Shown: in pieces, positions 1 to 64,000 of the stretch | How the letters are laid out: every line of letters starts with the position of its first letter | Numbering within the stretch: position 1 is the first letter of the stretch | Origin: Sulfurimonas sp. | Lineage (GTDB): Bacteria; Campylobacterota; Campylobacteria; Campylobacterales; Sulfurimonadaceae | DNA length: 64,000 bases | NCBI RefSeq assembly: GCF_028713515.1 | Contig: NZ_JAQTOD010000001.1 | Coordinates: 434,001-498,000 of the forward strand | Reading direction: 5' to 3' | The notes under the pieces: generated by a model | Database searches by the model: none | What the model saw: the letters and a program-made list of their open reading frames with translations, nothing else | Told to the model about the DNA's origin: nothing | Program-made: the position numbers and the translations under genes

Positions 1-152
1 TTTTGGGACTTAAGCCTGAGCTCGATACTTTCTTTGAGAGTGTTATGGTAAATGCTGAAAATGAGAGTGTTAAAAACAACAGAAAAGCGCTTGTTGGGTC
101 AATCTATAAGAGTATTTTAAAGATTGCGGATATTAAAGAGATTACGATTTAA
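1..152 (+). CDS. glyS: Glycyl-tRNA synthetase beta subunit, C-terminal end (partial)
   Basis: The reading frame is open from the window edge (first complete codon at base 3) to a TAA at 150-152, giving 49 residues. The motif FFESVMVNAENESVKNNR matches the conserved C-terminal anticodon-binding part of GlyS, where the family reads FFD.VMVMAED...R.NRL. GlyS charges tRNA-Gly together with GlyQ in the bacterial alpha2beta2 enzyme. Only the last few per cent of the protein is in the window, so the call rests on this motif alone. Confidence 0.85.
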   Translation, partial: LGLKPELDTFFESVMVNAENESVKNNRKALVGSIYKSILKIADIKEITI

Positions 153-202
153 TAGTAATTATTTTTTGTTTCTGGGTTCTAGCTCGGAAGTAAAAAACTT
201 CT

Positions 203-744
203 CTAGCTTGAGCCTTCTGCAACATATCTAAGCCAGATAAAACCAAGTAATCCGGCAAGTAGAGATGCCGCTAAAATTCCTATCTTTTCCAAAAATAAGC
301 CAGATTATGATTCTTGAAGAGATGGGTTGAAGCAGAGTCTCGCATGCTGATGAAAAATCGATTGAAACACTGGTGTTGGCGAGTGCAAAAATAGGAATAA
401 CTACTAAACTCACAGGAAGATGAAGCGAGTGCTCAAGCCTAGCTGATTGGGAACCGAAATCTCTCTTTTTATTTCTAATTTGATTATAAAAAAGAAGATT
501 GCCATAAGTCCATCATTTATCCAGTGATGAATACTTTTTGAGAACCGTACTATCCTATAAAAATATCTATTTTTATGTGAAAAAAGTGTAGATAAGCATC
601 TGCAAATGGTGAGTTTACGAGGATTAAAGCAACGACTGTCATAAGCATTAAAATAAGCCCAGTAGTTGTTTGAGCATGAAGAAACCACTCAAAAGGAGTA
701 GCTATTTTCTCAAAAGCCCTCTGCCAAGGCGCGTATAGTTTCAT
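203..744 (-). pseudogene. nhaA: Decayed Na+/H+ antiporter NhaA
   Basis: Three NhaA fragments follow each other on the minus strand in different frames. The N-terminus runs from the ATG at 744 ([19 protein letters not shown] and the first membrane helix). The next piece contains [20 protein letters not shown], the conserved early NhaA segment. The last piece contains VVIPIFALANTSVSIDF and then, after another frame change, a KIGILAASLLAGLLGFIWL tail ending at 203. NhaA is about 390-440 aa and at most 180 codons remain, so a large central part is deleted and at least two frameshifts are present. A good ribosome binding site (GAGGAG) still precedes the start. No functional antiporter can be made from this locus. 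Confidence 0.88.
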
Positions 745-996
745 AGTAACTCCTCTGTTTTGTGTTTTGATTATGTCTTATATAGTTAAATGGGATAAAA
801 TCTTAAATATTAATTGCTATCGAGTTCTAGACTCCCTTATCGTTTTTAAATTCTAATTTGTAAATGAGCTTGTATATAATCTGCTTTGTAAGCATTTCAC
901 CTTTTTATGGGAAGATATTGAGCTTTTTTGATAGAACTTACCTTTCTTTTAATTGTTTATATGCAAAAATAGGGTAGATTGTAGAAAGGGGAAAAG
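745..996. other. Intergenic region between nhaA remnant and thioredoxin gene
   Basis: About 250 bases of AT-rich sequence between divergent genes. It holds the ribosome binding site of the nhaA remnant at the left and that of the thioredoxin gene at the right. I see no open frame, RNA gene or strong hairpin in it. Confidence 0.5.
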
Positions 997-1392
997 ATGA
1001 AAAAACTACTTTTGATAATACTATTGTTTTTATATATACCGCTTAATGCTATTGAAGATTTAAAATCACTCTCGCAACTAAAAGAGAATAGCCTAGTATT
1101 CTTGGTTTTTGAAAAAAAGGGATGTCCTTGGTGTACAAAATATGAAATAGAGTTGCAAGGCAAGATTGTAGAAAAATATAGCAAAAATATAAAATTTTTT
1201 AAAGTTGAGAAGGGAAGTGAAATTTTTTCACAATTGAGAAAAGAGTTTGGATTTAAAATCATAATATATCCTATGACATATATGATTAAGTCAAACGATA
1301 AAAAAGCATCTGAAATAGTTGAAGAGATATATGGGTATCAGACCGAGGAGTATGTAGAAGAACTCCTTTTAAAAACTTTTTTGATTAAATAA
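997..1392 (+). CDS. Periplasmic thioredoxin-fold protein with CPWC motif
   Basis: 131 aa. Residues 1-18 are a signal peptide (hydrophobic stretch ending LNA), so the protein should be exported. The redox motif CPWC is at residues 43-46 and the cis-proline typical of the fold is in YPM at about 92. This resembles small Campylobacterota thioredoxin-like proteins of the SoxW or thioredoxin_2 type that reduce periplasmic disulfides or heme-binding cysteines. The partner is not visible. An AGGGGA ribosome binding site lies just upstream. It stands alone between the nhaA remnant and the convergent efflux operon. The fold is clear; the role is inferred. Confidence 0.8.
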   Translation: MKKLLLIILLFLYIPLNAIEDLKSLSQLKENSLVFLVFEKKGCPWCTKYEIELQGKIVEKYSKNIKFFKVEKGSEIFSQLRKEFGFKIIIYPMTYMIKSNDKKASEIVEEIYGYQTEEYVEELLLKTFLIK

Positions 1393-1418
1393 AGAAACAA
1401 GAATTAGACTTTGGCTCT

Positions 1419-2639
1419 TTACTGATAACGCAACGCATCAATAGGCACCATTTTAGCGGCTTTTAGGGCAGGGTAGAAGCCGAAGAAAATTCCTACCATT
1501 GCAGCTACTCCAAAGGCGCTTAGGATGGATTGTGAGGTGAAGATAACTGACATTGAGAAAAAACGCTCAGCTATTAGTGCGCCACCAACACCAAGTAGTA
1601 TCCCAATCAAGCTCCCAATTAACGATATCATAAGCGCTTCGAGTAAAAACTGAAGTAAAATATCTCTCTCTTGTGCGCCAATGGCTATTCGGATGCCAAT
1701 TTCTCTTGTTCTTTCAGTTACTGAGACAAGCATGATGTTCATGATTCCTATGCCTCCCACAAGTAGTGAGATTGAGGCTATCGCACCTAGCATTAGTGAC
1801 ATTACTTCAGCAGTATCAGCCGCAGCAGCAGCCATTGCCGCTAAGTTTCTAATAGAGAAATCATCCTCTGCATTATCTCTTATGCGGTGGCGCTGATGCA
1901 GCAGTTCCATCATAGCTTTTTCGGTTTCATCCATCTGTTCTGCTGAGATAGCTTGAACCATTATAAGCCGGACTGTTCCTTTAAATTGTGACCCAAATAA
2001 TTTGCGTTGTGCTGTTGTGACTGGCACCAAGATTGTATCATCTTGATCTCGTCCATCTAAGCTCTGCCCCTTTTTAGTCAAAACTCCAACTATCTGGTAT
2101 GGAGCTTGTTTAATTCTGATCATTTTGCCGATTGGGTCTTCATCTTTAAACAAGTTTTCAACTATTGTTTGACCCACTATAGCGACTCTAGTTGCTCCGC
2201 GAACATCAGCATCTGTAAAGGCATAACCAGATTCTAGCTCCCAATTTCTTACAATCAGCGCGCTTGGAGTTGAGCCAATTATCGTTGTGCTCCAGTTATT
2301 TGCACCATAAACAACCTGTGCTGTCCCAGGTGCGATTGGTGCGACTGCTCCGATAGACGGGAGTTCAGCAATTGCCTCTGCATCACTAAGTGTGAGCGTT
2401 GGTGTAGCACCGCTTCCCATTCGTGCTCCACCAGATGTAGTTGAGCCAGAGAGAACAATAAATAGATTGCTACCCATAGAAGAGATTGACTTTTCGACCA
2501 CATCTTGAGCCCCCGTTCCAATAGCTGACATAACTATAACTGCGCCAACGCCAATCATCATCCCAAGCATAGTTAAGAAAGATCTCATTCTATTTGCTAT
2601 CATGGCATCAAATGCTTCGCGTAGCATAAACCAGATCAT
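1419..2639 (-). CDS. MacB-type ABC transporter permease (FtsX-like)
   Basis: 406 aa. The layout is that of MacB permeases without the ATPase: an N-terminal membrane helix (about 20-45, FLTMLGMMIGVGAVIVMSAI), a large periplasmic MacB_PCD domain (about 50-275), then three C-terminal membrane helices with the FtsX signature GGIGIMNIMLVSVTERTREI at about 295-315. It would couple ATP hydrolysis by the neighbouring ATPase to outward export by mechanotransmission in a MacAB-TolC tripartite pump. Its start overlaps the stop of the ATPase gene by 4 bases, so the two are translationally coupled. Classical MacB is one fused chain; here the ATPase and permease are separate. Substrate unknown. Confidence 0.9.
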   Translation of the reverse strand: MIWFMLREAFDAMIANRMRSFLTMLGMMIGVGAVIVMSAIGTGAQDVVEKSISSMGSNLFIVLSGSTTSGGARMGSGATPTLTLSDAEAIAELPSIGAVAPIAPGTAQVVYGANNWSTTIIGSTPSALIVRNWELESGYAFTDADVRGATRVAIVGQTIVENLFKDEDPIGKMIRIKQAPYQIVGVLTKKGQSLDGRDQDDTILVPVTTAQRKLFGSQFKGTVRLIMVQAISAEQMDETEKAMMELLHQRHRIRDNAEDDFSIRNLAAMAAAAADTAEVMSLMLGAIASISLLVGGIGIMNIMLVSVTERTREIGIRIAIGAQERDILLQFLLEALMISLIGSLIGILLGVGGALIAERFFSMSVIFTSQSILSAFGVAAMVGIFFGFYPALKAAKMVPIDALRYQ

Positions 2640-3349
2640 TTTTCTATCTCTTTCATGCGCTTAGTTGGTTCACGAAAATTAATTTGTCCATCTTTGACAT
2701 GGATAATATGTCGCGCATATTGGGCAATATCCAGCTCATGTGTCACAAGAATAACAGTAATTCCGTCTGTTATGTTAAGCTCACTAAACAACTCCATAAT
2801 CTCTTGGCTTGTTTTTGTGTCAAGGTTACCGGTAGGCTCATCTGCTAGAATAAGTTTTGGATGATTAATCAAAGCTCGGGCAATTGCAACTCGTTGTTGC
2901 TGACCGCCAGAGATTTGGTTTGGGCGATATGTCCCATATCCTTCTAAACCAACTTTTATCAACATAGCATTAGCTCTCTCGTTGCGTTGCTCTCTTGGAA
3001 TGCCAGCATAAACCAGTGGAAGAGCGATGTTGTCAACCAGTGTCATGCGCTGAAGAAGATTGAACCCTTGAAAAACAAATCCGATTATATGATTTCGAAA
3101 TGATGCTAGAGCATTTTTATTTAGATTTTGTACATTGACTCCATTTAGCTCATAAATTCCACCACTTGGAGCATCTAGGCATCCTAGGATATTCATTAAG
3201 GTAGATTTACCTGATCCAGATGCACCCATAATCGCTAAAAATTCGCCACTTTGTACCTCCAAATCAATACCTCTAAGAACTGCTACCTTACCAGCAAAAG
3301 TGGAATAGCTCTTAGTTAGGTTCTTGATTTTAATCATAATATTGGACAT
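2636..3349 (-). CDS. MacB/LolD-type ABC transporter ATP-binding protein
   Basis: 237 aa, the normal size for a stand-alone MacB/LolD-family ATPase. Walker A is GASGSGKST at residues 42-50, the signature is ISGGQQQRVAIARAL at about 145-160, followed by Walker B LILADEP and the D-loop GNLDT. It powers the adjacent permease at the cytoplasmic face. An internal Met at residue 5 is an alternative start. It is the third gene of a leftward operon TolC-like, MacA-like, ATPase, permease with tiny gaps or overlaps. Confidence 0.93.
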   Translation of the reverse strand: MSNIMIKIKNLTKSYSTFAGKVAVLRGIDLEVQSGEFLAIMGASGSGKSTLMNILGCLDAPSGGIYELNGVNVQNLNKNALASFRNHIIGFVFQGFNLLQRMTLVDNIALPLVYAGIPREQRNERANAMLIKVGLEGYGTYRPNQISGGQQQRVAIARALINHPKLILADEPTGNLDTKTSQEIMELFSELNITDGITVILVTHELDIAQYARHIIHVKDGQINFREPTKRMKEIEK

Positions 3350-3352
3350 AAT

Positions 3353-4510
3353 CTAGAATAATCTCAATGATGATTTGTTTTTATTATCTTTTGCACTATC
3401 ATCTTTGTTTTCACCAACAATCACTTTGTCTCCAGCTTTTAAAGCGCCATCTGTTACTTCTGTATATTTTCCATCCGTTATGCCAACAGATATATTGATT
3501 TTTTTAGGTTGAGCATTTTCAAGAATATAAACATGCCTTTTTGTTGCATCTGCTAATCCATTTTGTTTCTTGCCTATTTTTTTATTAGGTACTGGGTCGT
3601 AGCGCAGTGCCGCATTCGAAACAAGCAGTACATTAGTGCGGCGATTTTCAATAACTGTCACATAAGCAGTCATTCCTGGAAATAAAATCTGTTGTGGATT
3701 ATCTACGGAGACGACAATATCATAGGTTACAACATTTGAGGTAATTGTTGCATTTAAACGAATCTGCTTTACAACTCCCTTGAATGTTCTATTTGAAAAA
3801 GCATCAACATTAAAAGTAACATCTTGACCGACTTTGATTTGACCAATATCAGCTTCGGCAAAATTAGCATCAATTTGCATTTTTCGTAAATCTTGAGCTA
3901 TTTTAAAGAGTGTTGGTGTTTGGAAACTAGCAGCTACAGTCTGACCAACATCAATTTGCCTATCCACAACAACACCTGATACTGGCGATTTTATAATAGA
4001 GTAGTTTTTATTGGTAAGATCTCGTTGCATCTGAGCCTTAGCTAAGGCAAGAGAGGCTTCGGCTGATTCTAGTGTCTGTAGAGTGTGTTCATAATCCTGC
4101 CTTGAGATATACTCTTTTTCAAAAAGTTCATGAGAGCGATTTTTGTTTGCTCTTGCTAGTGCAACGCTGGATTGTGCATTTGCAACATTGGCACTACTTT
4201 GAGCAATTTGTGCGTTAAAAAGTGATGGATCAAGGGTTGCCATTACCTCTCCTTTTTTAACATGATCGTTAAAATCAACTTTAAGCTCTTTTACTGTTCC
4301 AGATACTTGTGTGCCAACATTTACAAGAACAACAGGATTGAGTGTTCCATTGGCTGAAGCTGTTTGAAGAACATCTCCTCGCTCAATGCTCTCCTGTTTA
4401 AATCGTTCTTTAATTGGTGCTTTGTATATCATAAACCACCAATATCCAAAGCCACCTAAAATCGTAATTATGACGACTAACATCCACTTTGCCACACTTG
4501 CGTTTTTCAT
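3353..4510 (-). CDS. MacA-like periplasmic adaptor (HlyD/RND membrane fusion family)
   Basis: 385 aa. An N-terminal membrane anchor at about residues 9-28 precedes a barrel-sandwich/lipoyl half-motif (GTQVSGTVKELKVDFNDHVK), a long alpha-helical hairpin rich in Ala, Gln and Ser (about 110-185), the second lipoyl half (IIKSPVSGVVVDRQIDVGQ) and beta-barrel domains. It bridges the inner-membrane permease and the outer-membrane channel. It overlaps the upstream TolC-like gene by 4 bases and lies 3 bases before the ATPase gene, so all four probably form one transcript. The C-terminus is Lys/Asp/Ser-rich and may be flexible. Confidence 0.9.
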   Translation of the reverse strand: MKNASVAKWMLVVIITILGGFGYWWFMIYKAPIKERFKQESIERGDVLQTASANGTLNPVVLVNVGTQVSGTVKELKVDFNDHVKKGEVMATLDPSLFNAQIAQSSANVANAQSSVALARANKNRSHELFEKEYISRQDYEHTLQTLESAEASLALAKAQMQRDLTNKNYSIIKSPVSGVVVDRQIDVGQTVAASFQTPTLFKIAQDLRKMQIDANFAEADIGQIKVGQDVTFNVDAFSNRTFKGVVKQIRLNATITSNVVTYDIVVSVDNPQQILFPGMTAYVTVIENRRTNVLLVSNAALRYDPVPNKKIGKKQNGLADATKRHVYILENAQPKKINISVGITDGKYTEVTDGALKAGDKVIVGENKDDSAKDNKNKSSLRLF

Positions 4511-5874
4511 TGACCTACCTCTTTGTTTAGTTCATTATTCATTAGCTCTTTATCGCCAAGAGCTCTTGCTAAGGCTATTCGCGCTATGGCAAGCAGATAA
4601 AGAGTTGTAACTTTTTGCTGTTTTGCGCTTGATAAGAGTGCCTGTGAAGATACAACATCTAAAATTGTTCCAACTCCAGCTCTGTATCGCCCTAGAGAAA
4701 CATCATAAGATGCGCTAGCACTCACAACTAAGTCATCGGTTAGTGCTTCTTGATTGCTTGCAGTAAGCAGATTTGTGTAAGCAGTATAAACATCCAGCGT
4801 AACTTGTTTTTCAAGTGATTTAGCTAATGCTTCTTTGATACCTTTTTGTTCTTTTGCCTCAGCAATTTTGTATGTTGTGGCATATCCTGTGAAAATTGGA
4901 AAAGAGAGATTAACGCCTATATTTGAGCTTGTTGTTGATGTAGAAGCTGATGTATCCATAGCATTTACTGATGAAGCTAGTGAAATGGTTGGCATCGCGG
5001 AAGTTTTGGCGGCGATGATTGCAGCATCTGCTGTTTTAATATCCGACCGAGCAGCAACCAAATCAGGACGCATTTCTTTGGCTTTACTTACTAAATCGTT
5101 AAGTCTATTTTCTGGAATAGGACTGTTTTTACTATTTTGAGGCGGTAAAACAGCAAGAGAAGTTTGAGCATCTAACCCTAAAGCAGCTGCAAAATTTCCT
5201 TTAGCAAGAGCAAGCGTACCTTCTGCACCAACGCGAGTTAAAATGCTCTGTGCGTAAGAGGCACGGGCCTGAAGCCTATCTGCTGGAACAGCTATGCCAG
5301 CTTTTACTTTAGTTTGCACAGCATCTAAGCTCTCTTTAGCAGCATTTTCAGCGCTTATATACGCTTCTAGTGATGCTTGTGCAGCAAAGAGATTGTAGTA
5401 TGACTGCACGGTTGTAAAAAAAACAGATTGAACTGCACTCTCATAGCTGTTTTTAGATGAGAGCATAGCTGATGTGGCTTGATTATGAAGTGCGTCACGA
5501 TTTCCAAAATCATATAAAAGATAGTTAAATACCACATTTCCATTCAGCTTAGAGTAGTTTGGCGAGCCAACAGATTTGCCACTATCGTGATTTTCTGAAG
5601 TGGCAATGTTTGCTGTTAGGGTAGGGTAATAATTTGTATTAGAAGTCCCAACTAGTGCAGACTGATAACGGACATTTGCCCAAGCAACATGAGTTTGAGG
5701 GTTAGCACATAGTGCCTGTGCTACGGCATCGGCGAGTTTAATTGGTTGGCTTAAGTCCAAGACAGAGCAACCGTTTGGATTTTGTCCCTCTAGGACACTA
5801 AAAGGATCGCTGTCTGCTAATGTTTTGGAGATTAAAAAAACAACTAACAGCCAAATTTTTAGATATTGCGCCAA
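4507..5874 (-). CDS. TolC-family outer membrane efflux protein
   Basis: 455 aa with an N-terminal signal peptide (about 1-20, ending LADSDP). Two repeated OEP halves are rich in Ala, Gln and Ser, as in TolC. The second half has the family motif SLGRYRAGVGTILDVVSSQALL near residue 395. It would form the trimeric outer-membrane channel for the MacAB-like pump encoded downstream. As the first gene of the operon it is followed by the adaptor with a 4-base overlap. The short intergenic region at 5875-5945 should hold the promoter; I cannot define boxes with confidence. Confidence 0.9.
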   Translation of the reverse strand: MAQYLKIWLLVVFLISKTLADSDPFSVLEGQNPNGCSVLDLSQPIKLADAVAQALCANPQTHVAWANVRYQSALVGTSNTNYYPTLTANIATSENHDSGKSVGSPNYSKLNGNVVFNYLLYDFGNRDALHNQATSAMLSSKNSYESAVQSVFFTTVQSYYNLFAAQASLEAYISAENAAKESLDAVQTKVKAGIAVPADRLQARASYAQSILTRVGAEGTLALAKGNFAAALGLDAQTSLAVLPPQNSKNSPIPENRLNDLVSKAKEMRPDLVAARSDIKTADAAIIAAKTSAMPTISLASSVNAMDTSASTSTTSSNIGVNLSFPIFTGYATTYKIAEAKEQKGIKEALAKSLEKQVTLDVYTAYTNLLTASNQEALTDDLVVSASASYDVSLGRYRAGVGTILDVVSSQALLSSAKQQKVTTLYLLAIARIALARALGDKELMNNELNKEVGQ

Positions 5875-5945
5875 TATAATAACTCCTCACTCTGAATTTT
5901 CTCATTTTAACACAATATTAATTTCTAGTTGTTGAGATTTAATGC

Positions 5946-6674
5946 TTATTTTATAAACGGAATTATCATAGGTACTTGTTTTTGATAGGCTTCATACTTT
6001 TTGCCAATAGTTTTTGCTAAGTCTTTCTCTTCAAAATATAAACCAATAAAGATATAGCTAGTGAAAGTGACTGATAGCATCAAGTGGGTGTATGACATGT
6101 TTGGTGTTGCCCAGATTCCAATGAGCGTTCCTAGCTGTATAGGATGTCTTATAAATTTATAAAAAGAGCTCTCTTTAAATGTAATTTCTGGTGCAACTCT
6201 ATTTTTAAGATTTAGATAGACTTGTTCTAGCCCAAAGAGTTCAAAATGATTGATTAAAAATGATGAGACTACGGAAAATGTCCAACCAAAAATATAGATA
6301 GATATCAATATAATCTGTCCCACTTGATTATCCACTCGCCAAAGATAACCGTCAATGCCTTGCCAGTAGATGCAAATTAGAGATAAAAAGACTCCTGAAA
6401 CCAAAACATATGTACTTCGTTCCGCTGATATCGGTATAAACTTTGTTATATACTTTTTAAATGATTGTCGCGCCATGATGGAGTGTTGTAGAGCAAATAA
6501 AATAACAAGAGTGATATTTATAGTCAGTGCTGATTCAAAAGAGGTTGTCTGCATAGAGTCAATATGTGATGGAAGAAAATCCCACGAGCCAACAAATAAC
6601 AAAAACCAAACCAATGTGGAAAGACCAAACAGATAAGCAAAAATTCCATATATAAAAATGATTAAATGCTTCAT
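5946..6674 (-). CDS. mddA: MddA-like methanethiol S-methyltransferase (NnrU/ICMT family membrane protein)
   Basis: 242 aa with five or six membrane helices. The conserved motifs are ALQHSIMAR (about 63-71), ERSTYVL, a STFLINHFELFGL-like segment (FLINHFELFGLEQVY) and the C-terminal FIRHPIQLGTLIGIWATP with EEKDL, which bind S-adenosylmethionine in this fold. These match methanethiol S-methyltransferase, which makes dimethyl sulfide from methanethiol. An AGAGG ribosome binding site precedes the ATG at 6674. The proposed left edge of the mobile element lies only about 40 bases upstream, so insertion may have replaced this gene's native promoter region. A more general isoprenylcysteine-methyltransferase-like role cannot be excluded. 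Confidence 0.75.
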   Translation of the reverse strand: MKHLIIFIYGIFAYLFGLSTLVWFLLFVGSWDFLPSHIDSMQTTSFESALTINITLVILFALQHSIMARQSFKKYITKFIPISAERSTYVLVSGVFLSLICIYWQGIDGYLWRVDNQVGQIILISIYIFGWTFSVVSSFLINHFELFGLEQVYLNLKNRVAPEITFKESSFYKFIRHPIQLGTLIGIWATPNMSYTHLMLSVTFTSYIFIGLYFEEKDLAKTIGKKYEAYQKQVPMIIPFIK

Positions 6675-6711
6675 TAGATTACCTCTATTGCGGAATTATT
6701 GACCATATAAT

Positions 6712-6720
6712 TTTTCTATA
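6712..6720 (+). repeat. Candidate left attachment core (TTTTCTATA)
   Basis: A 9-base perfect match to 16731-16739 at the other edge of the element. It lies 38 bases upstream of the mddA start. The sequence is AT-rich, so a chance match is quite possible. What favours it is that it overlaps a -10-like TATAAT (6717-6722) and sits next to a perfect palindrome. Confidence 0.35.
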
Positions 6721-6726
6721 ATCCTC

Positions 6727-6746
6727 ATCAAGTTTTTAAACTTGAT
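6727..6746. repeat. Perfect 9-bp inverted repeat at left end of element
   Basis: ATCAAGTTT, two T bases, then AAACTTGAT. It begins five bases after the TATAAT at 6717-6722. In the joined circle it would cover the predicted transcription start, so it could be an operator for self-repression or the first stem of a leader RNA. It has no T tract typical of a terminator. Confidence 0.6.
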
Positions 6747-6807
6747 TTAATTTCTTAATAAATCTCTTAAAAACCTACTATTATTTCACATTCAAAGCTT
6801 ACATATA

Positions 6808-6897
6808 ATTCAGGGTCTTAGAACTCTTAAGGAAAATAAAGCTGGTGAAATAAACCTTGACAGAATTCAGAGCCTTAGAGCTCAAATAGAAAATAAG
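6808..6897 (+). repeat. Two imperfect direct repeats in the recombinase leader
   Basis: Copy one starts at 6808 and copy two at 6865, a 57-base period. Both read ATTCAG, two variable bases, CTTAGA, one variable base, CTC, and after a few bases GAAAATAA. Differences are mostly transitions (G/A, T/C), which would keep RNA pairing partly intact. Two copies with unique sequence between is not a CRISPR array. Two similar loops are what a bridge RNA would have (target and donor loops), but binding sites for the recombinase are an equal option. Confidence 0.6.
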
Positions 6898-6905
6898 GTT
6901 TCACT

Positions 6906-7871
6906 ATGAATATTCTCGGCATAGATGTATCAAAAGACACTCTTGACTGTTGTTTGCTTATAAATAATGAGCCATATTATCATATTTTTGATAATAGTGA
7001 AATTGGTTTTTTTAATCTCCTAGTTATTTATAATAATTTTAAAGTTACATCTGTAGGATTTGAATCCACTGGAAATTATCATAAAAAACTTGAAAGGTAT
7101 CTATCAAGTAACGGACTTAACCCTTATATTTTAAAACCAATCGTTATCGCAAATTTTAGGAAAGTTTTATCGCTACATGGTAAAACTGATAAAACAGATA
7201 GCTATGCTATTGCTCAATTTTTAGCAGTTGGCGATTTGTCTGATTATTTATCGTTTCCAATTCGTGACACATTTACTCCTATTTTATCATCATTGATTTT
7301 GTTAGATAAACAAATAAGACAAACTAAAAACTCAATTCACGCTATAGAATTAAATCCTGATGTTTCCACTGTTTTAACTGATTTAGAAGATGTTAAAGAT
7401 TATCTTACAACTACTAAAGACAGAGTTCAAAAAAACACTATAGATTTACTCTATAAGTTATGTCCTGAAGCTAAACAAGTTAAAAACGATATTGACGGTG
7501 TAGGCGATTCTCTTCTACTTTATTTAATCCCTATGCTTTACGATCATTTCGACAAATTTACATTAAAGCAAATAAACGCTTTTTTCGGTTTGAATCCTAT
7601 CTCATATCAGAGCGGTACTTCTGTATATAAAAAAGACAAAATCTCAAAACGAGGTGACCCACAAGTCTTAAAACTGTTGTATATGTCTGCAATCTCTGCT
7701 CTTCGTACTAATGAGATTTTAAAAGATAAATATAAAAGGTTAAAGGACAACGGCAAGCCCTCAAAGGTTGCATTAGTTAGCGTTATGGCTCATCTATTAA
7801 AAGCTATAGTTATTAAGCTCTCGCACTACACAAAGAGAACTTTAAAAGAGAATACAAAAATTAAATTATGA
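6906..7871 (+). CDS. IS110/Piv-family DEDD recombinase (transposase/integrase)
   Basis: 321 aa, normal for the family. The N-terminal RuvC-like DEDD domain shows GIDVSK (Asp7), FESTGNYH (Glu53) and KTDKTDSYAIA (Asp95 and Asp98). The C-terminal Transposase_20 domain begins at IDGVG (about 196) and has SYQSGTSVYKKDKISKRG with the candidate catalytic Ser236. Such enzymes move DNA without inverted termini or long target duplications. In Neisseria filamentous prophages and others a Piv/IS110 enzyme serves as integrase, and I infer the same here. The ATG follows an AAGG ribosome binding site. The stop overlaps the next gene's start (ATGA). Confidence 0.93.
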   Translation: MNILGIDVSKDTLDCCLLINNEPYYHIFDNSEIGFFNLLVIYNNFKVTSVGFESTGNYHKKLERYLSSNGLNPYILKPIVIANFRKVLSLHGKTDKTDSYAIAQFLAVGDLSDYLSFPIRDTFTPILSSLILLDKQIRQTKNSIHAIELNPDVSTVLTDLEDVKDYLTTTKDRVQKNTIDLLYKLCPEAKQVKNDIDGVGDSLLLYLIPMLYDHFDKFTLKQINAFFGLNPISYQSGTSVYKKDKISKRGDPQVLKLLYMSAISALRTNEILKDKYKRLKDNGKPSKVALVSVMAHLLKAIVIKLSHYTKRTLKENTKIKL

Positions 7872-8035
7872 ACAAAGTAGATATTCAAATATATAAGGGT
7901 TTTTTAAAACTCTTAAAGGAGGGCAAATCAATTAATAAAAGTAGTTTGGCAAGAGAGTCATTTGTCTGTAGGCAGACAATACACAATAAAATCGAGAAAC
8001 ACACATTTCAAGATTTAAAAAGAAAGGTTTACTAA
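7868..8035 (+). CDS. Small helix-turn-helix protein (55 aa)
   Basis: This short frame starts in the ATGA overlap with the recombinase stop and ends in a TAATG overlap with the next gene, so it fits an operon without a gap. The peptide has a likely helix-turn-helix: INKSSLARESFVCRQTIHNK at about residues 22-41, preceded by a helical N-terminus and followed by a basic tail. AAAGGAGGGC inside the gene at about 7915 is not its own ribosome binding site. It could regulate the element's early genes or assist the recombinase. No named family recognised. Confidence 0.65.
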   Translation: MNKVDIQIYKGFLKLLKEGKSINKSSLARESFVCRQTIHNKIEKHTFQDLKRKVY

Positions 8036-8415
8036 TGAGTAATGATATAAAAGATTTTGACAAAGTTCCGACAAGTGTCGCAGATGTAGAAGAGATAACA
8101 AGAAGATATATGGAAAAAATCTCTAAAAATGAGATTAATCTAGCTGGTCAAGTTCGTGCTAAAAATCAAACTCAGCCAAAGCCAAAGGTTGATAAGCAAA
8201 CTAAAGAGCCAATCTTTAATGAAGATGGAAGTCCTGCTTATTGGAACTCTTATTATTATGTAGTTCTTGCGTTTGAGGGTGGTGAACTAGATGTCCAAGT
8301 AGAAGAAAAATGGTTTGATGATTTACAAATAGGTATGCGTGTTCTATTTACTGGTGCTAAAGGTCTTAAATTTGGAAAGATTCAAGATGTTTTTCACTCG
8401 TATGTAATTCTTTAA
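8035..8415 (+). CDS. Putative ssDNA-binding protein (OB-fold-like)
   Basis: 126 aa, acidic C-terminal half, no membrane segment. Predicted beta-rich from about residue 35 onward: LAGQVRAKNQT, YYYVVLAFEGGELDVQVEE, MRVLFTGAKGLKFGKI. This length and pattern recall single-stranded-DNA-binding proteins that sit next to the replication gene in filamentous phages (gV-like), and the position upstream of the Rep gene agrees. The sequence match is not strong enough to name the family. SD-like AGAAAGG precedes the start. Confidence 0.45.
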   Translation: MSNDIKDFDKVPTSVADVEEITRRYMEKISKNEINLAGQVRAKNQTQPKPKVDKQTKEPIFNEDGSPAYWNSYYYVVLAFEGGELDVQVEEKWFDDLQIGMRVLFTGAKGLKFGKIQDVFHSYVIL

Positions 8416-8464
8416 AATTAGAATTTCCAGTGTTCCCCCACTGGTTTAACAAGGGGGTCTAATT
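8416..8464 (+). other. Structured intergenic segment upstream of rep (terminator or replication origin candidate)
   Basis: Nested inverted repeats: AATTAGA (8416-8422) pairs with TCTAATT (8458-8464); inside, CCCCC (8435-8439) pairs with GGGGG (8453-8457). A competing hairpin CCAGTG/CACTGG (8427-8432 with 8439-8444) has the C run in its loop, so the two folds exclude each other. It follows the stop of the putative ssDNA-binding gene directly. Without a T tract it is a weak terminator candidate. A rolling-circle nick site or a translational/attenuation switch for the next gene are alternatives. Confidence 0.45.
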
Positions 8465-8499
8465 AGCCAAAAAATTAAAAGTGCCAAAAGGGTTTCAAA

Positions 8500-8736
8500 G
8501 TGGATAAATTAAAAATAATCGAATCTGTTAAAAAAAATTCAGCTGATAAAACTGCTTTTAGTTTGAAGTTGCCCTCATCTTTAAAAGATGATATTCAAAA
8601 GATATGCATTAAAGAATCTATATCAATGAATTCTTTAATTGTTGCTGTTTTGTCTGATTTTGTCAAAGATGATGATTGTGAAGATGATTTTTCTTGTCCT
8701 TATAAAAATATTTCTGAATTTTTAAAGATTAGTTAA
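8500..8736 (+). CDS. Ribbon-helix-helix DNA-binding protein
   Basis: 78 aa starting at GTG (8500). Residues 17-50 fit an Arc/CopG ribbon-helix-helix: a short strand KTAFSLKLP, then helix SSLKDDIQKICIKES, turn ISMN and helix SLIVAVLSDFVKD. The tail is acidic with two cysteines. Such small proteins control copy number or promoter activity in rolling-circle replicons, and this one overlaps the Rep gene start by one base (TAATG). Specific target unknown. The ribosome binding site is weak (AAAGGGTTTC). Confidence 0.65.
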   Translation: MDKLKIIESVKKNSADKTAFSLKLPSSLKDDIQKICIKESISMNSLIVAVLSDFVKDDDCEDDFSCPYKNISEFLKIS

Positions 8737-10136
8737 TGTCAGTAAACATAATCTCACAACACATTGACACTCTAAAAACTCATTACTACATATCACGCAG
8801 TATTGATGATTTAAAATTTCATACATTTAACAGAGCATTAGATGATTTAATCTCATTAAAAAAACAAGCTCAAAGTATCAGAAACGATTATGGCGATACT
8901 AAATCTTTAAACTATGATTTTGGCACTTACAAATTTAATATACTGCCTACTTCCGTAACTGGTTTTAGTGTAGTTATTGCAAACAATGATGTATCTATAG
9001 CACTTAGAAAAAGTAAAAATAAGGTTATGCCTAGTCCAGTTGTAAAAGTAGAGTTTAGAGCTGAGTTTCTAGCTAGAAAAGGCTACATCAAAGCCTTAGA
9101 AATTGTAAATAAATTTATAAGTGATTTTATCTTAGCTGATTATAAAATCTCAATAAGTGAGATTCATTTAGCAACTGATATTCAAGGCTATAACTTTACG
9201 CATTTAGATTTTTTCAAAATAAAAACAAGGTCTCGAAATGCACAAACACATGAGGATATTACAGATAGTTCCAAAGCCTCCGCCTTTGGTGGTGTTACTT
9301 CTTTCTCTGGCTTTAGCTTTGGCGGTGGAGATTATCACTTAAGGGTTTACAATAAAACTACTGAGATAAATAAATTTAAAAATAAAGCCTTTGCTAAAAC
9401 TCTACTTTGGGAACATAAACTTAATTACACCCCTGACGCTACAGTCTGGCGTATTGAGGTACAAATAAGAAGAGCTAAATTAAAAAAGCTTGTTAATTCT
9501 GATGGTAGTACTCTTGATGATTACTCAAATCTTTTAAACGCTATTCCTGATTTATGGAATCGTTCAATGACTGATTTTAGATTAAAAGATATTTCTGACA
9601 ATGATGTTTTCAACATCTTAAGAGGTAAACGAACTTTAAAAAATGGTACTGAGAAAATAATTTCAAGAAATGCAATATATAAGATTTTCAACCGTGCTGA
9701 TAATGTTAAGTTCTGGGATGATATGAAGCTATGGAACTCTTACAACTCAAAGCAGATTAGTACCGCATTTAATATGCCAAAGTCTGGTTCATTTGATTAT
9801 GTAACAAATAGCATAAAGAGCGTTTTTTCAACTGTAGCTAAACATTACGGTTCACTAGACCAAGAGACAATTACAAGAGCATTTATGGAAGCAAACAGAG
9901 AAAATTTCAAGAAGAAAAATATATCACTAATTGAAGATTCTATGAATAAGCAGTTAGATTGGTTTGAACGCACTGATTATTTAGTTTCAAACGGTGTTCT
10001 AAATACTCTAAGCTATAAACATTTAGAACAAAATATCAGCGATATTGTTTATGATAGTGTCGCTCCCCTCTACGATACAAACTTTAGTCCTGAGTTTGTT
10101 AATCGCTTAGATACTAGGCGAAGTTATGGTTTTTAA
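8736..10136 (+). CDS. Rep_trans-type rolling-circle replication initiator (RstA-like)
   Basis: 466 aa. Family hallmarks of Pfam Rep_trans / phage replication initiation factor are seen: ISEIHLATDIQG at about 140-151 (usual R.DLA.D..G), YHLRVYNKTTEI at about 205-216 (usual .RIYDK..E, holding the active tyrosine), and WRIEVQIRRAKLKKL at about 240-254. The C-terminal 200 residues are helical and more variable. It would nick the plus-strand origin and start rolling-circle replication, as RstA does in CTXphi-type phages. It follows the RHH gene with a one-base overlap. Confidence 0.82.
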   Translation: MSVNIISQHIDTLKTHYYISRSIDDLKFHTFNRALDDLISLKKQAQSIRNDYGDTKSLNYDFGTYKFNILPTSVTGFSVVIANNDVSIALRKSKNKVMPSPVVKVEFRAEFLARKGYIKALEIVNKFISDFILADYKISISEIHLATDIQGYNFTHLDFFKIKTRSRNAQTHEDITDSSKASAFGGVTSFSGFSFGGGDYHLRVYNKTTEINKFKNKAFAKTLLWEHKLNYTPDATVWRIEVQIRRAKLKKLVNSDGSTLDDYSNLLNAIPDLWNRSMTDFRLKDISDNDVFNILRGKRTLKNGTEKIISRNAIYKIFNRADNVKFWDDMKLWNSYNSKQISTAFNMPKSGSFDYVTNSIKSVFSTVAKHYGSLDQETITRAFMEANRENFKKKNISLIEDSMNKQLDWFERTDYLVSNGVLNTLSYKHLEQNISDIVYDSVAPLYDTNFSPEFVNRLDTRRSYGF

Positions 10137-10159
10137 ATTAAAAAAAAGGAGTCCAAAAA

Positions 10160-10531
10160 ATGGATAAAAATTATGGCAAATTCTTCAAAAAAGAGGAGTT
10201 TGATTGTAAATGTGGTTGCGGTCTCAACAATATGCAACAATTTTTGTTAAACATATTAAACACTGCTAGAGATTATGCAGGTATGCCGTTTTTCTTAAAT
10301 CGTGGCTGTTCTTGCGTTGCTCATAATAAACTTGTTGGCGGTTTGCCAAACTCTGCACATCTTGACGGTTTTGCTGTAGATATTCATATATCAAACAGTG
10401 AGCAAAGATTTAAGATTGTTTTTGGTCTTTTAAAAGCTGGTTTCAAACGAATCGGCATATATAAAGACTTTGTTCACGCTGATGTTGATATGTCTAAACC
10501 TATGAATATCATATTTTATAACGAGGGTTAA
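10160..10531 (+). CDS. M15-family zinc peptidase (putative endolysin)
   Basis: 123 aa. The zinc motif is intact: SAHLDGFAVD at 65-74 (His67, Asp74) and FVHADVD at 104-110 (His106, Asp108). The N-terminal EEFDCKCGCGLNN is typical of small phage-type M15_3 peptidases, which cut the peptide cross-links of murein. There is no signal peptide, so release would need another protein or assembly into a particle. AAAAAAAGGAG precedes the ATG. Standard filamentous phages leave by extrusion and do not need a lysin, so its presence points to lysis or a virion-borne wall-cutting step. Confidence 0.85.
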   Translation: MDKNYGKFFKKEEFDCKCGCGLNNMQQFLLNILNTARDYAGMPFFLNRGCSCVAHNKLVGGLPNSAHLDGFAVDIHISNSEQRFKIVFGLLKAGFKRIGIYKDFVHADVDMSKPMNIIFYNEG

Positions 10532-10533
10532 AA

Positions 10534-10848
10534 ATGAAAGATAATTTAATGGAATTATTAAGAGATGGCACTGTTTCAAGTGTTCTTCAAAATATTGGCA
10601 AGGTTGCAACGATTTTTAATCCTGCAATAGGTGGTGGTTTAATGCTTGCAAGCAATTTAACATCTAATATGGAAACTGTGGATGATGATTTTCTATCTGA
10701 TTCTGTTGTCGGTTTAAGTGGTACTGCTATGCGTCTTGATAGGATGATAGCTTCTCAAAATGTTGATTTTGAACAACTAAAAATGTTGTCAGAAAATCTT
10801 AAATCTATGTCTGCTTTTATGGGTAAGACATCAAAAATGCTTAGTTAA
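10534..10848 (+). CDS. Small protein with hydrophobic segment, next to M15 peptidase
   Basis: 104 aa, unrecognised. One hydrophobic, glycine-rich stretch at about residues 22-45 (KVATIFNPAIGGGLMLASNL), flanked by an amphipathic N-terminal helix and a C-terminal helical part rich in Met and Ser. It begins 2 bases after the peptidase stop. A membrane-active partner (holin-like or entry protein) is possible from position, as is a minor structural protein. I see no motif that decides. Confidence 0.6.
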   Translation: MKDNLMELLRDGTVSSVLQNIGKVATIFNPAIGGGLMLASNLTSNMETVDDDFLSDSVVGLSGTAMRLDRMIASQNVDFEQLKMLSENLKSMSAFMGKTSKMLS

Positions 10849-10860
10849 GGAGCAAAAAAA

Positions 10861-11307
10861 ATGTTAGTTTATAGAAAAGATTTAGATACCCCTTTGAGTT
10901 CTTTGCAAGTTGATAAAAATTTTGAGTATTTAATGCAGTTTTCTGTTTTGTTAAATAGTTGTTCTTATTTGCTTGCTCGTGAGTGTGCTTCACTTATGAT
11001 TGATTCTTCTGATTATGTTTTGTCTGGTGTTCAATCGTTTAATATTTTGTTAAATGAAACTGAGTTTAAATGCTTTTCTTTGCAGTCTGGTAGTTTTGTT
11101 GATATTACTTTAATTAGAGGTTCTGCGATTCCTGAATGTTTAGAACTTGCTTTAGTTGACGAAAACGGTACTTATTTTGATTTTGACATTAATCGAGCTG
11201 ATTCTAATCCTGTTCCCTTTGATTGTTTTCTTTTAGTTAAGATGAGTGATATTGAAGTATCTTTTACTTTTTCTGATGTTGCTATTGTTGTGGCTCCTCA
11301 AACATGA
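10861..11307 (+). CDS. Hypothetical element protein, T-rich codons
   Basis: 148 aa, unrecognised, no membrane segment. Predicted beta-rich in the second half (FKCFSLQSGSFVDITLIRG; DCFLLVKMSDIEVSFTFSD), with an alternation of hydrophobic residues like a jelly-roll or fibre subunit. A perfect AAGGAGC ribosome binding site lies 6 bases before the ATG. Third codon positions are mostly T. It overlaps the next gene's start by 4 bases. A structural role is inferred from position only. Confidence 0.65.
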   Translation: MLVYRKDLDTPLSSLQVDKNFEYLMQFSVLLNSCSYLLARECASLMIDSSDYVLSGVQSFNILLNETEFKCFSLQSGSFVDITLIRGSAIPECLELALVDENGTYFDFDINRADSNPVPFDCFLLVKMSDIEVSFTFSDVAIVVAPQT

Positions 11308-11714
11308 TTTACTCTATTGATTATTCATCTGGTTATAGCGAGGGTGATAATAATCCCTCTAGTGTTGTTAATTGTGATTTAACTGATATAAATAATAAGC
11401 TTGTTGAACTAATTAGTGTCTTGGATAGAATAGAAAATAAGATTTCTTCTCTTCCAACTGCTGACGGTATTAAAGTTTATTTTGATAATAATATTCCATT
11501 TGTTGACGATATGAGCTTAAAAGCTTTTAAAGCTGGCGATTTGGTTGATGTTGTTGGTTTAGATAACATTCCTTGTATTGTTGAGAGTTCTCATATGCTC
11601 CCTGTTGATTTAACTAATTTTATAATTGTTTATACAGTGAGTTATATAGTAGATAGTGTTAAATATACTTCAAATTTTCCATCTGGCCATATTTCTTTTC
11701 ATAAGGTTTTATAA
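11304..11714 (+). CDS. Hypothetical element protein
   Basis: 136 aa, unrecognised. A short helical, possibly coiled-coil piece (TDINNKLVELISVLDRIENK, about 26-45) is followed by a beta-rich domain with FKAGDLVDVVGLDNIPCIVESS. It has 4-base and 1-base overlaps with its neighbours, so it belongs to the same translational unit. Codon use is strongly T-ending like the gene before it. No function can be given. Confidence 0.65.
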   Translation: MIYSIDYSSGYSEGDNNPSSVVNCDLTDINNKLVELISVLDRIENKISSLPTADGIKVYFDNNIPFVDDMSLKAFKAGDLVDVVGLDNIPCIVESSHMLPVDLTNFIIVYTVSYIVDSVKYTSNFPSGHISFHKVL

Positions 11715-12703
11715 TGTCTATAAAAAGTAAGTATGAGATTGCAGTTGTTAATTATGGTTCAAATTCTAATACTAACCCTCAGAAATATTATCCTAATGTT
11801 GTACCTGATATTAATCCTTTTTTAACTCCTGAAAATATTAGAAAATATGGAGGTAATATTCCTTATGTCTCTACTGGTCTTGATGTTGTAGACTTTCTCG
11901 TAGATGGTGCTAAATCAATTTTAAGAAAAAAAGGTATATCAGATTATGAGCCTTTGCCATCATCTGATATAACTCCCTCCGCTCCTGATTCTACTCCTTA
12001 TAATCCTAAGCCATTATCTGGAGAACTTAGTTTAAATAGAATTTTAAGAGATTCTAGTGAACAAAGCTTAGAGATTGCTAAAAATATAAATGAGGGTAAT
12101 GTTTTAGTTGCTACTGTTTTATATGAGGGTTTTCAAGCTTTAAGAGATAGTTCTTCTGAGATTGTTACTGTTTTGGCTGGCATAGCTAATGAGATGGCTT
12201 TATCAAATGAAATTAGAGGAGCTTTTGAAAGTGCTAATCTAGACAATTTTAATAATTCATTAGAGTGGGAGGGTTATAAATTTTCTAAAATGGAAGAGGG
12301 TGCTACTTTAACGACAATACATTCGCAAAACGCTTTAGATACAACTATTGCATATAATGAGTTAACTTTAGAAAATCAACTTAAACTAAACTCTACTTTG
12401 GAAGATTTAGTTTCTGTAACTGCAAGAACCAGAGATGAACTTGCTTTAGTTACTAAAAAACTAGATTACTATACCAAAGAAACCACAGAAATACAACTAG
12501 AAAATTTCGGCAATGATATCCCTGCTTTATCTCCTCAAATGTACAGAGCACATAAAGACGCCGTAGTAGCTAAAAAAAATAGTGATGAGAATACCTTTGA
12601 GTTAGATGATGATGATTATAACTCAATCTTTAAAATGCCAGATTTATCTGAGTTGTTGAAATATCCAAGAATTACAGAATATCTTAAGGAGGTTGCTCCT
12701 TGA
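11714..12703 (+). CDS. Large hypothetical protein with proline-rich N-terminus and helical C-terminus
   Basis: 329 aa, unrecognised. Residues 1-110 are rich in Asn, Pro, Ser and Tyr and look extended; the rest is mostly helical, with a likely coiled coil at about 205-262 (LTLENQLKLNSTLEDLVSVT and onward) and an acidic run ELDDDDY near 298. No membrane helix and no Walker A. It might be a minor virion or adsorption protein. It is the longest unknown gene of the element and ends in an ATGA-like overlap with the next gene. Confidence 0.65.
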   Translation: MSIKSKYEIAVVNYGSNSNTNPQKYYPNVVPDINPFLTPENIRKYGGNIPYVSTGLDVVDFLVDGAKSILRKKGISDYEPLPSSDITPSAPDSTPYNPKPLSGELSLNRILRDSSEQSLEIAKNINEGNVLVATVLYEGFQALRDSSSEIVTVLAGIANEMALSNEIRGAFESANLDNFNNSLEWEGYKFSKMEEGATLTTIHSQNALDTTIAYNELTLENQLKLNSTLEDLVSVTARTRDELALVTKKLDYYTKETTEIQLENFGNDIPALSPQMYRAHKDAVVAKKNSDENTFELDDDDYNSIFKMPDLSELLKYPRITEYLKEVAP

Positions 12704-13464
12704 GTATGAATTCAATAGGTCAAAATTCTGCTAGTGAGTTTTTTGAAAACATTTTATATGCAACTGCATATCCAGAGGCTCAAAATCAAATTAAAGATTT
12801 TACAAAAGATATACATAGCGATATTGTCAAAGAGGCTTTAGCAAGTTCTATCACAATTTTAACAAGCGGTTTAATTTTCATGATGATTCAAAAACAAGAA
12901 AATTTGATTAATGCTGTTTTTTTGAAAGCTTCTGGTTTAGTTGCTCTTATCTTAGGTTCATCAGTTGCAACAAAAGCTAAAGAAAAATTACAGGGTAAAT
13001 TAAAAGGTGTAAAACTTTTTAAAAAATTAGGTTTATTTCAAACTTCTTTTAGTGATGATATAAATTTATCTAAAGTTGTCGTTGAGGGCACTACTGCGAT
13101 TGTTACCGCTAATGGTTCAACAACAAACAGCGTTCAAATGTATAACACTGGTATTGCTGAAAAAGAGCATTTAGTCAACAAAGAGAAACTTCATCACGAT
13201 TTAGGTAACTCTATGGCTTCAAGATATAATGAAACTTTAATGTTTAAACTGTTTACAAAGTCATTTACTGCAACTGACGAACAAATCATCAGAAAAGTTT
13301 TAGGTCGTGATACTGCCACCATTGTAAATGTCGAAGATATGAATAAAATAGCTGATTTTATGTTTGTAAAAGATAGTGCAGGTAATATATCTGGTTTGTC
13401 TGAGCAAATGTTTCAACTCATAAACGGATTAGGCTTTGTTCATAAGCCTACATCTGCATTATAG
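12700..13464 (+). CDS. Hypothetical membrane-associated element protein
   Basis: 254 aa from TTG at 12700, which lies 7 bases after a perfect AAGGAGG; the ATG at 12706 is the alternative. Two hydrophobic segments at about 48-66 (SSITILTSGLIFMMI) and 70-90 (AVFLKASGLVALILGSSVA) are followed by a lysine-rich stretch and then a soluble domain. No P-loop is present, so it is not a Zot/pI morphogenesis ATPase although it holds the position where one might be expected. Function unknown. Confidence 0.65.
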   Translation: MSMNSIGQNSASEFFENILYATAYPEAQNQIKDFTKDIHSDIVKEALASSITILTSGLIFMMIQKQENLINAVFLKASGLVALILGSSVATKAKEKLQGKLKGVKLFKKLGLFQTSFSDDINLSKVVVEGTTAIVTANGSTTNSVQMYNTGIAEKEHLVNKEKLHHDLGNSMASRYNETLMFKLFTKSFTATDEQIIRKVLGRDTATIVNVEDMNKIADFMFVKDSAGNISGLSEQMFQLINGLGFVHKPTSAL

Positions 13465-13477
13465 AAAAGGGGTTAAA

Positions 13478-13609
13478 ATGGCAATTAATTGTGAAGATAT
13501 GGCACTAGAAGAGTTAACAAGATTAAGAGATATTCAGAGGTTATTGCAATCTCTTGTTATTGCACTTATGGGCGATTTGTCTAGTGTATCCTTAGAGCAG
13601 ATTTTATAA
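13478..13609 (+). CDS. Very small element protein (43 aa)
   Basis: Starts at ATG 13478 after AAAAGGGG, stops at 13607-13609, and the next gene starts one base later. The peptide is helical and amphipathic (LEELTRLRDIQRLLQSLVIA) with three acidic residues at the ends. The clean spacing and ribosome binding site support that it is real. No family recognised. Confidence 0.5.
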   Translation: MAINCEDMALEELTRLRDIQRLLQSLVIALMGDLSSVSLEQIL

Positions 13610-13610
13610 T

Positions 13611-13988
13611 ATGATTCCTCTTTCTTGTATCTGTGATAAAATTGTTAGACTTAGTGTTTCTTTTTCACAATCTGATATTTTTGTAGATGGTGTTAAAAAA
13701 TATTGTAATTTGAGATTAATATTTAATGGAGATATAAAAAAATGTATTTATTCTACTCTTTTTTCAAATCTTGATTTTCTTGCTTCTCAACCTGTTTATG
13801 ATTCTAATCGTATTAGTTATGTTTTTAGAGATTTAATTTATATTGGTGGTAATAATTTTAAAATTACTTTAGATTATTATAGTCGATTAGCTTCTGGTTT
13901 TCCTTATACTTGGAAGACTACTACAGTATCTCTTAGTGGTAGTTCTGTTTTGTCTTCTTATTCTTCTATTTTGGAAATTACTACATAA
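13611..13988 (+). CDS. Hypothetical element protein, beta-rich
   Basis: 125 aa, unrecognised, Ser/Tyr/Thr-rich and predicted mostly beta (VRLSVSFSQSDIFVDGVKK; FKITLDYYSRLASG). Codons end overwhelmingly in T, the strongest case in the element. It overlaps the next gene by one base. A particle or receptor-binding component is a guess from composition. Confidence 0.6.
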   Translation: MIPLSCICDKIVRLSVSFSQSDIFVDGVKKYCNLRLIFNGDIKKCIYSTLFSNLDFLASQPVYDSNRISYVFRDLIYIGGNNFKITLDYYSRLASGFPYTWKTTTVSLSGSSVLSSYSSILEITT

Positions 13989-14344
13989 TGCCAAACTATA
14001 AAATACAATTAAAACAAGGTAAACGCACTCTAGTTGCTCATGGCGAATTTAAAAATGTTGCTTGTGTTCTAGCTCACTATAACACTTTAACAACTATGCA
14101 AGTATCAGAGATATTAAAAGTTGAGTATATAGACGAAACAACTCCGCCTATTGATGATTTCAATTACAGAAGTTTATATAAGGGATTTTTAAAAAATGAT
14201 GCTTCTAGAAAATCCAGACAAATAGTCATGCAGAATCTCAAACTTTCAAAAGATGAAGTTGATATCTTTAATTCTGCTAAAATAAATATGGAAATTGATG
14301 GCTTAAAAGTAGATAGTGTAACTAGCTCTCTGTTTAAAAAATAG
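13988..14344 (+). CDS. Hypothetical element protein
   Basis: 118 aa, unrecognised, basic at the N-terminus (KIQLKQGKRTLVAHGEF), no membrane segment. The N-terminal third looks beta-rich, the rest helical with Lys/Arg clusters (KNDASRKSRQIVM). Nucleic-acid binding is possible. It is the last gene of the rightward block that begins at the recombinase; the 620 bases after it hold only a gene on the other strand. Confidence 0.6.
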   Translation: MPNYKIQLKQGKRTLVAHGEFKNVACVLAHYNTLTTMQVSEILKVEYIDETTPPIDDFNYRSLYKGFLKNDASRKSRQIVMQNLKLSKDEVDIFNSAKINMEIDGLKVDSVTSSLFKK

Positions 14345-14555
14345 ATTCTTGCGTTTCTTTTCCTATCGATAGTATAAATTTACCTATTTTGTAAGTTATT
14401 ACTATTGATATAATTGTTAATATTAAAAAGTTAAAATAGCTATTTCCTATATTATGCTTTTCCATTGATGCAGTAAAGCCAATTACAAAAATTATTGCAT
14501 TTAAAGCTATAAATATCATTAAAGACATTTTAAACAAACTCAAAATCAACCTCAT
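14334..14555 (-). CDS. Small two-helix membrane protein on the opposite strand
   Basis: 73 aa, the only probable minus-strand gene in the element. Two membrane helices at about 8-28 and 42-61, with a short basic loop. A GAGGG ribosome binding site sits 6 bases before the ATG at 14555. It overlaps the end of the preceding plus-strand gene by 11 bases. A lone small membrane protein transcribed against the phage genes suggests a lysogenic function such as superinfection exclusion, but this is inference and the gene itself is not certain. Confidence 0.45.
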   Translation of the reverse strand: MRLILSLFKMSLMIFIALNAIIFVIGFTASMEKHNIGNSYFNFLILTIISIVITYKIGKFILSIGKETQESIF

Positions 14556-14964
14556 AAATTCCCTCTTATTCTAATCTCCTAAAATTCTACCTAAATTTTA
14601 ATCAAATTAATCTTCTCTTATTTTCTAAAGCTTTTTTCTTCGGCTGTGGCTTTGCCACTTGCGAAGATCCAAAAAAGCGAAAAATCTCATCTTTCATAAA
14701 TCTTTCCATCAAACTAAAGACACTTTTTTTCTTAAAAAAAGGGTTACAAGCGATAGTGCGATAGGGCGTAAATAAAGCCGAATATCCTCAAACCTCAATT
14801 TCTCAAAAAGTTTTTACACTCTTTGCTTCTATGTGCAACTTGTACCCCTTTAAAACTATTGTATCAACGCTCTTTTTCTCTTAAAAAGTTACACTTTACA
14901 AACAAAAATTATTTATATAAATTTTCTCGTTTTAAAAAAACAAATCCAAAAAAAAGGTTTATAT
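14556..14964. other. Intergenic region with hairpins before the putative coat genes
   Basis: About 410 bases without a convincing gene on either strand. It contains one strong interrupted hairpin (14637-14667), a GC-richer stretch with GCGATAGTGCGATAGGGCG at about 14751-14769, and, nearer the right end, AT-rich sequence suited to a promoter for the gene at 14965. In ssDNA phages the one long gene-free region holds minus-strand origin, packaging signal and late promoter. Which of these applies cannot be told from sequence alone. Confidence 0.5.
14637..14667. other. Interrupted hairpin in the element's main intergenic region
   Basis: TCTTCG (14637-14642) pairs with CGAAGA (14662-14667); after a 3-base symmetric internal loop, GTGGC (14646-14650) pairs with GCCAC (14654-14658) around a TTT loop. 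This is the most stable structure in the element by eye. It lacks a long T run on the plus strand but a run of T lies on its left side, so on the minus strand it could end the transcript. Packaging signal or replication origin are alternatives. Confidence 0.6.
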
Positions 14965-15312
14965 ATGGCATATATTAAACAAAGTATCAAGGGCAAATCA
15001 GTTGCTCATATTACTGTTGACGCTACAACTGCCGTCCTTGCAGGTTTGCAGGCTATTTTAGAGGGTGAAGTCATGACTTATGACTTGAAAGCTTCTGGTG
15101 GTTCTGTTTCTGTTTATCCAGCTTCTCTTAATAAAAAAAAGATGAGTTGTGGCGATAGAGCTACTAAAGTAAGTTGTTCTTTCACAATTCCGCACGCTAA
15201 ATCTACTGCTAGAATCTCTCAGATTGAAGCTGTTGTTATTGGTGCATTCGATGCGTCTTATGATGTAAACACTAAAGCAGATTATGCAAATCTTCTTTAT
15301 GATAGAAACTAG
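14965..15312 (+). CDS. Putative coat protein 1 (paralogue of next gene)
   Basis: 115 aa, no signal peptide or membrane helix, rich in Ala, Ser, Val and Lys. Its segment ATTAVLAGLQAILEGE (20-35) lines up without gaps with ASALAFADAVLDGE of the next protein, and FTIP (73-76) aligns with FVIP (75-78) at exactly the same distance, so the two are probably tandem duplicates. A long upstream control region and balanced codon choice suggest high expression. I infer a capsid or filament subunit. It has two cysteines at 62 and 71. No known coat family recognised. Confidence 0.6.
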   Translation: MAYIKQSIKGKSVAHITVDATTAVLAGLQAILEGEVMTYDLKASGGSVSVYPASLNKKKMSCGDRATKVSCSFTIPHAKSTARISQIEAVVIGAFDASYDVNTKADYANLLYDRN

Positions 15313-15323
15313 GAGGTAAAAAA

Positions 15324-15665
15324 ATGGCAAAATCTTTAATTATCAATAAATTAGGCGAAAAACGCTTATTTTCTTATGTTCCTGCCGGTCATGCTTCTGC
15401 ACTTGCATTTGCTGACGCTGTTCTTGATGGTGAGTATGATGTTTTTGAAGAGACTTCAAAAATCGGCTCTGATGCTGTTTCAACTGCTCGTGATGTTACC
15501 GTCATGCTTCAAAATGAGACTACTTTCGCAAAAACTTATTTGCGTTTTGTAATTCCAACTTCTAAAGACGAGGGTGATGTTGTTATTGCTCTTCAGGGTA
15601 AAACTTTTAACGGTGTAAAAGCTGATAAAGTTGTTATTACTTCAATGAGAGCAACTAGCTACTAA
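15324..15665 (+). CDS. Putative coat protein 2 (paralogue of previous gene)
   Basis: 113 aa, preceded by a perfect AGGAGGT ribosome binding site and followed by a hairpin with a T-rich tail. These are signs of a very highly expressed gene. Small, Ala/Val/Thr-rich, no membrane helix, so unlike the short signal-bearing gVIII major coat protein of inoviruses. Homology to the preceding gene is visible over about residues 22-82 (see there). The main structural protein of the particle is my best inference. Confidence 0.6.
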   Translation: MAKSLIINKLGEKRLFSYVPAGHASALAFADAVLDGEYDVFEETSKIGSDAVSTARDVTVMLQNETTFAKTYLRFVIPTSKDEGDVVIALQGKTFNGVKADKVVITSMRATSY

Positions 15666-15681
15666 TCATTTTTTTACAATT

Positions 15682-15699
15682 TGCTACTTTTTTGTAGCA
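15682..15699 (+). terminator. Intrinsic terminator after putative coat gene 2
   Basis: TGCTAC, six T bases, GTAGCA, followed by TTTTGTATTTT. The stem is short (6 bp), so read-through into the spike gene is likely. A leaky stop after the coat genes would give more coat than spike protein, as known after gene VIII of filamentous phages. Confidence 0.6.
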
Positions 15700-15738
15700 T
15701 TTTGTATTTTATAATATTTTTTAATAAGGCTTTAAATT

Positions 15739-16425
15739 ATGACAAGCAATAACGCTCTTGAGCTTCTTTTGACTGTTAAGGGCATTTTAGATTCTGAAAT
15801 CACTCCTATTTTTGACTTGCAATATCCTACTCTTTTAGATTTAGAAAACGCTCAAAACTCTTTAATTCAGATGAACACTTTTTTAACTTCTATTATTGAT
15901 AACCCTCCTATTTGTGTTGATGGTATTCAAGGTGAAAAAGGCGATAAAGGTGATACAGGTTCGATACCTTTTCAAAAAATATTATCTACTTCGATACAAC
16001 AAACTACATTATCTACTCTTGTTGATATAAATGAGTTATTTTTATCTCTTCTTCCTGATAGTGTTTATGAAATTTACTGTTCTGTAACCTTTCAAAGTTC
16101 TGTAACTACTACTGGTTTAAATCTTGGTTTATTAACTCCTTTGGGTTCTCAAAATTTAGTTGAGATTGTTGTCCCTATTGTTAATATACAATCATCTACT
16201 CGATTGGCTTTAAATCTTCCTAGTGCTTTAATTCCTTTAAATTCTGGTAATGTAAAAGGCACTGGTGTAACTTCTGCTAATTCTAATCATACAGCAATTA
16301 TAAAAGGTATTATAATTACTGGTTCAAACTCTGGTAATTGTCAAATACAATTTTCCAGCGAAGTTAGTGGTTCCGCTGTTACTATTCAATCAGGTTCATA
16401 TCTTCATTTAATAAAGTTGGCTTAG
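15739..16425 (+). CDS. Collagen-like putative spike/fibre protein
   Basis: 228 aa. A helical N-terminal third (1-60), then a short collagen-like run GIQGEKGDKGDTG (about 64-76), then a Ser/Thr/Asn-rich beta domain (80-228) of the kind found in trimeric spike or tail-fibre tips. GXY repeats trimerise such proteins in many phages. There is no tail module here, so a vertex or tip spike binding the host surface is the likely role. AAGGC lies upstream of the start. The next gene begins directly after its stop. Confidence 0.7.
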   Translation: MTSNNALELLLTVKGILDSEITPIFDLQYPTLLDLENAQNSLIQMNTFLTSIIDNPPICVDGIQGEKGDKGDTGSIPFQKILSTSIQQTTLSTLVDINELFLSLLPDSVYEIYCSVTFQSSVTTTGLNLGLLTPLGSQNLVEIVVPIVNIQSSTRLALNLPSALIPLNSGNVKGTGVTSANSNHTAIIKGIIITGSNSGNCQIQFSSEVSGSAVTIQSGSYLHLIKLA

Positions 16426-16617
16426 ATGGGTATTGATTCCTCTGCTGTTATTGCTTTACTCATTGGTATTTTTACAATACTTTCTTATATTGCCAAGATG
16501 ATTTACGGCGTTAGTTCTCGTTTCACTTCTCTCGACCTCCGCTTATCACATTTAGAAAAGAATCAACAAACTATTATTAGAGATATTGAAAAAATAGAAA
16601 ATAGAGTTTATAAATAG
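16426..16617 (+). CDS. Small membrane protein with coiled coil, last gene of element
   Basis: 63 aa. One membrane helix at about 7-28 (AVIALLIGIFTILSYIAKMI), then a charged helical tail with heptad pattern (LRLSHLEKNQQTIIRDIEKI). It starts one base after the spike gene's stop. Similar architecture occurs in small phage membrane proteins (minor coat, holin- or spanin-like), but there is no motif to choose between them. Confidence 0.6.
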   Translation: MGIDSSAVIALLIGIFTILSYIAKMIYGVSSRFTSLDLRLSHLEKNQQTIIRDIEKIENRVYK

Positions 16618-16712
16618 TTATAATTAGGCTTTTAAAGCTCTATATTGATAAAAACATAAAAAAACAGTTAAAATTTTAAAAATAAAGAATTTGTATTATA
16701 AAGTCAATTTAC

Positions 16713-16741
16713 TTGACATTTATCACAGAATTTTCTATATT
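16713..16741 (+). promoter_or_regulatory. Near-consensus sigma-70 promoter pointing out of the element's right end
   Basis: TTGACA at 16713-16718, a 17-base spacer, TATATT at 16736-16741. A -35 match this good is unusual in Campylobacterota, whose promoters usually lack it. GTCAA (16703-16707) and TTGAC (16713-16717) form an inverted repeat over the -35, a possible operator. As integrated it would transcribe against the 3' end of radA. In a joined circle the -10 would come from the left end (TATAAT). Confidence 0.6.
16731..16739 (+). repeat. Candidate right attachment core (TTTTCTATA)
   Basis: Nine bases identical to 6712-6720. It lies within the spacer and -10 region of the outward promoter, 45 bases from the radA stop. 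AT-rich and short, so chance is a real alternative. Confidence 0.35.
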
Positions 16742-16783
16742 ATATCGTATAGTTAAATTTATTTGATTTTGTGCAGTTTAATG

Positions 16784-18130
16784 TTAATACCACTGCAAAA
16801 GTTTTGTAACTTCATCAACAATAAATGTTTTTATTTTTGTTTTCTCCAGTGGTTTTTTTGGTACCAGAGCTTTTGAAATATTTTGCATTGATGCTTCTTT
16901 TAGCCTAATATCTAGAGCATATACATCTCTAACATCGCCAACAAGAGAGACTTCGCCTATAAAAACGCTATCTTTTGAGATCGCACGATTTCTAAAACTG
17001 CTGATAATGGCAGCCAAAACTGCTAAGTCAGCTGAAGTTTCAGTTATTTTGATTCCACCAGTTATGTTTATAAATACATCATAACCAGAGAGTGGAATCT
17101 CTAATTTTCTCTCAAGAAGTGCTAAAAGCATATTTAACCTGTTGTTGTCAAAGCCAGTCGCTTGTCTTTTTGAGTTTGCTGTGTGAGATTCTGAAACTAG
17201 TGCTTGAACTTCTAAGATTATTGGGCGAGAACCCTCCATGATTACCGTAAGTGCAGAACCTGCTTGTTCTGAGTTGCGGTTGAAAAATCTTGATGCAACA
17301 TCGGTGGCAGAGATAAGCCCATTATGTTTCATTTCAAATACCCCAATTTCACTGGTCGGTCCAAAACGATTTTTAAACCCTCGCAATATTCTAAGTTCCT
17401 GTGAGCTATCGCCTTCAAAATATAAAACCGTATCAACCATATGTTCCAGCACTCGTGGTCCAGCGATTGAACCCTCTTTTGTGATGTGCCCGATAATAAA
17501 AATAGCTATTCCCTTATCCTTTGCAATTCGCATCAAATCAAATGTAATCTGTCTAACTTGAGTAACAGAACCAGGAGCTGATGAGATGTTTTCGGAGTAC
17601 ATGGTTTGGATAGAATCTATGATTAAAAATTCATACTCTCTATGCTCTAGCTCAATTAAAACCTGCTCTAGTCTTATTTCACTTAGCAGAAAAAGAGTGT
17701 CTTGGTTTGAACCAAGTCTATTTGAGCGAAGTTTTATCTGTCCGCTTGATTCCTCACCAGTTACATAAAGAACATTTTTATTCAGTGATGCTATATTTGC
17801 TCCAACTTTCAGTAGAAGTGTTGATTTGCCAACTCCAGGACTTCCTCCAATTAGCGTAAGAGAACCAGGGACAATACCGCCACCCAAAACCATATCTAAC
17901 TCTTTATCTAGTGAACTATATCTAAAAACCTCACTCTCTATGATCTTGTTCATGCTGATTGCTTTTGAAGCTGAGTTTGAGGCAATTTTGCTGTTTTTAA
18001 CTACCTCTTGCTGATGTTCATTGAGCTCTATAAATGAGTCCCAAGCGTTGCAATTTGTGCATTTTCCCATCCATTTTGGAGTTGTAAACCCACAGTGTTG
18101 ACACTCAAATAGTGCTTTAATCTTTGCCAT
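16784..18130 (-). CDS. radA: DNA repair protein RadA (Sms)
   Basis: 448 aa, full length. An N-terminal zinc finger (CQHCGFTTPKWMGKCTNC, about 9-27) is followed by a RecA-like core with Walker A GGSPGVGKST near 90-99, the RadA-specific KNRFG motif (FKNRFGPTSEIG) near 255, and a C-terminal Lon-protease-like domain without the protease Ser-Lys pair apparent. RadA helps branch migration in recombinational repair and natural transformation. The 3' end faces the mobile element, which did not damage it: the C-terminus KLLQWY looks natural. Confidence 0.96.
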   Translation of the reverse strand: MAKIKALFECQHCGFTTPKWMGKCTNCNAWDSFIELNEHQQEVVKNSKIASNSASKAISMNKIIESEVFRYSSLDKELDMVLGGGIVPGSLTLIGGSPGVGKSTLLLKVGANIASLNKNVLYVTGEESSGQIKLRSNRLGSNQDTLFLLSEIRLEQVLIELEHREYEFLIIDSIQTMYSENISSAPGSVTQVRQITFDLMRIAKDKGIAIFIIGHITKEGSIAGPRVLEHMVDTVLYFEGDSSQELRILRGFKNRFGPTSEIGVFEMKHNGLISATDVASRFFNRNSEQAGSALTVIMEGSRPIILEVQALVSESHTANSKRQATGFDNNRLNMLLALLERKLEIPLSGYDVFINITGGIKITETSADLAVLAAIISSFRNRAISKDSVFIGEVSLVGDVRDVYALDIRLKEASMQNISKALVPKKPLEKTKIKTFIVDEVTKLLQWY

Positions 18131-18297
18131 AAATTGCCTTGTTTTGGTAATTGAAGAATTATACTACTTTTGTGTACGCAACTAAAAAATATGACAAATT
18201 GAAATATTTTTTTAATAATTAGACTCAGTATGAAAGAATTTTAATTGATAAATTAGATAAAATGGTGATAAAAGTTCAATAAAAAGTAAAATAAATT

Positions 18298-19503
18298 ATG
18301 CACAAACAGTTTATTCGGGCAATAGAAAAGAGCAATATAATCTCAAAAACAGATATAGATGGAATCATAACATTTGTAAATGATGAGTTTTGCGCTATTA
18401 GCGGTTATGCAAAAGACGAACTCATTGGTAAAAATCACAACATTATAAAAGATCCAGATGCTAATCCTGCGAAGTTTAAACTTCTCTGGGATACCATAAA
18501 TGCAAAAAATATATATAAAGATACTGTTAAAAATCTAGCAAAAGATGGCTCAGTTTTTTATTTAAATACCACAATAATTCCTATACTTGATGAACATGAT
18601 GAGATAGTTGAGTTTGTGGCAATAAGATATGATGTGACACAAGAGGTAATGTTAAAAGATAAGCTTTTGAAAAAAGAACAGGAGTATGAAGAGCTAAACA
18701 GAAATCTTGAAAAAAGAGTTGAAGAACAGACAATAGAGCTAAAAAAATTAAATAAAACCTTAGAAAAGCGTGTAAAAGATGAAATAGAGAAAAATAAGGA
18801 TAAGCAAGAAGTTATGTTTTTGCAATCAAGACATGCAAGTCTTGGACAGATGTTAGCAAATATAGCACATCAGTGGAGACAACCGCTTACAGAGCTTAGT
18901 CTAACTATATTTAATATAAAAAAATCTGCTCAAAATAGTAACACTGATGGTGTGGCAAAGTTTTACAGTGAGAGCAAAAATATCATACAAAATATGTCTC
19001 AAACTATAGATGATTTTAGTAACTTCTTTAAACCAAATAAAGCAAAAAATTATTTTAACATTAGCAATAGCATAAAAGAATCACTAGTTCTTTTGGATAA
19101 CATCATAAAAGAAGAAGCCATAAACATAAAAACAGATCTTGTTGATATCGAAGTTCTTGGGGTTGAAAATGAGCTTACGCAGGTTATCATAAACCTTATA
19201 CATAATTCAAAAGATGCATTTATAAGTAATGGTATTTTGATAAAAGAGATAAATATAACTCTACGCAAAGACCATGAATTTGCAATTATTGAAGTAGAGG
19301 ATAATGCTGGTGGAATAAAAAAAGATAATATAGACAAAATTTTTGAGCCATATTTCACAACAAAGCATAAAAGTCGTGGAACTGGACTTGGACTATTTAT
19401 GTCAAAAATGATTTGTGAGCAGGGCTTACATGGGACAATAGATGCAAAAAGCAAAAAGCAAACAACAACATTTAGTATAAAAATTCCATTGGCGTCAGTA
19501 TGA
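18298..19503 (+). CDS. PAS-domain sensor histidine kinase
   Basis: 401 aa without membrane helices, so a cytoplasmic sensor. One PAS domain at about 8-120 (ISGYAKDELIGKNHNIIKDP), a coiled coil at about 125-180, the H-box HQWRQPL near 196-202, then the N-box NLIHNSKDAF, DNAGGI and GTGLGL of the ATPase domain. This HQWRQP class is typical of Campylobacterota. It overlaps the response regulator start by 4 bases (ATGA), so they form a pair. The PAS type suggests redox, energy or small-ligand sensing. Confidence 0.92.
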   Translation: MHKQFIRAIEKSNIISKTDIDGIITFVNDEFCAISGYAKDELIGKNHNIIKDPDANPAKFKLLWDTINAKNIYKDTVKNLAKDGSVFYLNTTIIPILDEHDEIVEFVAIRYDVTQEVMLKDKLLKKEQEYEELNRNLEKRVEEQTIELKKLNKTLEKRVKDEIEKNKDKQEVMFLQSRHASLGQMLANIAHQWRQPLTELSLTIFNIKKSAQNSNTDGVAKFYSESKNIIQNMSQTIDDFSNFFKPNKAKNYFNISNSIKESLVLLDNIIKEEAINIKTDLVDIEVLGVENELTQVIINLIHNSKDAFISNGILIKEINITLRKDHEFAIIEVEDNAGGIKKDNIDKIFEPYFTTKHKSRGTGLGLFMSKMICEQGLHGTIDAKSKKQTTTFSIKIPLASV

Positions 19504-20177
19504 AACATAGAGCAATAAAAGATCTTAAAGTGCTGCTTGTGGAGGATGAGGAGAATATTACAAGATTGCTAAAAGATGCAATAGGTGAGAATTTTCATAG
19601 TTTTATTATCGCAAAAGATGGTTTAGAAGGTATAGCACTTTTTAAAAAAAGAAGACCAGATATTGTGATAACTGATATTGAGATGCCAAACTTATCTGGA
19701 TTAGAGATGGCAAGAGAGTTAAAACAGATTGATCCAAATATTGTAATTATAATGCTAAGTGCTTTTAGCGAGAAAGAGAAGTTTCTCAGCGCGATAGATG
19801 TTGGTGTCTCAAAATATTTTATGAAACCGTTTGAACCAGATGATATCTTAGAGTATATTGAACAGATTATTCCAAAAATTTCAAATAAATTAATTGGACT
19901 TGGCGATGAGTTCACATTCAACAAATCATCAAATTCACTCTACAAGAATGATAAATTTATAGCACTTTCTAAAAAAGAGATACTGTTTTTATCCTTGATG
20001 CTTAGACAAAAATGTGAAGTTATTGATGTTATAACAATTAAAAAAACACTATGGAATGAAGAGGCGAGCGATGAGAGAGTTCGAACTTTTATCCGCAGAT
20101 TTAGAGAAAAAACCTCAAAAGATTTAGTTCTAAATATAACTGGAGTTGGATACAAGCTTACAATTAACGAAAATTAA
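19500..20177 (+). CDS. OmpR-family response regulator
   Basis: 225 aa. Receiver domain 1-125 with acidic pair near 15-17, phospho-acceptor Asp59 (VITDIEMP), Thr/Ser switch (MLSAFS) and Lys in YFMKPFEP. The C-terminal winged-helix DNA-binding domain covers about 145-225, ending in the usual RGVGYKL-like ITGVGYKL. Partner of the kinase just upstream. The stop overlaps the end of the convergent siroheme reductase gene by 14 bases, leaving no room for a terminator between them. Confidence 0.93.
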   Translation: MKHRAIKDLKVLLVEDEENITRLLKDAIGENFHSFIIAKDGLEGIALFKKRRPDIVITDIEMPNLSGLEMARELKQIDPNIVIIMLSAFSEKEKFLSAIDVGVSKYFMKPFEPDDILEYIEQIIPKISNKLIGLGDEFTFNKSSNSLYKNDKFIALSKKEILFLSLMLRQKCEVIDVITIKKTLWNEEASDERVRTFIRRFREKTSKDLVLNITGVGYKLTINEN

Positions 20178-21867
20178 CTCTATCTATGGATGGCTTGTAG
20201 ATGGGACTAGCTCCCTCAATTGTCCATAATTTTTTAGATAAATAGCTAACAGAGTTGAAAAAGTTTGAATCTATATAATCAAAGAAATCCAAGCCATCAA
20301 ACTCTTTTTTAAGTAGTGCCGTCTCATGCTCAAAGCTCTCTATTTGCTTCTGTTGTGGCAGTGCAATCATACGATTCGTTTCAAAAATAGCCAATACCCA
20401 CAAAGATAAAAACTCTTCTGAATATCTGTTTAAAACTTTTTTTGAGTACTCTTCAAAATTATCATATCCGCTTAGTTCAAATAGCTCAATAATAATGGAG
20501 ACAACACGATTCAGATGAAAAAATGGAACCATAGAAAATAGTTGTCTCGAAGTAGCTTTACCATCTGAGTGCTCCGCTCCTAAAAAGATTCTAGCTCCTC
20601 CCTCTGTGTCACCAAAGTTGTTTGTTTTTAAACCTATAAGACCAATATCTGTGTGTCTATGCCTTCCACAGCCTTTCGCACAGCCAGAAAATCCAACCTC
20701 GATACCATGCTTATTTATCTTATCAAGCGGAAGATATGAAGTCTCATCTTTAATACTCCAAACTGCATATGGACAAAGATTTCCAGCACACGCAATGATA
20801 GTACTGCTTAGTGCTTGTGATTTTAGTGTGGTTGATGGCTTATCTAAACCGATTAGATAGATATTTTGATCCATTCCAAGTCTAATTTCTAGAGAGTTTG
20901 TAGTAGCGTATGAGGCTATATCTTTTATTTCGCTAGTTGTTAACCTTGAAAAATCTGTTTGATAACAAAATCCGTATTTACCATTTTTTAGTTTATGAAA
21001 CTCATTAAACTTTGTTTTTTCAAAGATTAACTCACCTTTGCTTTGAAAATCACTTTTATACTCATCTTGTATGAAAGCTTTAATGGCATCCATACCAATC
21101 TCTTCAATCATATGAAAGATTCTAGTTTTTGCCCTAGAAGAGCGAGAACCATGAATGTAAAAAGATTCAATAAATGCTTTAAAAAAATCAAAAACTTCAC
21201 TCTCTAGTAAAAATATATCAGCGCTTACTGCCACTTCTGTATTTTTACCACCCAAATATACATTAAATCCAAAAACATCATCTTTTTTTGCAAGCCCAAA
21301 GTATATATCATTTGCAAAAAATGAGCTTACATTTGAGCGATTACCAGATATTCCAACAGAGATACGACGAGGCAACATCCCGACATAGCGAGGATTTTCT
21401 ATAATATAGTTATGCATTGCCATAACGAGAGGATAAGCTTCTATTTCAGAGAACTCCCCACATCCATCGTAGGCATCTGTAATAATATTTCTAACATTAT
21501 CCCCAAAGCTCTGCCATGTGGATACTCCAAGAATATTTATGCGCTTGTGTATCTCTAAAACATTCTCTGCCTCAACGCCGTGGAGCTGAATGCCACTTCT
21601 TGCTGTCAAGATAATAGTTAGATTATACTCATCAACAATATTGGCTATCTTTTGAAAATTATCCGCACTGATTTTTCCGCCTGGGATACGGATGCGGATG
21701 GTAAACTCATCTTCAAGAAAATTTGTGTTAAATATTCCAAAGTCCTGAAGATAAAATCTATCTATTTCTGTTAGACTCTCAAAGTCAAGATTATCAAAAT
21801 CTTTATAGTAATCAATCGGTTTTAGTTGAGCTTTGTATCGCTCTCTTTTATTTAATTTTTCTTCCAT
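20164..21867 (-). CDS. Siroheme nitrite/sulfite reductase (ferredoxin type)
   Basis: 567 aa, normal size. The two nitrite/sulfite reductase ferredoxin-like half domains and two catalytic domains are present. The family's PGGKISADNFQKIANI and RSGIQLHGV motifs are near the N-terminus. The siroheme/4Fe-4S ligands are CAGNLC and GFSGCAKGCGRH. It reduces nitrite to ammonia or sulfite to sulfide in assimilation; sequence alone does not decide which. The first cysteine pair is spaced by four residues where the family usually has five. It is 46 bases downstream of nrdG but probably a separate function. Confidence 0.85.
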   Translation of the reverse strand: MEEKLNKRERYKAQLKPIDYYKDFDNLDFESLTEIDRFYLQDFGIFNTNFLEDEFTIRIRIPGGKISADNFQKIANIVDEYNLTIILTARSGIQLHGVEAENVLEIHKRINILGVSTWQSFGDNVRNIITDAYDGCGEFSEIEAYPLVMAMHNYIIENPRYVGMLPRRISVGISGNRSNVSSFFANDIYFGLAKKDDVFGFNVYLGGKNTEVAVSADIFLLESEVFDFFKAFIESFYIHGSRSSRAKTRIFHMIEEIGMDAIKAFIQDEYKSDFQSKGELIFEKTKFNEFHKLKNGKYGFCYQTDFSRLTTSEIKDIASYATTNSLEIRLGMDQNIYLIGLDKPSTTLKSQALSSTIIACAGNLCPYAVWSIKDETSYLPLDKINKHGIEVGFSGCAKGCGRHRHTDIGLIGLKTNNFGDTEGGARIFLGAEHSDGKATSRQLFSMVPFFHLNRVVSIIIELFELSGYDNFEEYSKKVLNRYSEEFLSLWVLAIFETNRMIALPQQKQIESFEHETALLKKEFDGLDFFDYIDSNFFNSVSYLSKKLWTIEGASPIYKPSIDRVNFR

Positions 21868-21912
21868 AGAGGTATTTTATCTAATAATTAAAATAATTTT
21901 TATTGATATAGG

Positions 21913-22614
21913 TCATCTAAAGACAATTTCAATCTCTTTGAGTAAAAGTGAACTATTAAATTTCTTTTTTGGTGCTGTGATATTTCCAATATTTGAACCT
22001 GTATCTAAAAATTCTTGCAGATAATATGGTCTGTTGTAGCCTCTTTGTTTTAGGTCTAGGATGATTTTGTTTATATCATCGGCATCAAGAAGTTCGTTAT
22101 GGATTGTTGTTCTTGTTTCAAAATTAAACTTTGTGTTTATTAACAAGTCCAGCGTTTTTGAGAATTCATCATATTTGTTTGAGTGTGTAATTTGCGTAAA
22201 TTTTGATTCAGGTGCTTTATAGTCAAGTGCTATATAGTCGAGCAGTTTTAGCTCTAATAGCTCTTTTATGTGTGTAAAGTTTGTTCCATTTGTGTCTAGT
22301 TTGATTTTAAAACCAAGTTCTCGTATCTTTCGACAAAATGATATTAAGTCGTATGAAGATGCTTCTCCACCAGATAGCACAACGGCTTCGAGCAGATTAA
22401 CTCTAGTTTTTAGAAAGGTTAAAATATCATCAGGGGAGTATTTTCCATTTTTTGCAAAAACTATATCTTTGTTATAGCAGTAGTCACATCGCATATTGCA
22501 CCCACTAAACCACACTATACACGCAAGATGCTCAGGGTAGTCTAAGTGAGTGAATGATGTTAAATCGTATATTGTTTTAGCACTCAGTGAATTGTTTTCT
22601 TTGTTTGTGTTCAC
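21913..22614 (-). CDS. nrdG: Anaerobic ribonucleotide reductase activase NrdG (radical SAM)
   Basis: 233 aa from a GTG start. The radical-SAM cysteine motif is CNMRCDYC at 39-46 (CX3CX2C), followed by SGGEASSYD near 86, the SAM-binding GGE. It activates NrdD by abstracting a hydrogen to make the glycyl radical. The gene overlaps the small glycyl-radical peptide gene by 38 bases, so the two are translated together. The first 13 residues have no counterpart in close relatives I recall, so the start may lie further in. Confidence 0.92.
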   Translation of the reverse strand: MNTNKENNSLSAKTIYDLTSFTHLDYPEHLACIVWFSGCNMRCDYCYNKDIVFAKNGKYSPDDILTFLKTRVNLLEAVVLSGGEASSYDLISFCRKIRELGFKIKLDTNGTNFTHIKELLELKLLDYIALDYKAPESKFTQITHSNKYDEFSKTLDLLINTKFNFETRTTIHNELLDADDINKIILDLKQRGYNRPYYLQEFLDTGSNIGNITAPKKKFNSSLLLKEIEIVFR

Positions 22615-22729
22615 CAGTTTTTCCTAAATTAAAACTCTCAACAGGTCTGTGATAACCCATAACTCTTGTGTAGACAGTACACTTTTGTCTTTTGTCTTTT
22701 AACATTATTAAAGCTTCAGTTTTACTCAT
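22577..22729 (-). CDS. Detached glycyl-radical domain of anaerobic ribonucleotide reductase (50 aa)
   Basis: Short gene in the gap between nrdD and nrdG. It starts at ATG 22729 with a very strong AAAGGAGG ribosome binding site and ends in TAA at 22577. The peptide contains CTVYTRVMGYHRPVESFN, which is the C-terminal glycyl-radical loop of NrdD (family RVxGY with the radical on Gly, here Gly25). The large NrdD chain stops before this loop, so the active enzyme must use this separate chain. It is shorter than most annotation cut-offs and easily missed. Confidence 0.85.
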   Translation of the reverse strand: MSKTEALIMLKDKRQKCTVYTRVMGYHRPVESFNLGKTGEHKQRKQFTEC

Positions 22730-22747
22730 TTTGTTCTCCTCCTTTGT

Positions 22748-24841
22748 TTAAGATAAACTATTTTCATTCAAAATCTCTTCATCACATTTTGGACAGTACT
22801 CATGCTCGCCTGCGATATATCCATGTTTAGGACAAACTGAGAAGAGCGGAGTTACTGTGATGTATGGAAGTCTAAAATTTGTTATTACATTTTTCACTAG
22901 TTTTCTACAAGCTTCAGTTGAACTTATTTTTTCTTGCATATATAAGTGAAGAACGGTTCCTCCAGTATATTTGCACTGCAAGTCATCCTGAAGAGTAAGT
23001 GCTTCAAATGGGTCATTTGTCAAGTCAACTGGAATTTGTGATGAGTTTGTATAGTATATATTATCACCAAATCCAGCCTGTATGATAGAGTCTCCATATC
23101 TTTTCTTATCTTCTTTGGCAAATCTGTATGTTGTTCCCTCAGCAGGCGTTGCCTCTAGGTTATATAAGTTTCCAGACTCTTCTTGATACTCAACCATTTT
23201 ATCTCTCATATGGTTTAATATCTCTATTGCAAATTCAATTCCTTGCTCAGAGCTTATATCAAATCCATTGCTTGTAAAGTTTTTTATCATCTCATTTATG
23301 CCGTTAACACCAATGGTTGAGAAGTGGTTTTTAAATCCTGGTAGATATCTTTTTGTGTATGGATAAAGACCTCTGTCGTACATCTCTTGTATAAATACAC
23401 GCTTTTTCTCTAGTGTTACTTTTGCGTGATTCATAAGTTGATCAAGGCGAGCATAAAGAGCATCTTTGTCGCCTTTATATAAAAATCCAAGTCTCGCCAT
23501 ATTGATAGTTACAACGCCTATACTTCCAGTCATCTCTGCACTACCAAAGAGACCACCACCTCTTTTTAGTAGCTCTCTAAGATCAAGTTGCAAACGACAA
23601 CACATACTTCTTACATGTCCAGGTTTATATGCTTCTTCGTTTGGAACCAGTTTGCCATCGATATCTCTTTTAAATTGAGATCCTATAAAATTTTGAAAAT
23701 ATGATGAACCAACTTTTGCTGTATTTTCAAATAACACATCAGTATTTTCTCCATACCAATCAAAATCTTCAGTTATGTTTACGGTTGGAATAGGGAAGGT
23801 AAAAGGTTGCCCAGTTAAATCGCCCTCTGTCATTATCTCATAGTATGCTCTATTTATTTGGTTCATTTCAGGTTGAAAGTTTTTATATGTCATATCTATA
23901 AGATTTTTACAACCTCTTGCAAGTGCTTCATTCTCAAGCTCGGCATCTTTTAGATTTTTAAAGATGTGATTTTGTTTTGATGTTGGAATTTGTGCTTTTA
24001 AGTCCTCTGGTACTGTCCAATCTATCGTGATATTTGTGAACGGAGATTGTCCCCATCTGGCGGGTACATTGAGATTGTAAATAAAACTTCTAATAGCTTT
24101 TTTTATATCACTATAAGAGAGTTTATCTTTAAAAACATAAGGTGCTAAGTATGTATCAAATGAACTAAAAGCTTGTGCTCCAGCCCATTCGCTTTGAAGA
24201 ATTCCAAGAAAGTTTGCCATTTGACCAAGAGCTTCGCGAAAATGCCTAGGTGCATCACTCTCAACTCTGCCCCTAACGCCATTAAAACCCTCATCCAGTA
24301 GCGCTCTAAGTGACCATCCGGCACAATACCCAGTCAAACAATCTAAATCATGGATATGATAGTCACCATTACGGTGAGCATAACCTTCTTCTTTGGAGTA
24401 GATTTTATCGAGCCAGTAATTCGCTATAACTTTACCTGCTGTATTATTTACAAGTCCTGCATTTGAGTAACCTGTGTTTGAGTTGGCTTTTATGCGCCAG
24501 TCAGTTCCGCCAATATACTCTTCAATTGTTTGCGTGGAGTTAATGTATGTCGTATCTTCGTCAAGTAGGCTATCTCTTTGAAGTTTATGTAGGTGTCGAT
24601 AGAGTAAAAATGACTTCATTACATCAAAATATCTAGCTTTGAAGAGTTCAGTTTCTATCAAATCCTGTATATCTTCGACCGCAACAACTCTTTTGCTTTT
24701 GAGTTTTTCTAAAACATTGAAAAATATTGAACTGTCGTAGGTCACATTTTGAGAAGCAAAAGCTTTTTTGATAGCATCTTCAATTTTAAATGATAAGAAC
24801 TCTTTGTGCGTACCATCTCTTTTTAAAATACTCTCAATCAT
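22748..24841 (-). CDS. nrdD: Anaerobic ribonucleoside-triphosphate reductase large chain NrdD
   Basis: 697 aa from the ATG at 24841 (MIESILKRDG), chosen over an upstream ATG at 24898 because GGAG lies 7 bases before it and family members start there. It has an N-terminal ATP-cone domain (1-90), the NrdD catalytic barrel and a C-terminal zinc site (CPKHG...CPKC, about 668-686). It reduces NTPs to dNTPs without oxygen. It ends in TAA right after the zinc site and lacks the RVxGY glycyl-radical loop; that loop is on the 50-aa gene 18 bases downstream. Confidence 0.93.
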   Translation of the reverse strand: MIESILKRDGTHKEFLSFKIEDAIKKAFASQNVTYDSSIFFNVLEKLKSKRVVAVEDIQDLIETELFKARYFDVMKSFLLYRHLHKLQRDSLLDEDTTYINSTQTIEEYIGGTDWRIKANSNTGYSNAGLVNNTAGKVIANYWLDKIYSKEEGYAHRNGDYHIHDLDCLTGYCAGWSLRALLDEGFNGVRGRVESDAPRHFREALGQMANFLGILQSEWAGAQAFSSFDTYLAPYVFKDKLSYSDIKKAIRSFIYNLNVPARWGQSPFTNITIDWTVPEDLKAQIPTSKQNHIFKNLKDAELENEALARGCKNLIDMTYKNFQPEMNQINRAYYEIMTEGDLTGQPFTFPIPTVNITEDFDWYGENTDVLFENTAKVGSSYFQNFIGSQFKRDIDGKLVPNEEAYKPGHVRSMCCRLQLDLRELLKRGGGLFGSAEMTGSIGVVTINMARLGFLYKGDKDALYARLDQLMNHAKVTLEKKRVFIQEMYDRGLYPYTKRYLPGFKNHFSTIGVNGINEMIKNFTSNGFDISSEQGIEFAIEILNHMRDKMVEYQEESGNLYNLEATPAEGTTYRFAKEDKKRYGDSIIQAGFGDNIYYTNSSQIPVDLTNDPFEALTLQDDLQCKYTGGTVLHLYMQEKISSTEACRKLVKNVITNFRLPYITVTPLFSVCPKHGYIAGEHEYCPKCDEEILNENSLS

Positions 24842-24895
24842 AGCTTGCTCCAAAAAAATAAATTTTAGTAGTTTATATAATGAGTGGTTAAACTT

Positions 24896-24950
24896 CAATG
24901 ATGAAATGTGTCACGCTTTTGTCACTACTTGTTTTTATGTATCATCATTG
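24896..24950. promoter_or_regulatory. Inverted repeat upstream of nrdD
   Basis: CAATGATGA (24896-24904) and TCATCATTG (24942-24950), 37 bases apart, with two direct TGTCAC copies between them. It sits in the divergent promoter region of nrdD and the unknown gene at 24999. It could bind a regulator of anaerobic genes as a looped site; it does not match the usual FNR/CRP or NrdR boxes that I know. Confidence 0.35.
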
Positions 24951-24998
24951 TAAAAATAACAATATAATGTTATAAAAAAATGGTTGGTATAATTTTAG

Positions 24999-25421
24999 AT
25001 GGATAAAAAAATAGAAAAAATTTTAGAAATTTGGCATGAGCATTTTAGTGATGAGAGTCATCAGTATAGTGAGTTTGAAAAGTCTGATATAGAGTATTTT
25101 GTTGGATGTATGCTTTATAATCATTTTGCATTCTCAAGAGCGATAGACAGCATGAAAACTATTGATTTATCGTATGATTTTTTAAGAGAGTGTACTCATG
25201 AATATGAGATTATAGAGGACATCATTAGTGGTATCTACTTTGATGATGATATGAAAAAGTTAGAGTTTTTACAAGACTATATAAGTTACGCAAAATCAAA
25301 ATACGATTTTACTGAGCAATACTTACTTAATAGATTGGAACATCAAACTAATATTTTAAAAAATATATATCAAGAAAATATTGATGTAAAAAAAGTTGAT
25401 TTTACCTCTCTTAAAAAATAG
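24999..25421 (+). CDS. Conserved-looking hypothetical protein
   Basis: 140 aa, acidic and almost entirely helical, rich in Tyr, Phe, Asp and Glu (HEYEIIEDIISGIYFDDD). No signal peptide, membrane helix or cofactor motif. It has the look of small Campylobacterota proteins of unknown role. Its end overlaps the probable region of the ThiE-like gene start, so the two are likely co-transcribed. It is divergent from nrdD. Confidence 0.7.
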   Translation: MDKKIEKILEIWHEHFSDESHQYSEFEKSDIEYFVGCMLYNHFAFSRAIDSMKTIDLSYDFLRECTHEYEIIEDIISGIYFDDDMKKLEFLQDYISYAKSKYDFTEQYLLNRLEHQTNILKNIYQENIDVKKVDFTSLKK

Positions 25422-25440
25422 TAATCACCAAGATAGTTTT

Positions 25441-25992
25441 GTGCAAAAGTACCTCATAACATCACAAGAGTTATATACAAATGACACTGCTATATTTAGT
25501 ACAACTCTACAAGTAAAACTTACAAAATATTTGCCAGAATATGTACTTTTTAGAGATAAAGAAAATCCAAACTATGATTTGTTAGCTATTGAGTTTATAA
25601 GAATTTGCAATCAATTTAATTCAGTTAAAAGTTTTATTCATCAAGATATAGATTTAGCAAAAAAATTAAATGCGACTGGAGTTCATTTAAATTCAAAGCA
25701 GTTTGGTGAGATAAGCTATGCCAAGAGCTTAGGGCTTGAAGTTATAATCAGCACACATTCTCATAATGAAGTTCTAGAAGCCCAACAGCTCGGTGCTGAT
25801 GCAGTTACATATAGTCCAATATTTGTTTCACCAAATAAAGGCGAGCCAAAAGGGCTAGATGATTTAATAGGGCTTCTAAGTAAGTGCAATATTAAAATTT
25901 TCGCTCTTGGTGGAGTAGTAAATAAATCGCAGGTTGATATTTTGCAAGAAACAAATGCTTATGGATTTGCTTCTATTAGATACTTTTTGTAA
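25441..25992 (+). CDS. ThiE/TenI-like thiamine phosphate synthase family protein
   Basis: 183 aa if started at GTG 25441 (giving MQKYLITSQELY, the usual family start); an in-frame ATG at 25396 inside the previous gene is the alternative. It is a TIM-barrel with ATGVHLNSKQ, IISTHSHNE, GADAVTYSPIF.SPNKG and the phosphate loop FALGGV. ThiE joins the pyrimidine and thiazole parts of thiamine; TenI is a related thiazole tautomerase. Lacking other thi genes nearby and lacking some ThiE substrate residues I would expect, TenI is equally possible. Confidence 0.8.
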   Translation: MQKYLITSQELYTNDTAIFSTTLQVKLTKYLPEYVLFRDKENPNYDLLAIEFIRICNQFNSVKSFIHQDIDLAKKLNATGVHLNSKQFGEISYAKSLGLEVIISTHSHNEVLEAQQLGADAVTYSPIFVSPNKGEPKGLDDLIGLLSKCNIKIFALGGVVNKSQVDILQETNAYGFASIRYFL

Positions 25993-26181
25993 CATAACAT
26001 AAAATAAAATAATTAAATAATTTGCTAACTTAGTATGCTTTTAATGCCTAATATAGCCTATTTTAATGAAAATAAATATTTATTTTATGATTATGTGTAT
26101 TATAAAAAGTTATTTTATAATGATAATAATTTATTTATTTTAGTTATAGTTATTTTTTAAAATAAAAAAAAGGATTAAAAT

Positions 26182-27012
26182 ATGAAGGTACCAAATATTC
26201 TAGTAAAATCTCTACTATCTGTTGTCGTTTGTTCTGCTTTGTTGTCTGGTGAGATTATAAGTAAATCTATAAACACCAAAAAAACTGACTCTGTTACGAG
26301 TTCAACCAAAAAAGTGGATAAAAAGCATGCAACTCATTGGGGTTATACGGGTCATGCGGGACCAGAAAATTGGGGCTTACTCTCAGATGAGCACAAGTTA
26401 TGTAAAGATGGTAAAAGTCAATCTCCTATTAACATTACAAAAAGTGTTACAGTTCAGGCTCATAGCTTGGAAGAGATTGGATTTGATTATAAAACTAGTA
26501 TATCATCCGTAATTAACAACGGACACACTATTCAGGTTAATTTTGATGAAGGAAGTAGTATTACTGTGGATGAAATTAAGTTTCCATTGATTCAATTTCA
26601 CTTTCATACACCAAGTGAAAATCAGATTAATGGTGAACATTTTCCGCTTGAGGGGCATTTTGTTCACGCCACAAAAGATGGTTCTTTGGCAGTAGTTGCA
26701 CTAATGTTTGAAGATGGTCTTGAAAATCCATTTTTGAAAAAAGTATGGGCAAAGATGCCTAAAAAAGGTGGAGAAAAAGAGTCTTTAGATATTCCAGCTA
26801 GCGAAGTAAACGCACTTTTACCAAAAGATAAGGGATACTATAGATTTGATGGTTCATTAACAACTCCACCTTGTAGTGAGGGCGTAAGATGGATGGTTCT
26901 TAAAAACTATACTACCATATCAAAAGAGCAGACAAAAGAGTTTTTAGATCTGTTTGAGCACAACAATAATAGACCTATTCAGCCAATCAATGCTAGAAAA
27001 GTAGTTTATTAA
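26182..27012 (+). CDS. Periplasmic alpha-carbonic anhydrase
   Basis: 276 aa. The signal peptide covers about 1-23 (LLSVVVCSALLSGE). The alpha-class core follows: HWGYTG, SQSPINI, the zinc ligands in FHFHTPSE and GHFVHA, and the substrate pocket SLTTPPCSEGVRW near 235. It interconverts CO2 and bicarbonate in the periplasm, fitting a CO2-fixing or pH-regulating lifestyle. A lysine-rich linker (about 30-50) lies between signal and domain. AAAAGGA ribosome binding site upstream. The 190 bases before it are extremely AT-rich and should contain its promoter. Confidence 0.95.
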   Translation: MKVPNILVKSLLSVVVCSALLSGEIISKSINTKKTDSVTSSTKKVDKKHATHWGYTGHAGPENWGLLSDEHKLCKDGKSQSPINITKSVTVQAHSLEEIGFDYKTSISSVINNGHTIQVNFDEGSSITVDEIKFPLIQFHFHTPSENQINGEHFPLEGHFVHATKDGSLAVVALMFEDGLENPFLKKVWAKMPKKGGEKESLDIPASEVNALLPKDKGYYRFDGSLTTPPCSEGVRWMVLKNYTTISKEQTKEFLDLFEHNNNRPIQPINARKVVY

Positions 27013-27073
27013 ATTATAACTTCCTTTAAAGGAAAATTATTTAAAAGAGATTGCTGATTATTAAGCAAGCAAA

Positions 27074-27097
27074 ACTCTGAAGTAAATACTTCAGAGT
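27074..27097. terminator. Bidirectional terminator between carbonic anhydrase and yggS
   Basis: ACTCTGAAGT, loop AAAT, ACTTCAGAGT: a perfect 10-bp stem between two convergent genes. The T tracts on both sides are poor. Confidence 0.65.
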
Positions 27098-27126
27098 GAA
27101 TATGTAAGATAATAATTTTAAAGAAG

Positions 27127-27801
27127 TTACTTAGGAAATAAAATTGAGCCAAGTCTAATCATGTTGGACCCACACTCAATTGCTAGTTCAAAATCCCCAC
27201 TCATTCCCATAGAACAGATTGACGCATCTCCTAGTTCTTTATAAATAGCGTGAGTTAACTCAAAACTCTTTTTTATTACAGCTTTATCCTCGCTATGAGC
27301 TCCAATGCTCATAACACCTCTTAGAGATATGTTTGGACACTCTTTTTGAATCTTTCTGTATATATCTATTGCAACTTCTGGCATAACTCCATGCTTACTC
27401 TCCTCTTTTGCGGAGTTTATTTGAAGGAGTGTATCCAGAGTCATATCTCTCTCGTGAAGCTTTTTTTGCAGTTCATTTGCCAGCTCTATGGAGTCAAGTG
27501 ATTGAAATAAATCTGGGTTTATATCTAGAAGATTGTTAATCTTATTTTTTTGTAGATTGCCAACAAAGTGCCATTCAAGTGGTAAATCTTCAAGCTCATT
27601 ACTCTTTGATTTTAGATCTTGAACTTTGTTTTCACCAAATGCTCTTTGACCAACTTTGTATAGCGCCTCTATCTCTTCGGTTGTAGAGTATTTACTAATC
27701 GCTACAATTTTAACTATGTGATGCCCACTTACTCTAACTCTTGCAAATTCAACTCTTCTAATAATATTGTCAATATATAGCTTGTACTCTTCAATGTTCA
27801 T
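27127..27801 (-). CDS. yggS: YggS/PLPBP-family pyridoxal phosphate homeostasis protein
   Basis: 224 aa, full length. Family motifs: IVAISKYSTTEEI with the PLP lysine, FGENKVQDL, WHFVGNLQKNK, SMGMSGDFELAIECGSNMIRLGS at the C-terminus binding the cofactor phosphate. It is a single-domain alanine-racemase-like barrel without known enzyme activity that buffers PLP. Downstream of rseP by 3 bases, so co-transcribed with pgsA-rseP. Confidence 0.94.
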   Translation of the reverse strand: MNIEEYKLYIDNIIRRVEFARVRVSGHHIVKIVAISKYSTTEEIEALYKVGQRAFGENKVQDLKSKSNELEDLPLEWHFVGNLQKNKINNLLDINPDLFQSLDSIELANELQKKLHERDMTLDTLLQINSAKEESKHGVMPEVAIDIYRKIQKECPNISLRGVMSIGAHSEDKAVIKKSFELTHAIYKELGDASICSMGMSGDFELAIECGSNMIRLGSILFPK

Positions 27802-27804
27802 CTT

Positions 27805-28857
27805 TTATCCTATTAGTCTATTAATATCGTTGTATAACCCAAGTCCCATAAGCATAAAAAGAACAGCCCAACCCGCTATTGTTAGCTTTATAACTATTGC
27901 TTCGCTCGCTTCTCGTCTGAAGATTAGTTCGTATAGGTTGAACATTATGTGTCCGCCATCAAGTGCTGGAATTGGTAAGAGATTTAAAACTCCTAGATTT
28001 ACAGATATAAGAGCTGCAAAAAACAAAACACTCATCCATCCAGCATCGGTTGCATCAGATGTTAATTTAACAATAGAGATAACACCTCCTAACTCTTTTG
28101 CTGGAACCTCGCCGACTATGAGTTTTTTAAGCCCTGTAAAAATTAGAGTAGAGGCGAAAACTGTTTGATCTTTCGCGTAAGAAAAAAGTTCATTTGGAGA
28201 GAGTTGAAGTTTGTGAGTAATTCCCGCACTTCCAATTCCTATCATCTTTTTTTGGATTTTTTCATTGAACATATTTGTGGTAATTGTTGTTTTTGGTATC
28301 AATACTATCTGTTGTATTAGCCCATTTCTTAAAACCTCTAGCTTGAGTGAATCCGATGAGTATTCGATGTTCTTTGCCATCTCTTCCCAAGTCTCAATTT
28401 TTACCCCATTTATAGATAAAATCGTATCATTGCTCTCTAGTCCAGCAACAAAAGCAGGAGAGTCTTTAAGCACTTTTCCGATAACTGGAGAGAGGATGTT
28501 TGGTCCTCCGATGGCAATTATGAAGTAGAGAACAAACGCTAAAACAAAGTTAGCAAGTGGACCAGCCAAAAGAATAAAAATCTTTTGTTGTGGAGTTTTT
28601 ACATTGTAGCTATCGCTGTCATAACTTTTTTTTGTTGGGTCGCTATCGTCTTGACCTTTCATCCTCACATACCCGCCAAGTGGGATAAGTGCTAACCTCC
28701 ATTCGCTTCCCCATCTGTTAAATGAAGTGATTTTTTTACCAAATCCTATACTAAAAACCTCTATGCGAATGCCTACGGCACGAGCTGCAAAGTAGTGACC
28801 TAATTCATGAAAAAATATTAGCGCAGATAAAACTGCTAAAGATACTAAAAAACTCAT
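27805..28857 (-). CDS. rseP: Site-2 intramembrane zinc protease RseP
   Basis: 350 aa. The zinc motif HELGHYFAAR is in the first helix (His17-His21 region), a PDZ domain covers about 115-195 (DTILSINGVKIETWEEM), and the third metal ligand is in NLLPIPALDGGH near 290. There are four membrane helices. RseP cuts membrane-bound regulators or signal peptide remnants. One PDZ domain instead of the two in E. coli is normal for this phylum. Start overlaps the pgsA stop by 4 bases. Confidence 0.94.
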   Translation of the reverse strand: MSFLVSLAVLSALIFFHELGHYFAARAVGIRIEVFSIGFGKKITSFNRWGSEWRLALIPLGGYVRMKGQDDSDPTKKSYDSDSYNVKTPQQKIFILLAGPLANFVLAFVLYFIIAIGGPNILSPVIGKVLKDSPAFVAGLESNDTILSINGVKIETWEEMAKNIEYSSDSLKLEVLRNGLIQQIVLIPKTTITTNMFNEKIQKKMIGIGSAGITHKLQLSPNELFSYAKDQTVFASTLIFTGLKKLIVGEVPAKELGGVISIVKLTSDATDAGWMSVLFFAALISVNLGVLNLLPIPALDGGHIMFNLYELIFRREASEAIVIKLTIAGWAVLFMLMGLGLYNDINRLIG

Positions 28858-29495
28858 TTGTTGCTCCTCGTTAAAATGGCTTTTTTAAATCCCCAAAGAT
28901 ACTCAAAACCAGAGTAGAGCGTAAGTGCGACTGCAAGCCATAAAAGTTCAGTTCCAAATGACCAGTGCATAAGTAAGAAGCCAATCGCAATCATCTGCAG
29001 AACGGTTTTTACTTTTCCAGACCAAGAGGCTTTGATGTCTAGACCCTCACTAAGTGCAACTGTACGGATGCCTGTGATAAAGAGTTCACGAATAATTATG
29101 ATATATATAGCCCAAGCACTAGCGGAACCAACCATCATGAGTCCTAAAAAAGCAGCTATTGTAAGCATTTTATCAGCTAGTGGGTCGATGATTGCTCCAA
29201 GCATAGTCATTTGGTTCCACTCTCTGGCAATATAACCATCAAAAAAATCAGTCACACTAGCTAGTACAAAGATGAGCGAAGCCGTAAAGTAACTCCATGA
29301 AATGTGATAACCCGCATCCGTAAATAGAGATGGATTCAGAATTATCCAAAACATAATTGGAGCTAAAAGAATACGCAAGAATGCTAATAGATTAGGAAGA
29401 TTTAACAAAAAAAGCCTTGTTTTTTCGCGTATTTTAACTTTTAGGCTCTTAAGATAGGCTTGATGATATATTTGTTGCTTTTGTGATAAAAACAA
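28854..29495 (-). CDS. pgsA: CDP-diacylglycerol-glycerol-3-phosphate 3-phosphatidyltransferase
   Basis: Up to 213 aa. The CDP-alcohol phosphatidyltransferase motif DFFDGYIAREWNQMTMLGAI continuing into DPLADK is complete (three catalytic Asp in a D-x2-DG-x2-AR-x8-G-x3-D-x3-D pattern). It makes phosphatidylglycerol phosphate in the inner membrane. The family normally begins at the segment LLNLPNLLAFLRI, so a TTG near 29405 with AAGG upstream is a probable true start, giving a protein about 30 residues shorter than the ATG at 29495. Confidence 0.92.
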   Translation of the reverse strand: MFLSQKQQIYHQAYLKSLKVKIREKTRLFLLNLPNLLAFLRILLAPIMFWIILNPSLFTDAGYHISWSYFTASLIFVLASVTDFFDGYIAREWNQMTMLGAIIDPLADKMLTIAAFLGLMMVGSASAWAIYIIIIRELFITGIRTVALSEGLDIKASWSGKVKTVLQMIAIGFLLMHWSFGTELLWLAVALTLYSGFEYLWGFKKAILTRSNK

Positions 29496-29547
29496 TTACT
29501 GATAATTTGAAATAATTAGTTTTGATTTGAGGATATAGATATTGCAG

Positions 29548-29580
29548 ATAGAGTCAATTCTTGAAAAAAATTGACTCTAT
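29548..29580 (-). terminator. Terminator after the Spy-like gene
   Basis: ATAGAGTCAATT (29548-29559) and AATTGACTCTAT (29569-29580) form a perfect 12-bp stem with a 9-base loop, directly beyond the stop of the minus-strand gene that ends at 29584. No long T run follows, so termination may be partial or the hairpin may protect the mRNA end. Confidence 0.6.
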
Positions 29581-29583
29581 AAT

Positions 29584-30117
29584 TTAAAACATATTTACTA
29601 CACCGTAGTCTAACATCTCTTCAAACTGCGCGGGTGTCAAAACCGCTTTTACTTTTTCTATACAAACAAGATGCATTTTTGTAAGTTCCGCTCTTAGTTT
29701 TGCTATCTTATCAACAGTTGGATAAAGCTCTTTGATTTTTTTAGATTTATATTTAAGACCAATTTCTTGCATCATAGCAAGTTCTAGTTTTTTAATAATG
29801 AGAGCTTTTTCTGTTGCCTTCGATAAGAGCTCTTCTTTAATCTTTAAAATAGCATCAATCTGCTCTTTTGATAGATTTAACTTTGCGCTTGAGTTGTCAT
29901 AAAGAGTCATACCAACTAGATATGGAAGATTTTTTGGCATCAAAAAGTAATCTTTTGGGAAACTCTCCTTTGTTGTAAATGCTCCTGCAGGACCTGCCAT
30001 TTTTTCCATTTTTACAACATCTTGAATCGGTGGAGGAAGTGTTGCATCGGCCACTAGACTTGAGCTAATAACTAAAGAGCAAGATAAAATAGCTAATTTT
30101 ATTTTTATGTTTTTCAT
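29584..30117 (-). CDS. Spy/CpxP-like periplasmic protein (LTXXQ motif)
   Basis: 177 aa with a signal peptide (about 1-23, ending LVADA). The mature part is helical and contains LNLSKEQIDAILKIKEELLS near 80-99 and VLTPAQFEEML near 160-170, the two LTXXQ-like motifs of Spy/CpxP chaperones and metal-resistance sensors. It may bind unfolded proteins or sense envelope stress. No two-component genes adjoin it. Solo gene with its own hairpin terminator. Confidence 0.72.
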   Translation of the reverse strand: MKNIKIKLAILSCSLVISSSLVADATLPPPIQDVVKMEKMAGPAGAFTTKESFPKDYFLMPKNLPYLVGMTLYDNSSAKLNLSKEQIDAILKIKEELLSKATEKALIIKKLELAMMQEIGLKYKSKKIKELYPTVDKIAKLRAELTKMHLVCIEKVKAVLTPAQFEEMLDYGVVNMF

Positions 30118-30189
30118 GTTAATTTCCTTTTTTTTTGATTTGTACAGTCGAGCATTATACAGTGCTTTATGAAATAAAGCACTAATACT

Positions 30190-31098
30190 CTACTTTTTTG
30201 ATAACAGCTCTATAGCTTTTTTCACGCATGAATCAAGCGAAGGTGTGTCGGCAACAACTGGAGTTATGTATGGTGGAAAATATTTTTTGGTGGTGTGGCC
30301 AATGGATACAGCCTTGTAGCTCTCATCCCAAGTGGCATTTTTTAAAAAACACTCTATTGTGGATGGAGAAGAGAAAATTATTACAGATTTTTTTGGAAGT
30401 TTTATCCTCTTTTTAAAGTTTACACATACTGTTTGATAAACTATCACATCATCACAGATAACACCATTTTCATTTAGCGTTTCCACTAAGTTTGAGACAA
30501 CTTTGGAGCCTCTTATATAGAGCACCTTTTTATTTTTTAAAAGAGGGATTAGCTCATCTGCAAACTCATCCCCATGTTTTTCTTTGCTTACAAACTTTAT
30601 TTTACCGCCTAGATTACTTGCAACTTTTGCAGTTTGAGGAGCTATGACATAGAGTGGCTTACTCTTCCACTCTTGATTATGTGAGTTTAGTGAATATACT
30701 GCGCTCTTTGAGGTAAAAATAAGTGCGTCATATGATGAGATGTCGAAAGCTGTATTTATGCTCTCTATCTTGATAATAGGGAGATTTTTAGCCCACTTTA
30801 CTTTTTTATCATTTAGTACATATATATTTAAAGATTTGTTTTTTATGTTTTGTATAAACGAGCCTATAACTCTTTTTATTTTCAAAGATAAACTGTTTTT
30901 ACTGTTTAATACTAAGGATTTATGTTCATCTACAAAAAAATTTATATTATGTTTACTCAAAATATATGTTATTTTTATGAGTTCCTCGAATATATGCTCG
31001 TTTGAGTAGTTTCTATCTAATATAAATGAGTTAGTTGCCCCATCATATTCATAGTAGATGAGGCTTAAATGTTCAATCAATTTTTCAATCTTTTTCAT
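30190..31098 (-). CDS. hemD: Uroporphyrinogen-III synthase with N-terminal extension
   Basis: 302 aa. The HemD fold covers about 90-302: SLNIYVLNDKKVKW, SYDALIFTSKSAVYSL, VLYIRGSKVVSNLVETL, DDVIVYQTV and IIFSSPSTIECFL. It closes hydroxymethylbilane to uroporphyrinogen III for heme and siroheme. The first 88 residues are not part of usual HemD (about 210-250 aa in the phylum) and look like a small helical/beta domain of unknown type. An internal start near residue 90 lacks an ATG, so the extension seems translated. Confidence 0.82.
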   Translation of the reverse strand: MKKIEKLIEHLSLIYYEYDGATNSFILDRNYSNEHIFEELIKITYILSKHNINFFVDEHKSLVLNSKNSLSLKIKRVIGSFIQNIKNKSLNIYVLNDKKVKWAKNLPIIKIESINTAFDISSYDALIFTSKSAVYSLNSHNQEWKSKPLYVIAPQTAKVASNLGGKIKFVSKEKHGDEFADELIPLLKNKKVLYIRGSKVVSNLVETLNENGVICDDVIVYQTVCVNFKKRIKLPKKSVIIFSSPSTIECFLKNATWDESYKAVSIGHTTKKYFPPYITPVVADTPSLDSCVKKAIELLSKK

Positions 31099-31140
31099 GG
31101 GTGGATGATAACATCTTGTAGGTAAATATTTTAATTTTAC

Positions 31141-31908
31141 TTATTGAAAAGTTGTTCCGCCATCAATAACGATTGTTTGTCCCGTAAGCCATGAGGAGTT
31201 ATTTGAACACAAGAAAAGGCATGCTCCCGTTAAATCTTCAGCTTCTCCCATACGAGAAAGAGGAGAGCGTCTTACCACTTCACTCTTTACCTCTTCATAA
31301 TTTGGAAATGCTTTTAGTGCATCAGTGTCAATCGGTCCACCACTTACCGCATTTACACGAATGCCTTTTTCACCAAGTTCAGCAGCGGCATAACGAACCA
31401 TAGCTTCAACCGCAGCTTTGTTTGTTCCATGACCTGCATAATTTGGAGTATATACAAGATTGCCGGTAGAACTCATACTTATGATGCTTCCGCCGCCTGT
31501 TAGCTCCATTCTCTTAGCTGCTTCTTGTGCACCAACAACAAACGCATCAACTGTCGCTGTATAGATATTGTTTAACCCTTTTGGTTTTAACCTCATAAAT
31601 GGACCAAATCCGCCAACAACCGCGCGACCTGAAATAATAGCATTTGAGATAAAAAAGTCTAATCTGTCAAAATCTTTATCAAACTCTGCGTAAACATCTT
31701 TGTATGTTTCAGGCTCTAAAATATCAAGCTTATAGGCTCTAGCTTTTACGCCATACTTTGATTCAACATCGGCAATTATCTCATTTGCTGCATCAGCTTT
31801 TGTTGCATAAGTAAATGCTACATCACACCCTTTTTGAGCAAACGCATATACAACCGCCTTGCCAATTCCACGAGTTCCGCCACTTATAAATAGAGTTTTT
31901 CCAGTCAT
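31141..31908 (-). CDS. Short-chain dehydrogenase/reductase, FabL-like enoyl-ACP reductase candidate
   Basis: 255 aa Rossmann protein. NAD(P) motif SGGTRGIGKA at 9-18, SNAIISG, catalytic Ser in SMSSTGN near 147, and Y-x3-K in YAGHGTNKAAVEAMV. The C-terminus LTGQTIVIDGGTTF is the classical SDR end. The wide spacing and context (M16 protease, dapA, SDR) match the Campylobacter neighbourhood of an SDR of unclear substrate. FabL-type enoyl reductase is one possibility. It overlaps dapA's stop by one base. Confidence 0.85.
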   Translation of the reverse strand: MTGKTLFISGGTRGIGKAVVYAFAQKGCDVAFTYATKADAANEIIADVESKYGVKARAYKLDILEPETYKDVYAEFDKDFDRLDFFISNAIISGRAVVGGFGPFMRLKPKGLNNIYTATVDAFVVGAQEAAKRMELTGGGSIISMSSTGNLVYTPNYAGHGTNKAAVEAMVRYAAAELGEKGIRVNAVSGGPIDTDALKAFPNYEEVKSEVVRRSPLSRMGEAEDLTGACLFLCSNNSSWLTGQTIVIDGGTTFQ

Positions 31909-32801
31909 TATAATCCTTTAATTTCGTAGTTTTTCATCACAGCTTCTAATTTTTTTAAGTTGTCGTTGCTTGGCGCAACGAGTGGAAGTCTGTATTCAAG
32001 TGTATCAATCAATCCTGCGATAAACATAGCTGCTTTTATCATGATAGGATTTGACTCAATAAAGAGGACTTTATTGATGGGAAATAGTTTATCGTTAAGA
32101 ACTTTTGAAGATGCAAAATCACCGCTAAGGGCTTTTGCAACCAGTTCACTTTTAAAATCAGGCAGTAGATTTGATGTAACAGAAGTTATACCAGCGCCGC
32201 CGTTAGCAAGTATTGCATAGTCAATCGCATCATCACCGCTAAATACTTTTAAATCTGGTCTACGAGAGAGAAGCTCAATAGTTCTCTCTATGTTTCCGCT
32301 TGCCTCTTTTATGCCGTATATATTTTTAACATCATTAAAAAGTCTTATAACGGTGTCTGCTTGGATATCAACTCCAGTTCTCCCAGGGACATTATAAAGC
32401 ATAAAAGGAAGTTCTGCAACTGACTCTGCAATCGTTTTGTAGTGTTGATAAAGTCCCTCTTGAGATGGCTTGTTATAGTACGGTGCAACTGAAAATATAG
32501 CATCAACTCCACACTTTTGAGCAGTTTTTGCCGCTTCAATTGCCTCTGCAGTTGAGTTACTTCCAGCACCTGCTAAAACTTTGGTGTTAGTTCCCTTGCA
32601 GACAGCTACTGCAATCTCCATGCAGATTCTATCCTCATCATAAGTTAGTGTTGCGCTCTCGCCGGTTGTACCGACTGGACAAACAGCATTTATTCCATTG
32701 TTTATTTGTCTTTTAATCAAATCAGCATATTTTTGCTCATCTAATTTTCCATTTTTAAAAGGAGTTATCAGGGCCGTTGTTGAGCCTGTTACTAGATTCA
32801 T
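31908..32801 (-). CDS. dapA: 4-hydroxy-tetrahydrodipicolinate synthase
   Basis: 297 aa, full length. GTTGESATLT near 44-53, catalytic Tyr in MLYNVPGRTG near 132-141 and Schiff-base Lys in IYGIKEASGN near 160. It condenses pyruvate and aspartate semialdehyde, the first step to lysine and diaminopimelate. It lies in a leftward run pyrD, M16 protease, dapA, SDR with 1-4-base overlaps, the same order known in Campylobacter. Confidence 0.97.
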   Translation of the reverse strand: MNLVTGSTTALITPFKNGKLDEQKYADLIKRQINNGINAVCPVGTTGESATLTYDEDRICMEIAVAVCKGTNTKVLAGAGSNSTAEAIEAAKTAQKCGVDAIFSVAPYYNKPSQEGLYQHYKTIAESVAELPFMLYNVPGRTGVDIQADTVIRLFNDVKNIYGIKEASGNIERTIELLSRRPDLKVFSGDDAIDYAILANGGAGITSVTSNLLPDFKSELVAKALSGDFASSKVLNDKLFPINKVLFIESNPIMIKAAMFIAGLIDTLEYRLPLVAPSNDNLKKLEAVMKNYEIKGL

Positions 32802-34099
32802 TTTTTGCCTTTTTTCAAAATTAGCGTTGTTGATTTACTAAAGTCAAAGTACTTATTTGCAGCCTCTTTCACATCTTTAACTGTTATCTTCTCTATAGCA
32901 TCTTCATATGTTAAAAGCGGTGTTAAATCTCCTCTGACAAGATAGCTTCCAAAGAGTTCCGCTACAGAAGTTGAACCCTCAAGCGAGTATATAAAATCAG
33001 ATTTTGTGTTGATTTTTACCTTTTCAATCTCGCTTAATTCAACATTTTCATTTTTGATAAGTTCTATCTGCGCGATTATCTCTTTTTCAACATCTTCGAC
33101 TTTTACATCTGGGTTACACGATGCTAAAAATATAAACAAACCTGGGTCAATATTTTGCATATTGTAAGCATAGATGCTGTTTACAAGGCGTTTTTTATCT
33201 ATGAGTTCTTTGTATAGTCTTGAGCTTTTTCCAGAGAAAAGAATCTCGGAAATCACACTTAGAGTGACTTGATCTTTACTTTTAAAGTTTGGAATATGAA
33301 AAGTCATAGCTAACATCTCAACTTCACTCTCTTTGTAGATTATTGCTCTTTTTGGACCATTTTGCTCAGGTTCTATAAACTTAACTTCAGGAATTTTTAC
33401 TCTGTTTTTGATACCGCCAAACTCTTTTTCTGCTTTTTTAAATACATCTTTTGGCTTAACATCACCAGTTATCATAAGTACTGCGTTGTTTGGCTGATAG
33501 TAAGTTTTGTGAAAATCTTTTATATCTTTTAGTGTCCAAGTTTGGATATCGTTCATGAATCCAATTGGTGTCCAGTGGTATGGATGGTAAGTGTAAGCGT
33601 TATTAAACATTGCAAAGTAGAGATATCCAAGTGGAGAGTTTTCAGTTCTCCATCTGCGCTCTTCTGCTACAACATTGCGTTCAGGTTGAAACTCTTTGTC
33701 TTTTAGATTTAGATTTTGCATAAGTTCTGCGTAAAGTTTTAGAGATTTTCCAAGATTGTCACTGCTTGATTTTATGTAGTAGTGAGTGTAGTCAAAACTT
33801 GTTGAAGCATTATTGACTCCGCCCATACTCTTAACTTCTTTATCAAACTCCCCAGCAGAAAGGTTTTTAGTGGATTTGAAGTTCATATGCTCAAGCATAT
33901 GTGCTATGCCTGTTTTGCCCATAACCTCATTTCTGCTACCAACTTTATAAAATATATCTGTACTGATAACATTTGTGTTGTTTTGTAGCGGAATTACAAC
34001 TATCTGCAAGCCATTTTCTAGAGTTTTCGTCTCATATTTTGGTAGTGATGATGCCATTAAGGCTCCTGAAATTAGTATATAAATTAAAAATTGTCTCAT
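32798..34099 (-). CDS. M16-family zinc protease (processing-protease-like)
   Basis: 433 aa with a signal peptide (about 1-16), so periplasmic. The inverted zinc motif HMLEHMNFK (HXXEH) is near 66-74 and the third ligand Glu is in the segment NLKDKEFQPERNVVAEER. Both M16 half-domains are present, so one chain acts as a whole clamshell-type peptidase. Overlaps pyrD and dapA by 4 bases each. Substrate unknown. Confidence 0.92.
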   Translation of the reverse strand: MRQFLIYILISGALMASSLPKYETKTLENGLQIVVIPLQNNTNVISTDIFYKVGSRNEVMGKTGIAHMLEHMNFKSTKNLSAGEFDKEVKSMGGVNNASTSFDYTHYYIKSSSDNLGKSLKLYAELMQNLNLKDKEFQPERNVVAEERRWRTENSPLGYLYFAMFNNAYTYHPYHWTPIGFMNDIQTWTLKDIKDFHKTYYQPNNAVLMITGDVKPKDVFKKAEKEFGGIKNRVKIPEVKFIEPEQNGPKRAIIYKESEVEMLAMTFHIPNFKSKDQVTLSVISEILFSGKSSRLYKELIDKKRLVNSIYAYNMQNIDPGLFIFLASCNPDVKVEDVEKEIIAQIELIKNENVELSEIEKVKINTKSDFIYSLEGSTSVAELFGSYLVRGDLTPLLTYEDAIEKITVKDVKEAANKYFDFSKSTTLILKKGKK

Positions 34100-35154
34100 C
34101 TTCTGTCAGCGCCTATGGCTTCTGTTATGTTGTCGTACCCATCGGCTTTTATTAACTCTGTTAGTTCAAGATTTATATCTCTTATCATATCAGGTCCATG
34201 AAATATGAGCCCACTATATATCTGAACAAGCGATGCTCCAGCTTTTATGCGTTTGTATGCCTCTTGTGCGGAGTCAATCCCGCCAACTGAGATAAGTACT
34301 GTTTTTCCATAAAGCTCTTTTGCCACCGCTTCAAATATCTCAAAACTTCTCTTTTTCAAAACTGCACCGCTAAGCCCACCGATAGCTTTTGGGTGTTTAA
34401 CGAGTGAGTAATCAACTGTCGTATTTGTAGCGATGATTCCATCTGCACCGCACTCAACCGCTAGCTTTGTAAGCGTTACCGCATCTTCTTCTGTCATATC
34501 AGGTGCTATTTTTAGTAGAATTGGCTTTGAAGTTATTGCTTTTGCTTCTTGAAAAAGCTTTGCTATAAACGCTTCATTTTGCAGGTCGCGAAGCCCAGGA
34601 GTGTTTGGAGAGGAGATATTTATAACCAGATAATCGCCAAGAGTGTGTAGAGCCTCTATCAACGAAATATAGTCATTTACTGCTTCACTATCAAGTGTCG
34701 TTTTGTTTTTTCCAATGTTTATGCCGATTGGAGTTGTAAAAGGAAACCTTTTTTCCAGTCTCTTTTTTACTTCCAAAAGCCCTTCATTGTTGAATCCCAT
34801 AGCATTTTGGATGCTCTCTTCGTCAATATGACGAAACATTCTAGGTTTTGGATTTCCATTTTGAGGTTTAGGCGTAACAGTGCCAATCTCAGTAAAACCA
34901 AAACCCAAAATCTGCATACCGCGAATCATGGTGGCATTTTTGTCAAACCCAGCACCAAGTCCAATAGGATTTAAAAATGTACGACCAAAAAGCTCTTGTG
35001 TTAAAACGCTGTTTGTGATGAAATGAGACCCTAAAAATGAGTTAAAAGGAATCTGGCAAACATTTGGCACCCTAAGAGCGAATTCTGCCAGTTTATGAGC
35101 GTTTTCAGGCTCTAGTTTAAAAAGCCAAGGTTTGATGCTTTGGTAATCAATCAT
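34096..35154 (-). CDS. pyrD: Dihydroorotate dehydrogenase (quinone), class 2
   Basis: 352 aa. The N-terminal helix pair for quinone access (KPWLFKLEPENAHKLAEFAL) marks class 2. FMN-binding and catalytic segments GLGAGFDKN, NISSPNTPGLRDLQ and SVGGIDSAQEAYKRIKAGAS are intact. It oxidises dihydroorotate to orotate for pyrimidines at the inner membrane. First gene of the leftward dapA operon. About 170 bases to the divergent YceI-like gene must hold both promoters. Confidence 0.97.
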   Translation of the reverse strand: MIDYQSIKPWLFKLEPENAHKLAEFALRVPNVCQIPFNSFLGSHFITNSVLTQELFGRTFLNPIGLGAGFDKNATMIRGMQILGFGFTEIGTVTPKPQNGNPKPRMFRHIDEESIQNAMGFNNEGLLEVKKRLEKRFPFTTPIGINIGKNKTTLDSEAVNDYISLIEALHTLGDYLVINISSPNTPGLRDLQNEAFIAKLFQEAKAITSKPILLKIAPDMTEEDAVTLTKLAVECGADGIIATNTTVDYSLVKHPKAIGGLSGAVLKKRSFEIFEAVAKELYGKTVLISVGGIDSAQEAYKRIKAGASLVQIYSGLIFHGPDMIRDINLELTELIKADGYDNITEAIGADRR

Positions 35155-35326
35155 ATCTGTTGTTTAACCTTTAAAAAATTTAGAGATTATACTAAAAAAA
35201 AGTAAAAGAGAGCCTATTTTGTTATTGTGTTGAGTTTAGTGTAGCTTCGTTGAATATAAATATTTTTACTCATTTTAGTGTAAGAAAAAGCGGTTATACT
35301 CCTTCAATAATAACAAAAGGATTCGT

Positions 35327-35959
35327 ATGAAAAAAATAGTATTGTTGGCTGTTATTGCCATTTTAGCTTTTGGCTCGTCAGTTGGTGCAAGTGAAAAAAG
35401 TGGTTGTGAGCTCTCCCAAGTTGGAGCAGTAGAGGTTGGTTGGACTGGATATAAGACGCCAGCTAAAGTTGGAGTTGGTGGCTCTTTTGATAGTGTGAAA
35501 TATACCCCAGTTGCCAAAAGTGGAAATAATTTTCGTTCTGTTTTGGTTGGTTCAACTGTTGTGATAGACACAACAACTGTTAACTCAAAAAATCAAGGTC
35601 GTGATGAGAAGCTAGTTAAATTTTTCTTTGGTATGATGAGTCAAAAAAATATTGAGGCAAAAATAGTAGATATTAAAGCTGACGAAAAAATAAAAGATGC
35701 CCCAAGAACTGGTATTGTTAGCGTTGAGATAGATATGAACGGTGTTAAGAAAATAGTTCTAATGAAATACAGTTTCAAAGATAGTGTATTTGAAGCAACT
35801 GGTGTAATTGACATCTTAGAGTTTAACGCAAACAAAGCACTAAGTTCAATAAATCAAGCTTGTTTTGATCTTCATGGTGGAAAAACATGGAGCGATGTAG
35901 CGATAAGTTTTAAAACAAAGATAGAAGCACTTGTCTGTAATGCTAAACCTTTAAAGTAA
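35327..35959 (+). CDS. YceI-family periplasmic lipid-binding-like protein
   Basis: 210 aa. Signal peptide at 1-21 (LAVIAILAFGSSVGAS). The rest is a beta-barrel of lipocalin shape: VEVGWTGYKTP, GGSFDSVKYTP, STVVIDTTTVNSKNQGRDEK and a LHGGKTWSDVAIS end. YceI-like proteins carry isoprenoid or other amphiphilic ligands. Two Cys (residues 26 and 183 region) may form a disulfide. Stands alone, with terminator. Confidence 0.82.
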   Translation: MKKIVLLAVIAILAFGSSVGASEKSGCELSQVGAVEVGWTGYKTPAKVGVGGSFDSVKYTPVAKSGNNFRSVLVGSTVVIDTTTVNSKNQGRDEKLVKFFFGMMSQKNIEAKIVDIKADEKIKDAPRTGIVSVEIDMNGVKKIVLMKYSFKDSVFEATGVIDILEFNANKALSSINQACFDLHGGKTWSDVAISFKTKIEALVCNAKPLK

Positions 35960-35966
35960 ACCAACC

Positions 35967-35998
35967 CACTCTTAACTATGTTTCATTGGTTAAGAGTG
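35967..35998. terminator. Bidirectional terminator between YceI-like gene and broken GGDEF/EAL gene
   Basis: CACTCTTAAC (35967-35976) and GTTAAGAGTG (35989-35998), a perfect 10-bp stem with a 12-base loop between convergent genes, followed by TCTGTTT. Confidence 0.65.
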
Positions 35999-36003
35999 TC
36001 TGT

Positions 36004-38446
36004 TTAACTGCTCTTGTGTTGCTCGCTGAATATTTTGAACTGCTCTGGTAGAAGTGGTTTGCTGTAAAAATAACCTTGAATCTCATTACATCCCTGTTCT
36101 CTTAGATATTCTAACTGCTCTATCGTCTCTACACCCTCAGCAATTGTTTCCAGCCCAAGACTGTGTGCCATTTGAATTATTGCACTTACGATTGCCTTGT
36201 CCTCTTCATCTGTGCTGATATCACGGACAAAAGATTGATCAATTTTAAGCTTATATATTTTAAATTTCTTGAGATAGCTTAAAGATGAGTATCCAGTTCC
36301 AAAATCATCAATTGACATTCGTATGCCTTGTTCATAAAGGTTGTTCATAATAGAAATAGCCATTTGTGGGTTGTGCATAGCCGTTCTAGTTCGAGATACT
36401 CTGGTGCTAGGCTGTTTTTTTTAACATAGCTGTAACTATTCTAGAGAGATTTGGTTGACGAAATTGGATGGAAGAGATGTTGACTGCAACTACAATCGCA
36501 AGACCATTGTCAACCCATATTTTTGTTTGAGCAATAGCAGTGCGCAGTACCCACTCTCCAATTGAGATGATTAATCCATTCTCTTCAGCAATAGGGATAA
36601 ATTCCGCTGGTGAGATTATTCCTAGCTGTGGATTTTCCCAGCGTAGGAGGACTTCAGCACCAATAATATTTCCATTTTTAAGTGATATTTGTGGTTGATA
36701 GACTAGATATAGCTCATTTTTCTCAAGCGCATGATGTAGTGCATTGCTTAGCACAAGGGTACGAGTAGAGCGTTTTTGCATCTCTTGTGTAAAGAAGCAG
36801 TAGTTGTTGCGACCCTCTTGTTTTGCGCGATACATAGCTGCATCTGCATTTTTAGAGAGAGTTTCTATGTCTAAACCATCAGAAGGATACAGAGCTATCC
36901 CAATAGAAGCCGTTACTATAATCTCATATTCATTAACAAGGAAAGATTCAGCCGTAATCTTTAGCAATTTTTGTGCTATTAGCAGAGAGGTTTTTGCGTC
37001 GGTATCTGGGAAGAGTAGGACAAATTCATCTCCACCAAGTCTTGCTATTGTATCTTCTTCACGCAATAGTAACCCAAAGCGTCTTGCAATCTCAACTAGC
37101 AGTGCGTCACCGATAGAATGCCCAAGAGTATCATTAATCTCTTTGAAGTGATCAAGGTCAATAAACATGATTGAAAAACTTTGGTCATTATGCTTTGCAA
37201 GATTAAGCACATATTGGAACCGGTCATTTAGTTGTGCTCGATTTGGTAATCCAGTGAGTAAATCATAGTTTGCTAAATAATGAATTTTTTCCGTGGTTTG
37301 CTTCTGCTGTGTTATGTCTTCTTCTATGGCAATATAGTGTGTTGTGCGACCATTTGTATCCACAACAGGAGAGACACTGATAAAATATGTATATTCTGTG
37401 CCATCTTTTCTTTTGTTGGTAAACTCTCCTTGCCATGATAAACCACGGGTAATAGAGAACCACATATCATCATGCGCGTTTAGTGGCGTTTTGCCTGATT
37501 TTAAAAAGCGTGGATTTTTCTCTATTGCCTCTTCAGCTGTGTAGCCAGTAGCCTTCACAAAAGCACTATTTACATAGCTTATGTTGCCTTTAAAATCTGT
37601 AATTATAATGATATTAGAACTTTGCTCCATAGCTTGTGCTTGTATATTTAGAGAAATTTCTGCTTTTTTGTTTGCAGCCTCGCGGTCAAAGTTTTTTAAA
37701 GCAAAGTCAATGTCTGTAGCCATTTTTATGAGAAGTTTTTGTGCCATTTCATCAAAAGCATTAACCTCGCTAGCATATAAAGTGAAGACACCAATAACTA
37801 AACCATCACGATGAAGTGGAAGAGCAGCTGAAGCCCTCCATCCAAATTGCTCTCTTTTTTGATGCCATAGTGCAGTTGCAGAATCATTTTGAAAATCCTG
37901 ACACCAGTATGGTCTATCTTCACGAAATACAATTCCAGTGGGTCCATGACTTGTTGGACTGTTTGCACTAGTTGAGATATGTAGATTTTTTAGATATTCT
38001 GTTCCACTTCCAGCGTAAAAAGTAGGTTTTAGCTCTTGTTTTTTTTCGTCATACATACCTATCCACGCCATTAGCATACCGCCAAACTCCACTGCATCTT
38101 GGCAGATAACCTTAAAAAGTTCGTTTTCATTAGTAGAGTAAACGATTGCTTGATCACACCGACTCAATGCTATATATAGTTGTGTGAGGCGATTGGCTTC
38201 ATTCTCTGATTTTTGTCTGTTTGTCTCTAACTTTGAGAGTTGTTGTTGTGTCTCATAAAGCCAACCAAAGATACTGCTTTTTTTGTTTGAAGGTATTATA
38301 ATGGGGGAGTAAAAATCCCCGCTTCCTATTGCGTTAATGGTAGTATAAAGCTCATTGAGGGAGGCTCCTAGTACCATTTGAAGAGATTTGTAGATACGCC
38401 ATAACATAAATGCGAGAATTAAACCAAAGATTACGATAGAAATCAA
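36004..38446 (-). pseudogene. Broken PAS-GAF-GGDEF-EAL cyclic-di-GMP gene
   Basis: Two frames (38446-36407 and 36378-36004) together encode a membrane helix, a HAMP-like linker, GAF, PAS, GGDEF (ARLGGDEFVLL) and EAL. The EAL domain starts intact (GAEVLLRWENP) but leaves frame at a run of eight A/T pairs (36415-36422); a second shift follows within 40 bases before MHNPQMAI and the rest (MSIDDFGTGYSSLSYL). The beginning is also missing: the frame opens just after the pdxA stop with only a TTG and no ribosome binding site, and the usual first helix and sensor domain are absent. The GGDEF part might still be made, but a working EAL is unlikely. Confidence 0.85.
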
Positions 38447-38467
38447 GTAGATTTTTGTTGGATGAAA

Positions 38468-39418
38468 TCATATCTCTCTGCTTGTTTTTTGTTTAATGTT
38501 TTGATTGTAGCAAAAATTAACTGCGCTTTTTATTGCATTTTCATAGCTAAGAGTGTTTGCAATATTTTTATAAGCAATATCAAAAGCTGTCCCATGGTCA
38601 ACTGAAGTTCTAGTGATTGGTAAATTTAGTGAGATATTTATACTCTCATCAAAATATAGTGCCTTAAGAGGTGCTAGACCTTGATCGTGATACATCGCGA
38701 CAAAGTAGTAAAAATTTTCCCTAGAACGAGGCGTAAAAGCTATGTCTGGAACAATTGGACCAACAAACTGCTCAAAACCAATTTTTAGATTGGCACTCTT
38801 TATGGCTTTTGTGATTATAAGCTCTTCGTTGCCGAGTACTCCGTTATCGCCAGCATGTGGATTTAGACCCAAAACAGCAATTTTTTCTTTTGAAATTGAG
38901 CTGTGAAGATCCAAAAAAAACTGTTTTAACTTTTTATATTTTATGGATGATGCTACATCCTTTAGTGGTATATGTTCAGTAAAAAGTGCCACAAACATCA
39001 TCTGGCATCCAAGCATCATGATGGCATCTTTTTTGAAGTAGTCTCGGAGTAGGTCGGTGTGACCTTTGTATCTGATTCCAGCCATCATCCATGCCTCTTT
39101 ATGGATTGGCATTGTTACAACAGCATCGGCACTCTTTTGCTCACAGAGTTTAACCGCACTCAAAAATGAGTCGTATGAGTATTTTCCACTCTGCGCAGTT
39201 GTTTTTCCTGCTTCTATAAAAAACTCGCCATCTATGGCAAATATCTCAAAATTTTTTGGAACTTGTACGCCTAAGAGTTTCGTAGCTTGATTCAACATGA
39301 GGGAGTTTATGCAGTAAATCGGTCTGCAAAACTCCAAAATTTTCTGGTGCGATTTTAATGCTATCTCAATTCCAACGCCATTTAAGTCACCAACACTAAT
39401 TGCGATGCGAGGCTTCAT
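38468..39418 (-). CDS. pdxA: 4-hydroxythreonine-4-phosphate dehydrogenase
   Basis: 316 aa. Metal-binding His are in YKGHTDLLRD and AMYHDQGLAP; the N-terminus ISVGDLNGVGIEIALK is the family start. It oxidises 4-phosphohydroxy-threonine, which PdxJ then joins with deoxyxylulose phosphate to make pyridoxine phosphate. It overlaps pdxJ by 4 bases. The broken GGDEF/EAL frame starts immediately after its stop. Confidence 0.96.
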   Translation of the reverse strand: MKPRIAISVGDLNGVGIEIALKSHQKILEFCRPIYCINSLMLNQATKLLGVQVPKNFEIFAIDGEFFIEAGKTTAQSGKYSYDSFLSAVKLCEQKSADAVVTMPIHKEAWMMAGIRYKGHTDLLRDYFKKDAIMMLGCQMMFVALFTEHIPLKDVASSIKYKKLKQFFLDLHSSISKEKIAVLGLNPHAGDNGVLGNEELIITKAIKSANLKIGFEQFVGPIVPDIAFTPRSRENFYYFVAMYHDQGLAPLKALYFDESINISLNLPITRTSVDHGTAFDIAYKNIANTLSYENAIKSAVNFCYNQNIKQKTSREI

Positions 39419-40206
39419 CTTGTGGTTAGTTTTTTCATATCTTTTACAGCAGTTGCTAAACCGCTAAAAACAGCTCTTGCAACTATACTTTGCCCGATAT
39501 TTAACTCTGTTATCTCTTTGATACCCATCATACAAGAGACATTGTGATAGTTAAGTCCATGTCCAGCGGCAACTTCAAGACCTATATTTTTGGCATAAGC
39601 GGCTGATTTTTGGATGTTGTCTATTGCTTTTTCCAGTCTGCTTGATAGCTCATATCTAGGCAATTCAAGCTCTTTTACGGAGTGGTTTGAGTGAGGAAGC
39701 GATGAGTTTAGCATGGCAAAAAGATTTGCAAAAGCACCTGTGTGAAGCTCTACTATCTCAGCGCCCAACTCTTTGGATTTTTGCATAGCTTCTATAGTTG
39801 GATCTACAAACAGCGAAACAGGAATCAAAGAGTCGTGCAACTGCTCTATGGCGTACTTTATCTCATCTTCATATCTAAAAACATCAAGCCCACCCTCTGT
39901 TGTAACTTCCTCTCTTTTTTCTGGAACAAGCGTCACGCGGTGCGGTTTTAGCTCACAGACGATGTCTAAAATCTCTCTATTTATGGAACACTCAAGATTT
40001 ACTGGCAAACTAGAGTGCTTTAAAATATTTTGTACATCAACATCTTGTATGTGTCGTCTATCTTCTCTTAAATGTATGGTTATCTGATCTGCTCCACTCT
40101 TGCATGCAACAAAAAGAGCTTGTAGTATCTCTGGGTCATTCACTCTCCGTGCCTCTCTTAAAACTGCTACATGGTCTATGTTTACACCTAGTTTCATACT
40201 GTTCAA
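39415..40206 (-). CDS. pdxJ: Pyridoxine 5'-phosphate synthase
   Basis: 263 aa TIM barrel. MKLGVNIDHVAVLREARR at the start, QITIHLREDRRHIQD, VTLVPEKREEVTTEGGLD and AAGHGLNYHNV are all conserved. Works with PdxA in vitamin B6 synthesis, which fits the 4-base overlap. It also overlaps the upstream acyltransferase by 4 bases. The start at the second Met (MKLG) is what the family uses. Confidence 0.96.
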   Translation of the reverse strand: MNSMKLGVNIDHVAVLREARRVNDPEILQALFVACKSGADQITIHLREDRRHIQDVDVQNILKHSSLPVNLECSINREILDIVCELKPHRVTLVPEKREEVTTEGGLDVFRYEDEIKYAIEQLHDSLIPVSLFVDPTIEAMQKSKELGAEIVELHTGAFANLFAMLNSSLPHSNHSVKELELPRYELSSRLEKAIDNIQKSAAYAKNIGLEVAAGHGLNYHNVSCMMGIKEITELNIGQSIVARAVFSGLATAVKDMKKLTTR

Positions 40207-40904
40207 TTTGTTACCTTTGTCATAAATTTGTTGTACTCTTCTTCTAACGCTTCTGCTTTAATAATCTCGCCAAAAAAGACTTCAACTATTTTTCTCTCTT
40301 TAAAAGGGGAATTTTTAAGTACTTTTTCTAAAGTATCGTTTATAAAAACAGGAACCACTTCAAGATGATTTGCAAGGGCTATCTTTGAGGCTCCGTTTTG
40401 AAAGCTTTTAATCCCAACTCCACCGTATCTCTCACCTTCAGGAAAGATATAGATGTTTAAATCATCCACTTTCGCAAGAGTTCCCTTTATCTTTTTAAAA
40501 AATGCAAAAAGCCCTTTTTTATTCTCTATATCAACACTTATACATCCGCTATACTTGAAAAAATCACCATAAATGGCACTAAAGAGTTTCTCTTTTGCTA
40601 TCCAAGTCCCAGTTTTGTTAAACTTGTAAAATATACTCTCCATAACTATCATGTCAAGCAGTGAACGGTGGTTTATAGCGTAGAGTATATGATTTTTTGT
40701 CGGTATATTGCCAATAATTTTAGCCTCAATATTTAAAAACTCTAAGACACCATTTGAGAAATTTTGACGACTTTTTGAGAGTTCTTTGTATAAAAAGCTC
40801 TCGGAGATAAAAGGATGAAAGAATGTTTTTTTAAAAACAGCTATATATCTGTAGCCTTCTTTAATCATAAAAAAATATTTAAAAAGTTTTTTTAACAAAA
40901 TCAA
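40203..40904 (-). CDS. PlsC-like 1-acyl-glycerol-phosphate acyltransferase
   Basis: 233 aa. HX4D motif NHRSLLDM near 78-85 and the second block IFPEGERYGG near 157-166 define the lysophosphatidate acyltransferase family. It acylates a lysophospholipid at the inner membrane. Basic N-terminal region, no clear full membrane helix apart from the amphipathic start. A second PlsC elsewhere in the genome is likely, so the exact substrate is open. Confidence 0.85.
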   Translation of the reverse strand: MILLKKLFKYFFMIKEGYRYIAVFKKTFFHPFISESFLYKELSKSRQNFSNGVLEFLNIEAKIIGNIPTKNHILYAINHRSLLDMIVMESIFYKFNKTGTWIAKEKLFSAIYGDFFKYSGCISVDIENKKGLFAFFKKIKGTLAKVDDLNIYIFPEGERYGGVGIKSFQNGASKIALANHLEVVPVFINDTLEKVLKNSPFKERKIVEVFFGEIIKAEALEEEYNKFMTKVTN

Positions 40905-40910
40905 TCCTAA

Positions 40911-42845
40911 TTAAAAACTATTTTTAATTATATCATTGATTTTGTTATGCTCGTTTGTTTGAGCGAAGCAACTGCTGGCTCCACAAACCATAAAGCCACT
41001 CTCATTGGTAGCTTTTTTTTGGATAAATGGATATTTTAGAGAGCTAAGCTCAAGTGCATTTTGCTCTAGGTTTTTAATACTTGATTTTATAACTCTATCG
41101 CCCTTTAAATGCCTTAGCATCTGACGCAACATATATGGGTAGATTATCGGTCTTCTTGCTAACTCAAACGAGTTATACTCGAGTGTTTTATATGCGAAAT
41201 GAGCATATTTTTCATCTTCTAGAAGTGTACTTAGTGAGAGCAGGGCATCAATAATGATGGCAATTGAACTCATATAGGTGTTGTCTGAAATCTCCGCTTT
41301 TGTCTCAAACTCGCCTATGCTAAATTTCCATGTTCCTTTGTTGTAAAACTTCTCTAATGCTAAGTTTGTGAAGTGTTGAGCTTTTATAAGATATAGTTCA
41401 TTTTGAGTTGAGTTAAATGCGGCAATCAGTGCTTGAGATAGATAGGCATAATCCTCCAAGAAAGCCTCTATTTTAGGGTTTTTATGTATAAGCGTTGTGT
41501 GATAGAGTTTAGTGTCTTTAAACATAGTGTCAAGGAGTGCATCAAGGTTCTTGATGGCCTTTTGTTTGTAAGAGCTATCTAGTTCACCAAGCGTAAACAG
41601 GGCTTTTATCATCATGCTTGACCATGAAGTCTGAATCTTTTTGTCTATAAACGGATACTCTCTTTTGGCTCTTAATTTTTGGAGTAGAAATTTTATATTC
41701 TCAAAACCATGAGGCATGTCCGTATCTCTAAATCTTATAATATTTTTACCCTCAAAATTACCATCTTTGGTAATGCTTAGTTGTGACAAAATCTCATCTA
41801 TATTTGTATAATTATTCTCTTTTAAAACTTTATAAACTTCATCATAACTATAGACAAAGTAAGTTCCCTCTTTGCTCTCGCTATCAGCATCGCTGGCGCT
41901 ATAAAAGAGTTCATCTTCGCTCATATGATTGTTCCAAAACTCCGCAATCTCTTTGGCAGTTTGTAAAAAAGAGTCATCTTTGTAGGTTAAATAGGCATTT
42001 GTGTATAGTTCACAGAGTAGGGCATTATCATAAAGCATCTTCTCAAAATGTGGTACTAACCATTCGTTATCAACGCTGTAACGGCAAAATCCGCCATCTA
42101 CTAAATCGTACATTCCGCCTTTTTTCATATTTCTAAGTGTGTTTAAAACCATCGCTTTTGCTGATGGGTCATCATAAAGTTTGTCAATGATTAGCAGTGT
42201 GCCAAGCGTGCTTGCATGAGGAAATTTTGGAGCGGTTGAGAATCCGCCATATTTAGTGTCATAGTTGTTTTTAGCTTGAAGCATAAAGTTTTTAACAATA
42301 TCCTCTTTAAGTATTGTTGCCTCTTTTGGATGCTCTTTATGGTTTAAAAAACTCTCAATCTCCTCGGCATTTTTTATAATCTGTTCATCATTTTGAGAGA
42401 TTTTATCTGCTATTAGTTTTGTAAGTTCAATAAACCCCATCCCCTCAACGCTTCCTTCTCTCGACTCGGGCGGTATATAAGTTCCTGCAAAAAATGGTTT
42501 GTTCTCTGGCGTACAGAAGATAGAAGTAGGCCATCCACCAGCTCTGCGGTTTAGTAGAGTATAAACCTCCTGATAATGTTTATCTATGTCTGGTCGCTCT
42601 TCGCGGTCAACTTTGATGCAGACAAAACTCGCATTGAGTATATCTGCGCAAACACTATTTTCAAAAACATTCTCTTCCATAACATGACACCAGTGACATG
42701 AGCTATATCCAATAGAGATAAAGATAGCCCTGTTTTCATCTTTTGCTTTTTTAAATGCTTCATCACACCAAGGGTACCAATCTACCGGATTTTCTTTATG
42801 TTGTTGTAGATACGGTGAGTCTTCTTTTTCTAGTCTATTTGACAT
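40911..42845 (-). CDS. DUF255/YyaL-type thioredoxin-domain protein
   Basis: 644 aa. The N-terminal thioredoxin-like domain carries [12 protein letters not shown] near 50-61, the mark of this family (spermatogenesis-associated protein 20/YyaL). The rest is an alpha/alpha six-barrel related to glycosidase or epimerase folds ([43 protein letters not shown]). Found widely, with no settled biochemical role. Eight bases before the acyltransferase gene, so likely co-transcribed. Confidence 0.92.
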
Positions 42846-42989
42846 ATTTTCTCTTTAGTTGATTATTTTTTTGTAGAGTATAGAAATATCACTTTTTTTA
42901 CTCTTAAGAAAAAAATAATCCAAATAAAAGAGAATATATTTGAGATTATTTTTTTCGGATGTAGTTATTGCTCTATGATTGCTAGTTTT

Positions 42990-44420
42990 TTAGAAAAATT
43001 CCATATCATTGTCATTATTGTTATCAGTTCCCATCTCTTTGTCGTCTATAAGCCCCTCAATCTGTATACATGAGCTAAAGAATGAACTATCTAAATAGTG
43101 TATATCTTGTGTATCTTGTAGACTAAATATATGTTCTCTCCATGTTTCAAGATCGGAACCTAGATGCTCTAAAAGCATCACTAACATTTTTACCTTCTCT
43201 GGGTACTGAATGATGTTGTCTGCTTTTTCCTTCAAAAAAGCCCTTAGTGATGTAAGTGCATAAGCAAATGCCTCAAATTCAAAAAGAGAGTTAATTGCAC
43301 CAACATAAGAACCTAGAACACTATCCGCAAAATCATAAAGATTTTCTTTTGTTGGCTCCTCTGAAAATGCTGACAATTTATCTTTCCACTCCTCATCTAA
43401 ACTCGCTAAATCTTTAATCTCCTCCATAATATCTCCGCCTATATCCTGAACATACTCTGCAGCGGTAGTTTTTTTAGCAAAATTTTGATGGAGTAGTTCC
43501 CTCTCTTTGGCATGAATAGCTCTTACTTCTTTCTCTGGAAGAGCTGCTTTTTGGGCTTCTAAGTCTAAATTTTCAGAAACTTCTATTTTTTTTATCTCAC
43601 AGTTACTAATTTCTGCTGTTGGCTCTTCTTTAACCGGCATATATTGGTTATCATATATCTTTAGACGAATGCAGACAAAATTTTCATTAACTATACAATC
43701 ATTTCCCATCTCATTTGTTAGTGAGGTTATCTTGGACGAGAACTCAATTTTTTCTTGAAATCTCATAGTAAGAAATAGCTCTTCAAAACTCTCTTCTGCA
43801 ATAATACTTAGAGGTTTTTTAGTTGTAACTACTTGGTGCATAAATTCATAGAACAACTCTATTGAATTGTCGATTCTTATACATGAGGTTGCTGTGCTGT
43901 TGCGACCTCGTTCTAGTATCCACATTCCAAAATCCATCATCGCTTCAGCATCTGTAATGTCAAATATAGTTTTAAAGTTACGAATATCTGAAGAAAAAGG
44001 ATTTAGTGCCTCTTTTTTTGAAAGTGTATTGAATGTACCCTTGTTTGAATTAAGTAGTGAAGAGAAGTTTTGAAGTTTAAAACGAACTAGATTTTTATCA
44101 ATTGGTTTGCGTATATATGCGCTTACTCCTATTGACATCATTTTCTTTTCAATCTGTGGATCTATAACAGCAGTAACTGCCATTATTATAGTTTCTGGAT
44201 ACTCTTTTTTTATAATTTTTGATGCTTCAAGACCATCCATTATCGGCATCATGATATCCATAAGTATGAAGTGTGGGTGCCAAGATCTAGTTGTCTCTAT
44301 AGCCTCAAGTCCATTTTGCGCCTCTTTTATCTCAAAACCATCTAATTTTTTACATATAGCTCTTAAAACTAAGCGATTGTCCTCTATGTCATCCACGATA
44401 AGAAGCTTTAAGTTGTTCAT
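42990..44420 (-). CDS. Response regulator with long uncharacterised C-terminal region
   Basis: 476 aa. Receiver domain 1-125 with acidic pair Asp10-Asp11, phospho-acceptor Asp55 (ILMDIMMPIMDGLEAS), TAV switch and Lys in YIRKPIDKN. The next 350 residues match no output domain I know; they are helical, with an acidic stretch and a Met/Asp/Asn-rich tail (DNNNDNDMEFF). They may be a signalling or HPt-like module. Overlaps the kinase gene by 4 bases, so it is the partner of that kinase. Confidence 0.85.
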   Translation of the reverse strand: MNNLKLLIVDDIEDNRLVLRAICKKLDGFEIKEAQNGLEAIETTRSWHPHFILMDIMMPIMDGLEASKIIKKEYPETIIMAVTAVIDPQIEKKMMSIGVSAYIRKPIDKNLVRFKLQNFSSLLNSNKGTFNTLSKKEALNPFSSDIRNFKTIFDITDAEAMMDFGMWILERGRNSTATSCIRIDNSIELFYEFMHQVVTTKKPLSIIAEESFEELFLTMRFQEKIEFSSKITSLTNEMGNDCIVNENFVCIRLKIYDNQYMPVKEEPTAEISNCEIKKIEVSENLDLEAQKAALPEKEVRAIHAKERELLHQNFAKKTTAAEYVQDIGGDIMEEIKDLASLDEEWKDKLSAFSEEPTKENLYDFADSVLGSYVGAINSLFEFEAFAYALTSLRAFLKEKADNIIQYPEKVKMLVMLLEHLGSDLETWREHIFSLQDTQDIHYLDSSFFSSCIQIEGLIDDKEMGTDNNNDNDMEFF

Positions 44421-46003
44421 TTTGTATCCTCTTTTTCTATTTTATCTATTTTCAAACTAAAGCAACTGCCATCGCCATCAGACGAGAGTACATCTATGGT
44501 AATCCGCATTGCCTTTGCATACTCTTCAACAATACTTAGACCAAGCCCAGTCCCAATATCGCTATCTCTTGCTTGCTCGAAAGGTTTAAAAATGCAAGAT
44601 AGCTTATCAGCTGGTATACCAATCCCACTATCTTTAATCTCTATCAAATATCCATGGCTAATCTCACTAAGATTAATAGATACAAATCCAGACTCTGTAA
44701 ACTTAAGTGCATTTGATATAAGATTTGTTAAAATTTGACCAAATTTTAGATTATCACATCTTATTAATCCAGAATTAAAATCTACTTTAAATTTATACTC
44801 TATATTTTTCTTATTTTTTAAACTAGAACAGTTCTCGTATGCCTCTTTTGTGAGCTTTACAATATCATGAGTGCCAAAGTTGAAATGCTCTTTGTTTGAG
44901 TTAATTTTTGATAAATCCAATAATGAGTTAATTAGAGTTAAAAGATTTTCAGAATTTTTGTAAGCCCGCTCTATATACATCTTAACTAGCTCTCTTGTTT
45001 CGTTATCTTTTATAATCTCATCATAACTTTCTAATGCTTGATCTGTGAAATTTAAAATTGCATTGAGCGGAGTTCTTAGCTCATGAGAGATTCTATCAAA
45101 GAACCTGTTTTTTATCTCAAGGCTATTTATAGCCTCTTCTTTGGCTTTTACTAGCTCAGTTATCTCGTTTTGCACTAAAAGGTACTCTACAATTTGCTCA
45201 GATAAATCTTTTATAGGAATAATGGTTGTGTTGAAAAAGTGGATATCCCCATCTTTGTCTATGTTTTTGATCACGCCTTTCCAGACTTCTCCATTCTTTA
45301 TAATTTTAATGATGGAATCATAGAGCAGATAGTCTGTATCGGCATAACATAGAATTTTAATATTTGAATTTATTAGCTCACTTTTGGTATGTTTTATAGT
45401 TTTGCAAAACTCATCATTTACATAGGTAATGTTGCCATCAATATCTACTTTTATTACTATGTTTGATACATCAATAGCGTTGTTGTATTGTTTTAAAAAT
45501 GATTGAATTTCATCTTTGCTTTTATATGTAGATTTTAAATCATCCTCTAAAATATATTTGTAGTTCATAATTTTAGTGATATCAGTAAGTACTACAACGA
45601 ATATATTTTGGGCAGGTTCAAAATGTTTTATTAAAATATTAAATTCATGAAGCTTGTCAAATTTATCTATTCCAACGCGATAATAATCTTTGGTTTGATT
45701 GTCCACAAGATTAAACCATCTCTGATCTAGATACCCATCATATATATATCCATATCTATCTATTTTTTTAAAAATGTTTGACAGCTGAAAAGGGGGATTA
45801 AAAATATCAATATTTTGACTTTTAAAAAAATCTATAAATGATTTATTTGCGTCAATAATAGTGTCACCATCCGTAACCGCAACCAAATTTGATGTCATGT
45901 TAAAAATGGATTTGTAATATCTAAATTGTGGGTGGTTTTCTTTTATCTTTTGCTTAAAAAATCTCCTTAAGGTGTCATGATGTGTAAGAATCTCTTGGTT
46001 CAT
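44417..46003 (-). CDS. PAS sensor histidine kinase
   Basis: 528 aa, no membrane helices. Two PAS-type domains at about 25-135 and 165-285 (NITYVNDEFCKTIKHTKSEL), HisKA with RISHELRTPLNAI near 305-317, and the ATPase domain with NLISNALKFT, DSGIGIP and GTGLGLSIVEEY. Cytoplasmic sensor of unknown signal paired with the overlapping response regulator. Divergent from dsbD across about 160 bases. Confidence 0.93.
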   Translation of the reverse strand: MNQEILTHHDTLRRFFKQKIKENHPQFRYYKSIFNMTSNLVAVTDGDTIIDANKSFIDFFKSQNIDIFNPPFQLSNIFKKIDRYGYIYDGYLDQRWFNLVDNQTKDYYRVGIDKFDKLHEFNILIKHFEPAQNIFVVVLTDITKIMNYKYILEDDLKSTYKSKDEIQSFLKQYNNAIDVSNIVIKVDIDGNITYVNDEFCKTIKHTKSELINSNIKILCYADTDYLLYDSIIKIIKNGEVWKGVIKNIDKDGDIHFFNTTIIPIKDLSEQIVEYLLVQNEITELVKAKEEAINSLEIKNRFFDRISHELRTPLNAILNFTDQALESYDEIIKDNETRELVKMYIERAYKNSENLLTLINSLLDLSKINSNKEHFNFGTHDIVKLTKEAYENCSSLKNKKNIEYKFKVDFNSGLIRCDNLKFGQILTNLISNALKFTESGFVSINLSEISHGYLIEIKDSGIGIPADKLSCIFKPFEQARDSDIGTGLGLSIVEEYAKAMRITIDVLSSDGDGSCFSLKIDKIEKEDTK

Positions 46004-46166
46004 CTCTTTTGCCCTTTGGTAGATTTTGTTATGTTACAGCAATGAAGTTTAAAATAAAATTATAATAAATCGTATTACATTTAGAGTTTATAAAACCTAA
46101 AAAATTGTTTTGTTGATGTTAAATTTGATATAATTTTTACCACATTACACTATTTGAAAGATTCTC

Positions 46167-47948
46167 ATGAAAAAAATCATCTCATTTGTTTTATTATCTA
46201 CCTTTTTATTTGCTGCTCAGCCAAAGTTTTTGATGCCAGAGGAGGCATTTAAGCCAACCGCAAAACTAAACGATAAGATGCAAATAGAAGCAATAGTAGG
46301 TATTGCGGATGAGATATATCTTTATGAGAGCGCCCTTAAGTTAGAGATCACTAGTAAAAATGGAATTACTATAAAAGATATAGTTTCTCCAAAAACTATA
46401 AAACATGGAGAGGATAATATCTATAAAAATTCACCTAAATTTATAGTGAACCTCAAAAAAGAGCCAAGTGCAACTGGTGTTTTAAATGTTGAATTCAAAT
46501 TATCATATCAGGGCTGTTCAGAACAGGGGCTTTGTTATGAGCCAGAGAGCAAGATTTTTAAGTTTGATGTGGATAGCTCTAAGCTTGATGGTGGTGAAGT
46601 AAAGAGTAGCTTGCTTAAAAAAATAGATGAGAAAAATATAATACAAAATACAAAAGTAAAGCAGCAAAAACTCTCAGAAAGCGATACGATTGCAGATAGC
46701 TTAAAACACGGCAATATGCTGTTGGTGCTTTTAACATTCTTTGGTTTTGGTCTTTTACTCTCTCTTACTCCATGTGTTTTTCCAATGATTCCTATCATAT
46801 CTGGCATAATCATCTCTCATGGAGAGGGACTTACAACTAAAAAAGCATTTATTCTATCGGTTATTTATGTTTTTGCTATGGCAATTGCGTACACAATCGC
46901 TGGGGTTTTAGCTGGTCTTTTTGGCTCAAATCTTCAGTCCGCACTTCAAAATCCTATTGTAATCTACTCATTTTCGGCAATATTTGTAGCTTTAGCACTC
47001 AGTATGTTTGGTTTTTATGAGTTAAAGCTTCCAGATAAACTTGTGGCAAAAGTTAGCTCAAATAGCAATCGAAGTGGATTTATTGGCGTTGCTATTATGG
47101 GCTTCTTTTCGGCGCTTATTGTTGGACCTTGTGTGGCGGCACCGCTTGCTGGAGCGTTGGTTTATATAGGTCAAACAGGAGATGCGCTTCTTGGAGGGAT
47201 GGCACTTTTTTCAATGAGTATCGGCATGGGTGCACCACTGATTATAGTTGGAGTGAGTGCAGGTAGATTTATGCCTCGCCCTGGGGCATGGATGACAATG
47301 ATAAGCGCTGTCTTTGGTGTTATGATGCTAGGTGTTGCTATTTGGATGCTAGAGAGAGTAGTAGATAATTCTGTTGTAGTGCTGCTTTACTCAATGCTTG
47401 GAATAAGTTTTGGGCTCTATCTTGGAGCATTTGAAAACAGCGCGCATATATTTAGAAAAAGCATGGGTATGATAATATTTATCTACTCAGTAGCTCTATT
47501 TGTAGGACTCATGGGCGGCTCAGGAAGTATGACTAAACCTTTGGAGTTTTTAAAACAGTCCACACTATCAGCTTCAACAAAACAAAATTCGCAGGAAGTA
47601 AATTTTATAAAAGTTAGTTCCATAAAAGAGTTAGATGTAGTTCTGTCTAAAAATCATGGTAAAAAAATAATGCTAGATTTTAGTGCAAAATGGTGTACTT
47701 CTTGCAAGGAGCTAGATGAGATTACATTCTCAGATGAGAAAGTAAAAGCAAAAATGGGTGAGTTTATTCTAATTAGAGCAGATTTGACAGACAACACACA
47801 AGAACAAAAAGATTTAAGTAAAAAGTATGGTGTTTTTGGTCCACCCGCTATTATCTTTTTTGATAAAGAGTTAAATATTATAAGTTCAAAAACGGTAATT
47901 GGTTTTATTGAAGCAAATAATTTTCTAGAGATTTTAAACACAATATAG
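46167..47948 (+). CDS. dsbD: Thiol:disulfide interchange protein DsbD
   Basis: 593 aa. Signal peptide 1-17; N-terminal periplasmic domain with CSEQGLCYEPE near 117-127; eight-helix membrane domain with redox cysteines in SLTPCVFPMIPI and GPCVAAPLAG; C-terminal thioredoxin domain with WCTSC near 512-516. It carries electrons from cytoplasmic thioredoxin to periplasmic partners, including cytochrome c maturation and perhaps the CPWC protein at 997. All three domain pairs are intact. Confidence 0.95.
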   Translation: MKKIISFVLLSTFLFAAQPKFLMPEEAFKPTAKLNDKMQIEAIVGIADEIYLYESALKLEITSKNGITIKDIVSPKTIKHGEDNIYKNSPKFIVNLKKEPSATGVLNVEFKLSYQGCSEQGLCYEPESKIFKFDVDSSKLDGGEVKSSLLKKIDEKNIIQNTKVKQQKLSESDTIADSLKHGNMLLVLLTFFGFGLLLSLTPCVFPMIPIISGIIISHGEGLTTKKAFILSVIYVFAMAIAYTIAGVLAGLFGSNLQSALQNPIVIYSFSAIFVALALSMFGFYELKLPDKLVAKVSSNSNRSGFIGVAIMGFFSALIVGPCVAAPLAGALVYIGQTGDALLGGMALFSMSIGMGAPLIIVGVSAGRFMPRPGAWMTMISAVFGVMMLGVAIWMLERVVDNSVVVLLYSMLGISFGLYLGAFENSAHIFRKSMGMIIFIYSVALFVGLMGGSGSMTKPLEFLKQSTLSASTKQNSQEVNFIKVSSIKELDVVLSKNHGKKIMLDFSAKWCTSCKELDEITFSDEKVKAKMGEFILIRADLTDNTQEQKDLSKKYGVFGPPAIIFFDKELNIISSKTVIGFIEANNFLEILNTI

Positions 47949-48393
47949 CCAAAAATAGCTAATTCTCGAAAACTTCTTTGTCATAGCTTTTAGGTATGCT
48001 AACCAATGGCATACTCTATGATAATGGGGTTGGAAGAAACAGCAGTCTCTCTAACAAAAACGGACTTGTTCGTTTTGGTGTATAACATAAAAAAAGCGAT
48101 ACAATTACAAAAAAATTATCAAAGGGAGGAGATTTAAAAAAAATGATTGAAAATATTTATGATTTCAAACTGCTAAAACAACTTTTAGTCTCTAAGCCTT
48201 GCTATTGCAATATATTTTTTGCCATAAAAACAAGACTCTCTCTTCTGATAAATCACTTTATTCCACGATGTCCATACTACACAACTTACTTTGCGTTTAG
48301 ACGCACAGGCGTTCATCCTCCTCTTTAACATCATTTTTTAAAATATCAAAACAAAACAAAATAAAAAAAACAGTGATAAACAAGGATATTCTG
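47949..48393 (+). promoter_or_regulatory. Long structured leader upstream of metE
   Basis: About 445 bases between dsbD and metE. It contains a two-part hairpin (TCATAG 47981-47986 with CTATGA 48016-48021; GTATGC 47994-47999 with GCATAC 48009-48014) and a second hairpin (AAAACG 48057-48062 with CGTTTT 48071-48076), then a small open frame with a strong ribosome binding site. This looks like a regulated 5' leader. I looked for cobalamin-box, SAM-I and TPP motifs and found none. Confidence 0.4.
48143..48328 (+). CDS. Possible leader peptide or small protein upstream of metE (61 aa)
   Basis: The ATG at 48143 follows GGGAGGAG by about 12 bases. The peptide has a basic, Cys- and Phe-rich composition (two CPYY/CYCN pairs) and ends FRRTGVHPPL; it is not Met-rich, so classical attenuation by methionine codons is not indicated. 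The second half of the gene has a small GCGT-TTAG-ACGC hairpin at about 48292-48303. It may be translated, or the region may be an untranslated leader. Confidence 0.3.
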   Translation: MIENIYDFKLLKQLLVSKPCYCNIFFAIKTRLSLLINHFIPRCPYYTTYFAFRRTGVHPPL

Positions 48394-50670
48394 ATGTCAA
48401 AAAATTTCGTCATAGGTTTCCCAAGAATAGGGGAGCAAAGAGAATTAAAAAGAGTTTTAGAGGAGTTTTGGGCAAAAAAACGCTCATTTGAAGATGTTTT
48501 AGGTGTAGCAGCAGAGTTAAAGAAAAGACATTGGGAGTATCAAAGAGATGCGGAAGTAGAGTTTATAAGCTCTAATGATTTCTCGCTTTATGACAATATG
48601 CTTGACACTTCAATTATGCTAGGAGCCATTCCAGAGAGATTTAAGAGCCTAAAAAATGAAGATTTATACTTCTCGATGGCAAGAGGGAACAACTCATGTG
48701 TTGCTATGGAGATGACAAAATGGTTTAATACAAACTACCACTACATAGTTCCAGAGTTAAGTTTGGAGGATAATTATGTACTTGATGCTTCAAAAATCAT
48801 AGCAGAGTACAATGAAGCAAAAAAGCTGGGCATAAAAACAAAGATAAACATTATTGGACCCATTACCTATTTAGGACTTAGCAAAAGAGTTGATTATGGT
48901 GATGTTTATGAGCTCTGGAGCAAGATAGTGCCTATTTATGAGAAACTATTAGAGAGCATCTCTGTTCTTGATGATGAGATAACTATTCAGATAGACGAGC
49001 CAATTTTTGTAAAAGAGTTGGATACAAAAGTGCTGAGTCTCATAAAACCTACTTACGAAAGACTTTGCAAAGTTTCAACAAACATAAAACTAGCAGTCGT
49101 TACCTATTTTGAACACTCAAGTGAGGCTACAAAAATTTTGGTTCATACGCCTATTTGGGCTATCGGGCTTGACTTTTTATATGGAGATGAAAATCTTAAT
49201 TCGCTTGAAATTATTGCCTCAAGCGGTAAAAAGGTTATAGCTGGAGTGGTTGATGGCAGAAATATTTGGAGATGTGATATAGAAAAAACTATCCATTTCT
49301 TAGAAGACATAGCTAAAGTTGTGAAAAAAGAAAATATTTTAATCTCTACATCTTGTTCGCTTTTACATGTTCCTTTTAGCAAAAAATATGAGCAGAAGAT
49401 GAGCGGTGAGATAAAAGAGTGGCTTAGTTATGGACTTGAAAAGCTAGATGAACTCTCACTTATCTCAAAACTATTTTTTAATAAAGATGGTTTAAACCAA
49501 GCAGAAAAAGATGAGTTATGCAAAAATGCCCAAGCAAATGAGAGTAGAAAAAACTCAAACCTTATTCACGATAAAGCAGTACAACAAAGAGTTAAAAACC
49601 TCGCATTACTTCAAAGAGATGGGGAAGCATCAAAAAGAATCGCCCTTCAAAGAGAGCTTTTAGGATATAAAGATTTGGTAACTACTACGATAGGCTCATT
49701 TCCTCAAACTCCACAGTTGAGAAAGGCAAGAAGTGATTTTAAAGCTGCGCTAATCTCAAAAGAGAGTTATGAAGCAGAGATGAAAAAGTATATAGATGAG
49801 TGTGTAGCTTTTCAAGAGGAGTACGGTTTAGAGGTTTTGGTTCATGGAGAGCCTGAGAGAAATGATATGGTTGAGTATTTTGGTGAGCAGTTAAGCGGAT
49901 ATGGATTTAGCCAAAATGGTTGGGTTCAAAGTTATGGAAGCAGATGTGTAAAACCACCATTTATTTATGGCGATATAAGCAGACCTCGCCCTATGACAGT
50001 AAATTGGATAGTTTATGCGCAAAGCCGTACCAAGCATATTATGAAGGGAATGTTAACCGGCCCTGTTACGATTTTAAACTGGTCGTTTGTAAGAGATGAT
50101 ATGCCAAGAGGCGAGGTTTCAAAACAGATAGCAGTTGCACTAAGCGATGAAATAGATGACTTACAAAATGCTGGTATAAAAATCATACAGGTTGATGAAG
50201 CTGCATTTAAAGAGGGGTATCCACTAAGAAAGGAAAAGATAAAAATCTATGAAGAGTGGGCTGTTAGAGATTTTAAAATAGCTGTTAGCAGTGCAAAAGA
50301 GCAGACCCAAATACATACTCACATGTGTTACAGTGAGTTTAATGACATAATTGACACCATAGAAAATATGGATGCAGATGTTATCTCCATAGAGACCTCA
50401 AGAAGCGGAAATGAACTTTTAAAGATATTTAAAAATGCAGCATATAAAAATGAAGTAGGTCCGGGAGTTTATGATATCCATAGTCCAAGAGTTCCAACTG
50501 TGGAGGAGATTGTAGATCAAATAGAGCGACTTTTAGAGGTTCTACCAAAAGAGCAGTTGTGGATAAATCCTGATTGTGGACTAAAGACTAGAAAATGGGA
50601 AGAGGTAAAGCCGAGCCTTAAAAATATGGTTGAAGCGGTTAAGATAGTAAGAGAAAAACTCAACGGTTAG
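48394..50670 (+). CDS. metE: Cobalamin-independent methionine synthase
   Basis: 758 aa from the ATG at 48394 (MSKNFVIGFPRIG), chosen because AAGGA lies 8 bases upstream and the family starts here; an in-frame ATG at 48373 is less likely. Two barrel domains. Zinc ligands in THMCYSEF near 645 and NPDCGLKTR near 728. It transfers the methyl group of methyltetrahydrofolate-polyglutamate to homocysteine. A long leader precedes it, which suggests regulation by a methionine-related signal. Confidence 0.96.
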   Translation: MSKNFVIGFPRIGEQRELKRVLEEFWAKKRSFEDVLGVAAELKKRHWEYQRDAEVEFISSNDFSLYDNMLDTSIMLGAIPERFKSLKNEDLYFSMARGNNSCVAMEMTKWFNTNYHYIVPELSLEDNYVLDASKIIAEYNEAKKLGIKTKINIIGPITYLGLSKRVDYGDVYELWSKIVPIYEKLLESISVLDDEITIQIDEPIFVKELDTKVLSLIKPTYERLCKVSTNIKLAVVTYFEHSSEATKILVHTPIWAIGLDFLYGDENLNSLEIIASSGKKVIAGVVDGRNIWRCDIEKTIHFLEDIAKVVKKENILISTSCSLLHVPFSKKYEQKMSGEIKEWLSYGLEKLDELSLISKLFFNKDGLNQAEKDELCKNAQANESRKNSNLIHDKAVQQRVKNLALLQRDGEASKRIALQRELLGYKDLVTTTIGSFPQTPQLRKARSDFKAALISKESYEAEMKKYIDECVAFQEEYGLEVLVHGEPERNDMVEYFGEQLSGYGFSQNGWVQSYGSRCVKPPFIYGDISRPRPMTVNWIVYAQSRTKHIMKGMLTGPVTILNWSFVRDDMPRGEVSKQIAVALSDEIDDLQNAGIKIIQVDEAAFKEGYPLRKEKIKIYEEWAVRDFKIAVSSAKEQTQIHTHMCYSEFNDIIDTIENMDADVISIETSRSGNELLKIFKNAAYKNEVGPGVYDIHSPRVPTVEEIVDQIERLLEVLPKEQLWINPDCGLKTRKWEEVKPSLKNMVEAVKIVREKLNG

Positions 50671-50678
50671 TTTTTATG

Positions 50679-50715
50679 AAAAACCCTCTTTGCAAAAATA
50701 GCAAAGAGGGTTTTT
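50679..50715. terminator. Strong bidirectional terminator after metE
   Basis: AAAAACCCTCTTTGC (50679-50693), loop AAAAATA, GCAAAGAGGGTTTTT (50701-50715): a perfect 15-bp stem with A/T runs on both sides, between convergent metE and the lpxA-like gene. Confidence 0.93.
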
Positions 50716-50717
50716 AT

Positions 50718-51467
50718 CTATTCTAGGTTGCTAGAGATAATAAAAGAAGTTAGTTGTTTAATATACTCGTTTTGATGTGTTTTTAAGATCTCTTGTGCCA
50801 TAACTTTATCAACGCCATCGCCTAAAACTCTTTTATAAATCGCTTTAATCTCTTCTATATCATCTTTGTTTTCCACTCTTCGTCTAAGACCAATAATATT
50901 TAGCCCTTTTATAGTAGCTTTGTTTCCCTCAACTAGCACAAAAGGTGGTATATCGGTGGTTACAACGGATGCACCACCTATCATAACTCCTGTGCCGATT
51001 GTGTTATTTGCTTCGATGATACTAAGTCCACCAACTATAACTTTCTCGTGGCATTTAACATTTTCTAGTAGTCTAACAGCATTTGTGATAATACAAAAAT
51101 CCCCAAGTTCTACGCCACTAGATAACTGAACATATCCCATCAAAAAGTTGTTTGAACCAATGATAATTTTTCTGTTTTCTCCATCTTCGCTCTCTTGTGA
51201 ACCTATCTGAGTAAACTCTCTGATATGTGTTTTTGTACCAATCTCTATCTCTGAGTTATCATTTCCAATAATTGCAAAACTAAATATCTTGACATCTTCA
51301 TCAATTCTGATTTTACCTTTTAAGATTATGTTTGCCTCTAGCGTACATCCTGATTTTATCTCTACGCCTTTTCCAATAGAACAAAATGGACCTATAACAA
51401 CATCTGGTGCTATTTTTGCACCATCTTCTATGGTAACAGAACTATGAATATTTTGGTTGTTTATCAT
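50718..51467 (-). CDS. LpxA-like acyltransferase lacking the catalytic histidine
   Basis: 249 aa. Left-handed beta-helix with hexapeptide repeats (about 1-185) and the helical LpxA C-terminus (EGNKATIKGLNIIGLRRR near 180-198). LpxA places the first acyl chain on UDP-GlcNAc in lipid A. The active site HIAHD of LpxA aligns here with QLSSG (114-118): the catalytic His125 (E. coli numbering) is Ser117. It is encoded with gnnA, gnnB and lpxB, so a lipid A role is still expected; it may be a changed or inactive enzyme, or one with another catalytic residue. A normal lpxA may exist outside the window. Confidence 0.8.
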   Translation of the reverse strand: MINNQNIHSSVTIEDGAKIAPDVVIGPFCSIGKGVEIKSGCTLEANIILKGKIRIDEDVKIFSFAIIGNDNSEIEIGTKTHIREFTQIGSQESEDGENRKIIIGSNNFLMGYVQLSSGVELGDFCIITNAVRLLENVKCHEKVIVGGLSIIEANNTIGTGVMIGGASVVTTDIPPFVLVEGNKATIKGLNIIGLRRRVENKDDIEEIKAIYKRVLGDGVDKVMAQEILKTHQNEYIKQLTSFIISSNLE

Positions 51468-52375
51468 TATTTACTCGCAATCTCTAAAGTTACTATACTA
51501 TCTTCGATGGACGCCAAAGAGCCTCTCTCGCCACCGTTTATGTAAGTTATAAAGGCTTTTAATTCAGACTCTAGCGCATTGCTTCTTTGAACAAAACAGT
51601 TTTTTGTTATGTGTGAAGATGGGTTAATATTGACCCTCTCATCTAGGGTTTGTGAGATTAAATCTGCTTCAAAATATTTGATTTTACTAAACTCATCCAC
51701 TCTACAAGCTACTGCAATGCTTCTTTTTCTATAAGGTGTGAGCCAGTTTGTAGTAATATCTCCAATAATATTTCCCTCAAGCTCAAATGCCAAAATAGCA
51801 TTATCCTCATGAGTTTTATGAATCTTTTGAGACTTAAATACAGCACTCTTTAGTATCTCTTTTTTTGTGATAAATCTAATCAAATCGCTATCATGAACAG
51901 ATAAATCTGTAAGTATGCCGACATCTGCAATTCTCTCAGGAAAAGCACCGCTGCGAGTGATTGAGATGGAGAGAATCTCATGATCTTTTATCTCTCGTAT
52001 TAGCGACATAACAACAGGGTTGTATCGTTCAATGTGTCCAACACAGCTTTTTATACCACTCTCTTTTACGGCTAGAAGAATCTCTTTTGCCTCCTCAACA
52101 CTTGAAGCAGCAGGTTTTTCTATAAAGATATCAATTTTACGAGAAGTACATTTAAGCGCTGCATCCTTATGTAAAAAAGTTGGTGTAACTATAATGAGTG
52201 CATCTGGCTTTACCTCATCAAGCATAGTGTCTAAATCAGTGAAAAATGGCTCTTTAAACTCCCCGTTTTTAACAACATCACAAAGTCCGACTATCTGAGC
52301 GCCATCTATATTTTTTAGCGTGTTATAGTGGTTTTTCCCCATTACTCCAAGCCCTGCAATTGCAACTCTTTTCAA
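51467..52375 (-). CDS. gnnA: Gfo/Idh/MocA oxidoreductase, GnnA-like UDP-GlcNAc 3-dehydrogenase
   Basis: 302 aa. N-terminal Rossmann fold [15 protein letters not shown] at 8-22, [11 protein letters not shown] near 85-95 with the catalytic Lys, and the C-terminal beta-sheet domain. In GnnA/WlbA-type enzymes it oxidises the 3-OH of UDP-GlcNAc so that the neighbouring aminotransferase can add an amine. The neighbours (aminotransferase, LpxA-like, LpxB) point to lipid A with amide-linked acyl chains at position 3. A role in a diamino-sugar for O-antigen is the alternative. Confidence 0.85.
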
Positions 52376-52377
52376 AA

Positions 52378-53469
52378 TTAACCTTTAATTGTCTGAACAA
52401 CGAAATCTTGCTCTTCTTTGCTCAAATAAGCGCTCATTGGTAGTGACATAATCTCTTTTGAGACAAGCTCACTCACTGGAAAATCACCCTCTTTATAGCC
52501 CAAATCTTTAAATGCTTCTTGAAGATGAAGCGGAAGCGGGTAGTGAACAGCAGTTGGAACGCCACAAGCACTAAGCTTTGCAATCATCGCCTCTCTATCT
52601 TTTACCCTTACTGAATATTGAGCAAATACGCTTTTGTTTTGGGGTGCGATATTTGGAGTTATTACATCAGAACCCTTTAAAAGATCACTGTATCTTGTTC
52701 CAATCTCATCTCTCAATCTTACTTCTTTGTCAAAATGTTTAAGCTTTACTCCAAGAACTGCCGCTTGAACTGCGTCAAGACGACCGTTTATGCCGATGTA
52801 CTTGTGCTTGTATCTCTCATTCTGACCATGATTTAAAAGCATTCTCATTTTTGAAGCCAGTTCATCATCATTTGTAAAAATCGCCCCGCCATCACCATAA
52901 GCACCAAGCGGTTTTGATGGGAAAAAGCTAGTGCATCCGATGGTTGAGAGATTGCAAGATTTTTTACCATTTTGAGTTGCGCCAAAGCTTTGGCATGCAT
53001 CCTCGATAACTGGGATATTGTGTTTGTCTGCTATGGCGTTGATGGCATCCATATCTGCACATTGACCATAAAGTGAAACAGGAATGATAGCCTTTGTATT
53101 TTTTGTTATTGCACTCTCAATTTTAGTAACATCTATGTTGTAACTAGTCTCGTCAATATCTACAAAAACACTCTTTGCACCCAAAAGCGCGATAACTTCA
53201 GCAGTTGCAATAAAAGTAAAAGGAGTTGTGATAACTTCATCGCCAACGCCAATATCAAGCGCCATTAAAGCAAGAAGAAGCGCATCAGTTCCACTACTGC
53301 AGCCAATCGAATGTTTTGAACCTGTATACTCTGAAAGATTTCTCTCTAGCGAGTTCAGTTTCTCACCACCAATAAATTGTGCAGAGGAAAAAACCTCCAA
53401 AACCTCACTATCTATCTCATCTTTATACTCTTTGTACTGTGCTTGTAAGTCTATAAAATTAATCTTCAT
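52378..53469 (-). CDS. gnnB: DegT/DnrJ/EryC1 aminotransferase, GnnB-like
   Basis: 363 aa PLP enzyme. [14 protein letters not shown] near 58-71, [18 protein letters not shown] with the PLP-aspartate, [20 protein letters not shown] with the catalytic Lys near 185, and [14 protein letters not shown]. It adds an amino group to the 3-keto sugar made by GnnA, giving UDP-GlcNAc3N. The 2-base gap to gnnA and the 11-base overlap with lpxB show one transcription unit. Confidence 0.85.
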
Positions 53470-54514
53470 TTCTATCCTCTATTATTGATGCTACTGTTTT
53501 TGAACTGCCATGTTTTAGATAAGTTCTTAGTGATTTTGAATCATTTAAAAATTTACTTCTATCATACTCATTGAAAGATTTGATAAGATTCTCGAGAGTT
53601 ACATCATCTTGAATAAACTCAGGATGCAAGGCTCTATTTTGAAACTTATCAAACATTATATTGCTAAGTCCTATGTAGTTAAGCTTCACAAGTCTGCTCG
53701 CTATAAAGTAGTCGAGTGATTTAGCTATATAAGTTAGTATAAAAGGTATCCCAATAAGTGATGCTTCAAGTGTAGCCGTTCCGCTACAAATAAACGCAAA
53801 ATCAGCTTCATAAAGCGTTTTGTGTGCATCATGGGCTATTTTAAAACCCGAAATATTACCATATAGTTCTTTTATTTCTTCTTCTAAAAAGTGCTTTGGT
53901 ATGATGATTGTTGCTTTGACATTTAGTTTTTTTTGAAGCTCTATAAAAATTGGCATTAATTTTCTAATTTCACCCTTTCTGCTCCCTGGCATAAAAGCAA
54001 TATGCTCTATTTTAGGGCTTAAATGTTCTTTAAAATTTGTAATTTGATCAAGAAGAGGATGTCCAACATAAGTTATGGGTGCAGTTTTTGAGTAGTAATC
54101 TTTCTCAAAAGGTAAAATTGAAGCAAGATGGTCTATGGTTTTTTCTAGAACTGAAATCCGCCCGCTCTTCCAAGCCCAAGCTTGAGGTAAAATGTAGTAA
54201 ATTATCTCTTTGTCTGGATACTTTTTCTTGATTTTTTTGGCAAGGGGAAGGTTAAAACCAGATGAGTCTATAAGCAGAACTTTATCTACATCTTTTGCTA
54301 AATCAACCATTTTGTTGTTTAATTTTATGAAAAATAGTAATTTTTTTATAGCATCAACGAATCCCATGATCGCTAAACTTCTTAGATCAACTATGCTCTC
54401 GCCAAGCTCTTTATCAAAGATGCCAATAAACTCCACATCATCACTTAACTCTTTTTTTAAAGATTTAAGATGCAGATTTGCAGAGTGCTCTAATGCACTA
54501 ACAAGTATCTTCAT
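53459..54514 (-). CDS. lpxB: Lipid-A-disaccharide synthase
   Basis: 351 aa GT19 family. SALEHSANLHLKSL at the start, PQAWAWKSGR near 118-127, AFMPGSRKGEIRKLMPIF near 188-205 and ICSGTATLEASLIGIP near 255-270. It joins UDP-diacylglucosamine and lipid X into the lipid A disaccharide. Its stop lies within the start of gnnB and its start overlaps the cytochrome gene's stop by 4 bases. Confidence 0.94.
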   Translation of the reverse strand: MKILVSALEHSANLHLKSLKKELSDDVEFIGIFDKELGESIVDLRSLAIMGFVDAIKKLLFFIKLNNKMVDLAKDVDKVLLIDSSGFNLPLAKKIKKKYPDKEIIYYILPQAWAWKSGRISVLEKTIDHLASILPFEKDYYSKTAPITYVGHPLLDQITNFKEHLSPKIEHIAFMPGSRKGEIRKLMPIFIELQKKLNVKATIIIPKHFLEEEIKELYGNISGFKIAHDAHKTLYEADFAFICSGTATLEASLIGIPFILTYIAKSLDYFIASRLVKLNYIGLSNIMFDKFQNRALHPEFIQDDVTLENLIKSFNEYDRSKFLNDSKSLRTYLKHGSSKTVASIIEDRNED

Positions 54515-54873
54515 GAACCACCATCTCCACTTCTTATAAAACTGTCGTTATACTTTTTACTAATTTTTTTCTCTTTAAAATCACGCATAAATGTTGTTAG
54601 ATTATCTATGTCTTTGTTGCTTAAATTAACAGCAAAAGGAACCATCATCTCCTGTTGCTGATTGTCAGATTTTTTAGAGCGAAATCTCTTTAGTTTATAT
54701 GTCATATATTTTTTGTCACGATTAGCTAAAGCTGGATACTCATTTAGCCCTTCAGCTCTGTTGCCATGGCATCCGTTACACCCTTTTTGCATATATGCAG
54801 CTTTGCCATCATCATAGGATTGATTCGCATTAACAGATAAAAAGAATAGGAATAACAAAACAAAAAAACGCAA
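54511..54873 (-). CDS. Small periplasmic cytochrome c
   Basis: 120 aa. Signal peptide 1-16 (VLLFLFFLSVNA); heme site GCNGCHGN near 32-39; candidate axial Met in EMMVPFA near 83; class I pattern with C-terminal helix LTTFMRDFKEKK. A single-heme c-type electron carrier. First gene of the leftward run into lpxB. Partner unknown. Confidence 0.9.
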   Translation of the reverse strand: MRFFVLLFLFFLSVNANQSYDDGKAAYMQKGCNGCHGNRAEGLNEYPALANRDKKYMTYKLKRFRSKKSDNQQQEMMVPFAVNLSNKDIDNLTTFMRDFKEKKISKKYNDSFIRSGDGGS

Positions 54874-55045
54874 CTCTTAACCTTTGTAAATTTAATATAT
54901 TTGTAATTATATCTATATTGCCATTTAAATACAGTGTCGCAATATTTAACTCAAACTTTTATATATAAAAAAATTAGAATAAGTAACTATATGCTTGAGA
55001 AAACTCTTTGCTATAATTTCAACAATATATCTAAGGTGGATTGAA

Positions 55046-56266
55046 ATGGTAATATCAAATGCGATAGTTTGTGATGCGAATGGCGAAAGAAGAGCGGATA
55101 TTCGGATAGATGCAGGGTTAATAACTGAAATCGCTTCTGGTTTAAGGGATTCAAACATCATAGATGCTGATGGTGCGTATTTTATACCGCTTCTGATGGA
55201 CACAAACATAAGAGTTCAAGACTCCACACTCAATACTAAAAATATAAAAACTATTTCAAATGAAGCTCTTAATGGCGGGATAGGGCATATTATTTTAAAT
55301 GCAGATAGTAAACCTGCAATAGATGATGAGATAGTTTTAGAGTTTGCTCAAAATGGACTTGATGGATTAAAAGGTGCAAAAGTTGATTTGATGATAAATA
55401 CATTAAAGGGTGATGCCACACTGAGTAATATTGCTATACTCTTAAAAAGAGGAGCAGTTGCACCGTTTGTGAGTACAACTGCTAAAAATGATTTAGTTAT
55501 TAGGATTGCTCAATATTGTCAAATGTACGGCGTTACACTATTTTGTAAGGCAGAAGATAACTCGCTTGCTAGTAGCGGTGTAATGTTGGGTGGAGATGTT
55601 AGTCTCTCTTTAGGTTTAGCCGGCATACCTGATTTGAGCGAAGTTCTACATGTCTCTCGTATGATAGAAATAGCGAGACATTTCAAAATAAGAATCCTCT
55701 TTAAAGCAATAGCATCCCCTCGTTCAATCTACTTAATAAGTCAAGCAAAAAAAGATGGTGTAGATGTTAAATGTGAAGTTTCAATCCATCATTTAGTAAA
55801 ATCAGATGAAGCTTGTAGAGATTTCAACACCACTGCAAAATTAAATCCACCATTAGCTAGTGAAAATGATAGATTGGAGCTGATTGAAGCGCTGAAAAAT
55901 AGTCAAATTGATCTATTAACGACACTTCATCGACCAAGTTCTGTAGTAAATAAAGAGGTAGCATTTTATGATGCCGCTTATGGTTGTGATGGGTTACATC
56001 ATGCACTTTCTATTTACTATACAAAACTAGTAAAGAGTGAAATCATCTCCATGAGTAAACTCGTTGAACTTTGCGCTAAAAATCCAGCAGATTCAATAGG
56101 GCTTAGTGGAGGAGTGATAAAAGTAGGGCAGAGTGTAAATGCTTTACTTTTTAACCCAAAAGAGAACATTGTTATAAAGCATCAACAATCTTTGTATGAT
56201 AGTGAAGAGCTAAGTGGAGTTGTCATGATGAGCTTTCAAGGTGAGAAAGTTACTAAATTTAATTGA
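55046..56266 (+). CDS. Dihydroorotase-like pseudoenzyme (PyrC-prime type)
   Basis: 406 aa from ATG 55046, chosen because AAGGTGG lies 6 bases upstream and the amidohydrolase fold begins with MVISNAIVCD; an upstream frame start at 54995 is unsupported. The position of the metal motif DxHxHxR reads DTNIRVQ (52-58), so both His ligands and the Arg are gone; other metal His are also not conserved. Inactive dihydroorotase homologues that scaffold aspartate transcarbamoylase are known in other bacteria, and I infer such a role. The barrel end (LKVGQSVNALLFNPKE-like) is kept. Confidence 0.85.
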   Translation: MVISNAIVCDANGERRADIRIDAGLITEIASGLRDSNIIDADGAYFIPLLMDTNIRVQDSTLNTKNIKTISNEALNGGIGHIILNADSKPAIDDEIVLEFAQNGLDGLKGAKVDLMINTLKGDATLSNIAILLKRGAVAPFVSTTAKNDLVIRIAQYCQMYGVTLFCKAEDNSLASSGVMLGGDVSLSLGLAGIPDLSEVLHVSRMIEIARHFKIRILFKAIASPRSIYLISQAKKDGVDVKCEVSIHHLVKSDEACRDFNTTAKLNPPLASENDRLELIEALKNSQIDLLTTLHRPSSVVNKEVAFYDAAYGCDGLHHALSIYYTKLVKSEIISMSKLVELCAKNPADSIGLSGGVIKVGQSVNALLFNPKENIVIKHQQSLYDSEELSGVVMMSFQGEKVTKFN

Positions 56267-56323
56267 GTGTTGGATGGATTAAATATAGATATGATAATAT
56301 TTCAAAAAAATTAAGGAACGCAA

Positions 56324-56560
56324 ATGCTACATGAATATCGCGATATTATTACTCACATGAAAGAGAAAGAGTCTGAGAATGCTCATTTTATGAAAATTTT
56401 TCATAAACATAATGAGCTTGATGACAAAATAACAAAAGCTGAAAACTCAGAGTTAGTATTAACGGATATGGAACTAGAAGTTCTTAAAAAAGAGAAGCTA
56501 ATGTTAAAAGATGAAGCGTATAGTATTTTGATGGCATACAAAAAAGAGCATAGTTTATAA
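56324..56560 (+). CDS. DUF465 (YdcH-like) small coiled-coil protein
   Basis: 78 aa: LHEYRDIITHMKEKESENAH, FHKHNELDDKITKAE and the closing LKKEKLMLKDEAYSILMAYK are the DUF465 pattern. A helical hairpin of unknown function, common in Proteobacteria. AAGGAACG lies 8 bases before the ATG. It follows the dihydroorotase-like gene by 57 bases. Confidence 0.88.
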   Translation: MLHEYRDIITHMKEKESENAHFMKIFHKHNELDDKITKAENSELVLTDMELEVLKKEKLMLKDEAYSILMAYKKEHSL

Positions 56561-56636
56561 TCCATCCTTTTGGAGGATTATAAATCTAAATTTTTCTAAA
56601 CACTTCTATCTTTTAAAACTTCACTCCCACTCTCCA

Positions 56637-56879
56637 TTATTTGAACTTTTTTATTGAATCAATATAGAGTTTTTCTACTTTTGCTCTTGTCCAATCTGTT
56701 TTTCTTAGAAATTTAAGTGATGAACCTATGGATGAGTCCATCTTGAAACATCGTATATTGATGCGTTCTCCAAGCTCTTCCCAGCCATAATGATCAACTA
56801 AAATAATCAAGATTTTCTCTAAAGTCATGCCATGGAGCGGATTTGTTGGTTTTTTTTGTACACCTTTTTCTTCTTGCAT
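56637..56879 (-). CDS. VF530-family small DNA-binding protein
   Basis: 80 aa from the ATG at 56879, one base after the tgt stop (TAA-T-ATG) and with AGAGG upstream; earlier in-frame ATGs lie inside tgt. [20 protein letters not shown], then [16 protein letters not shown] and [18 protein letters not shown] are the VF530/DUF2132 signature. The fold is known and DNA-binding has been proposed for the family; the role is unknown. Confidence 0.85.
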
Positions 56880-56880
56880 A

Positions 56881-57999
56881 TTAGCCTCTTTTTGCATAAA
56901 ATTCTGCTTTGAATTCACTGTATCTATCCTCTAAAATCGCCTCTCTGGCTTCTCTCATAAGGTTGAGGTAGTAGTGAAGATTATGGATAGTAGCTAACCT
57001 AAAATATGTCAATTCACGAGCACGAAAAAGATGGTTTAGATATGCTCTTGAGTATCTCTGACATGTAAGGCATTTGCACTCGCTATCAACAGGAGCCTCA
57101 TCCTCCTTAAAGATAGCACCTTTGATGTTCAGTCTGCCAAAAGAGGTAAAAAGTGTTCCATTTCTGGCATTTCTTGTTGGCATAACGCAGTCAAACATAT
57201 CGATGCCTCTTTCGATATTTTCTATTAAATCCTCTGGAGTTCCAACACCCATTAGATATCTTGGTTTATTTTTTGGCATATATTTTGTTGTGTGCTCTAC
57301 TGTGTCATACATTTCGTTGTTTAATTCGCCAACACTAAGACCGCCGATAGCAAAACCATCATAATCAAGCTCGCAAAGTTCAGTTGCACTTTTTGTACGA
57401 AAAGCTTTATCTGTTCCGCCTTGAATGATTGCAAAGATATTTTGCTCGCATCCAATGCCCTCTTTTTGCTTCTCTCTAAAGTATTCAATACTCTCTTTTG
57501 CCCATGCAGTAGTTCTTTCAATGCTTAGCGCGATTCTCTCTTGCGTTGCAGGAAGAGCAACTAAATCATCAAGTATCATCATGATATCAGAGCCAAGGTT
57601 GTGTCCAATGTCTATAACTTTTTTTGGTGTAAAAAAATGTTTGCTTCCATCAATATGGCTACGAAACTCAATTCCATCAGCCTTTGGTTTGCTTATGCCA
57701 CTAAGACTAAATGCCTGAAAACCGCCGCTGTCTGTTAAGAAGCTTTTAGGGTAAGTTGTAAATCCATGAAGTTTACCCATCTTTGCAACAGTTGCATCAC
57801 CTGGACGAAGATACATATGGTAGGTATTTGCTAGGATTATCTCCGCGCCTAGTAGTTCAACTACATCTTGCATATCTAAAGATTTAACACTTCCAAGTGT
57901 TCCAACTGGCATAAATACTGGGGTTTTTATAGTTGAGTGAGCAGTTACAATGGTGCAAGCTCTTGCATTTTTTGAGGTGGCATCTAGTGTAAATTGCAT
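56881..57999 (-). CDS. tgt: Queuine tRNA-ribosyltransferase
   Basis: 372 aa from ATG 57999 ([14 protein letters not shown]), the family start, rather than the upstream in-frame ATG at 58071, which would run into the efp leader region. Catalytic Asp in [12 protein letters not shown] and in [16 protein letters not shown]; zinc ligands CKCLTCQRY and the His in [10 protein letters not shown]. It swaps guanine for queuine precursor in tRNA anticodons. Divergent from efp with about 100 bases between. Confidence 0.97.
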
Positions 58000-58099
58000 A
58001 ATTGTTAGAATCCTATTTATTTTAAAATATGTCATATTATACCATTCTAAGGCTCTTTTATGTAAAATCACGAAAATTGTTTCTACAAAAGGTGTGTTT

Positions 58100-58666
58100 A
58101 TGGCAACTATCGGAATGGGTGATATTAAGAAAAATGTTCGTCTTATTATAGGCGAAGTACCATATAAAGTGGTGGAATTTCAACATGTTAAACCGGGCAA
58201 AGGTGCAGCGTTTGTTCGTATGAAGGTGAAGAGTTTTTTAAATGGTAAAGTTGTTGAAAAAACTGTTCACGCAGGTGATAAATTTGAAGTTCCTGAAATA
58301 ACTTTTAAGACTATGCAGTATCTTTATGACGATGGTGAATCGTTCCAATTTATGGATAACGAGTCTTATGAGCAGATTCCTCTCTCATATGATCAGTGTG
58401 ATGATGCTTCAAAATGGTTTAAAGATGGCATTAGTGTTGATATGATTTTCTATAAAGGTAATGCTATCTCTGTTTCTGCTCCTGAGGTTATGGAGTTTGT
58501 TATAACAGAGACTCCACCAAACTTTAAAGGTGATACTTCAAGCGGAAGTAAAAAACCAGCAACTCTTGAGAGTGGAGCGGTTGTTCAAGTGCCTTATCAT
58601 GTGTTAGAAGGCGATACAATCAGAGTAAATACGGTTGATGGTGAGTATTTAGAAAAAGTAAAATAA
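58100..58666 (+). CDS. efp: Elongation factor P
   Basis: 188 aa from the ATG at 58100 ([11 protein letters not shown]), with AAAGGTG upstream; a longer in-frame reading from 57950 would overlap tgt and is not likely. Three OB domains. The tip Lys is in KPGKGAAF (Lys34). EF-P rescues ribosomes stalled at polyproline. No EpmA/B type modification gene is in the window, so how Lys34 is modified cannot be told. Confidence 0.97.
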
Positions 58667-58671
58667 CCATC

Positions 58672-58697
58672 TTGGATGTGAGATTTCTCACCTCCAA
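58672..58697 (+). terminator. Terminator after efp
   Basis: TTGGA/TCCAA outer stem and GTGAGA/TCTCAC inner stem with one mismatched pair and a 2-base loop, followed by AACATTT. It starts 5 bases after the stop codon. Confidence 0.7.
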
Positions 58698-58815
58698 AAC
58701 ATTTAACTGCACAAATCTTTCAATAACTATCTAAATATAAAAACTTACTATAATTTAAGAGCAGCAGGAATATTGTTTTTTTTGAGTTTAAATTACTTTA
58801 TAAAAGGATAGTGTT

Positions 58816-59057
58816 ATGGAAGCTTTATCGCGAAGAGTTTTTTTAAAGTATGCAGCAATGTTAGGTTTGGTAACTTGGAGTACAACTCCACTTTATGCGA
58901 AAGTGCCAAAAGCAACATTCAAGTATCAAGATATGCCAAATGATGGAAAAAATGTGCAACTTGTACCTATTTTCTTTCACAAACCAAAGAGTGTAAGATG
59001 GTTGAAGGCACAATTAATCCAGAGGGTTGGTGTAGAATCTATGTTCAGAAAAAGTAA
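58816..59057 (+). pseudogene. Frameshifted high-potential iron-sulfur protein (HiPIP) gene
   Basis: The protein begins with a Tat-type signal (LSRRVFLKYAAMLG, cut after LYA) and KATFKYQDMPNDGK, as in HiPIPs. At the run of six A bases (58947-58952) the frame is lost; one more A would restore KCATCTYF, then ECKMVEGTINPEGWC and RIYVQKK with a TAA at 59055-59057. The four Cys of the 4Fe-4S site (CX2C, C, C) are all present in that restored frame. So either one A was lost recently, or it is a sequencing error. As read, the product has a nonsense tail and cannot bind the cluster. Confidence 0.85.
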
Positions 59058-59264
59058 GTTTTTTACAAGCTATTTTTTGATTCTAACAAAATATTTTTTA
59101 ATAGTAAGTTGAAGTGTGTTCTAGTTTTCATGCTTCAACAAAAAAATATATTCATAGCTTTATAACATTGTTGAACTCTACTCATTACCTCATATTAAGT
59201 CATTATCACTATAATTCAATCTCTTATAAAATCAACAAATAGATATAAAAAAGGTTAATCTCTC

Positions 59265-62200
59265 ATGAGCACCCAGCTATTTACACACCTGCATCTGCAC
59301 ACTGAATACTCTCTTTTAGACGGTGCAAACAAACTCACAAATCTTGTTAAACAACTAAAAATTCTCGGTATGAACTCTGTTGCTATGACTGATCATGGAA
59401 ATATGTTTGGTGCAATTGATTTTTATAAACAGATGAAAGAAGCTGATATTAAGCCGATTATTGGAATAGAGGGATATATCCATAACGGAGAAACTATTGA
59501 TGATAAGAGCACAAAACAGCGGTTTCATATCTGTTTGTATGCTAAAAATCAAATAGGTTATGAGAATCTCATGTATCTCTCATCAAAAGCATTTATAGAT
59601 GGATTTTATTATTTTCCGCGTATAAATAAAAACGAACTTCGCGAGCACTCGGAGGGGCTTATATGTTCCTCTGCTTGTTTGCAGGGCGAGGTTAATTGGC
59701 ATTTAAATTTGGCAAATGATAGAAATGTTAGAAACGGTGCACTTGGTTATGATGGGGCTATAAAAGTAGCAAAAGAGTATAAAGAAATTTTTGGAGATGA
59801 TTTTTACTTAGAGATTATGCGTCATGGGATTGGTGATCAGCTTTATATAGACGAGCAGATACTTCGCATCTCAAAAGAACTAGATATAAAAGTAGTTGCG
59901 ACAAACGACACTCACTACACTTATCCTGATGATGCTCAGTATCATGAGGCTTTTATGTGTATCGGCATGAATAAACTTTATGATGACCCAAATCGTATGC
60001 GTCACTCAGTACATGAGTTTTATCTAAAAAGCCCCGAGCAGATGGCTAGGCTTTTTGCCGATATTCCAGAAGCCATAGCAAATACACAAGATATAGTGAA
60101 CAAATGTAATTTAGAGCTAAAACTTGGAGATCCAATCCCACCCAATTTTAAATTTACACAAGAGTATGCTAAAGATGATGGCTTAGATATTGATAGTTTG
60201 GATGATGAAGAGCTAGATGCCAACGCAACAAAAGAGCAAAAAAGAGCTTGGAAAAGCAGTGCCGATAAAAACGATGCAGAGTATTTTATATATAGATGTA
60301 AAATCGGGCTTCAAAACAGACTAAAGCATGTGCCGCAGGAAAAACATGAGGAGTATATAGCAAGATTAGAGTTTGAGATGAATGTTATCAACTCCATGAA
60401 ATTTCCAGGATATATGCTTATAGTTTGGGATTTTGTTAAAGTTGCAAAAGAAAAAGGCATAGCTGTCGGACCGGGACGGGGAAGTGCGGCTGGTAGCTTG
60501 GTTGCTTATTCTCTTGACATCACGGATATTGACCCCATGAAGTATGAACTGCTTTTTGAGAGATTTTTAAATCCTGAACGAGTCAGTATGCCCGATATTG
60601 ATATGGATTTTATGCAGGCTCGCCGTGGGGAAGTTATTGATTATGTAGTTGAGAAGTATGGGCGAAATCAAGTTGCTCAAATCATCACCTTTGGTTCTCT
60701 ATTAGCAAAAGGGGTTATTCGAGATGTCGCCCGTGTCCTTGATATGCCACTCTCTCAAGCCGATAAAATGGCAAAACTTATCCCTGATGAACTAGGTATT
60801 ACACTAAACGGTAAAGAGAAAAAAGGCGAGTTTATAGAGGGAGCTTTTCAAAAAGAGCCTAAAATTGCAGAGTTGATAGAGGGTGATGTAAATGCAAAAA
60901 GAGTCTGGGAATTTGCTAAAAAACTAGAAGGCTTAAAACGAAACTCAGGCATACATGCAGCCGGTGTCGTAATATCAAATGAAGAACTTTGGAAAAAAAC
61001 TCCCATATATAAACCATCAGGCGACACTACATTTGTAACCCAATACTCACTTAACTATCTTGAAGATGTTGACTTAATTAAGTTCGACTTTTTGGGTCTT
61101 AAGACCCTTGATGTTATAGATAATGCCATAAAGCTTGTAAAAAGAAGATACAACAAGGAAGTGAATTGGTATGAGATAAACGAGAATGATCCAAAAGTTT
61201 ATGAAATTATTCAAGGCGGTAGCACTGTTGGGATGTTCCAGATAGAGAGTTCTGGGATGCAGGACTTAAACAAGAGGTTAAAACCAGATAACTTCGAGGA
61301 TTTGATTGCGGTTTTAGCACTATATAGACCAGGACCTATGGAGTCTGGGATGCTTGATAGTTTTATAGAGCGAAAACATGGGCGAGAGGCAATTGAGTAC
61401 ACATTTGATGCTATGGAGCCGATACTTAAAAACACCTATGGGGTCATCGTTTATCAAGAACAGGTTATGCAGATTGTTCAAACTATTGGTGGATTTTCTC
61501 TCGGATATTCAGATATCATCCGTCGTTCGATGGGTAAGAAAAAAGATATGTCTGTTTTTAATGATGAGTTTGCCTCCGGAGCACAAAAACAGGGTTATGA
61601 TTATGACAAAGCCTCTAAACTCTTTGATTTGATTGAAAAATTTGCCGGATACGGTTTTAACAAATCTCACTCGGCAGCTTATGCTATGGTTACTTTTCAG
61701 ACTGCGTGGCTTAAGACATATTATCCAAATGAGTTTATGGCAGCGCTTTTAACATCCGATAAAGATAAAACAGAAAAAGTTGTTCACTATATCGATGAAG
61801 CAAAGAGAATGGGTATAGAGCTATCCCCACCAGATGTAAATGACTCCTATTTAGAATTTTCTGCAGTAAATAAAGATGACAGAGATATGATTATTTTTGG
61901 TTTAGGTGCAATCAAGGGAGTCGGAGAGAGTGCTGTTTTTTCAATTATAGAGACAAGGGAAAAAGAGGGAGAGTTTAAATCTATGCAGGATTTTGTAAAC
62001 CGTATAGATTCATCAAAAGTAAATAAAAGATTTATAGAATCAACCATAAAGTCTGGTGGTTTTGATAGATTTGGATATTCCAGAAAGGCTCTTTTAGATC
62101 AGATAGAACTTATTGTTGAGACTGCAAGAGATGCCTCTATTGCCAAAAAGAATGCTTCTGGAAGTCTTTTTGGGGATGATACAGAGATAACTACTGTCGA

Positions 62201-62873
62201 GCTTAGGCTACAAAATTCCCCAGAGTACGAACTAAAAGAGATTTTGGAGTTTGAGAAAGAGACTTTAGGTTTTTATGTATCAGGACATCCTCTTGATAAG
62301 TTTAGAGAAAAGATGGGTGAGCTTGATTATACACTCTCATCAGAACTGCCGGATGTTAAAGATGGCTCTTATGTTATCTTGATAGGCAAGGTTGAAGATA
62401 TACAGAAGAAAATATCCAAAAAAGGAAGTCAGTTTGGGATTGTAAATCTTATGGATTTTCATGGAAACATGGAGATTATGCTCTTCTCAGACAAGCTTGA
62501 TGAACTGAACGAGATGGATTTGCAAGAACCTGTTGCATTTAAAGCGAGAGTTACTCAAACAGATATGTTTACAAGAGTTAGTGTGAGCAAGATTATGACT
62601 CTAAAAGAGGCTGCTAAAGAAACCAAGAAAACTAAAAAAGAGATAAGAGAAGTTATAAGAGAGCCCATTCATCTGGCTATAAGACTTGATAGTGACACAA
62701 AGATTTTAGATGAGCTCTACACTTTAGTTAGACAAAATCCAGGAAACAGAGAGCTAAAACTAACCATTATTTCAAAACTTCAAAATGTTGTTATAGAGTC
62801 AGCAATTGGGGTTGATAGTAAGATAGTTGCTCTGCTTGAGGGCAATGATGCTATTGATGTTTTGGGTTCTTAG
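59265..62873 (+). CDS. dnaE: DNA polymerase III alpha subunit
   Basis: 1202 aa, full length. PHP domain HLHLHTEYSLLDGANK at 10-25, catalytic Asp in VSMPDIDMDFMQARRGE near 442-458, GPGRGSAAGSLVAYSL near 404-419, tandem HhH (FGLGAIKGVGESAV near 885) and OB-fold C-terminus (YVILIGKVEDIQ). The main replicative polymerase. The 207-base gap after the HiPIP pseudogene holds its promoter. Confidence 0.98.
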   Translation: MSTQLFTHLHLHTEYSLLDGANKLTNLVKQLKILGMNSVAMTDHGNMFGAIDFYKQMKEADIKPIIGIEGYIHNGETIDDKSTKQRFHICLYAKNQIGYENLMYLSSKAFIDGFYYFPRINKNELREHSEGLICSSACLQGEVNWHLNLANDRNVRNGALGYDGAIKVAKEYKEIFGDDFYLEIMRHGIGDQLYIDEQILRISKELDIKVVATNDTHYTYPDDAQYHEAFMCIGMNKLYDDPNRMRHSVHEFYLKSPEQMARLFADIPEAIANTQDIVNKCNLELKLGDPIPPNFKFTQEYAKDDGLDIDSLDDEELDANATKEQKRAWKSSADKNDAEYFIYRCKIGLQNRLKHVPQEKHEEYIARLEFEMNVINSMKFPGYMLIVWDFVKVAKEKGIAVGPGRGSAAGSLVAYSLDITDIDPMKYELLFERFLNPERVSMPDIDMDFMQARRGEVIDYVVEKYGRNQVAQIITFGSLLAKGVIRDVARVLDMPLSQADKMAKLIPDELGITLNGKEKKGEFIEGAFQKEPKIAELIEGDVNAKRVWEFAKKLEGLKRNSGIHAAGVVISNEELWKKTPIYKPSGDTTFVTQYSLNYLEDVDLIKFDFLGLKTLDVIDNAIKLVKRRYNKEVNWYEINENDPKVYEIIQGGSTVGMFQIESSGMQDLNKRLKPDNFEDLIAVLALYRPGPMESGMLDSFIERKHGREAIEYTFDAMEPILKNTYGVIVYQEQVMQIVQTIGGFSLGYSDIIRRSMGKKKDMSVFNDEFASGAQKQGYDYDKASKLFDLIEKFAGYGFNKSHSAAYAMVTFQTAWLKTYYPNEFMAALLTSDKDKTEKVVHYIDEAKRMGIELSPPDVNDSYLEFSAVNKDDRDMIIFGLGAIKGVGESAVFSIIETREKEGEFKSMQDFVNRIDSSKVNKRFIESTIKSGGFDRFGYSRKALLDQIELIVETARDASIAKKNASGSLFGDDTEITTVELRLQNSPEYELKEILEFEKETLGFYVSGHPLDKFREKMGELDYTLSSELPDVKDGSYVILIGKVEDIQKKISKKGSQFGIVNLMDFHGNMEIMLFSDKLDELNEMDLQEPVAFKARVTQTDMFTRVSVSKIMTLKEAAKETKKTKKEIREVIREPIHLAIRLDSDTKILDELYTLVRQNPGNRELKLTIISKLQNVVIESAIGVDSKIVALLEGNDAIDVLGS

Positions 62874-62882
62874 AGGTATAAA

Positions 62883-63194
62883 ATGAGACATAAAATAAAA
62901 GCAAAAGTGGTTGAAATAGCTAAAAACCCAAACACACAAAAAGCGCTTCTCTCTATGAAACCGGAAAAAAATTTTTGGGGCATAGGTGGAACTATTCTCT
63001 TTTTTATTGTTCCAGAGATTGTTGCATACATCTGGGGAGCCGAAATCACACAGTTCGCAAAAACACAACTTTTGGTTTCCCAACCGCTCTTGGAAGAGCA
63101 ATATTATAAGTTATTGGTAATGGCATTTGAAGATGGAATGAGTTGGTTTAATCTTCTTGTAGGTTTTGCACTTCTGGTTTGGCTGTTTTTCTAG
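62883..63194 (+). CDS. Hypothetical membrane protein downstream of dnaE
   Basis: 103 aa with two membrane helices (about 36-52, GGTILFFIVPEIVAYIWG, and 86-103, LLVGFALLVWLFF). Basic N-terminus. Starts 9 bases after dnaE and its stop overlaps the next gene's GTG start by one base. No family recognised beyond a likely Campylobacterota-specific protein. Confidence 0.75.
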   Translation: MRHKIKAKVVEIAKNPNTQKALLSMKPEKNFWGIGGTILFFIVPEIVAYIWGAEITQFAKTQLLVSQPLLEEQYYKLLVMAFEDGMSWFNLLVGFALLVWLFF

Positions 63195-63499
63195 TGAAAG
63201 CAAAAAATTTAGAGCATCTCTTTTACGAATGGCAGGGGGATATTTTGGTTTTAAATATCCTTGGAACACCTGCAGCTAAAAAGGATGTTATAGGAAAAGT
63301 AAAAGGCAACCAACTAAAAGTAAGCGTAAAAGCTCAACCTGTGGCCGGCAGGGCAACTGACTATATGGTGGCTTTTTTAGCAAAAGAGTTTGGTATAAAA
63401 ATATCCGATTTTGAGGTCGTTTACGGACGAGAGAGCATCCATAAACAGCTTCGCATTAAGGCACCGAAAAAACTTCCAAAGGAGATTAAGTATGAATAA
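63194..63499 (+). CDS. DUF167 (YggU-like) protein
   Basis: About 101 aa from GTG 63194 (MKAKNLEHLFYEW); a TTG at 63179 is the alternative. ILGTPAAKKDVIGKVKGNQL, VKAQPVAGRATDYMVAFLAK and SIHKQLRIKAP fit the DUF167 fold. Function unknown. Overlaps the M18 peptidase start by 8 bases. Confidence 0.88.
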   Translation: MKAKNLEHLFYEWQGDILVLNILGTPAAKKDVIGKVKGNQLKVSVKAQPVAGRATDYMVAFLAKEFGIKISDFEVVYGRESIHKQLRIKAPKKLPKEIKYE

Positions 63500-64000
63500 A
63501 AATGATTTTAATGATGGTTTGCTTGGCTTTTTAGATGCTTCACCTACGCCTTTTCATGCAACCAGAAATATGGCAATGATGTTTGAGAATGCAGGTTTTT
63601 TGAAGCTTAATGAGCTTGGCAAATGGGATTTAAAGCATGGAAAGAGATATTTTGTAACTAGAAATGACTCTTCTATCATAGCTTTTACATATACCGGCAG
63701 TTTAAACTATACTATTATAGGTTCTCATACTGATTCGCCAAATCTAAAGCTAAAACCAAATCCAATCATAAAAGAACATGGAGTGGTAAAGCTTGGAGTT
63801 GAACCTTATGGCGGAATACTTTTTAATCCATGGTTTGATAGAGATTTGTCTTTGGCCGGGCGAGTTTCATACTTAAATAGCCAAAATATTATCAAAGAAA
63901 CGCTCATAGATGTTAAAAAAGCTATGGCAATTATTCCATCTTTGGCGATTCATCTGGATAGAGATGTGCATATGAGTAAAAAAGTAAATCCGCAAACAGA
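63492..64000 (+). CDS. M18-family aminopeptidase, N-terminal part (truncated by window end)
   Basis: 169 codons from ATG 63492 with no stop before the window edge. FLDASPTPFHATRNMA near 12-27, the metal motif IIGSHTDSPNLKLKPNP near 76-92 and GGILFNPWFDRDLSLAGRV near 107-125 are the M18 (aspartyl aminopeptidase) signature. A cobalt/zinc enzyme removing N-terminal residues, mainly Asp/Glu. GGAG precedes the start within yggU. Confidence 0.95.
   Translation, partial: MNKNDFNDGLLGFLDASPTPFHATRNMAMMFENAGFLKLNELGKWDLKHGKRYFVTRNDSSIIAFTYTGSLNYTIIGSHTDSPNLKLKPNPIIKEHGVVKLGVEPYGGILFNPWFDRDLSLAGRVSYLNSQNIIKETLIDVKKAMAIIPSLAIHLDRDVHMSKKVNPQT

What the first reader, a model, noticed from the sequence alone, without database searches (positions are those of the whole stretch)
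6712..16739. Undescribed ssDNA-phage-like element: Rep_trans initiator and M15 lysin, no Zot, IS110-type integrase
The gene set (RC initiator, possible ssDNA-binding protein, RHH regulator, M15 peptidase, small unknowns, duplicated small abundant-looking proteins, collagen-like spike) suggests a ~10 kb ssDNA phage. The pI/Zot ATPase that defines inoviruses is absent, and no other Walker-A protein exists in the element. Size and gene types recall Finnlakeviridae (ssDNA, rolling-circle Rep, lytic enzyme), but no protein here is recognisably a double-jelly-roll capsid. It may be a new phage family or a satellite.
Basis: partly seen in the sequence, partly recalled or inferred. Interest (0 to 1): 0.9.

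Follow-up and report, generated by a model that had tools for sequence, protein, structure and literature searches.

The report
Phage-like element with RNA-guided integration
A 10-kb phage-like element of Campylobacterota bacteria, with coat-like genes that resemble nothing known, appears to choose where it enters the chromosome with a small guide RNA, which would make it a rare case of a virus-like element whose integration is RNA-guided and can be retargeted.

Summary
A ~10.0 kb element (6715-16734 ±2) has an IS110-type recombinase, an inovirus-type Rep, an M15 endolysin, an Arc-like repressor, two homologous small proteins and a collagen-like protein; no Zot, no Walker-A ATPase. The Rep is in 25 of 398 genomes of the order, own included, with a shared gene order. 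Rep, g118 and g254 have no match in 50,697 phage records nor Rep in 72,556 plasmids.
In 19 elements the RNA shares 7-11 nt with that element's own left flank, in 12 with its right flank; 0 of 20,000 re-pairings reach this (also when limited to the target-loop part). Two copies in one genome, identical over ~11.9 kb, differ in the guide/recombinase cassette and each fits its own site. Sister genomes hold scarless empty sites of relatives, seven with a CT core. Integration is very probably RNA-guided. That it is a virus is likely, not proven. Inoviridae membership fails on Zot; Finnlakeviridae is unsupported.

The parts
6715..16734 (+). whole integrated element, 10,020 bp (ends ±2 because of T tracts)
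   Evidence: ends located by comparison with relatives and guide matches; exact empty sites known only for relatives L069 and L073
6699..6714 (+). left target flank TTGACCATATAATTTT
   Evidence: shares CATATAATT (9 nt) with the RNA at 6802-6810
6717..6722 (+). -10 box TATAAT of the circle-junction promoter (in the left end)
   Evidence: joins TTGACA at 16713 in the circle
6729..6905 (+). predicted bridge RNA: 5' stem-loop 6732-6774, target-binding loop 6782-6852, donor-binding loop 6853-6900
   Evidence: RNA fold; 7 of 27 consensus pairs with two-sided changes in 5 sequences; the 5' end was placed by me just after the -10 box, not measured
6802..6810 (+). left target guide CATATAATT
6831..6837 (+). 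right target guide GGAAAAT (6 nt plus one G-T wobble to the right flank ATTTTCT; weak)
   Evidence: read by eye; the automatic tests did not pick it
6860..6867 (+). left donor guide ACAGAATT
   Evidence: matches RE end ATCACAGAATTTT
6886..6894 (+). right donor guide ATAGAAAAT
   Evidence: reverse complement of ATTTTCTAT at the RE-LE junction
6906..7871 (+). IS110-family DEDD recombinase (321 aa)
   Evidence: Pfam; NCBIfam 'IS110 family RNA-guided transposase' E 2.9e-38, 131.9 bits, under its 140 cut-off; IS621 and ISCro4 chains E 6.8e-13 and 2.9e-15; D7 E53 D95 D98 S236 invariant in 14 sequences
7868..8035 (+). small HTH-like protein
   Evidence: 4 other loci; function inferred
8035..8415 (+). 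126-aa protein in SSB position, function unproven
   Evidence: 19 other loci, no family hit
8500..8736 (+). Arc-like RHH regulator
   Evidence: PHROG 582 E 1.6e-8
8736..10136 (+). rolling-circle replication initiator (466 aa)
   Evidence: profile hits phiOH16 gII Rep E 5.7e-15
10160..10531 (+). M15 peptidase (endolysin); relatives such as L043 have a phage lysozyme here
   Evidence: L043
10534..10848 (+). 104-aa conserved protein, holin-like by position only
   Evidence: 13 other loci; hydropathy maximum only 1.27
10861..11714 (+). two unknown proteins (148 and 136 aa)
   Evidence: ORFs; the 136-aa protein has one relative, L038
11714..12703 (+). 329-aa protein; weakly related to proteins in 3 other loci
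12706..13464 (+). conserved protein g254 with one hydrophobic segment
   Evidence: 21 other stretches, L032 and its continuation L033 counted apart; AF2 mostly helical but poor, pLDDT 52.6
13988..14344 (+). conserved 118-aa protein g118, perhaps related to CP1
   Evidence: hhalign probability 62.5 to CP1, 19.8 to CP2
14630..14678 (+). long hairpin, candidate ssDNA packaging signal or origin
   Evidence: DNA fold z -4.0; related hairpins in some relatives
14965..15312 (+). CP1, candidate coat protein
   Evidence: 14 other stretches; homologous to CP2
15324..15665 (+). CP2, candidate coat protein
   Evidence: AF2 pLDDT 91.4; no fold match at E<=0.001
15739..16425 (+). collagen-like spike/fibre candidate
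   Evidence: GIQGEKGDKGDTG run; weak PHROG hits only
16426..16617 (+). 63-aa single-TM protein
   Evidence: hydropathy 2.31
16713..16718 (+). -35 box TTGACA in the right end
16726..16734 (+). left donor / right end CAGAATTTT

Best explanation
This is one member of a family of ~10-12 kb temperate, phage-like elements of Campylobacterota. The element leaves the chromosome as a scarless circle made by its own IS110-type DEDD recombinase. Joining the right end (TTGACA) to the left end (TATAAT) creates a promoter that transcribes a ~177-nt bridge RNA from the left end. The RNA's donor loop pairs with the circle junction, its target loop pairs with a ~14-nt chromosomal site, and the recombinase joins the two at a short core. 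The circle replicates by rolling circle through its Rep, and a late operon (endolysin, g104, g254, g118, CP1, CP2, spike) is presumed to build and release a non-tailed virion. Shown by sequence: ends, empty sites of relatives, guide-target matches, predicted junction promoter and RNA fold, gene conservation. Inferred: transcription, catalysis, ssDNA stage, virions.
For: Recombinase of the IS621/ISCro4 kind with invariant DEDD and serine. Own left flank shared with own RNA: 19 elements, 7-11 nt, sum 179 against at most 142 in 20,000 re-pairings; own right flank: 12 elements, 7-11 nt, sum 112 against at most 106. Limited to the first 60% of the RNA (target-loop part) and with two more right ends: left sum 178 against at most 132, right (14) 123 against at most 109, 0 of 20,000 each; the own RNA is best or tied for 18 of 19 left flanks (13 strictly). 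Predicted promoter across the junction in 12 of 12, spacer 16-18. The RNA folds as a 5' stem plus two loops. Scarless empty sites with a CT core at L069's site in the 7 genomes read, and an empty site of L073 in one. G171: copies identical over ~11.9 kb differ in the left-end/int cassette, and both guides of each fit its own site. S. diekertiae JPD-1: two copies differ most in the target loop (8 of 31 nt against 12 of 196 elsewhere in the left end), each fitting its own site. Phage side: endolysin, conserved late genes, tail-fibre-like collagen protein in a relative, inovirus-like Rep. Contig L054 is the element almost end to end.
Against: No RNA-seq, virion or circle reads were available. The window's own right guide is weak and neither automatic test picked it. 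L034's left match lies outside the target loop; inside it only 6 nt match (one mismatch by eye). For right flanks the own RNA is best or tied in only 8 of 14 (7 strictly), partly because related elements have similar right targets and L039's RNA was cut short by an early start codon. Of 21 IS110 loci set up, L079 and L080 were not in the test. Donor-guide matches (left 6-9 nt in 12, right 7-8 nt in 11 of 12) are reached by shuffles (maxima 8-11), and for L053 and L078 the right one lies at the RNA's end, outside the loop. No empty site for the window. The window RNA's fold energy is not exceptional (z -1.1) and the covariation term is near zero. No capsid fold was recognised; g254 modelled poorly.
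Confidence: 0.82

Rival explanations
1. A satellite that is packaged by a helper phage, for instance the inovirus prophage in the same genome, and has no virion of its own.
For: The host genome holds an inovirus-like region with a Zot match on another contig; the delimited elements lack a Walker-A ATPase.
Against: Of 12 element-bearing genomes tested (of 25), 7 have no Zot match at E<=0.001; the element carries its own endolysin and a conserved multi-gene late region.
Confidence: 0.15
2. An integrative plasmid or IS110 composite element whose late genes are not virion genes.
For: CP1, CP2, g118 and g254 match no known virion family; the family is nearly absent from the virus collections searched.
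Against: Endolysins typed as phage lysis proteins and a tail-fibre-like collagen protein in relative L043; no plasmid match of Rep; no conjugation gene among the window's Pfam hits.
Confidence: 0.2
3. A Finnlakeviridae/Corticoviridae-like icosahedral phage with a double-jelly-roll capsid.
For: Size, replication protein and lytic enzyme.
Against: None of 16 family profiles hits FLiP or PM2 ORFs at E<=10; CP2 is not a jelly roll. Longer proteins remain unmodelled or poorly modelled.
Confidence: 0.04
4. A decayed inovirus that lost Zot.
For: Rep and recombinase match inovirus phiOH16.
Against: Late genes are shared by many loci while 12 delimited elements have no Walker-A protein besides one chance match; no phiOH16 ORF other than Rep and transposase is hit by 16 profiles.
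Confidence: 0.04

Closest known systems
IS621 and other IS110/IS1111 insertion sequences with bridge RNA or seekRNA (PMC11208160 and PMC11187229, passages read)
   Same: DEDD/Tnp recombinase, left-end RNA (~177 nt in IS621) with target and donor loops, promoter across RE-LE, CT core, scarless circle
   Different: here the recombinase is the integrase of a 10-12 kb phage-like element within its early genes; the phage passages of PMC11208160 treat no phage element, and phage, prophage, filamentous and virus were not found in PMC11187229's main text
Inoviruses with an IS110 transposase: Thermus phiOH16/Zuza (PMC11437467, passages read), Acinetobacter Af1 (PMC11209303, passages read), Neisseria Nf (as cited in PMC11437467)
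   Same: IS110 gene next to Rep; profile hits to phiOH16: Rep E 5.7e-15, INT 7.6e-32
   Different: no Zot, no hit to inovirus coat genes, endolysin present
Finnlakeviridae (FLiP, MF361639) and Corticoviridae (PM2, AF155037)
   Same: 9-10 kb circular genome; a putative lytic enzyme (FLiP) or Rep (PM2) in the records
   Different: no hit of 16 family profiles
Campylobacter concisus CON_phi prophages (PMC5025632, passages read)
   Same: small prophages in C. concisus, the host species of L078
   Different: that paper's prophages have zot, an 'integrase' and mostly tRNA attachment sites; no tRNA gene was found in the 20-kb stretches L053, L055, L078 and no Zot match lies at the element in G176 or G244

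Membership tests
IS110 bridge-RNA recombination system | RuvC-like DEDD plus Tnp domain with catalytic serine | tested here: met
IS110 bridge-RNA recombination system | structured left-end RNA with two internal loops | tested here: met
   predicted folds of the window and L062, partly L069; 7 of 27 pairs with two-sided changes; transcription not shown
IS110 bridge-RNA recombination system | target guides match own insertion site | tested here: met
   left 19 elements, right 14; 0 of 20,000 re-pairings. Window itself: left 9 nt, right weak
IS110 bridge-RNA recombination system | donor guides match RE-LE junction | tested here: inconclusive
   matches of 6-9 nt (left) in 12 of 12 and 7-8 nt (right) in 11 of 12, but shuffles reach 8-11 at most and two right matches lie outside the loop
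IS110 bridge-RNA recombination system | scarless insertion at a short core | tested here: met
   empty sites for L069 (CT core, 7 genomes read) and L073 (1 genome); none found for the window
IS110 bridge-RNA recombination system | RNA binding and RNA-dependent recombination | not testable with these tools
   needs biochemistry
Inoviridae / Tubulavirales | pI/Zot morphogenesis ATPase | tested here: not met
   no Zot hit among window proteins, none at element places in 12 genomes, no Walker A in 12 elements except inside one recombinase
Inoviridae / Tubulavirales | short single-TM coat proteins | tested here: inconclusive
   one 63-aa TM protein, no profile match
Inoviridae / Tubulavirales | rolling-circle Rep | tested here: met
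   phiOH16 gII, E 5.7e-15
Finnlakeviridae | double-jelly-roll major capsid protein | tested here: inconclusive
   no FLiP match; CP2 has another fold; larger proteins not modelled well
Finnlakeviridae | sequence relatedness to FLiP proteins | tested here: not met
   16 profiles, no hit at E<=10

The most novel reading that the evidence does not exclude
A family-level lineage of non-tailed, probably ssDNA phages whose coat is built from a new protein fold, and whose lysogeny is RNA-guided: a bridge RNA chooses the attachment site and is made only from the excised circle, and the guide/recombinase cassette is swapped or edited between copies so that one phage can settle at many different sites.
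Probability: 0.5. Interest if true: 0.92.

Novelty: new variant of a known kind. Interest (0 to 1): 0.82.

Why it matters
Phage integrases normally recognise a fixed attachment site through protein-DNA contacts. Here the site appears to be written in a guide RNA that differs between near-identical copies, so lysogeny would be programmable and quickly retargetable. It gives IS110 bridge RNAs a viral role and a natural 10-12 kb cargo, suggests (untested) the same mechanism for the known IS110-bearing inoviruses, and points to an overlooked virus lineage. It can be tested directly with the plasmid assay already used for IS621.

Tried and rejected
Finnlakeviridae/PM2 link: no profile hit. Fold search of CP2: the best PDB rows are ribosomal proteins over half the chain (Z 5.7, rmsd 5.0, 60 aligned; Foldseek best E 0.077) and the best BFVD row has E 0.27; no usable match, which does not prove a new fold. 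g254 model too poor to search. Rfam: no family in 6500-16900 at E<=1. Viral-contig scans with the window Rep, g118 and CP2 found no relative; with the Rep alignment 8 loci, of which L095 is a member; the other 7 show only a Rep match of our families, 5 of them with a c15-type recombinase. Empty site for the window: the right-flank DNA (radA side) is in 58 of 60 genus genomes, own included, but in the 11 relatives read the left side does not match; the left-side gene is in 12 of 60, own included, and was not followed further. Circular contigs: none of 16 short stretches (14 distinct contigs) has an exact terminal overlap of 20-199 nt. Defence models: only weak hits to accessory genes. Searches printed empty L069/L073 comparisons because an alignment file reused the record names; redone. 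For the empty site of L069, 7 of the 16 other genomes with a match were read.
Full report
What was checked. The element at 6712-16739 is real; its ends are at 6715 and ~16734. The Rep occurs once in the window's genome and in 25 of 398 genomes of the order, own included.

Gene content. In 31 stretches fetched around relatives blastp at E<=1e-3 found relatives of the window's proteins in these numbers of other stretches: int 16, SSB-position protein 19, Rep 29, M15 14, g104 13, g254 21, g118 20, CP1 14, CP2 15 (L032 and its continuation L033 counted apart, and some genomes appear twice). The order int-HTH-SSB-Rep-endolysin-g104-...-c10-g254-...-g118-CP1-CP2-small protein-spike recurs. Modules are exchanged: the endolysin is M15 or a phage lysozyme, and 7 loci of the clustered set have the c15 family, a tyrosine recombinase by its member L043; none of these 7 shows the IS110 gene in the gene list. 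Named hosts include Sulfurimonas, Sulfurospirillum, Sulfuricurvum, Aliarcobacter, Campylobacter concisus and Helicobacteraceae. One short contig, L081, is labelled Candidatus Gracilibacteria but carries family SSB, Rep, lysozyme and g104; misbinning is likely but not tested. Loci L082-L094 from other phyla show only distant Reps and c15-type recombinases, none of the late families.

Is it known? No Rep, g118 or g254 match in 50,697 phage records, no Rep in 72,556 plasmid records, and one member in IMG/VR, L095 (pattern-based scans). Paper searches: bridge RNA + IS110 + phage, + prophage, IS110 + inovirus, IS110 + filamentous phage + integration, Campylobacterota + inovirus, CON_phi1/C. concisus/prophage, seekRNA + IS1111, Sulfurimonas + prophage + ssDNA, IS110 + RNA-guided + bacteriophage + integrase, bridge recombinase + phage + integration. 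In the listings and the passages read I saw no report of a bridge-RNA-guided phage or of this element. Preprints and most subscription journals are not held, and most listed papers were not opened, so this is no proof of novelty. IS110 transposases in inoviruses are known.

The recombinase. It matches the IS621 and ISCro4 chains of the PDB (E 6.8e-13 and 2.9e-15). D7, E53, D95, D98 and S236 are invariant in 14 sequences; that these are the catalytic residues is by alignment and recalled knowledge. NCBIfam's 'IS110 family RNA-guided transposase' scores 131.9 bits, under its cut-off of 140.

The guide RNA. In the stretch from left end to recombinase one short region differs strongly between elements and resembles the element's own left flank. 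Of 21 IS110 loci set up, 19 entered the test (not L079, L080; L054 was not set up, having no flanks). The longest stretch shared by each 17-nt left flank and its own RNA is 7-11 nt (mean 9.4); mismatched pairs average 5.8, and 27 of 342 reach 8. For 12 right flanks the reverse complement shares 7-11 nt (mean 9.3); mismatched pairs average 6.4, and 44 of 216 reach 8. None of 20,000 re-pairings reaches the observed sums. A second test, limited to the first 60% of each RNA and with the right ends of L039 and L040 added, gives left 178 (best re-pairing 132) and right 123 (best 109), 0 of 20,000 each; the own RNA is best or tied for 18 of 19 left flanks (13 strictly) and for 8 of 14 right flanks (7 strictly). 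Weak rows: L034 matches only 6 nt in the target loop (one mismatch by eye); the window's right guide (six bases and one wobble, by eye) is not picked by either test; L039's right guide (CTAAAAGAT) falls outside the cut. L079 was read by eye only and seems to fit.

Natural experiments. In G171 two copies share 11,044 bp at 100% and run on to the right end in a further match of 1,210 bp at 99.7% that overlaps the first by about 370 bp, ~11.9 kb in all. Their first ~1.2-1.4 kb (left end, recombinase, and ~0.2 kb that does not align) is only 80% identical; copy 1 has guides AAAACATCCT and CTAAAAGAT, copy 2 TGTGACTACTT and ATGAAAGAT, each fitting its own flanks. In S. diekertiae JPD-1 (L069, L073) the left ends differ at 20 of 227 alignment columns, 8 of them in 31 nt of the target loop; the recombinase genes share 947 of 957 positions. 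Retargeting thus seems to happen both by cassette replacement and by local change (inference).

Ends and empty sites. At L069's site genome G020 (98% identical flank) reads ATCACTC CT TTATTTGG where L069 has ATCACTC CT TGTAAGAT and ATATAAT CT TTATTTGG: scarless, with a CT core. The other 6 genomes read also have the flanks joined at TCACTC CT; in 4 of these (about 80-83% identical) the right-hand alignment starts 14 bases further in. L073's site is empty in G257, where the core reads TT. The IS621 paper (passages) describes a CT core, a promoter reconstituted across RE-LE and a ~177-nt RNA. Here TTGAC(A/T) and TATAAT/TAAGAT/TATGAT come together with 16-18 bp in 12 of 12 junctions. For the window no empty site was found.

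RNA structure. The window RNA folds as a 5' stem-loop plus two loops with terminal hairpins (z -1.1, so the shape, not the energy, is the evidence). L062 folds alike (z -1.7); L069 (z -3.1) shows the target loop clearly, the donor loop only in part. In 5 sequences 7 of 27 consensus pairs show two-sided changes, but the covariation term is near zero and the alignment misplaces the outer target stem. Donor matches fit but are not above shuffles by themselves.

Virus or not. CP1 and CP2 are homologous; g118 is perhaps related. CP2's model is confident (pLDDT 91.4, pTM 0.64) without a significant fold match. In the non-coding stretch before CP1, 5 of 13 elements have a GTGGCTTTGCCAC-like hairpin tip, and L065, L069/L073 and L071 have long hairpins with a GGGAC...GTCCC tip. 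Of six chosen for scoring, z is -4.0 (window), -6.9 (L065), -6.1 (L069), -6.2 (L072), and only -1.9 and -2.0 (L063, L064). It may be a packaging signal or origin of an ssDNA genome (inference). Contig L054 (10,339 bp) is the element with 2 and 4 extra bases at its ends, which suggests a second context such as a free circle or another copy; it is no proof.

Zot. Of 12 element-bearing genomes searched, 5 have a Zot match at E<=0.001 (4 over the cut-off), none at an element. The window's genome has an inovirus-like region on contig 3 (gene names there by eye), so a satellite relation cannot be excluded.

Verdict. RNA-guided integration: very probable (about 0.9). A self-sufficient new phage lineage: likely (about 0.6).

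Noticed in passing
L148 (G000:C3:116000-128000), 2518-9406: The same genome carries an inovirus-like region with a 398-aa protein at the Zot match; 432-aa secretin-like and 651-aa gIII-like neighbours are named by eye.
   Followed up: partly
window 14630-14678; L064 ~17640; L065 ~16510; L069 ~17190; L072 ~16420: Long hairpins in the non-coding stretch before CP1, candidate packaging signal or origin.
   Followed up: partly
L032 5984 to L033 5076 (G114:C15): Two tandem copies of the element; the second lacks most of its left end and recombinase.
   Followed up: partly
L054 (G345:C14): Contig that is the element almost exactly end to end, possible free form or repeat.
   Followed up: partly
L048; L095: Inverted duplicate of the Rep half of a related element (L048 arms 5.5 kb, 99% identical; mirrored genes in L095).
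   Followed up: no
L036 11215-12063; L062 8422-9402; L079 17716-18441: Accessory genes inside relatives: C5-cytosine methylase, PAPS-reductase-like, Mrr-type endonuclease. A phosphoribosyltransferase at L066 18275 lies just outside that element's right end (18252).
   Followed up: no
L081: Contig labelled Candidatus Gracilibacteria holds family SSB, Rep, lysozyme and g104 genes; misbinned contig or a real jump, not tested.
   Followed up: no
L069 and L039 left flanks: Some target sites look like ribosome-binding sites or starts of host genes on the reverse strand; seen by eye, not tested.
   Followed up: no

Follow-up and report, generated by a model that had tools for sequence, protein, structure and literature searches.

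The accepted view of LpxA, a target for antibiotics, is that of a homotrimer whose three sites are identical. LpxAs of the UDP-GlcNAc3N type include those of C. jejuni, L. interrogans, and A. ferrooxidans. Among 3-amino-sugar acyltransferases, WlbB/WbpD act after a pair of enzymes of the Gfo/Idh/MocA and DegT types. The pocket of LpxA is built by two neighboring subunits, with R204, R205, G201, N198, M170, I152, I134, L116, and M118 on the uridine side, and Q73-K76, H122, H125, D126, G143, H144, Q161, and F162 on the GlcNAc/catalytic side (PMC7072397, PMC6286764). A third study groups the acyl-channel residues G155 and G173 with M170, and R258 with Q161 (PMC6408518); it also puts the side chain of Q161 on the same chain as R204, contrary to PMC7072397 and PMC6286764.

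Here, we describe an LpxA paralog, named lpxA2, encoded in a stretch of 64,000 nucleotides from Sulfurimonas sp. (the window; positions 434,001 to 498,000 of contig NZ_JAQTOD010000001.1). The following features surround or belong to this gene:

50679..50715, no strand: terminator-like perfect inverted repeat, flanked by A/T, in the gap separating the convergent lpxA2 and metE (read from the sequence)
50718..51467, minus strand: lpxA2, LpxA paralog of 249 aa (open reading frame, alignment, and fold match to LpxA)
50877..50906, minus strand: GLNIIGLRRR, residues 188-197, with the equivalents of the uridine/phosphate-binding N198, R204, and R205 (alignment)
51114..51128, minus strand: QLSSG, residues 114-118, where E. 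coli LpxA has HIAHD at residues 122-126 (alignment)
51467..52375, minus strand: gnnA, homolog of the Gfo/Idh/MocA UDP-GlcNAc 3-dehydrogenase
52378..53469, minus strand: gnnB, homolog of DegT/DnrJ/EryC1 aminotransferases
53459..54514, minus strand: lpxB, lipid A disaccharide synthase (exceeds the TIGR00215 cut-off)
54511..54873, minus strand: small cytochrome c-like gene (CxxCH), first of the cluster

lpxA2 is the last gene of a gnnAB cluster

The genes are arranged in the order cytc-lpxB-gnnB-gnnA-lpxA2, which bears out a preliminary description that had placed an LpxA homolog beside gnnA, gnnB, and lpxB. The open reading frame was likewise found to occupy exactly 50718-51467; it lies on the minus strand, the plus strand of this segment being full of stops. 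The stop codon of gnnA and the start codon of lpxA2 overlap by one base (TAATG). In the window, gnnA itself starts with TTG, and the cytochrome c-like gene, whose place is kept in most relatives, overlaps the start of lpxB by 4 bases. Between genera, GnnA has diverged far more than GnnB (58% and 76% identity, respectively, for genomes G010 and G000).

A second, intact lpxA is present in the same genome, between fabZ and clpX, where the preliminary description had suggested looking for one; its alternative, that lpxA2 might be the only lpxA of the genome, is thereby ruled out. The product of this second gene is 39% identical to that of lpxA2 and contains HIGHD as well as the other residues of the catalytic face. 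LpxC and LpxD are encoded in the genome as well. In every lpxA2-containing genome whose canonical LpxA was read, the canonical LpxA was intact.

The lpxA2 product has an LpxA fold

Pfam detected Hexapep repeats and the LpxA C-terminal domain Acetyltransf_11 (PF13720, 5.7e-16) in the lpxA2 product, and its best sequence matches in the PDB are LpxAs. NCBIfam models for LpxA matched it at about 4e-55, with scores that miss the equivalog cut-offs of TIGR01852 and NF003657 (183.3 vs 231.05 and 186.6 vs 226 bits, respectively). An AlphaFold model built from 17 relatives (pLDDT 78) was used for a fold search, in which LpxA structures occupied the top 30 ranks; the TM-score to LpxA 6oss was 0.83. Judging from the PF13720 match and the predicted model, the protein has both the left-handed β-helix and the C-terminal helical domain. 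N-acetyltransferases of 3-amino sugars gave far weaker fold matches (TM-scores of 0.31 for 8e62 and 0.26 for QdtC, 3fs8). Assignment to the WlbB/QdtC type by best match was rejected, as LpxA structures rank at the top and QdtC and Pcryo_0615 far below. Filing the protein as LpxA is inadvisable; a safer label would be “LpxA-like half-site protein of the gnnAB cluster”.

The catalytic face of the pocket is lost and the uridine face is kept

For a comparison by residue, 33 usable paralogs were set against 53 canonical LpxA sequences. Alignments with the LpxAs of E. coli and of the genome itself both confirmed that HIAHD is replaced by QLSSG, so that S117 and G118 stand in the place of the catalytic dyad H125/D126. 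Histidine is found at position 125 in none of the 33 paralogs and in all 53 canonical rows; in the paralogs, the position is taken by S, P, N, G, F, D, or T, and none of the orthologs, which were detected in about 34 genomes, retains the histidine. A search across the paralog alignment for an invariant histidine that could act as a replacement base in the pocket found none. The general base is thus lost, as had been claimed, and the possibility raised at the same time, that another conserved histidine fills the same pocket, is ruled out by the absence of an invariant histidine and the free variation at position 125.

The loss extends well beyond the dyad. The GlcNAc-binding loop Q73-D74-L75-K76 is deleted in 33/33 paralogs, and H122, G143, H144, H160, Q161, F162, and R258 are gone from the lpxA2 product as well. 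The tail that carries R258 (TKRG in canonical LpxA) is absent from all paralogs. The C-terminus, described earlier as well kept, is therefore kept only in part: the helical domain with its GLNxxGLRRR motif is retained, and the R258 tail is missing.

On the uridine side, the residues equivalent to N198, R204, and R205, whose roles we take from PMC6286764 and PMC7072397, are invariant among the paralogs. N190 and R196 correspond to N198 and R204; at the position of R205, a uracil contact, all 33 paralogs have arginine, whereas canonical LpxAs from this family (f1) mostly have H or N. Counting all substitutions, nearly every one of these canonical LpxAs has another residue in place of R205 (H, N, K, Q, or G; e.g., L059 5523-6308). 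The paralogs keep 8/9 of the canonically conserved residues that belong to the uridine/acyl face, compared with 0/12 of those that belong to the GlcNAc/catalytic face (Fisher p 4e-5). The rows of the β-helix follow the same division: most rows on the uridine side show stronger conservation in the paralogs than in canonical LpxA, while entropy in the catalytic rows (125/143/161 and 126/144/162) rises from 0 in canonical LpxA to 1.8 and 0.95, respectively. What remains of the sugar face varies among orthologs at the background rate.

The loss of all catalytic residues could be taken as a sign that lpxA2 is a decaying gene without function. This reading is highly improbable, as it is contradicted by dN/dS values of 0.04-0.13 for close lpxA2 pairs, a frame that is open in relatives, a fixed place in the operon, and 46 invariant columns in the paralog alignment. 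The dN/dS values are those of purifying selection, so the bacteria that carry the protein benefit from it, and together with the missing histidine in all orthologs they rule out a chance observation.

Retention of the uridine face would also be expected of a homotrimer with some other mode of UDP-sugar binding, and some of the kept residues (Gly, Met, and Ile) may be structural. A non-catalytic homotrimer could bind UDP-sugar and/or acyl-ACP and regulate or scaffold the pathway, for instance by holding GnnA and GnnB and handing UDP-GlcNAc3N to LpxA. A uridine face kept without a catalytic one, and the position of lpxA2 at the end of the gnnB-gnnA operon with its one-base overlap, fit this idea. 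Against it, the sequence gives no sign of contacts with GnnA or GnnB, and we know of no precedent for an LpxA that acts as a scaffold; we consider it unlikely.

lpxA2 occurs together with gnnA

The family sample comprised 61 genomes, the named relatives being Sulfurimonas and other Campylobacterales MAGs. The paralog was found in 19/61 genomes and a close gnnA in 21/61, with lpxA2 present in 19/21 gnnA-containing genomes and in 0/40 of those without gnnA (19 with both, 2 with gnnA only, 0 with lpxA2 only, and 40 with neither; Fisher p 7e-14, treating genomes as independent although they are related). The pattern of presence and absence within a single genus (g1) argues for a true link between lpxA2 and gnnA despite this kinship. 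Of the 2 genomes with gnnA only, G056 has its gnnA cut at base 2 by the end of a contig, just where lpxA2 should come, and G050 is a divergent MAG with gnnAB, a single canonical LpxA, and no lpxA2. The idea that G050 had swapped its LpxA was rejected, as its fabZ, clpX, and lpxB are divergent too and the MAG is simply distant. The order lpxB-gnnB-gnnA-lpxA2 is retained in nearly all genomes with the paralog. One genome has two copies of lpxB, of which one adjoins gnnB and one lies elsewhere (G013:C70, G013:C91).

A sample of 397 Campylobacterota genomes separated the paralogs (at least 345 bits) from all other sequences (at most 252 bits). The 23 genomes with a paralog in this sample coincide exactly with the 23 gnnA-containing members of the family, and among the sampled Campylobacterota the paralog is confined to the family of the window. 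Another 34 genomes, all from other families, have gnnA without the paralog; in the 20 of these that were checked, LpxA is single in 19 and the histidine is kept in all. As these genomes and G050 have gnnAB with a single canonical LpxA, gnnAB does not in general require the lpxA2 product as a partner.

The strict link between lpxA2 and gnnA/gnnB also speaks for the main rival explanation, in which the lpxA2 product is an active homotrimeric N-acyltransferase of UDP-GlcNAc3N that works without a base. The 3-amine would be a better nucleophile than the hydroxyl, and canonical LpxA would still O-acylate UDP-GlcNAc, resulting in a lipid A with mixed ester and amide linkages. The 3-amino-sugar N-acetyltransferases WlbB and QdtC reportedly work without a protein base. 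Capnocytophaga canimorsus, with two lpxA genes and gnnA/gnnB, has a hybrid GlcN3N-GlcN backbone (PMC3342949), and G184, a genome from a different family, encodes an additional LpxA between lpxB and gnnB that carries the changes D74S and K76G, although there the histidine is kept. Against this explanation, the histidine is retained by C. jejuni LpxA (3r0s) and by the single LpxAs of gnnAB genomes. C. jejuni LpxA prefers UDP-GlcNAc3N. Moreover, the histidine is not all that is missing: the paralog lacks the GlcNAc-binding loop together with H144, Q161, and the R258 tail, and its remaining sugar-face positions drift between orthologs at the background rate. The proposal of new chemistry for UDP-GlcNAc3N, made in the preliminary description, therefore holds as far as the link to gnnA/gnnB is concerned and is weakened by a sugar pocket that is deleted or variable; we regard it as possible but doubtful.

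Second LpxAs beside gnnAB in Campylobacterota

The paralogs group as a single deep clade (support 100/100) at the end of a long branch, in a tree whose long branches make the root of this clade unsure. An origin as a recent copy of the family’s own canonical LpxA is not supported by this placement. In G184, the genes are ordered lpxB - lpxA(b) - gnnB - gnnA - fabZ - lpxA(a) - clpX. Both LpxAs of this genome bear the histidine, and in lpxAb, QSLG replaces QDLK (L132, G184:C1:1143000-1156000, 4276-5097). This parallel suggests that a second LpxA beside gnnAB was recruited more than once, or that the paralog passed through such a stage.

Changes at K76 were seen more widely. Canonical LpxAs of gnnAB genomes from families f3 and f10 have S or G at this position (L159-L161, L165-L169), C. 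jejuni LpxA 3r0s is likewise changed, and a Gly is listed there for L. interrogans (PMC7072397). As a general marker of LpxAs from gnnAB genomes, the change was rejected, since K is found in other families and in all lpxA2-containing genomes that were read.

A possible half-site partner of LpxA

A pocket with one face kept and the other freed is what would be predicted for a protein that functions only next to a partner contributing the missing half. We therefore put forward, tentatively, that the lpxA2 product is a catalytically dead pseudo-subunit with half a site, which would join intact LpxA in the UDP-GlcNAc3N branch. The protein would supply only the uridine/acyl-channel face, and its neighbor would have to bring the catalytic face. 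The candidate partner is the LpxA of fabZ-lpxA-clpX, with which it would form heterotrimers; in these, a hybrid site made of the uridine face of the paralog and the canonical H125 face may serve or tune the acylation of UDP-GlcNAc3N. This acceptor, the predicted product of the adjacent gnnA/gnnB, is taken as the relevant one because of the strict link of lpxA2 to these genes. An inactive partner was among the options of the preliminary description, and it is the best supported of them, given that the pocket has kept a single face out of two. In these analyses, a regulator of LpxA, another of those options, looks the same as a partner subunit. By generalization, the first acyltransferase of lipid A in some bacteria might be a heterotrimer of LpxA and a pseudo-subunit, whose hybrid sites direct acylation to UDP-GlcNAc3N, although this broader claim is the more doubtful one.

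A constrained relative of LpxA without a catalytic face would mean either that pseudo-subunits change sugar specificity in the lipid A pathway, or that the 3-amine can be acylated with no need for the histidine dyad. Either reading is relevant to the way in which bacteria change from ester to amide linkages in lipid A and back. Our literature search for a lipid A structure from Sulfurimonas found no paper.

Comparison with known systems

Compared with LpxA (EC 2.3.1.129, UDP-GlcNAc 3-O-acyltransferase), the lpxA2 product shares the β-helix, the helical C-terminal domain, the setting among lipid A genes, and the uridine face (N198/R204/R205/M170/M118/G155/G173). It differs in lacking H125/D126, the Q73-K76 loop, H122, H144, H160, Q161, and the R258 tail, in scoring below the equivalog cut-off, and in occurring beside a second, intact LpxA in the same genome. 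QdtC, WlbB/WbpD, and Pcryo_0615 are likewise β-helix acyltransferases that act on 3-amino nucleotide sugars, but they have no LpxA C-terminal domain and match the fold far more weakly. In gene content, C. canimorsus is similar in that two LpxA-like genes occur in an organism with gnnAB; its lpxA', however, is located with lpxA, lpxC, and lpxD and not beside gnnAB (PMC3342949).

A parallel for the proposed half-site subunit comes from another enzyme and another kingdom. In plant mitochondrial complex I, the γ-carbonic-anhydrase-like subunit CAL2 has lost two of three metal-binding histidines, the sites lie between subunits, and a heterotrimer with better-preserved homologs has been solved (PMC7447434). 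CAL1/CAL2 thus resemble the present case in belonging to a left-handed β-helix trimer with inter-subunit sites and a subunit without its catalytic residues (PMC7447434). The heterotrimer is shown there, whereas we infer it for lpxA2. As with CAL1/CAL2, the subunit without catalytic residues coexists with an intact homolog, here the LpxA encoded in fabZ-lpxA-clpX.
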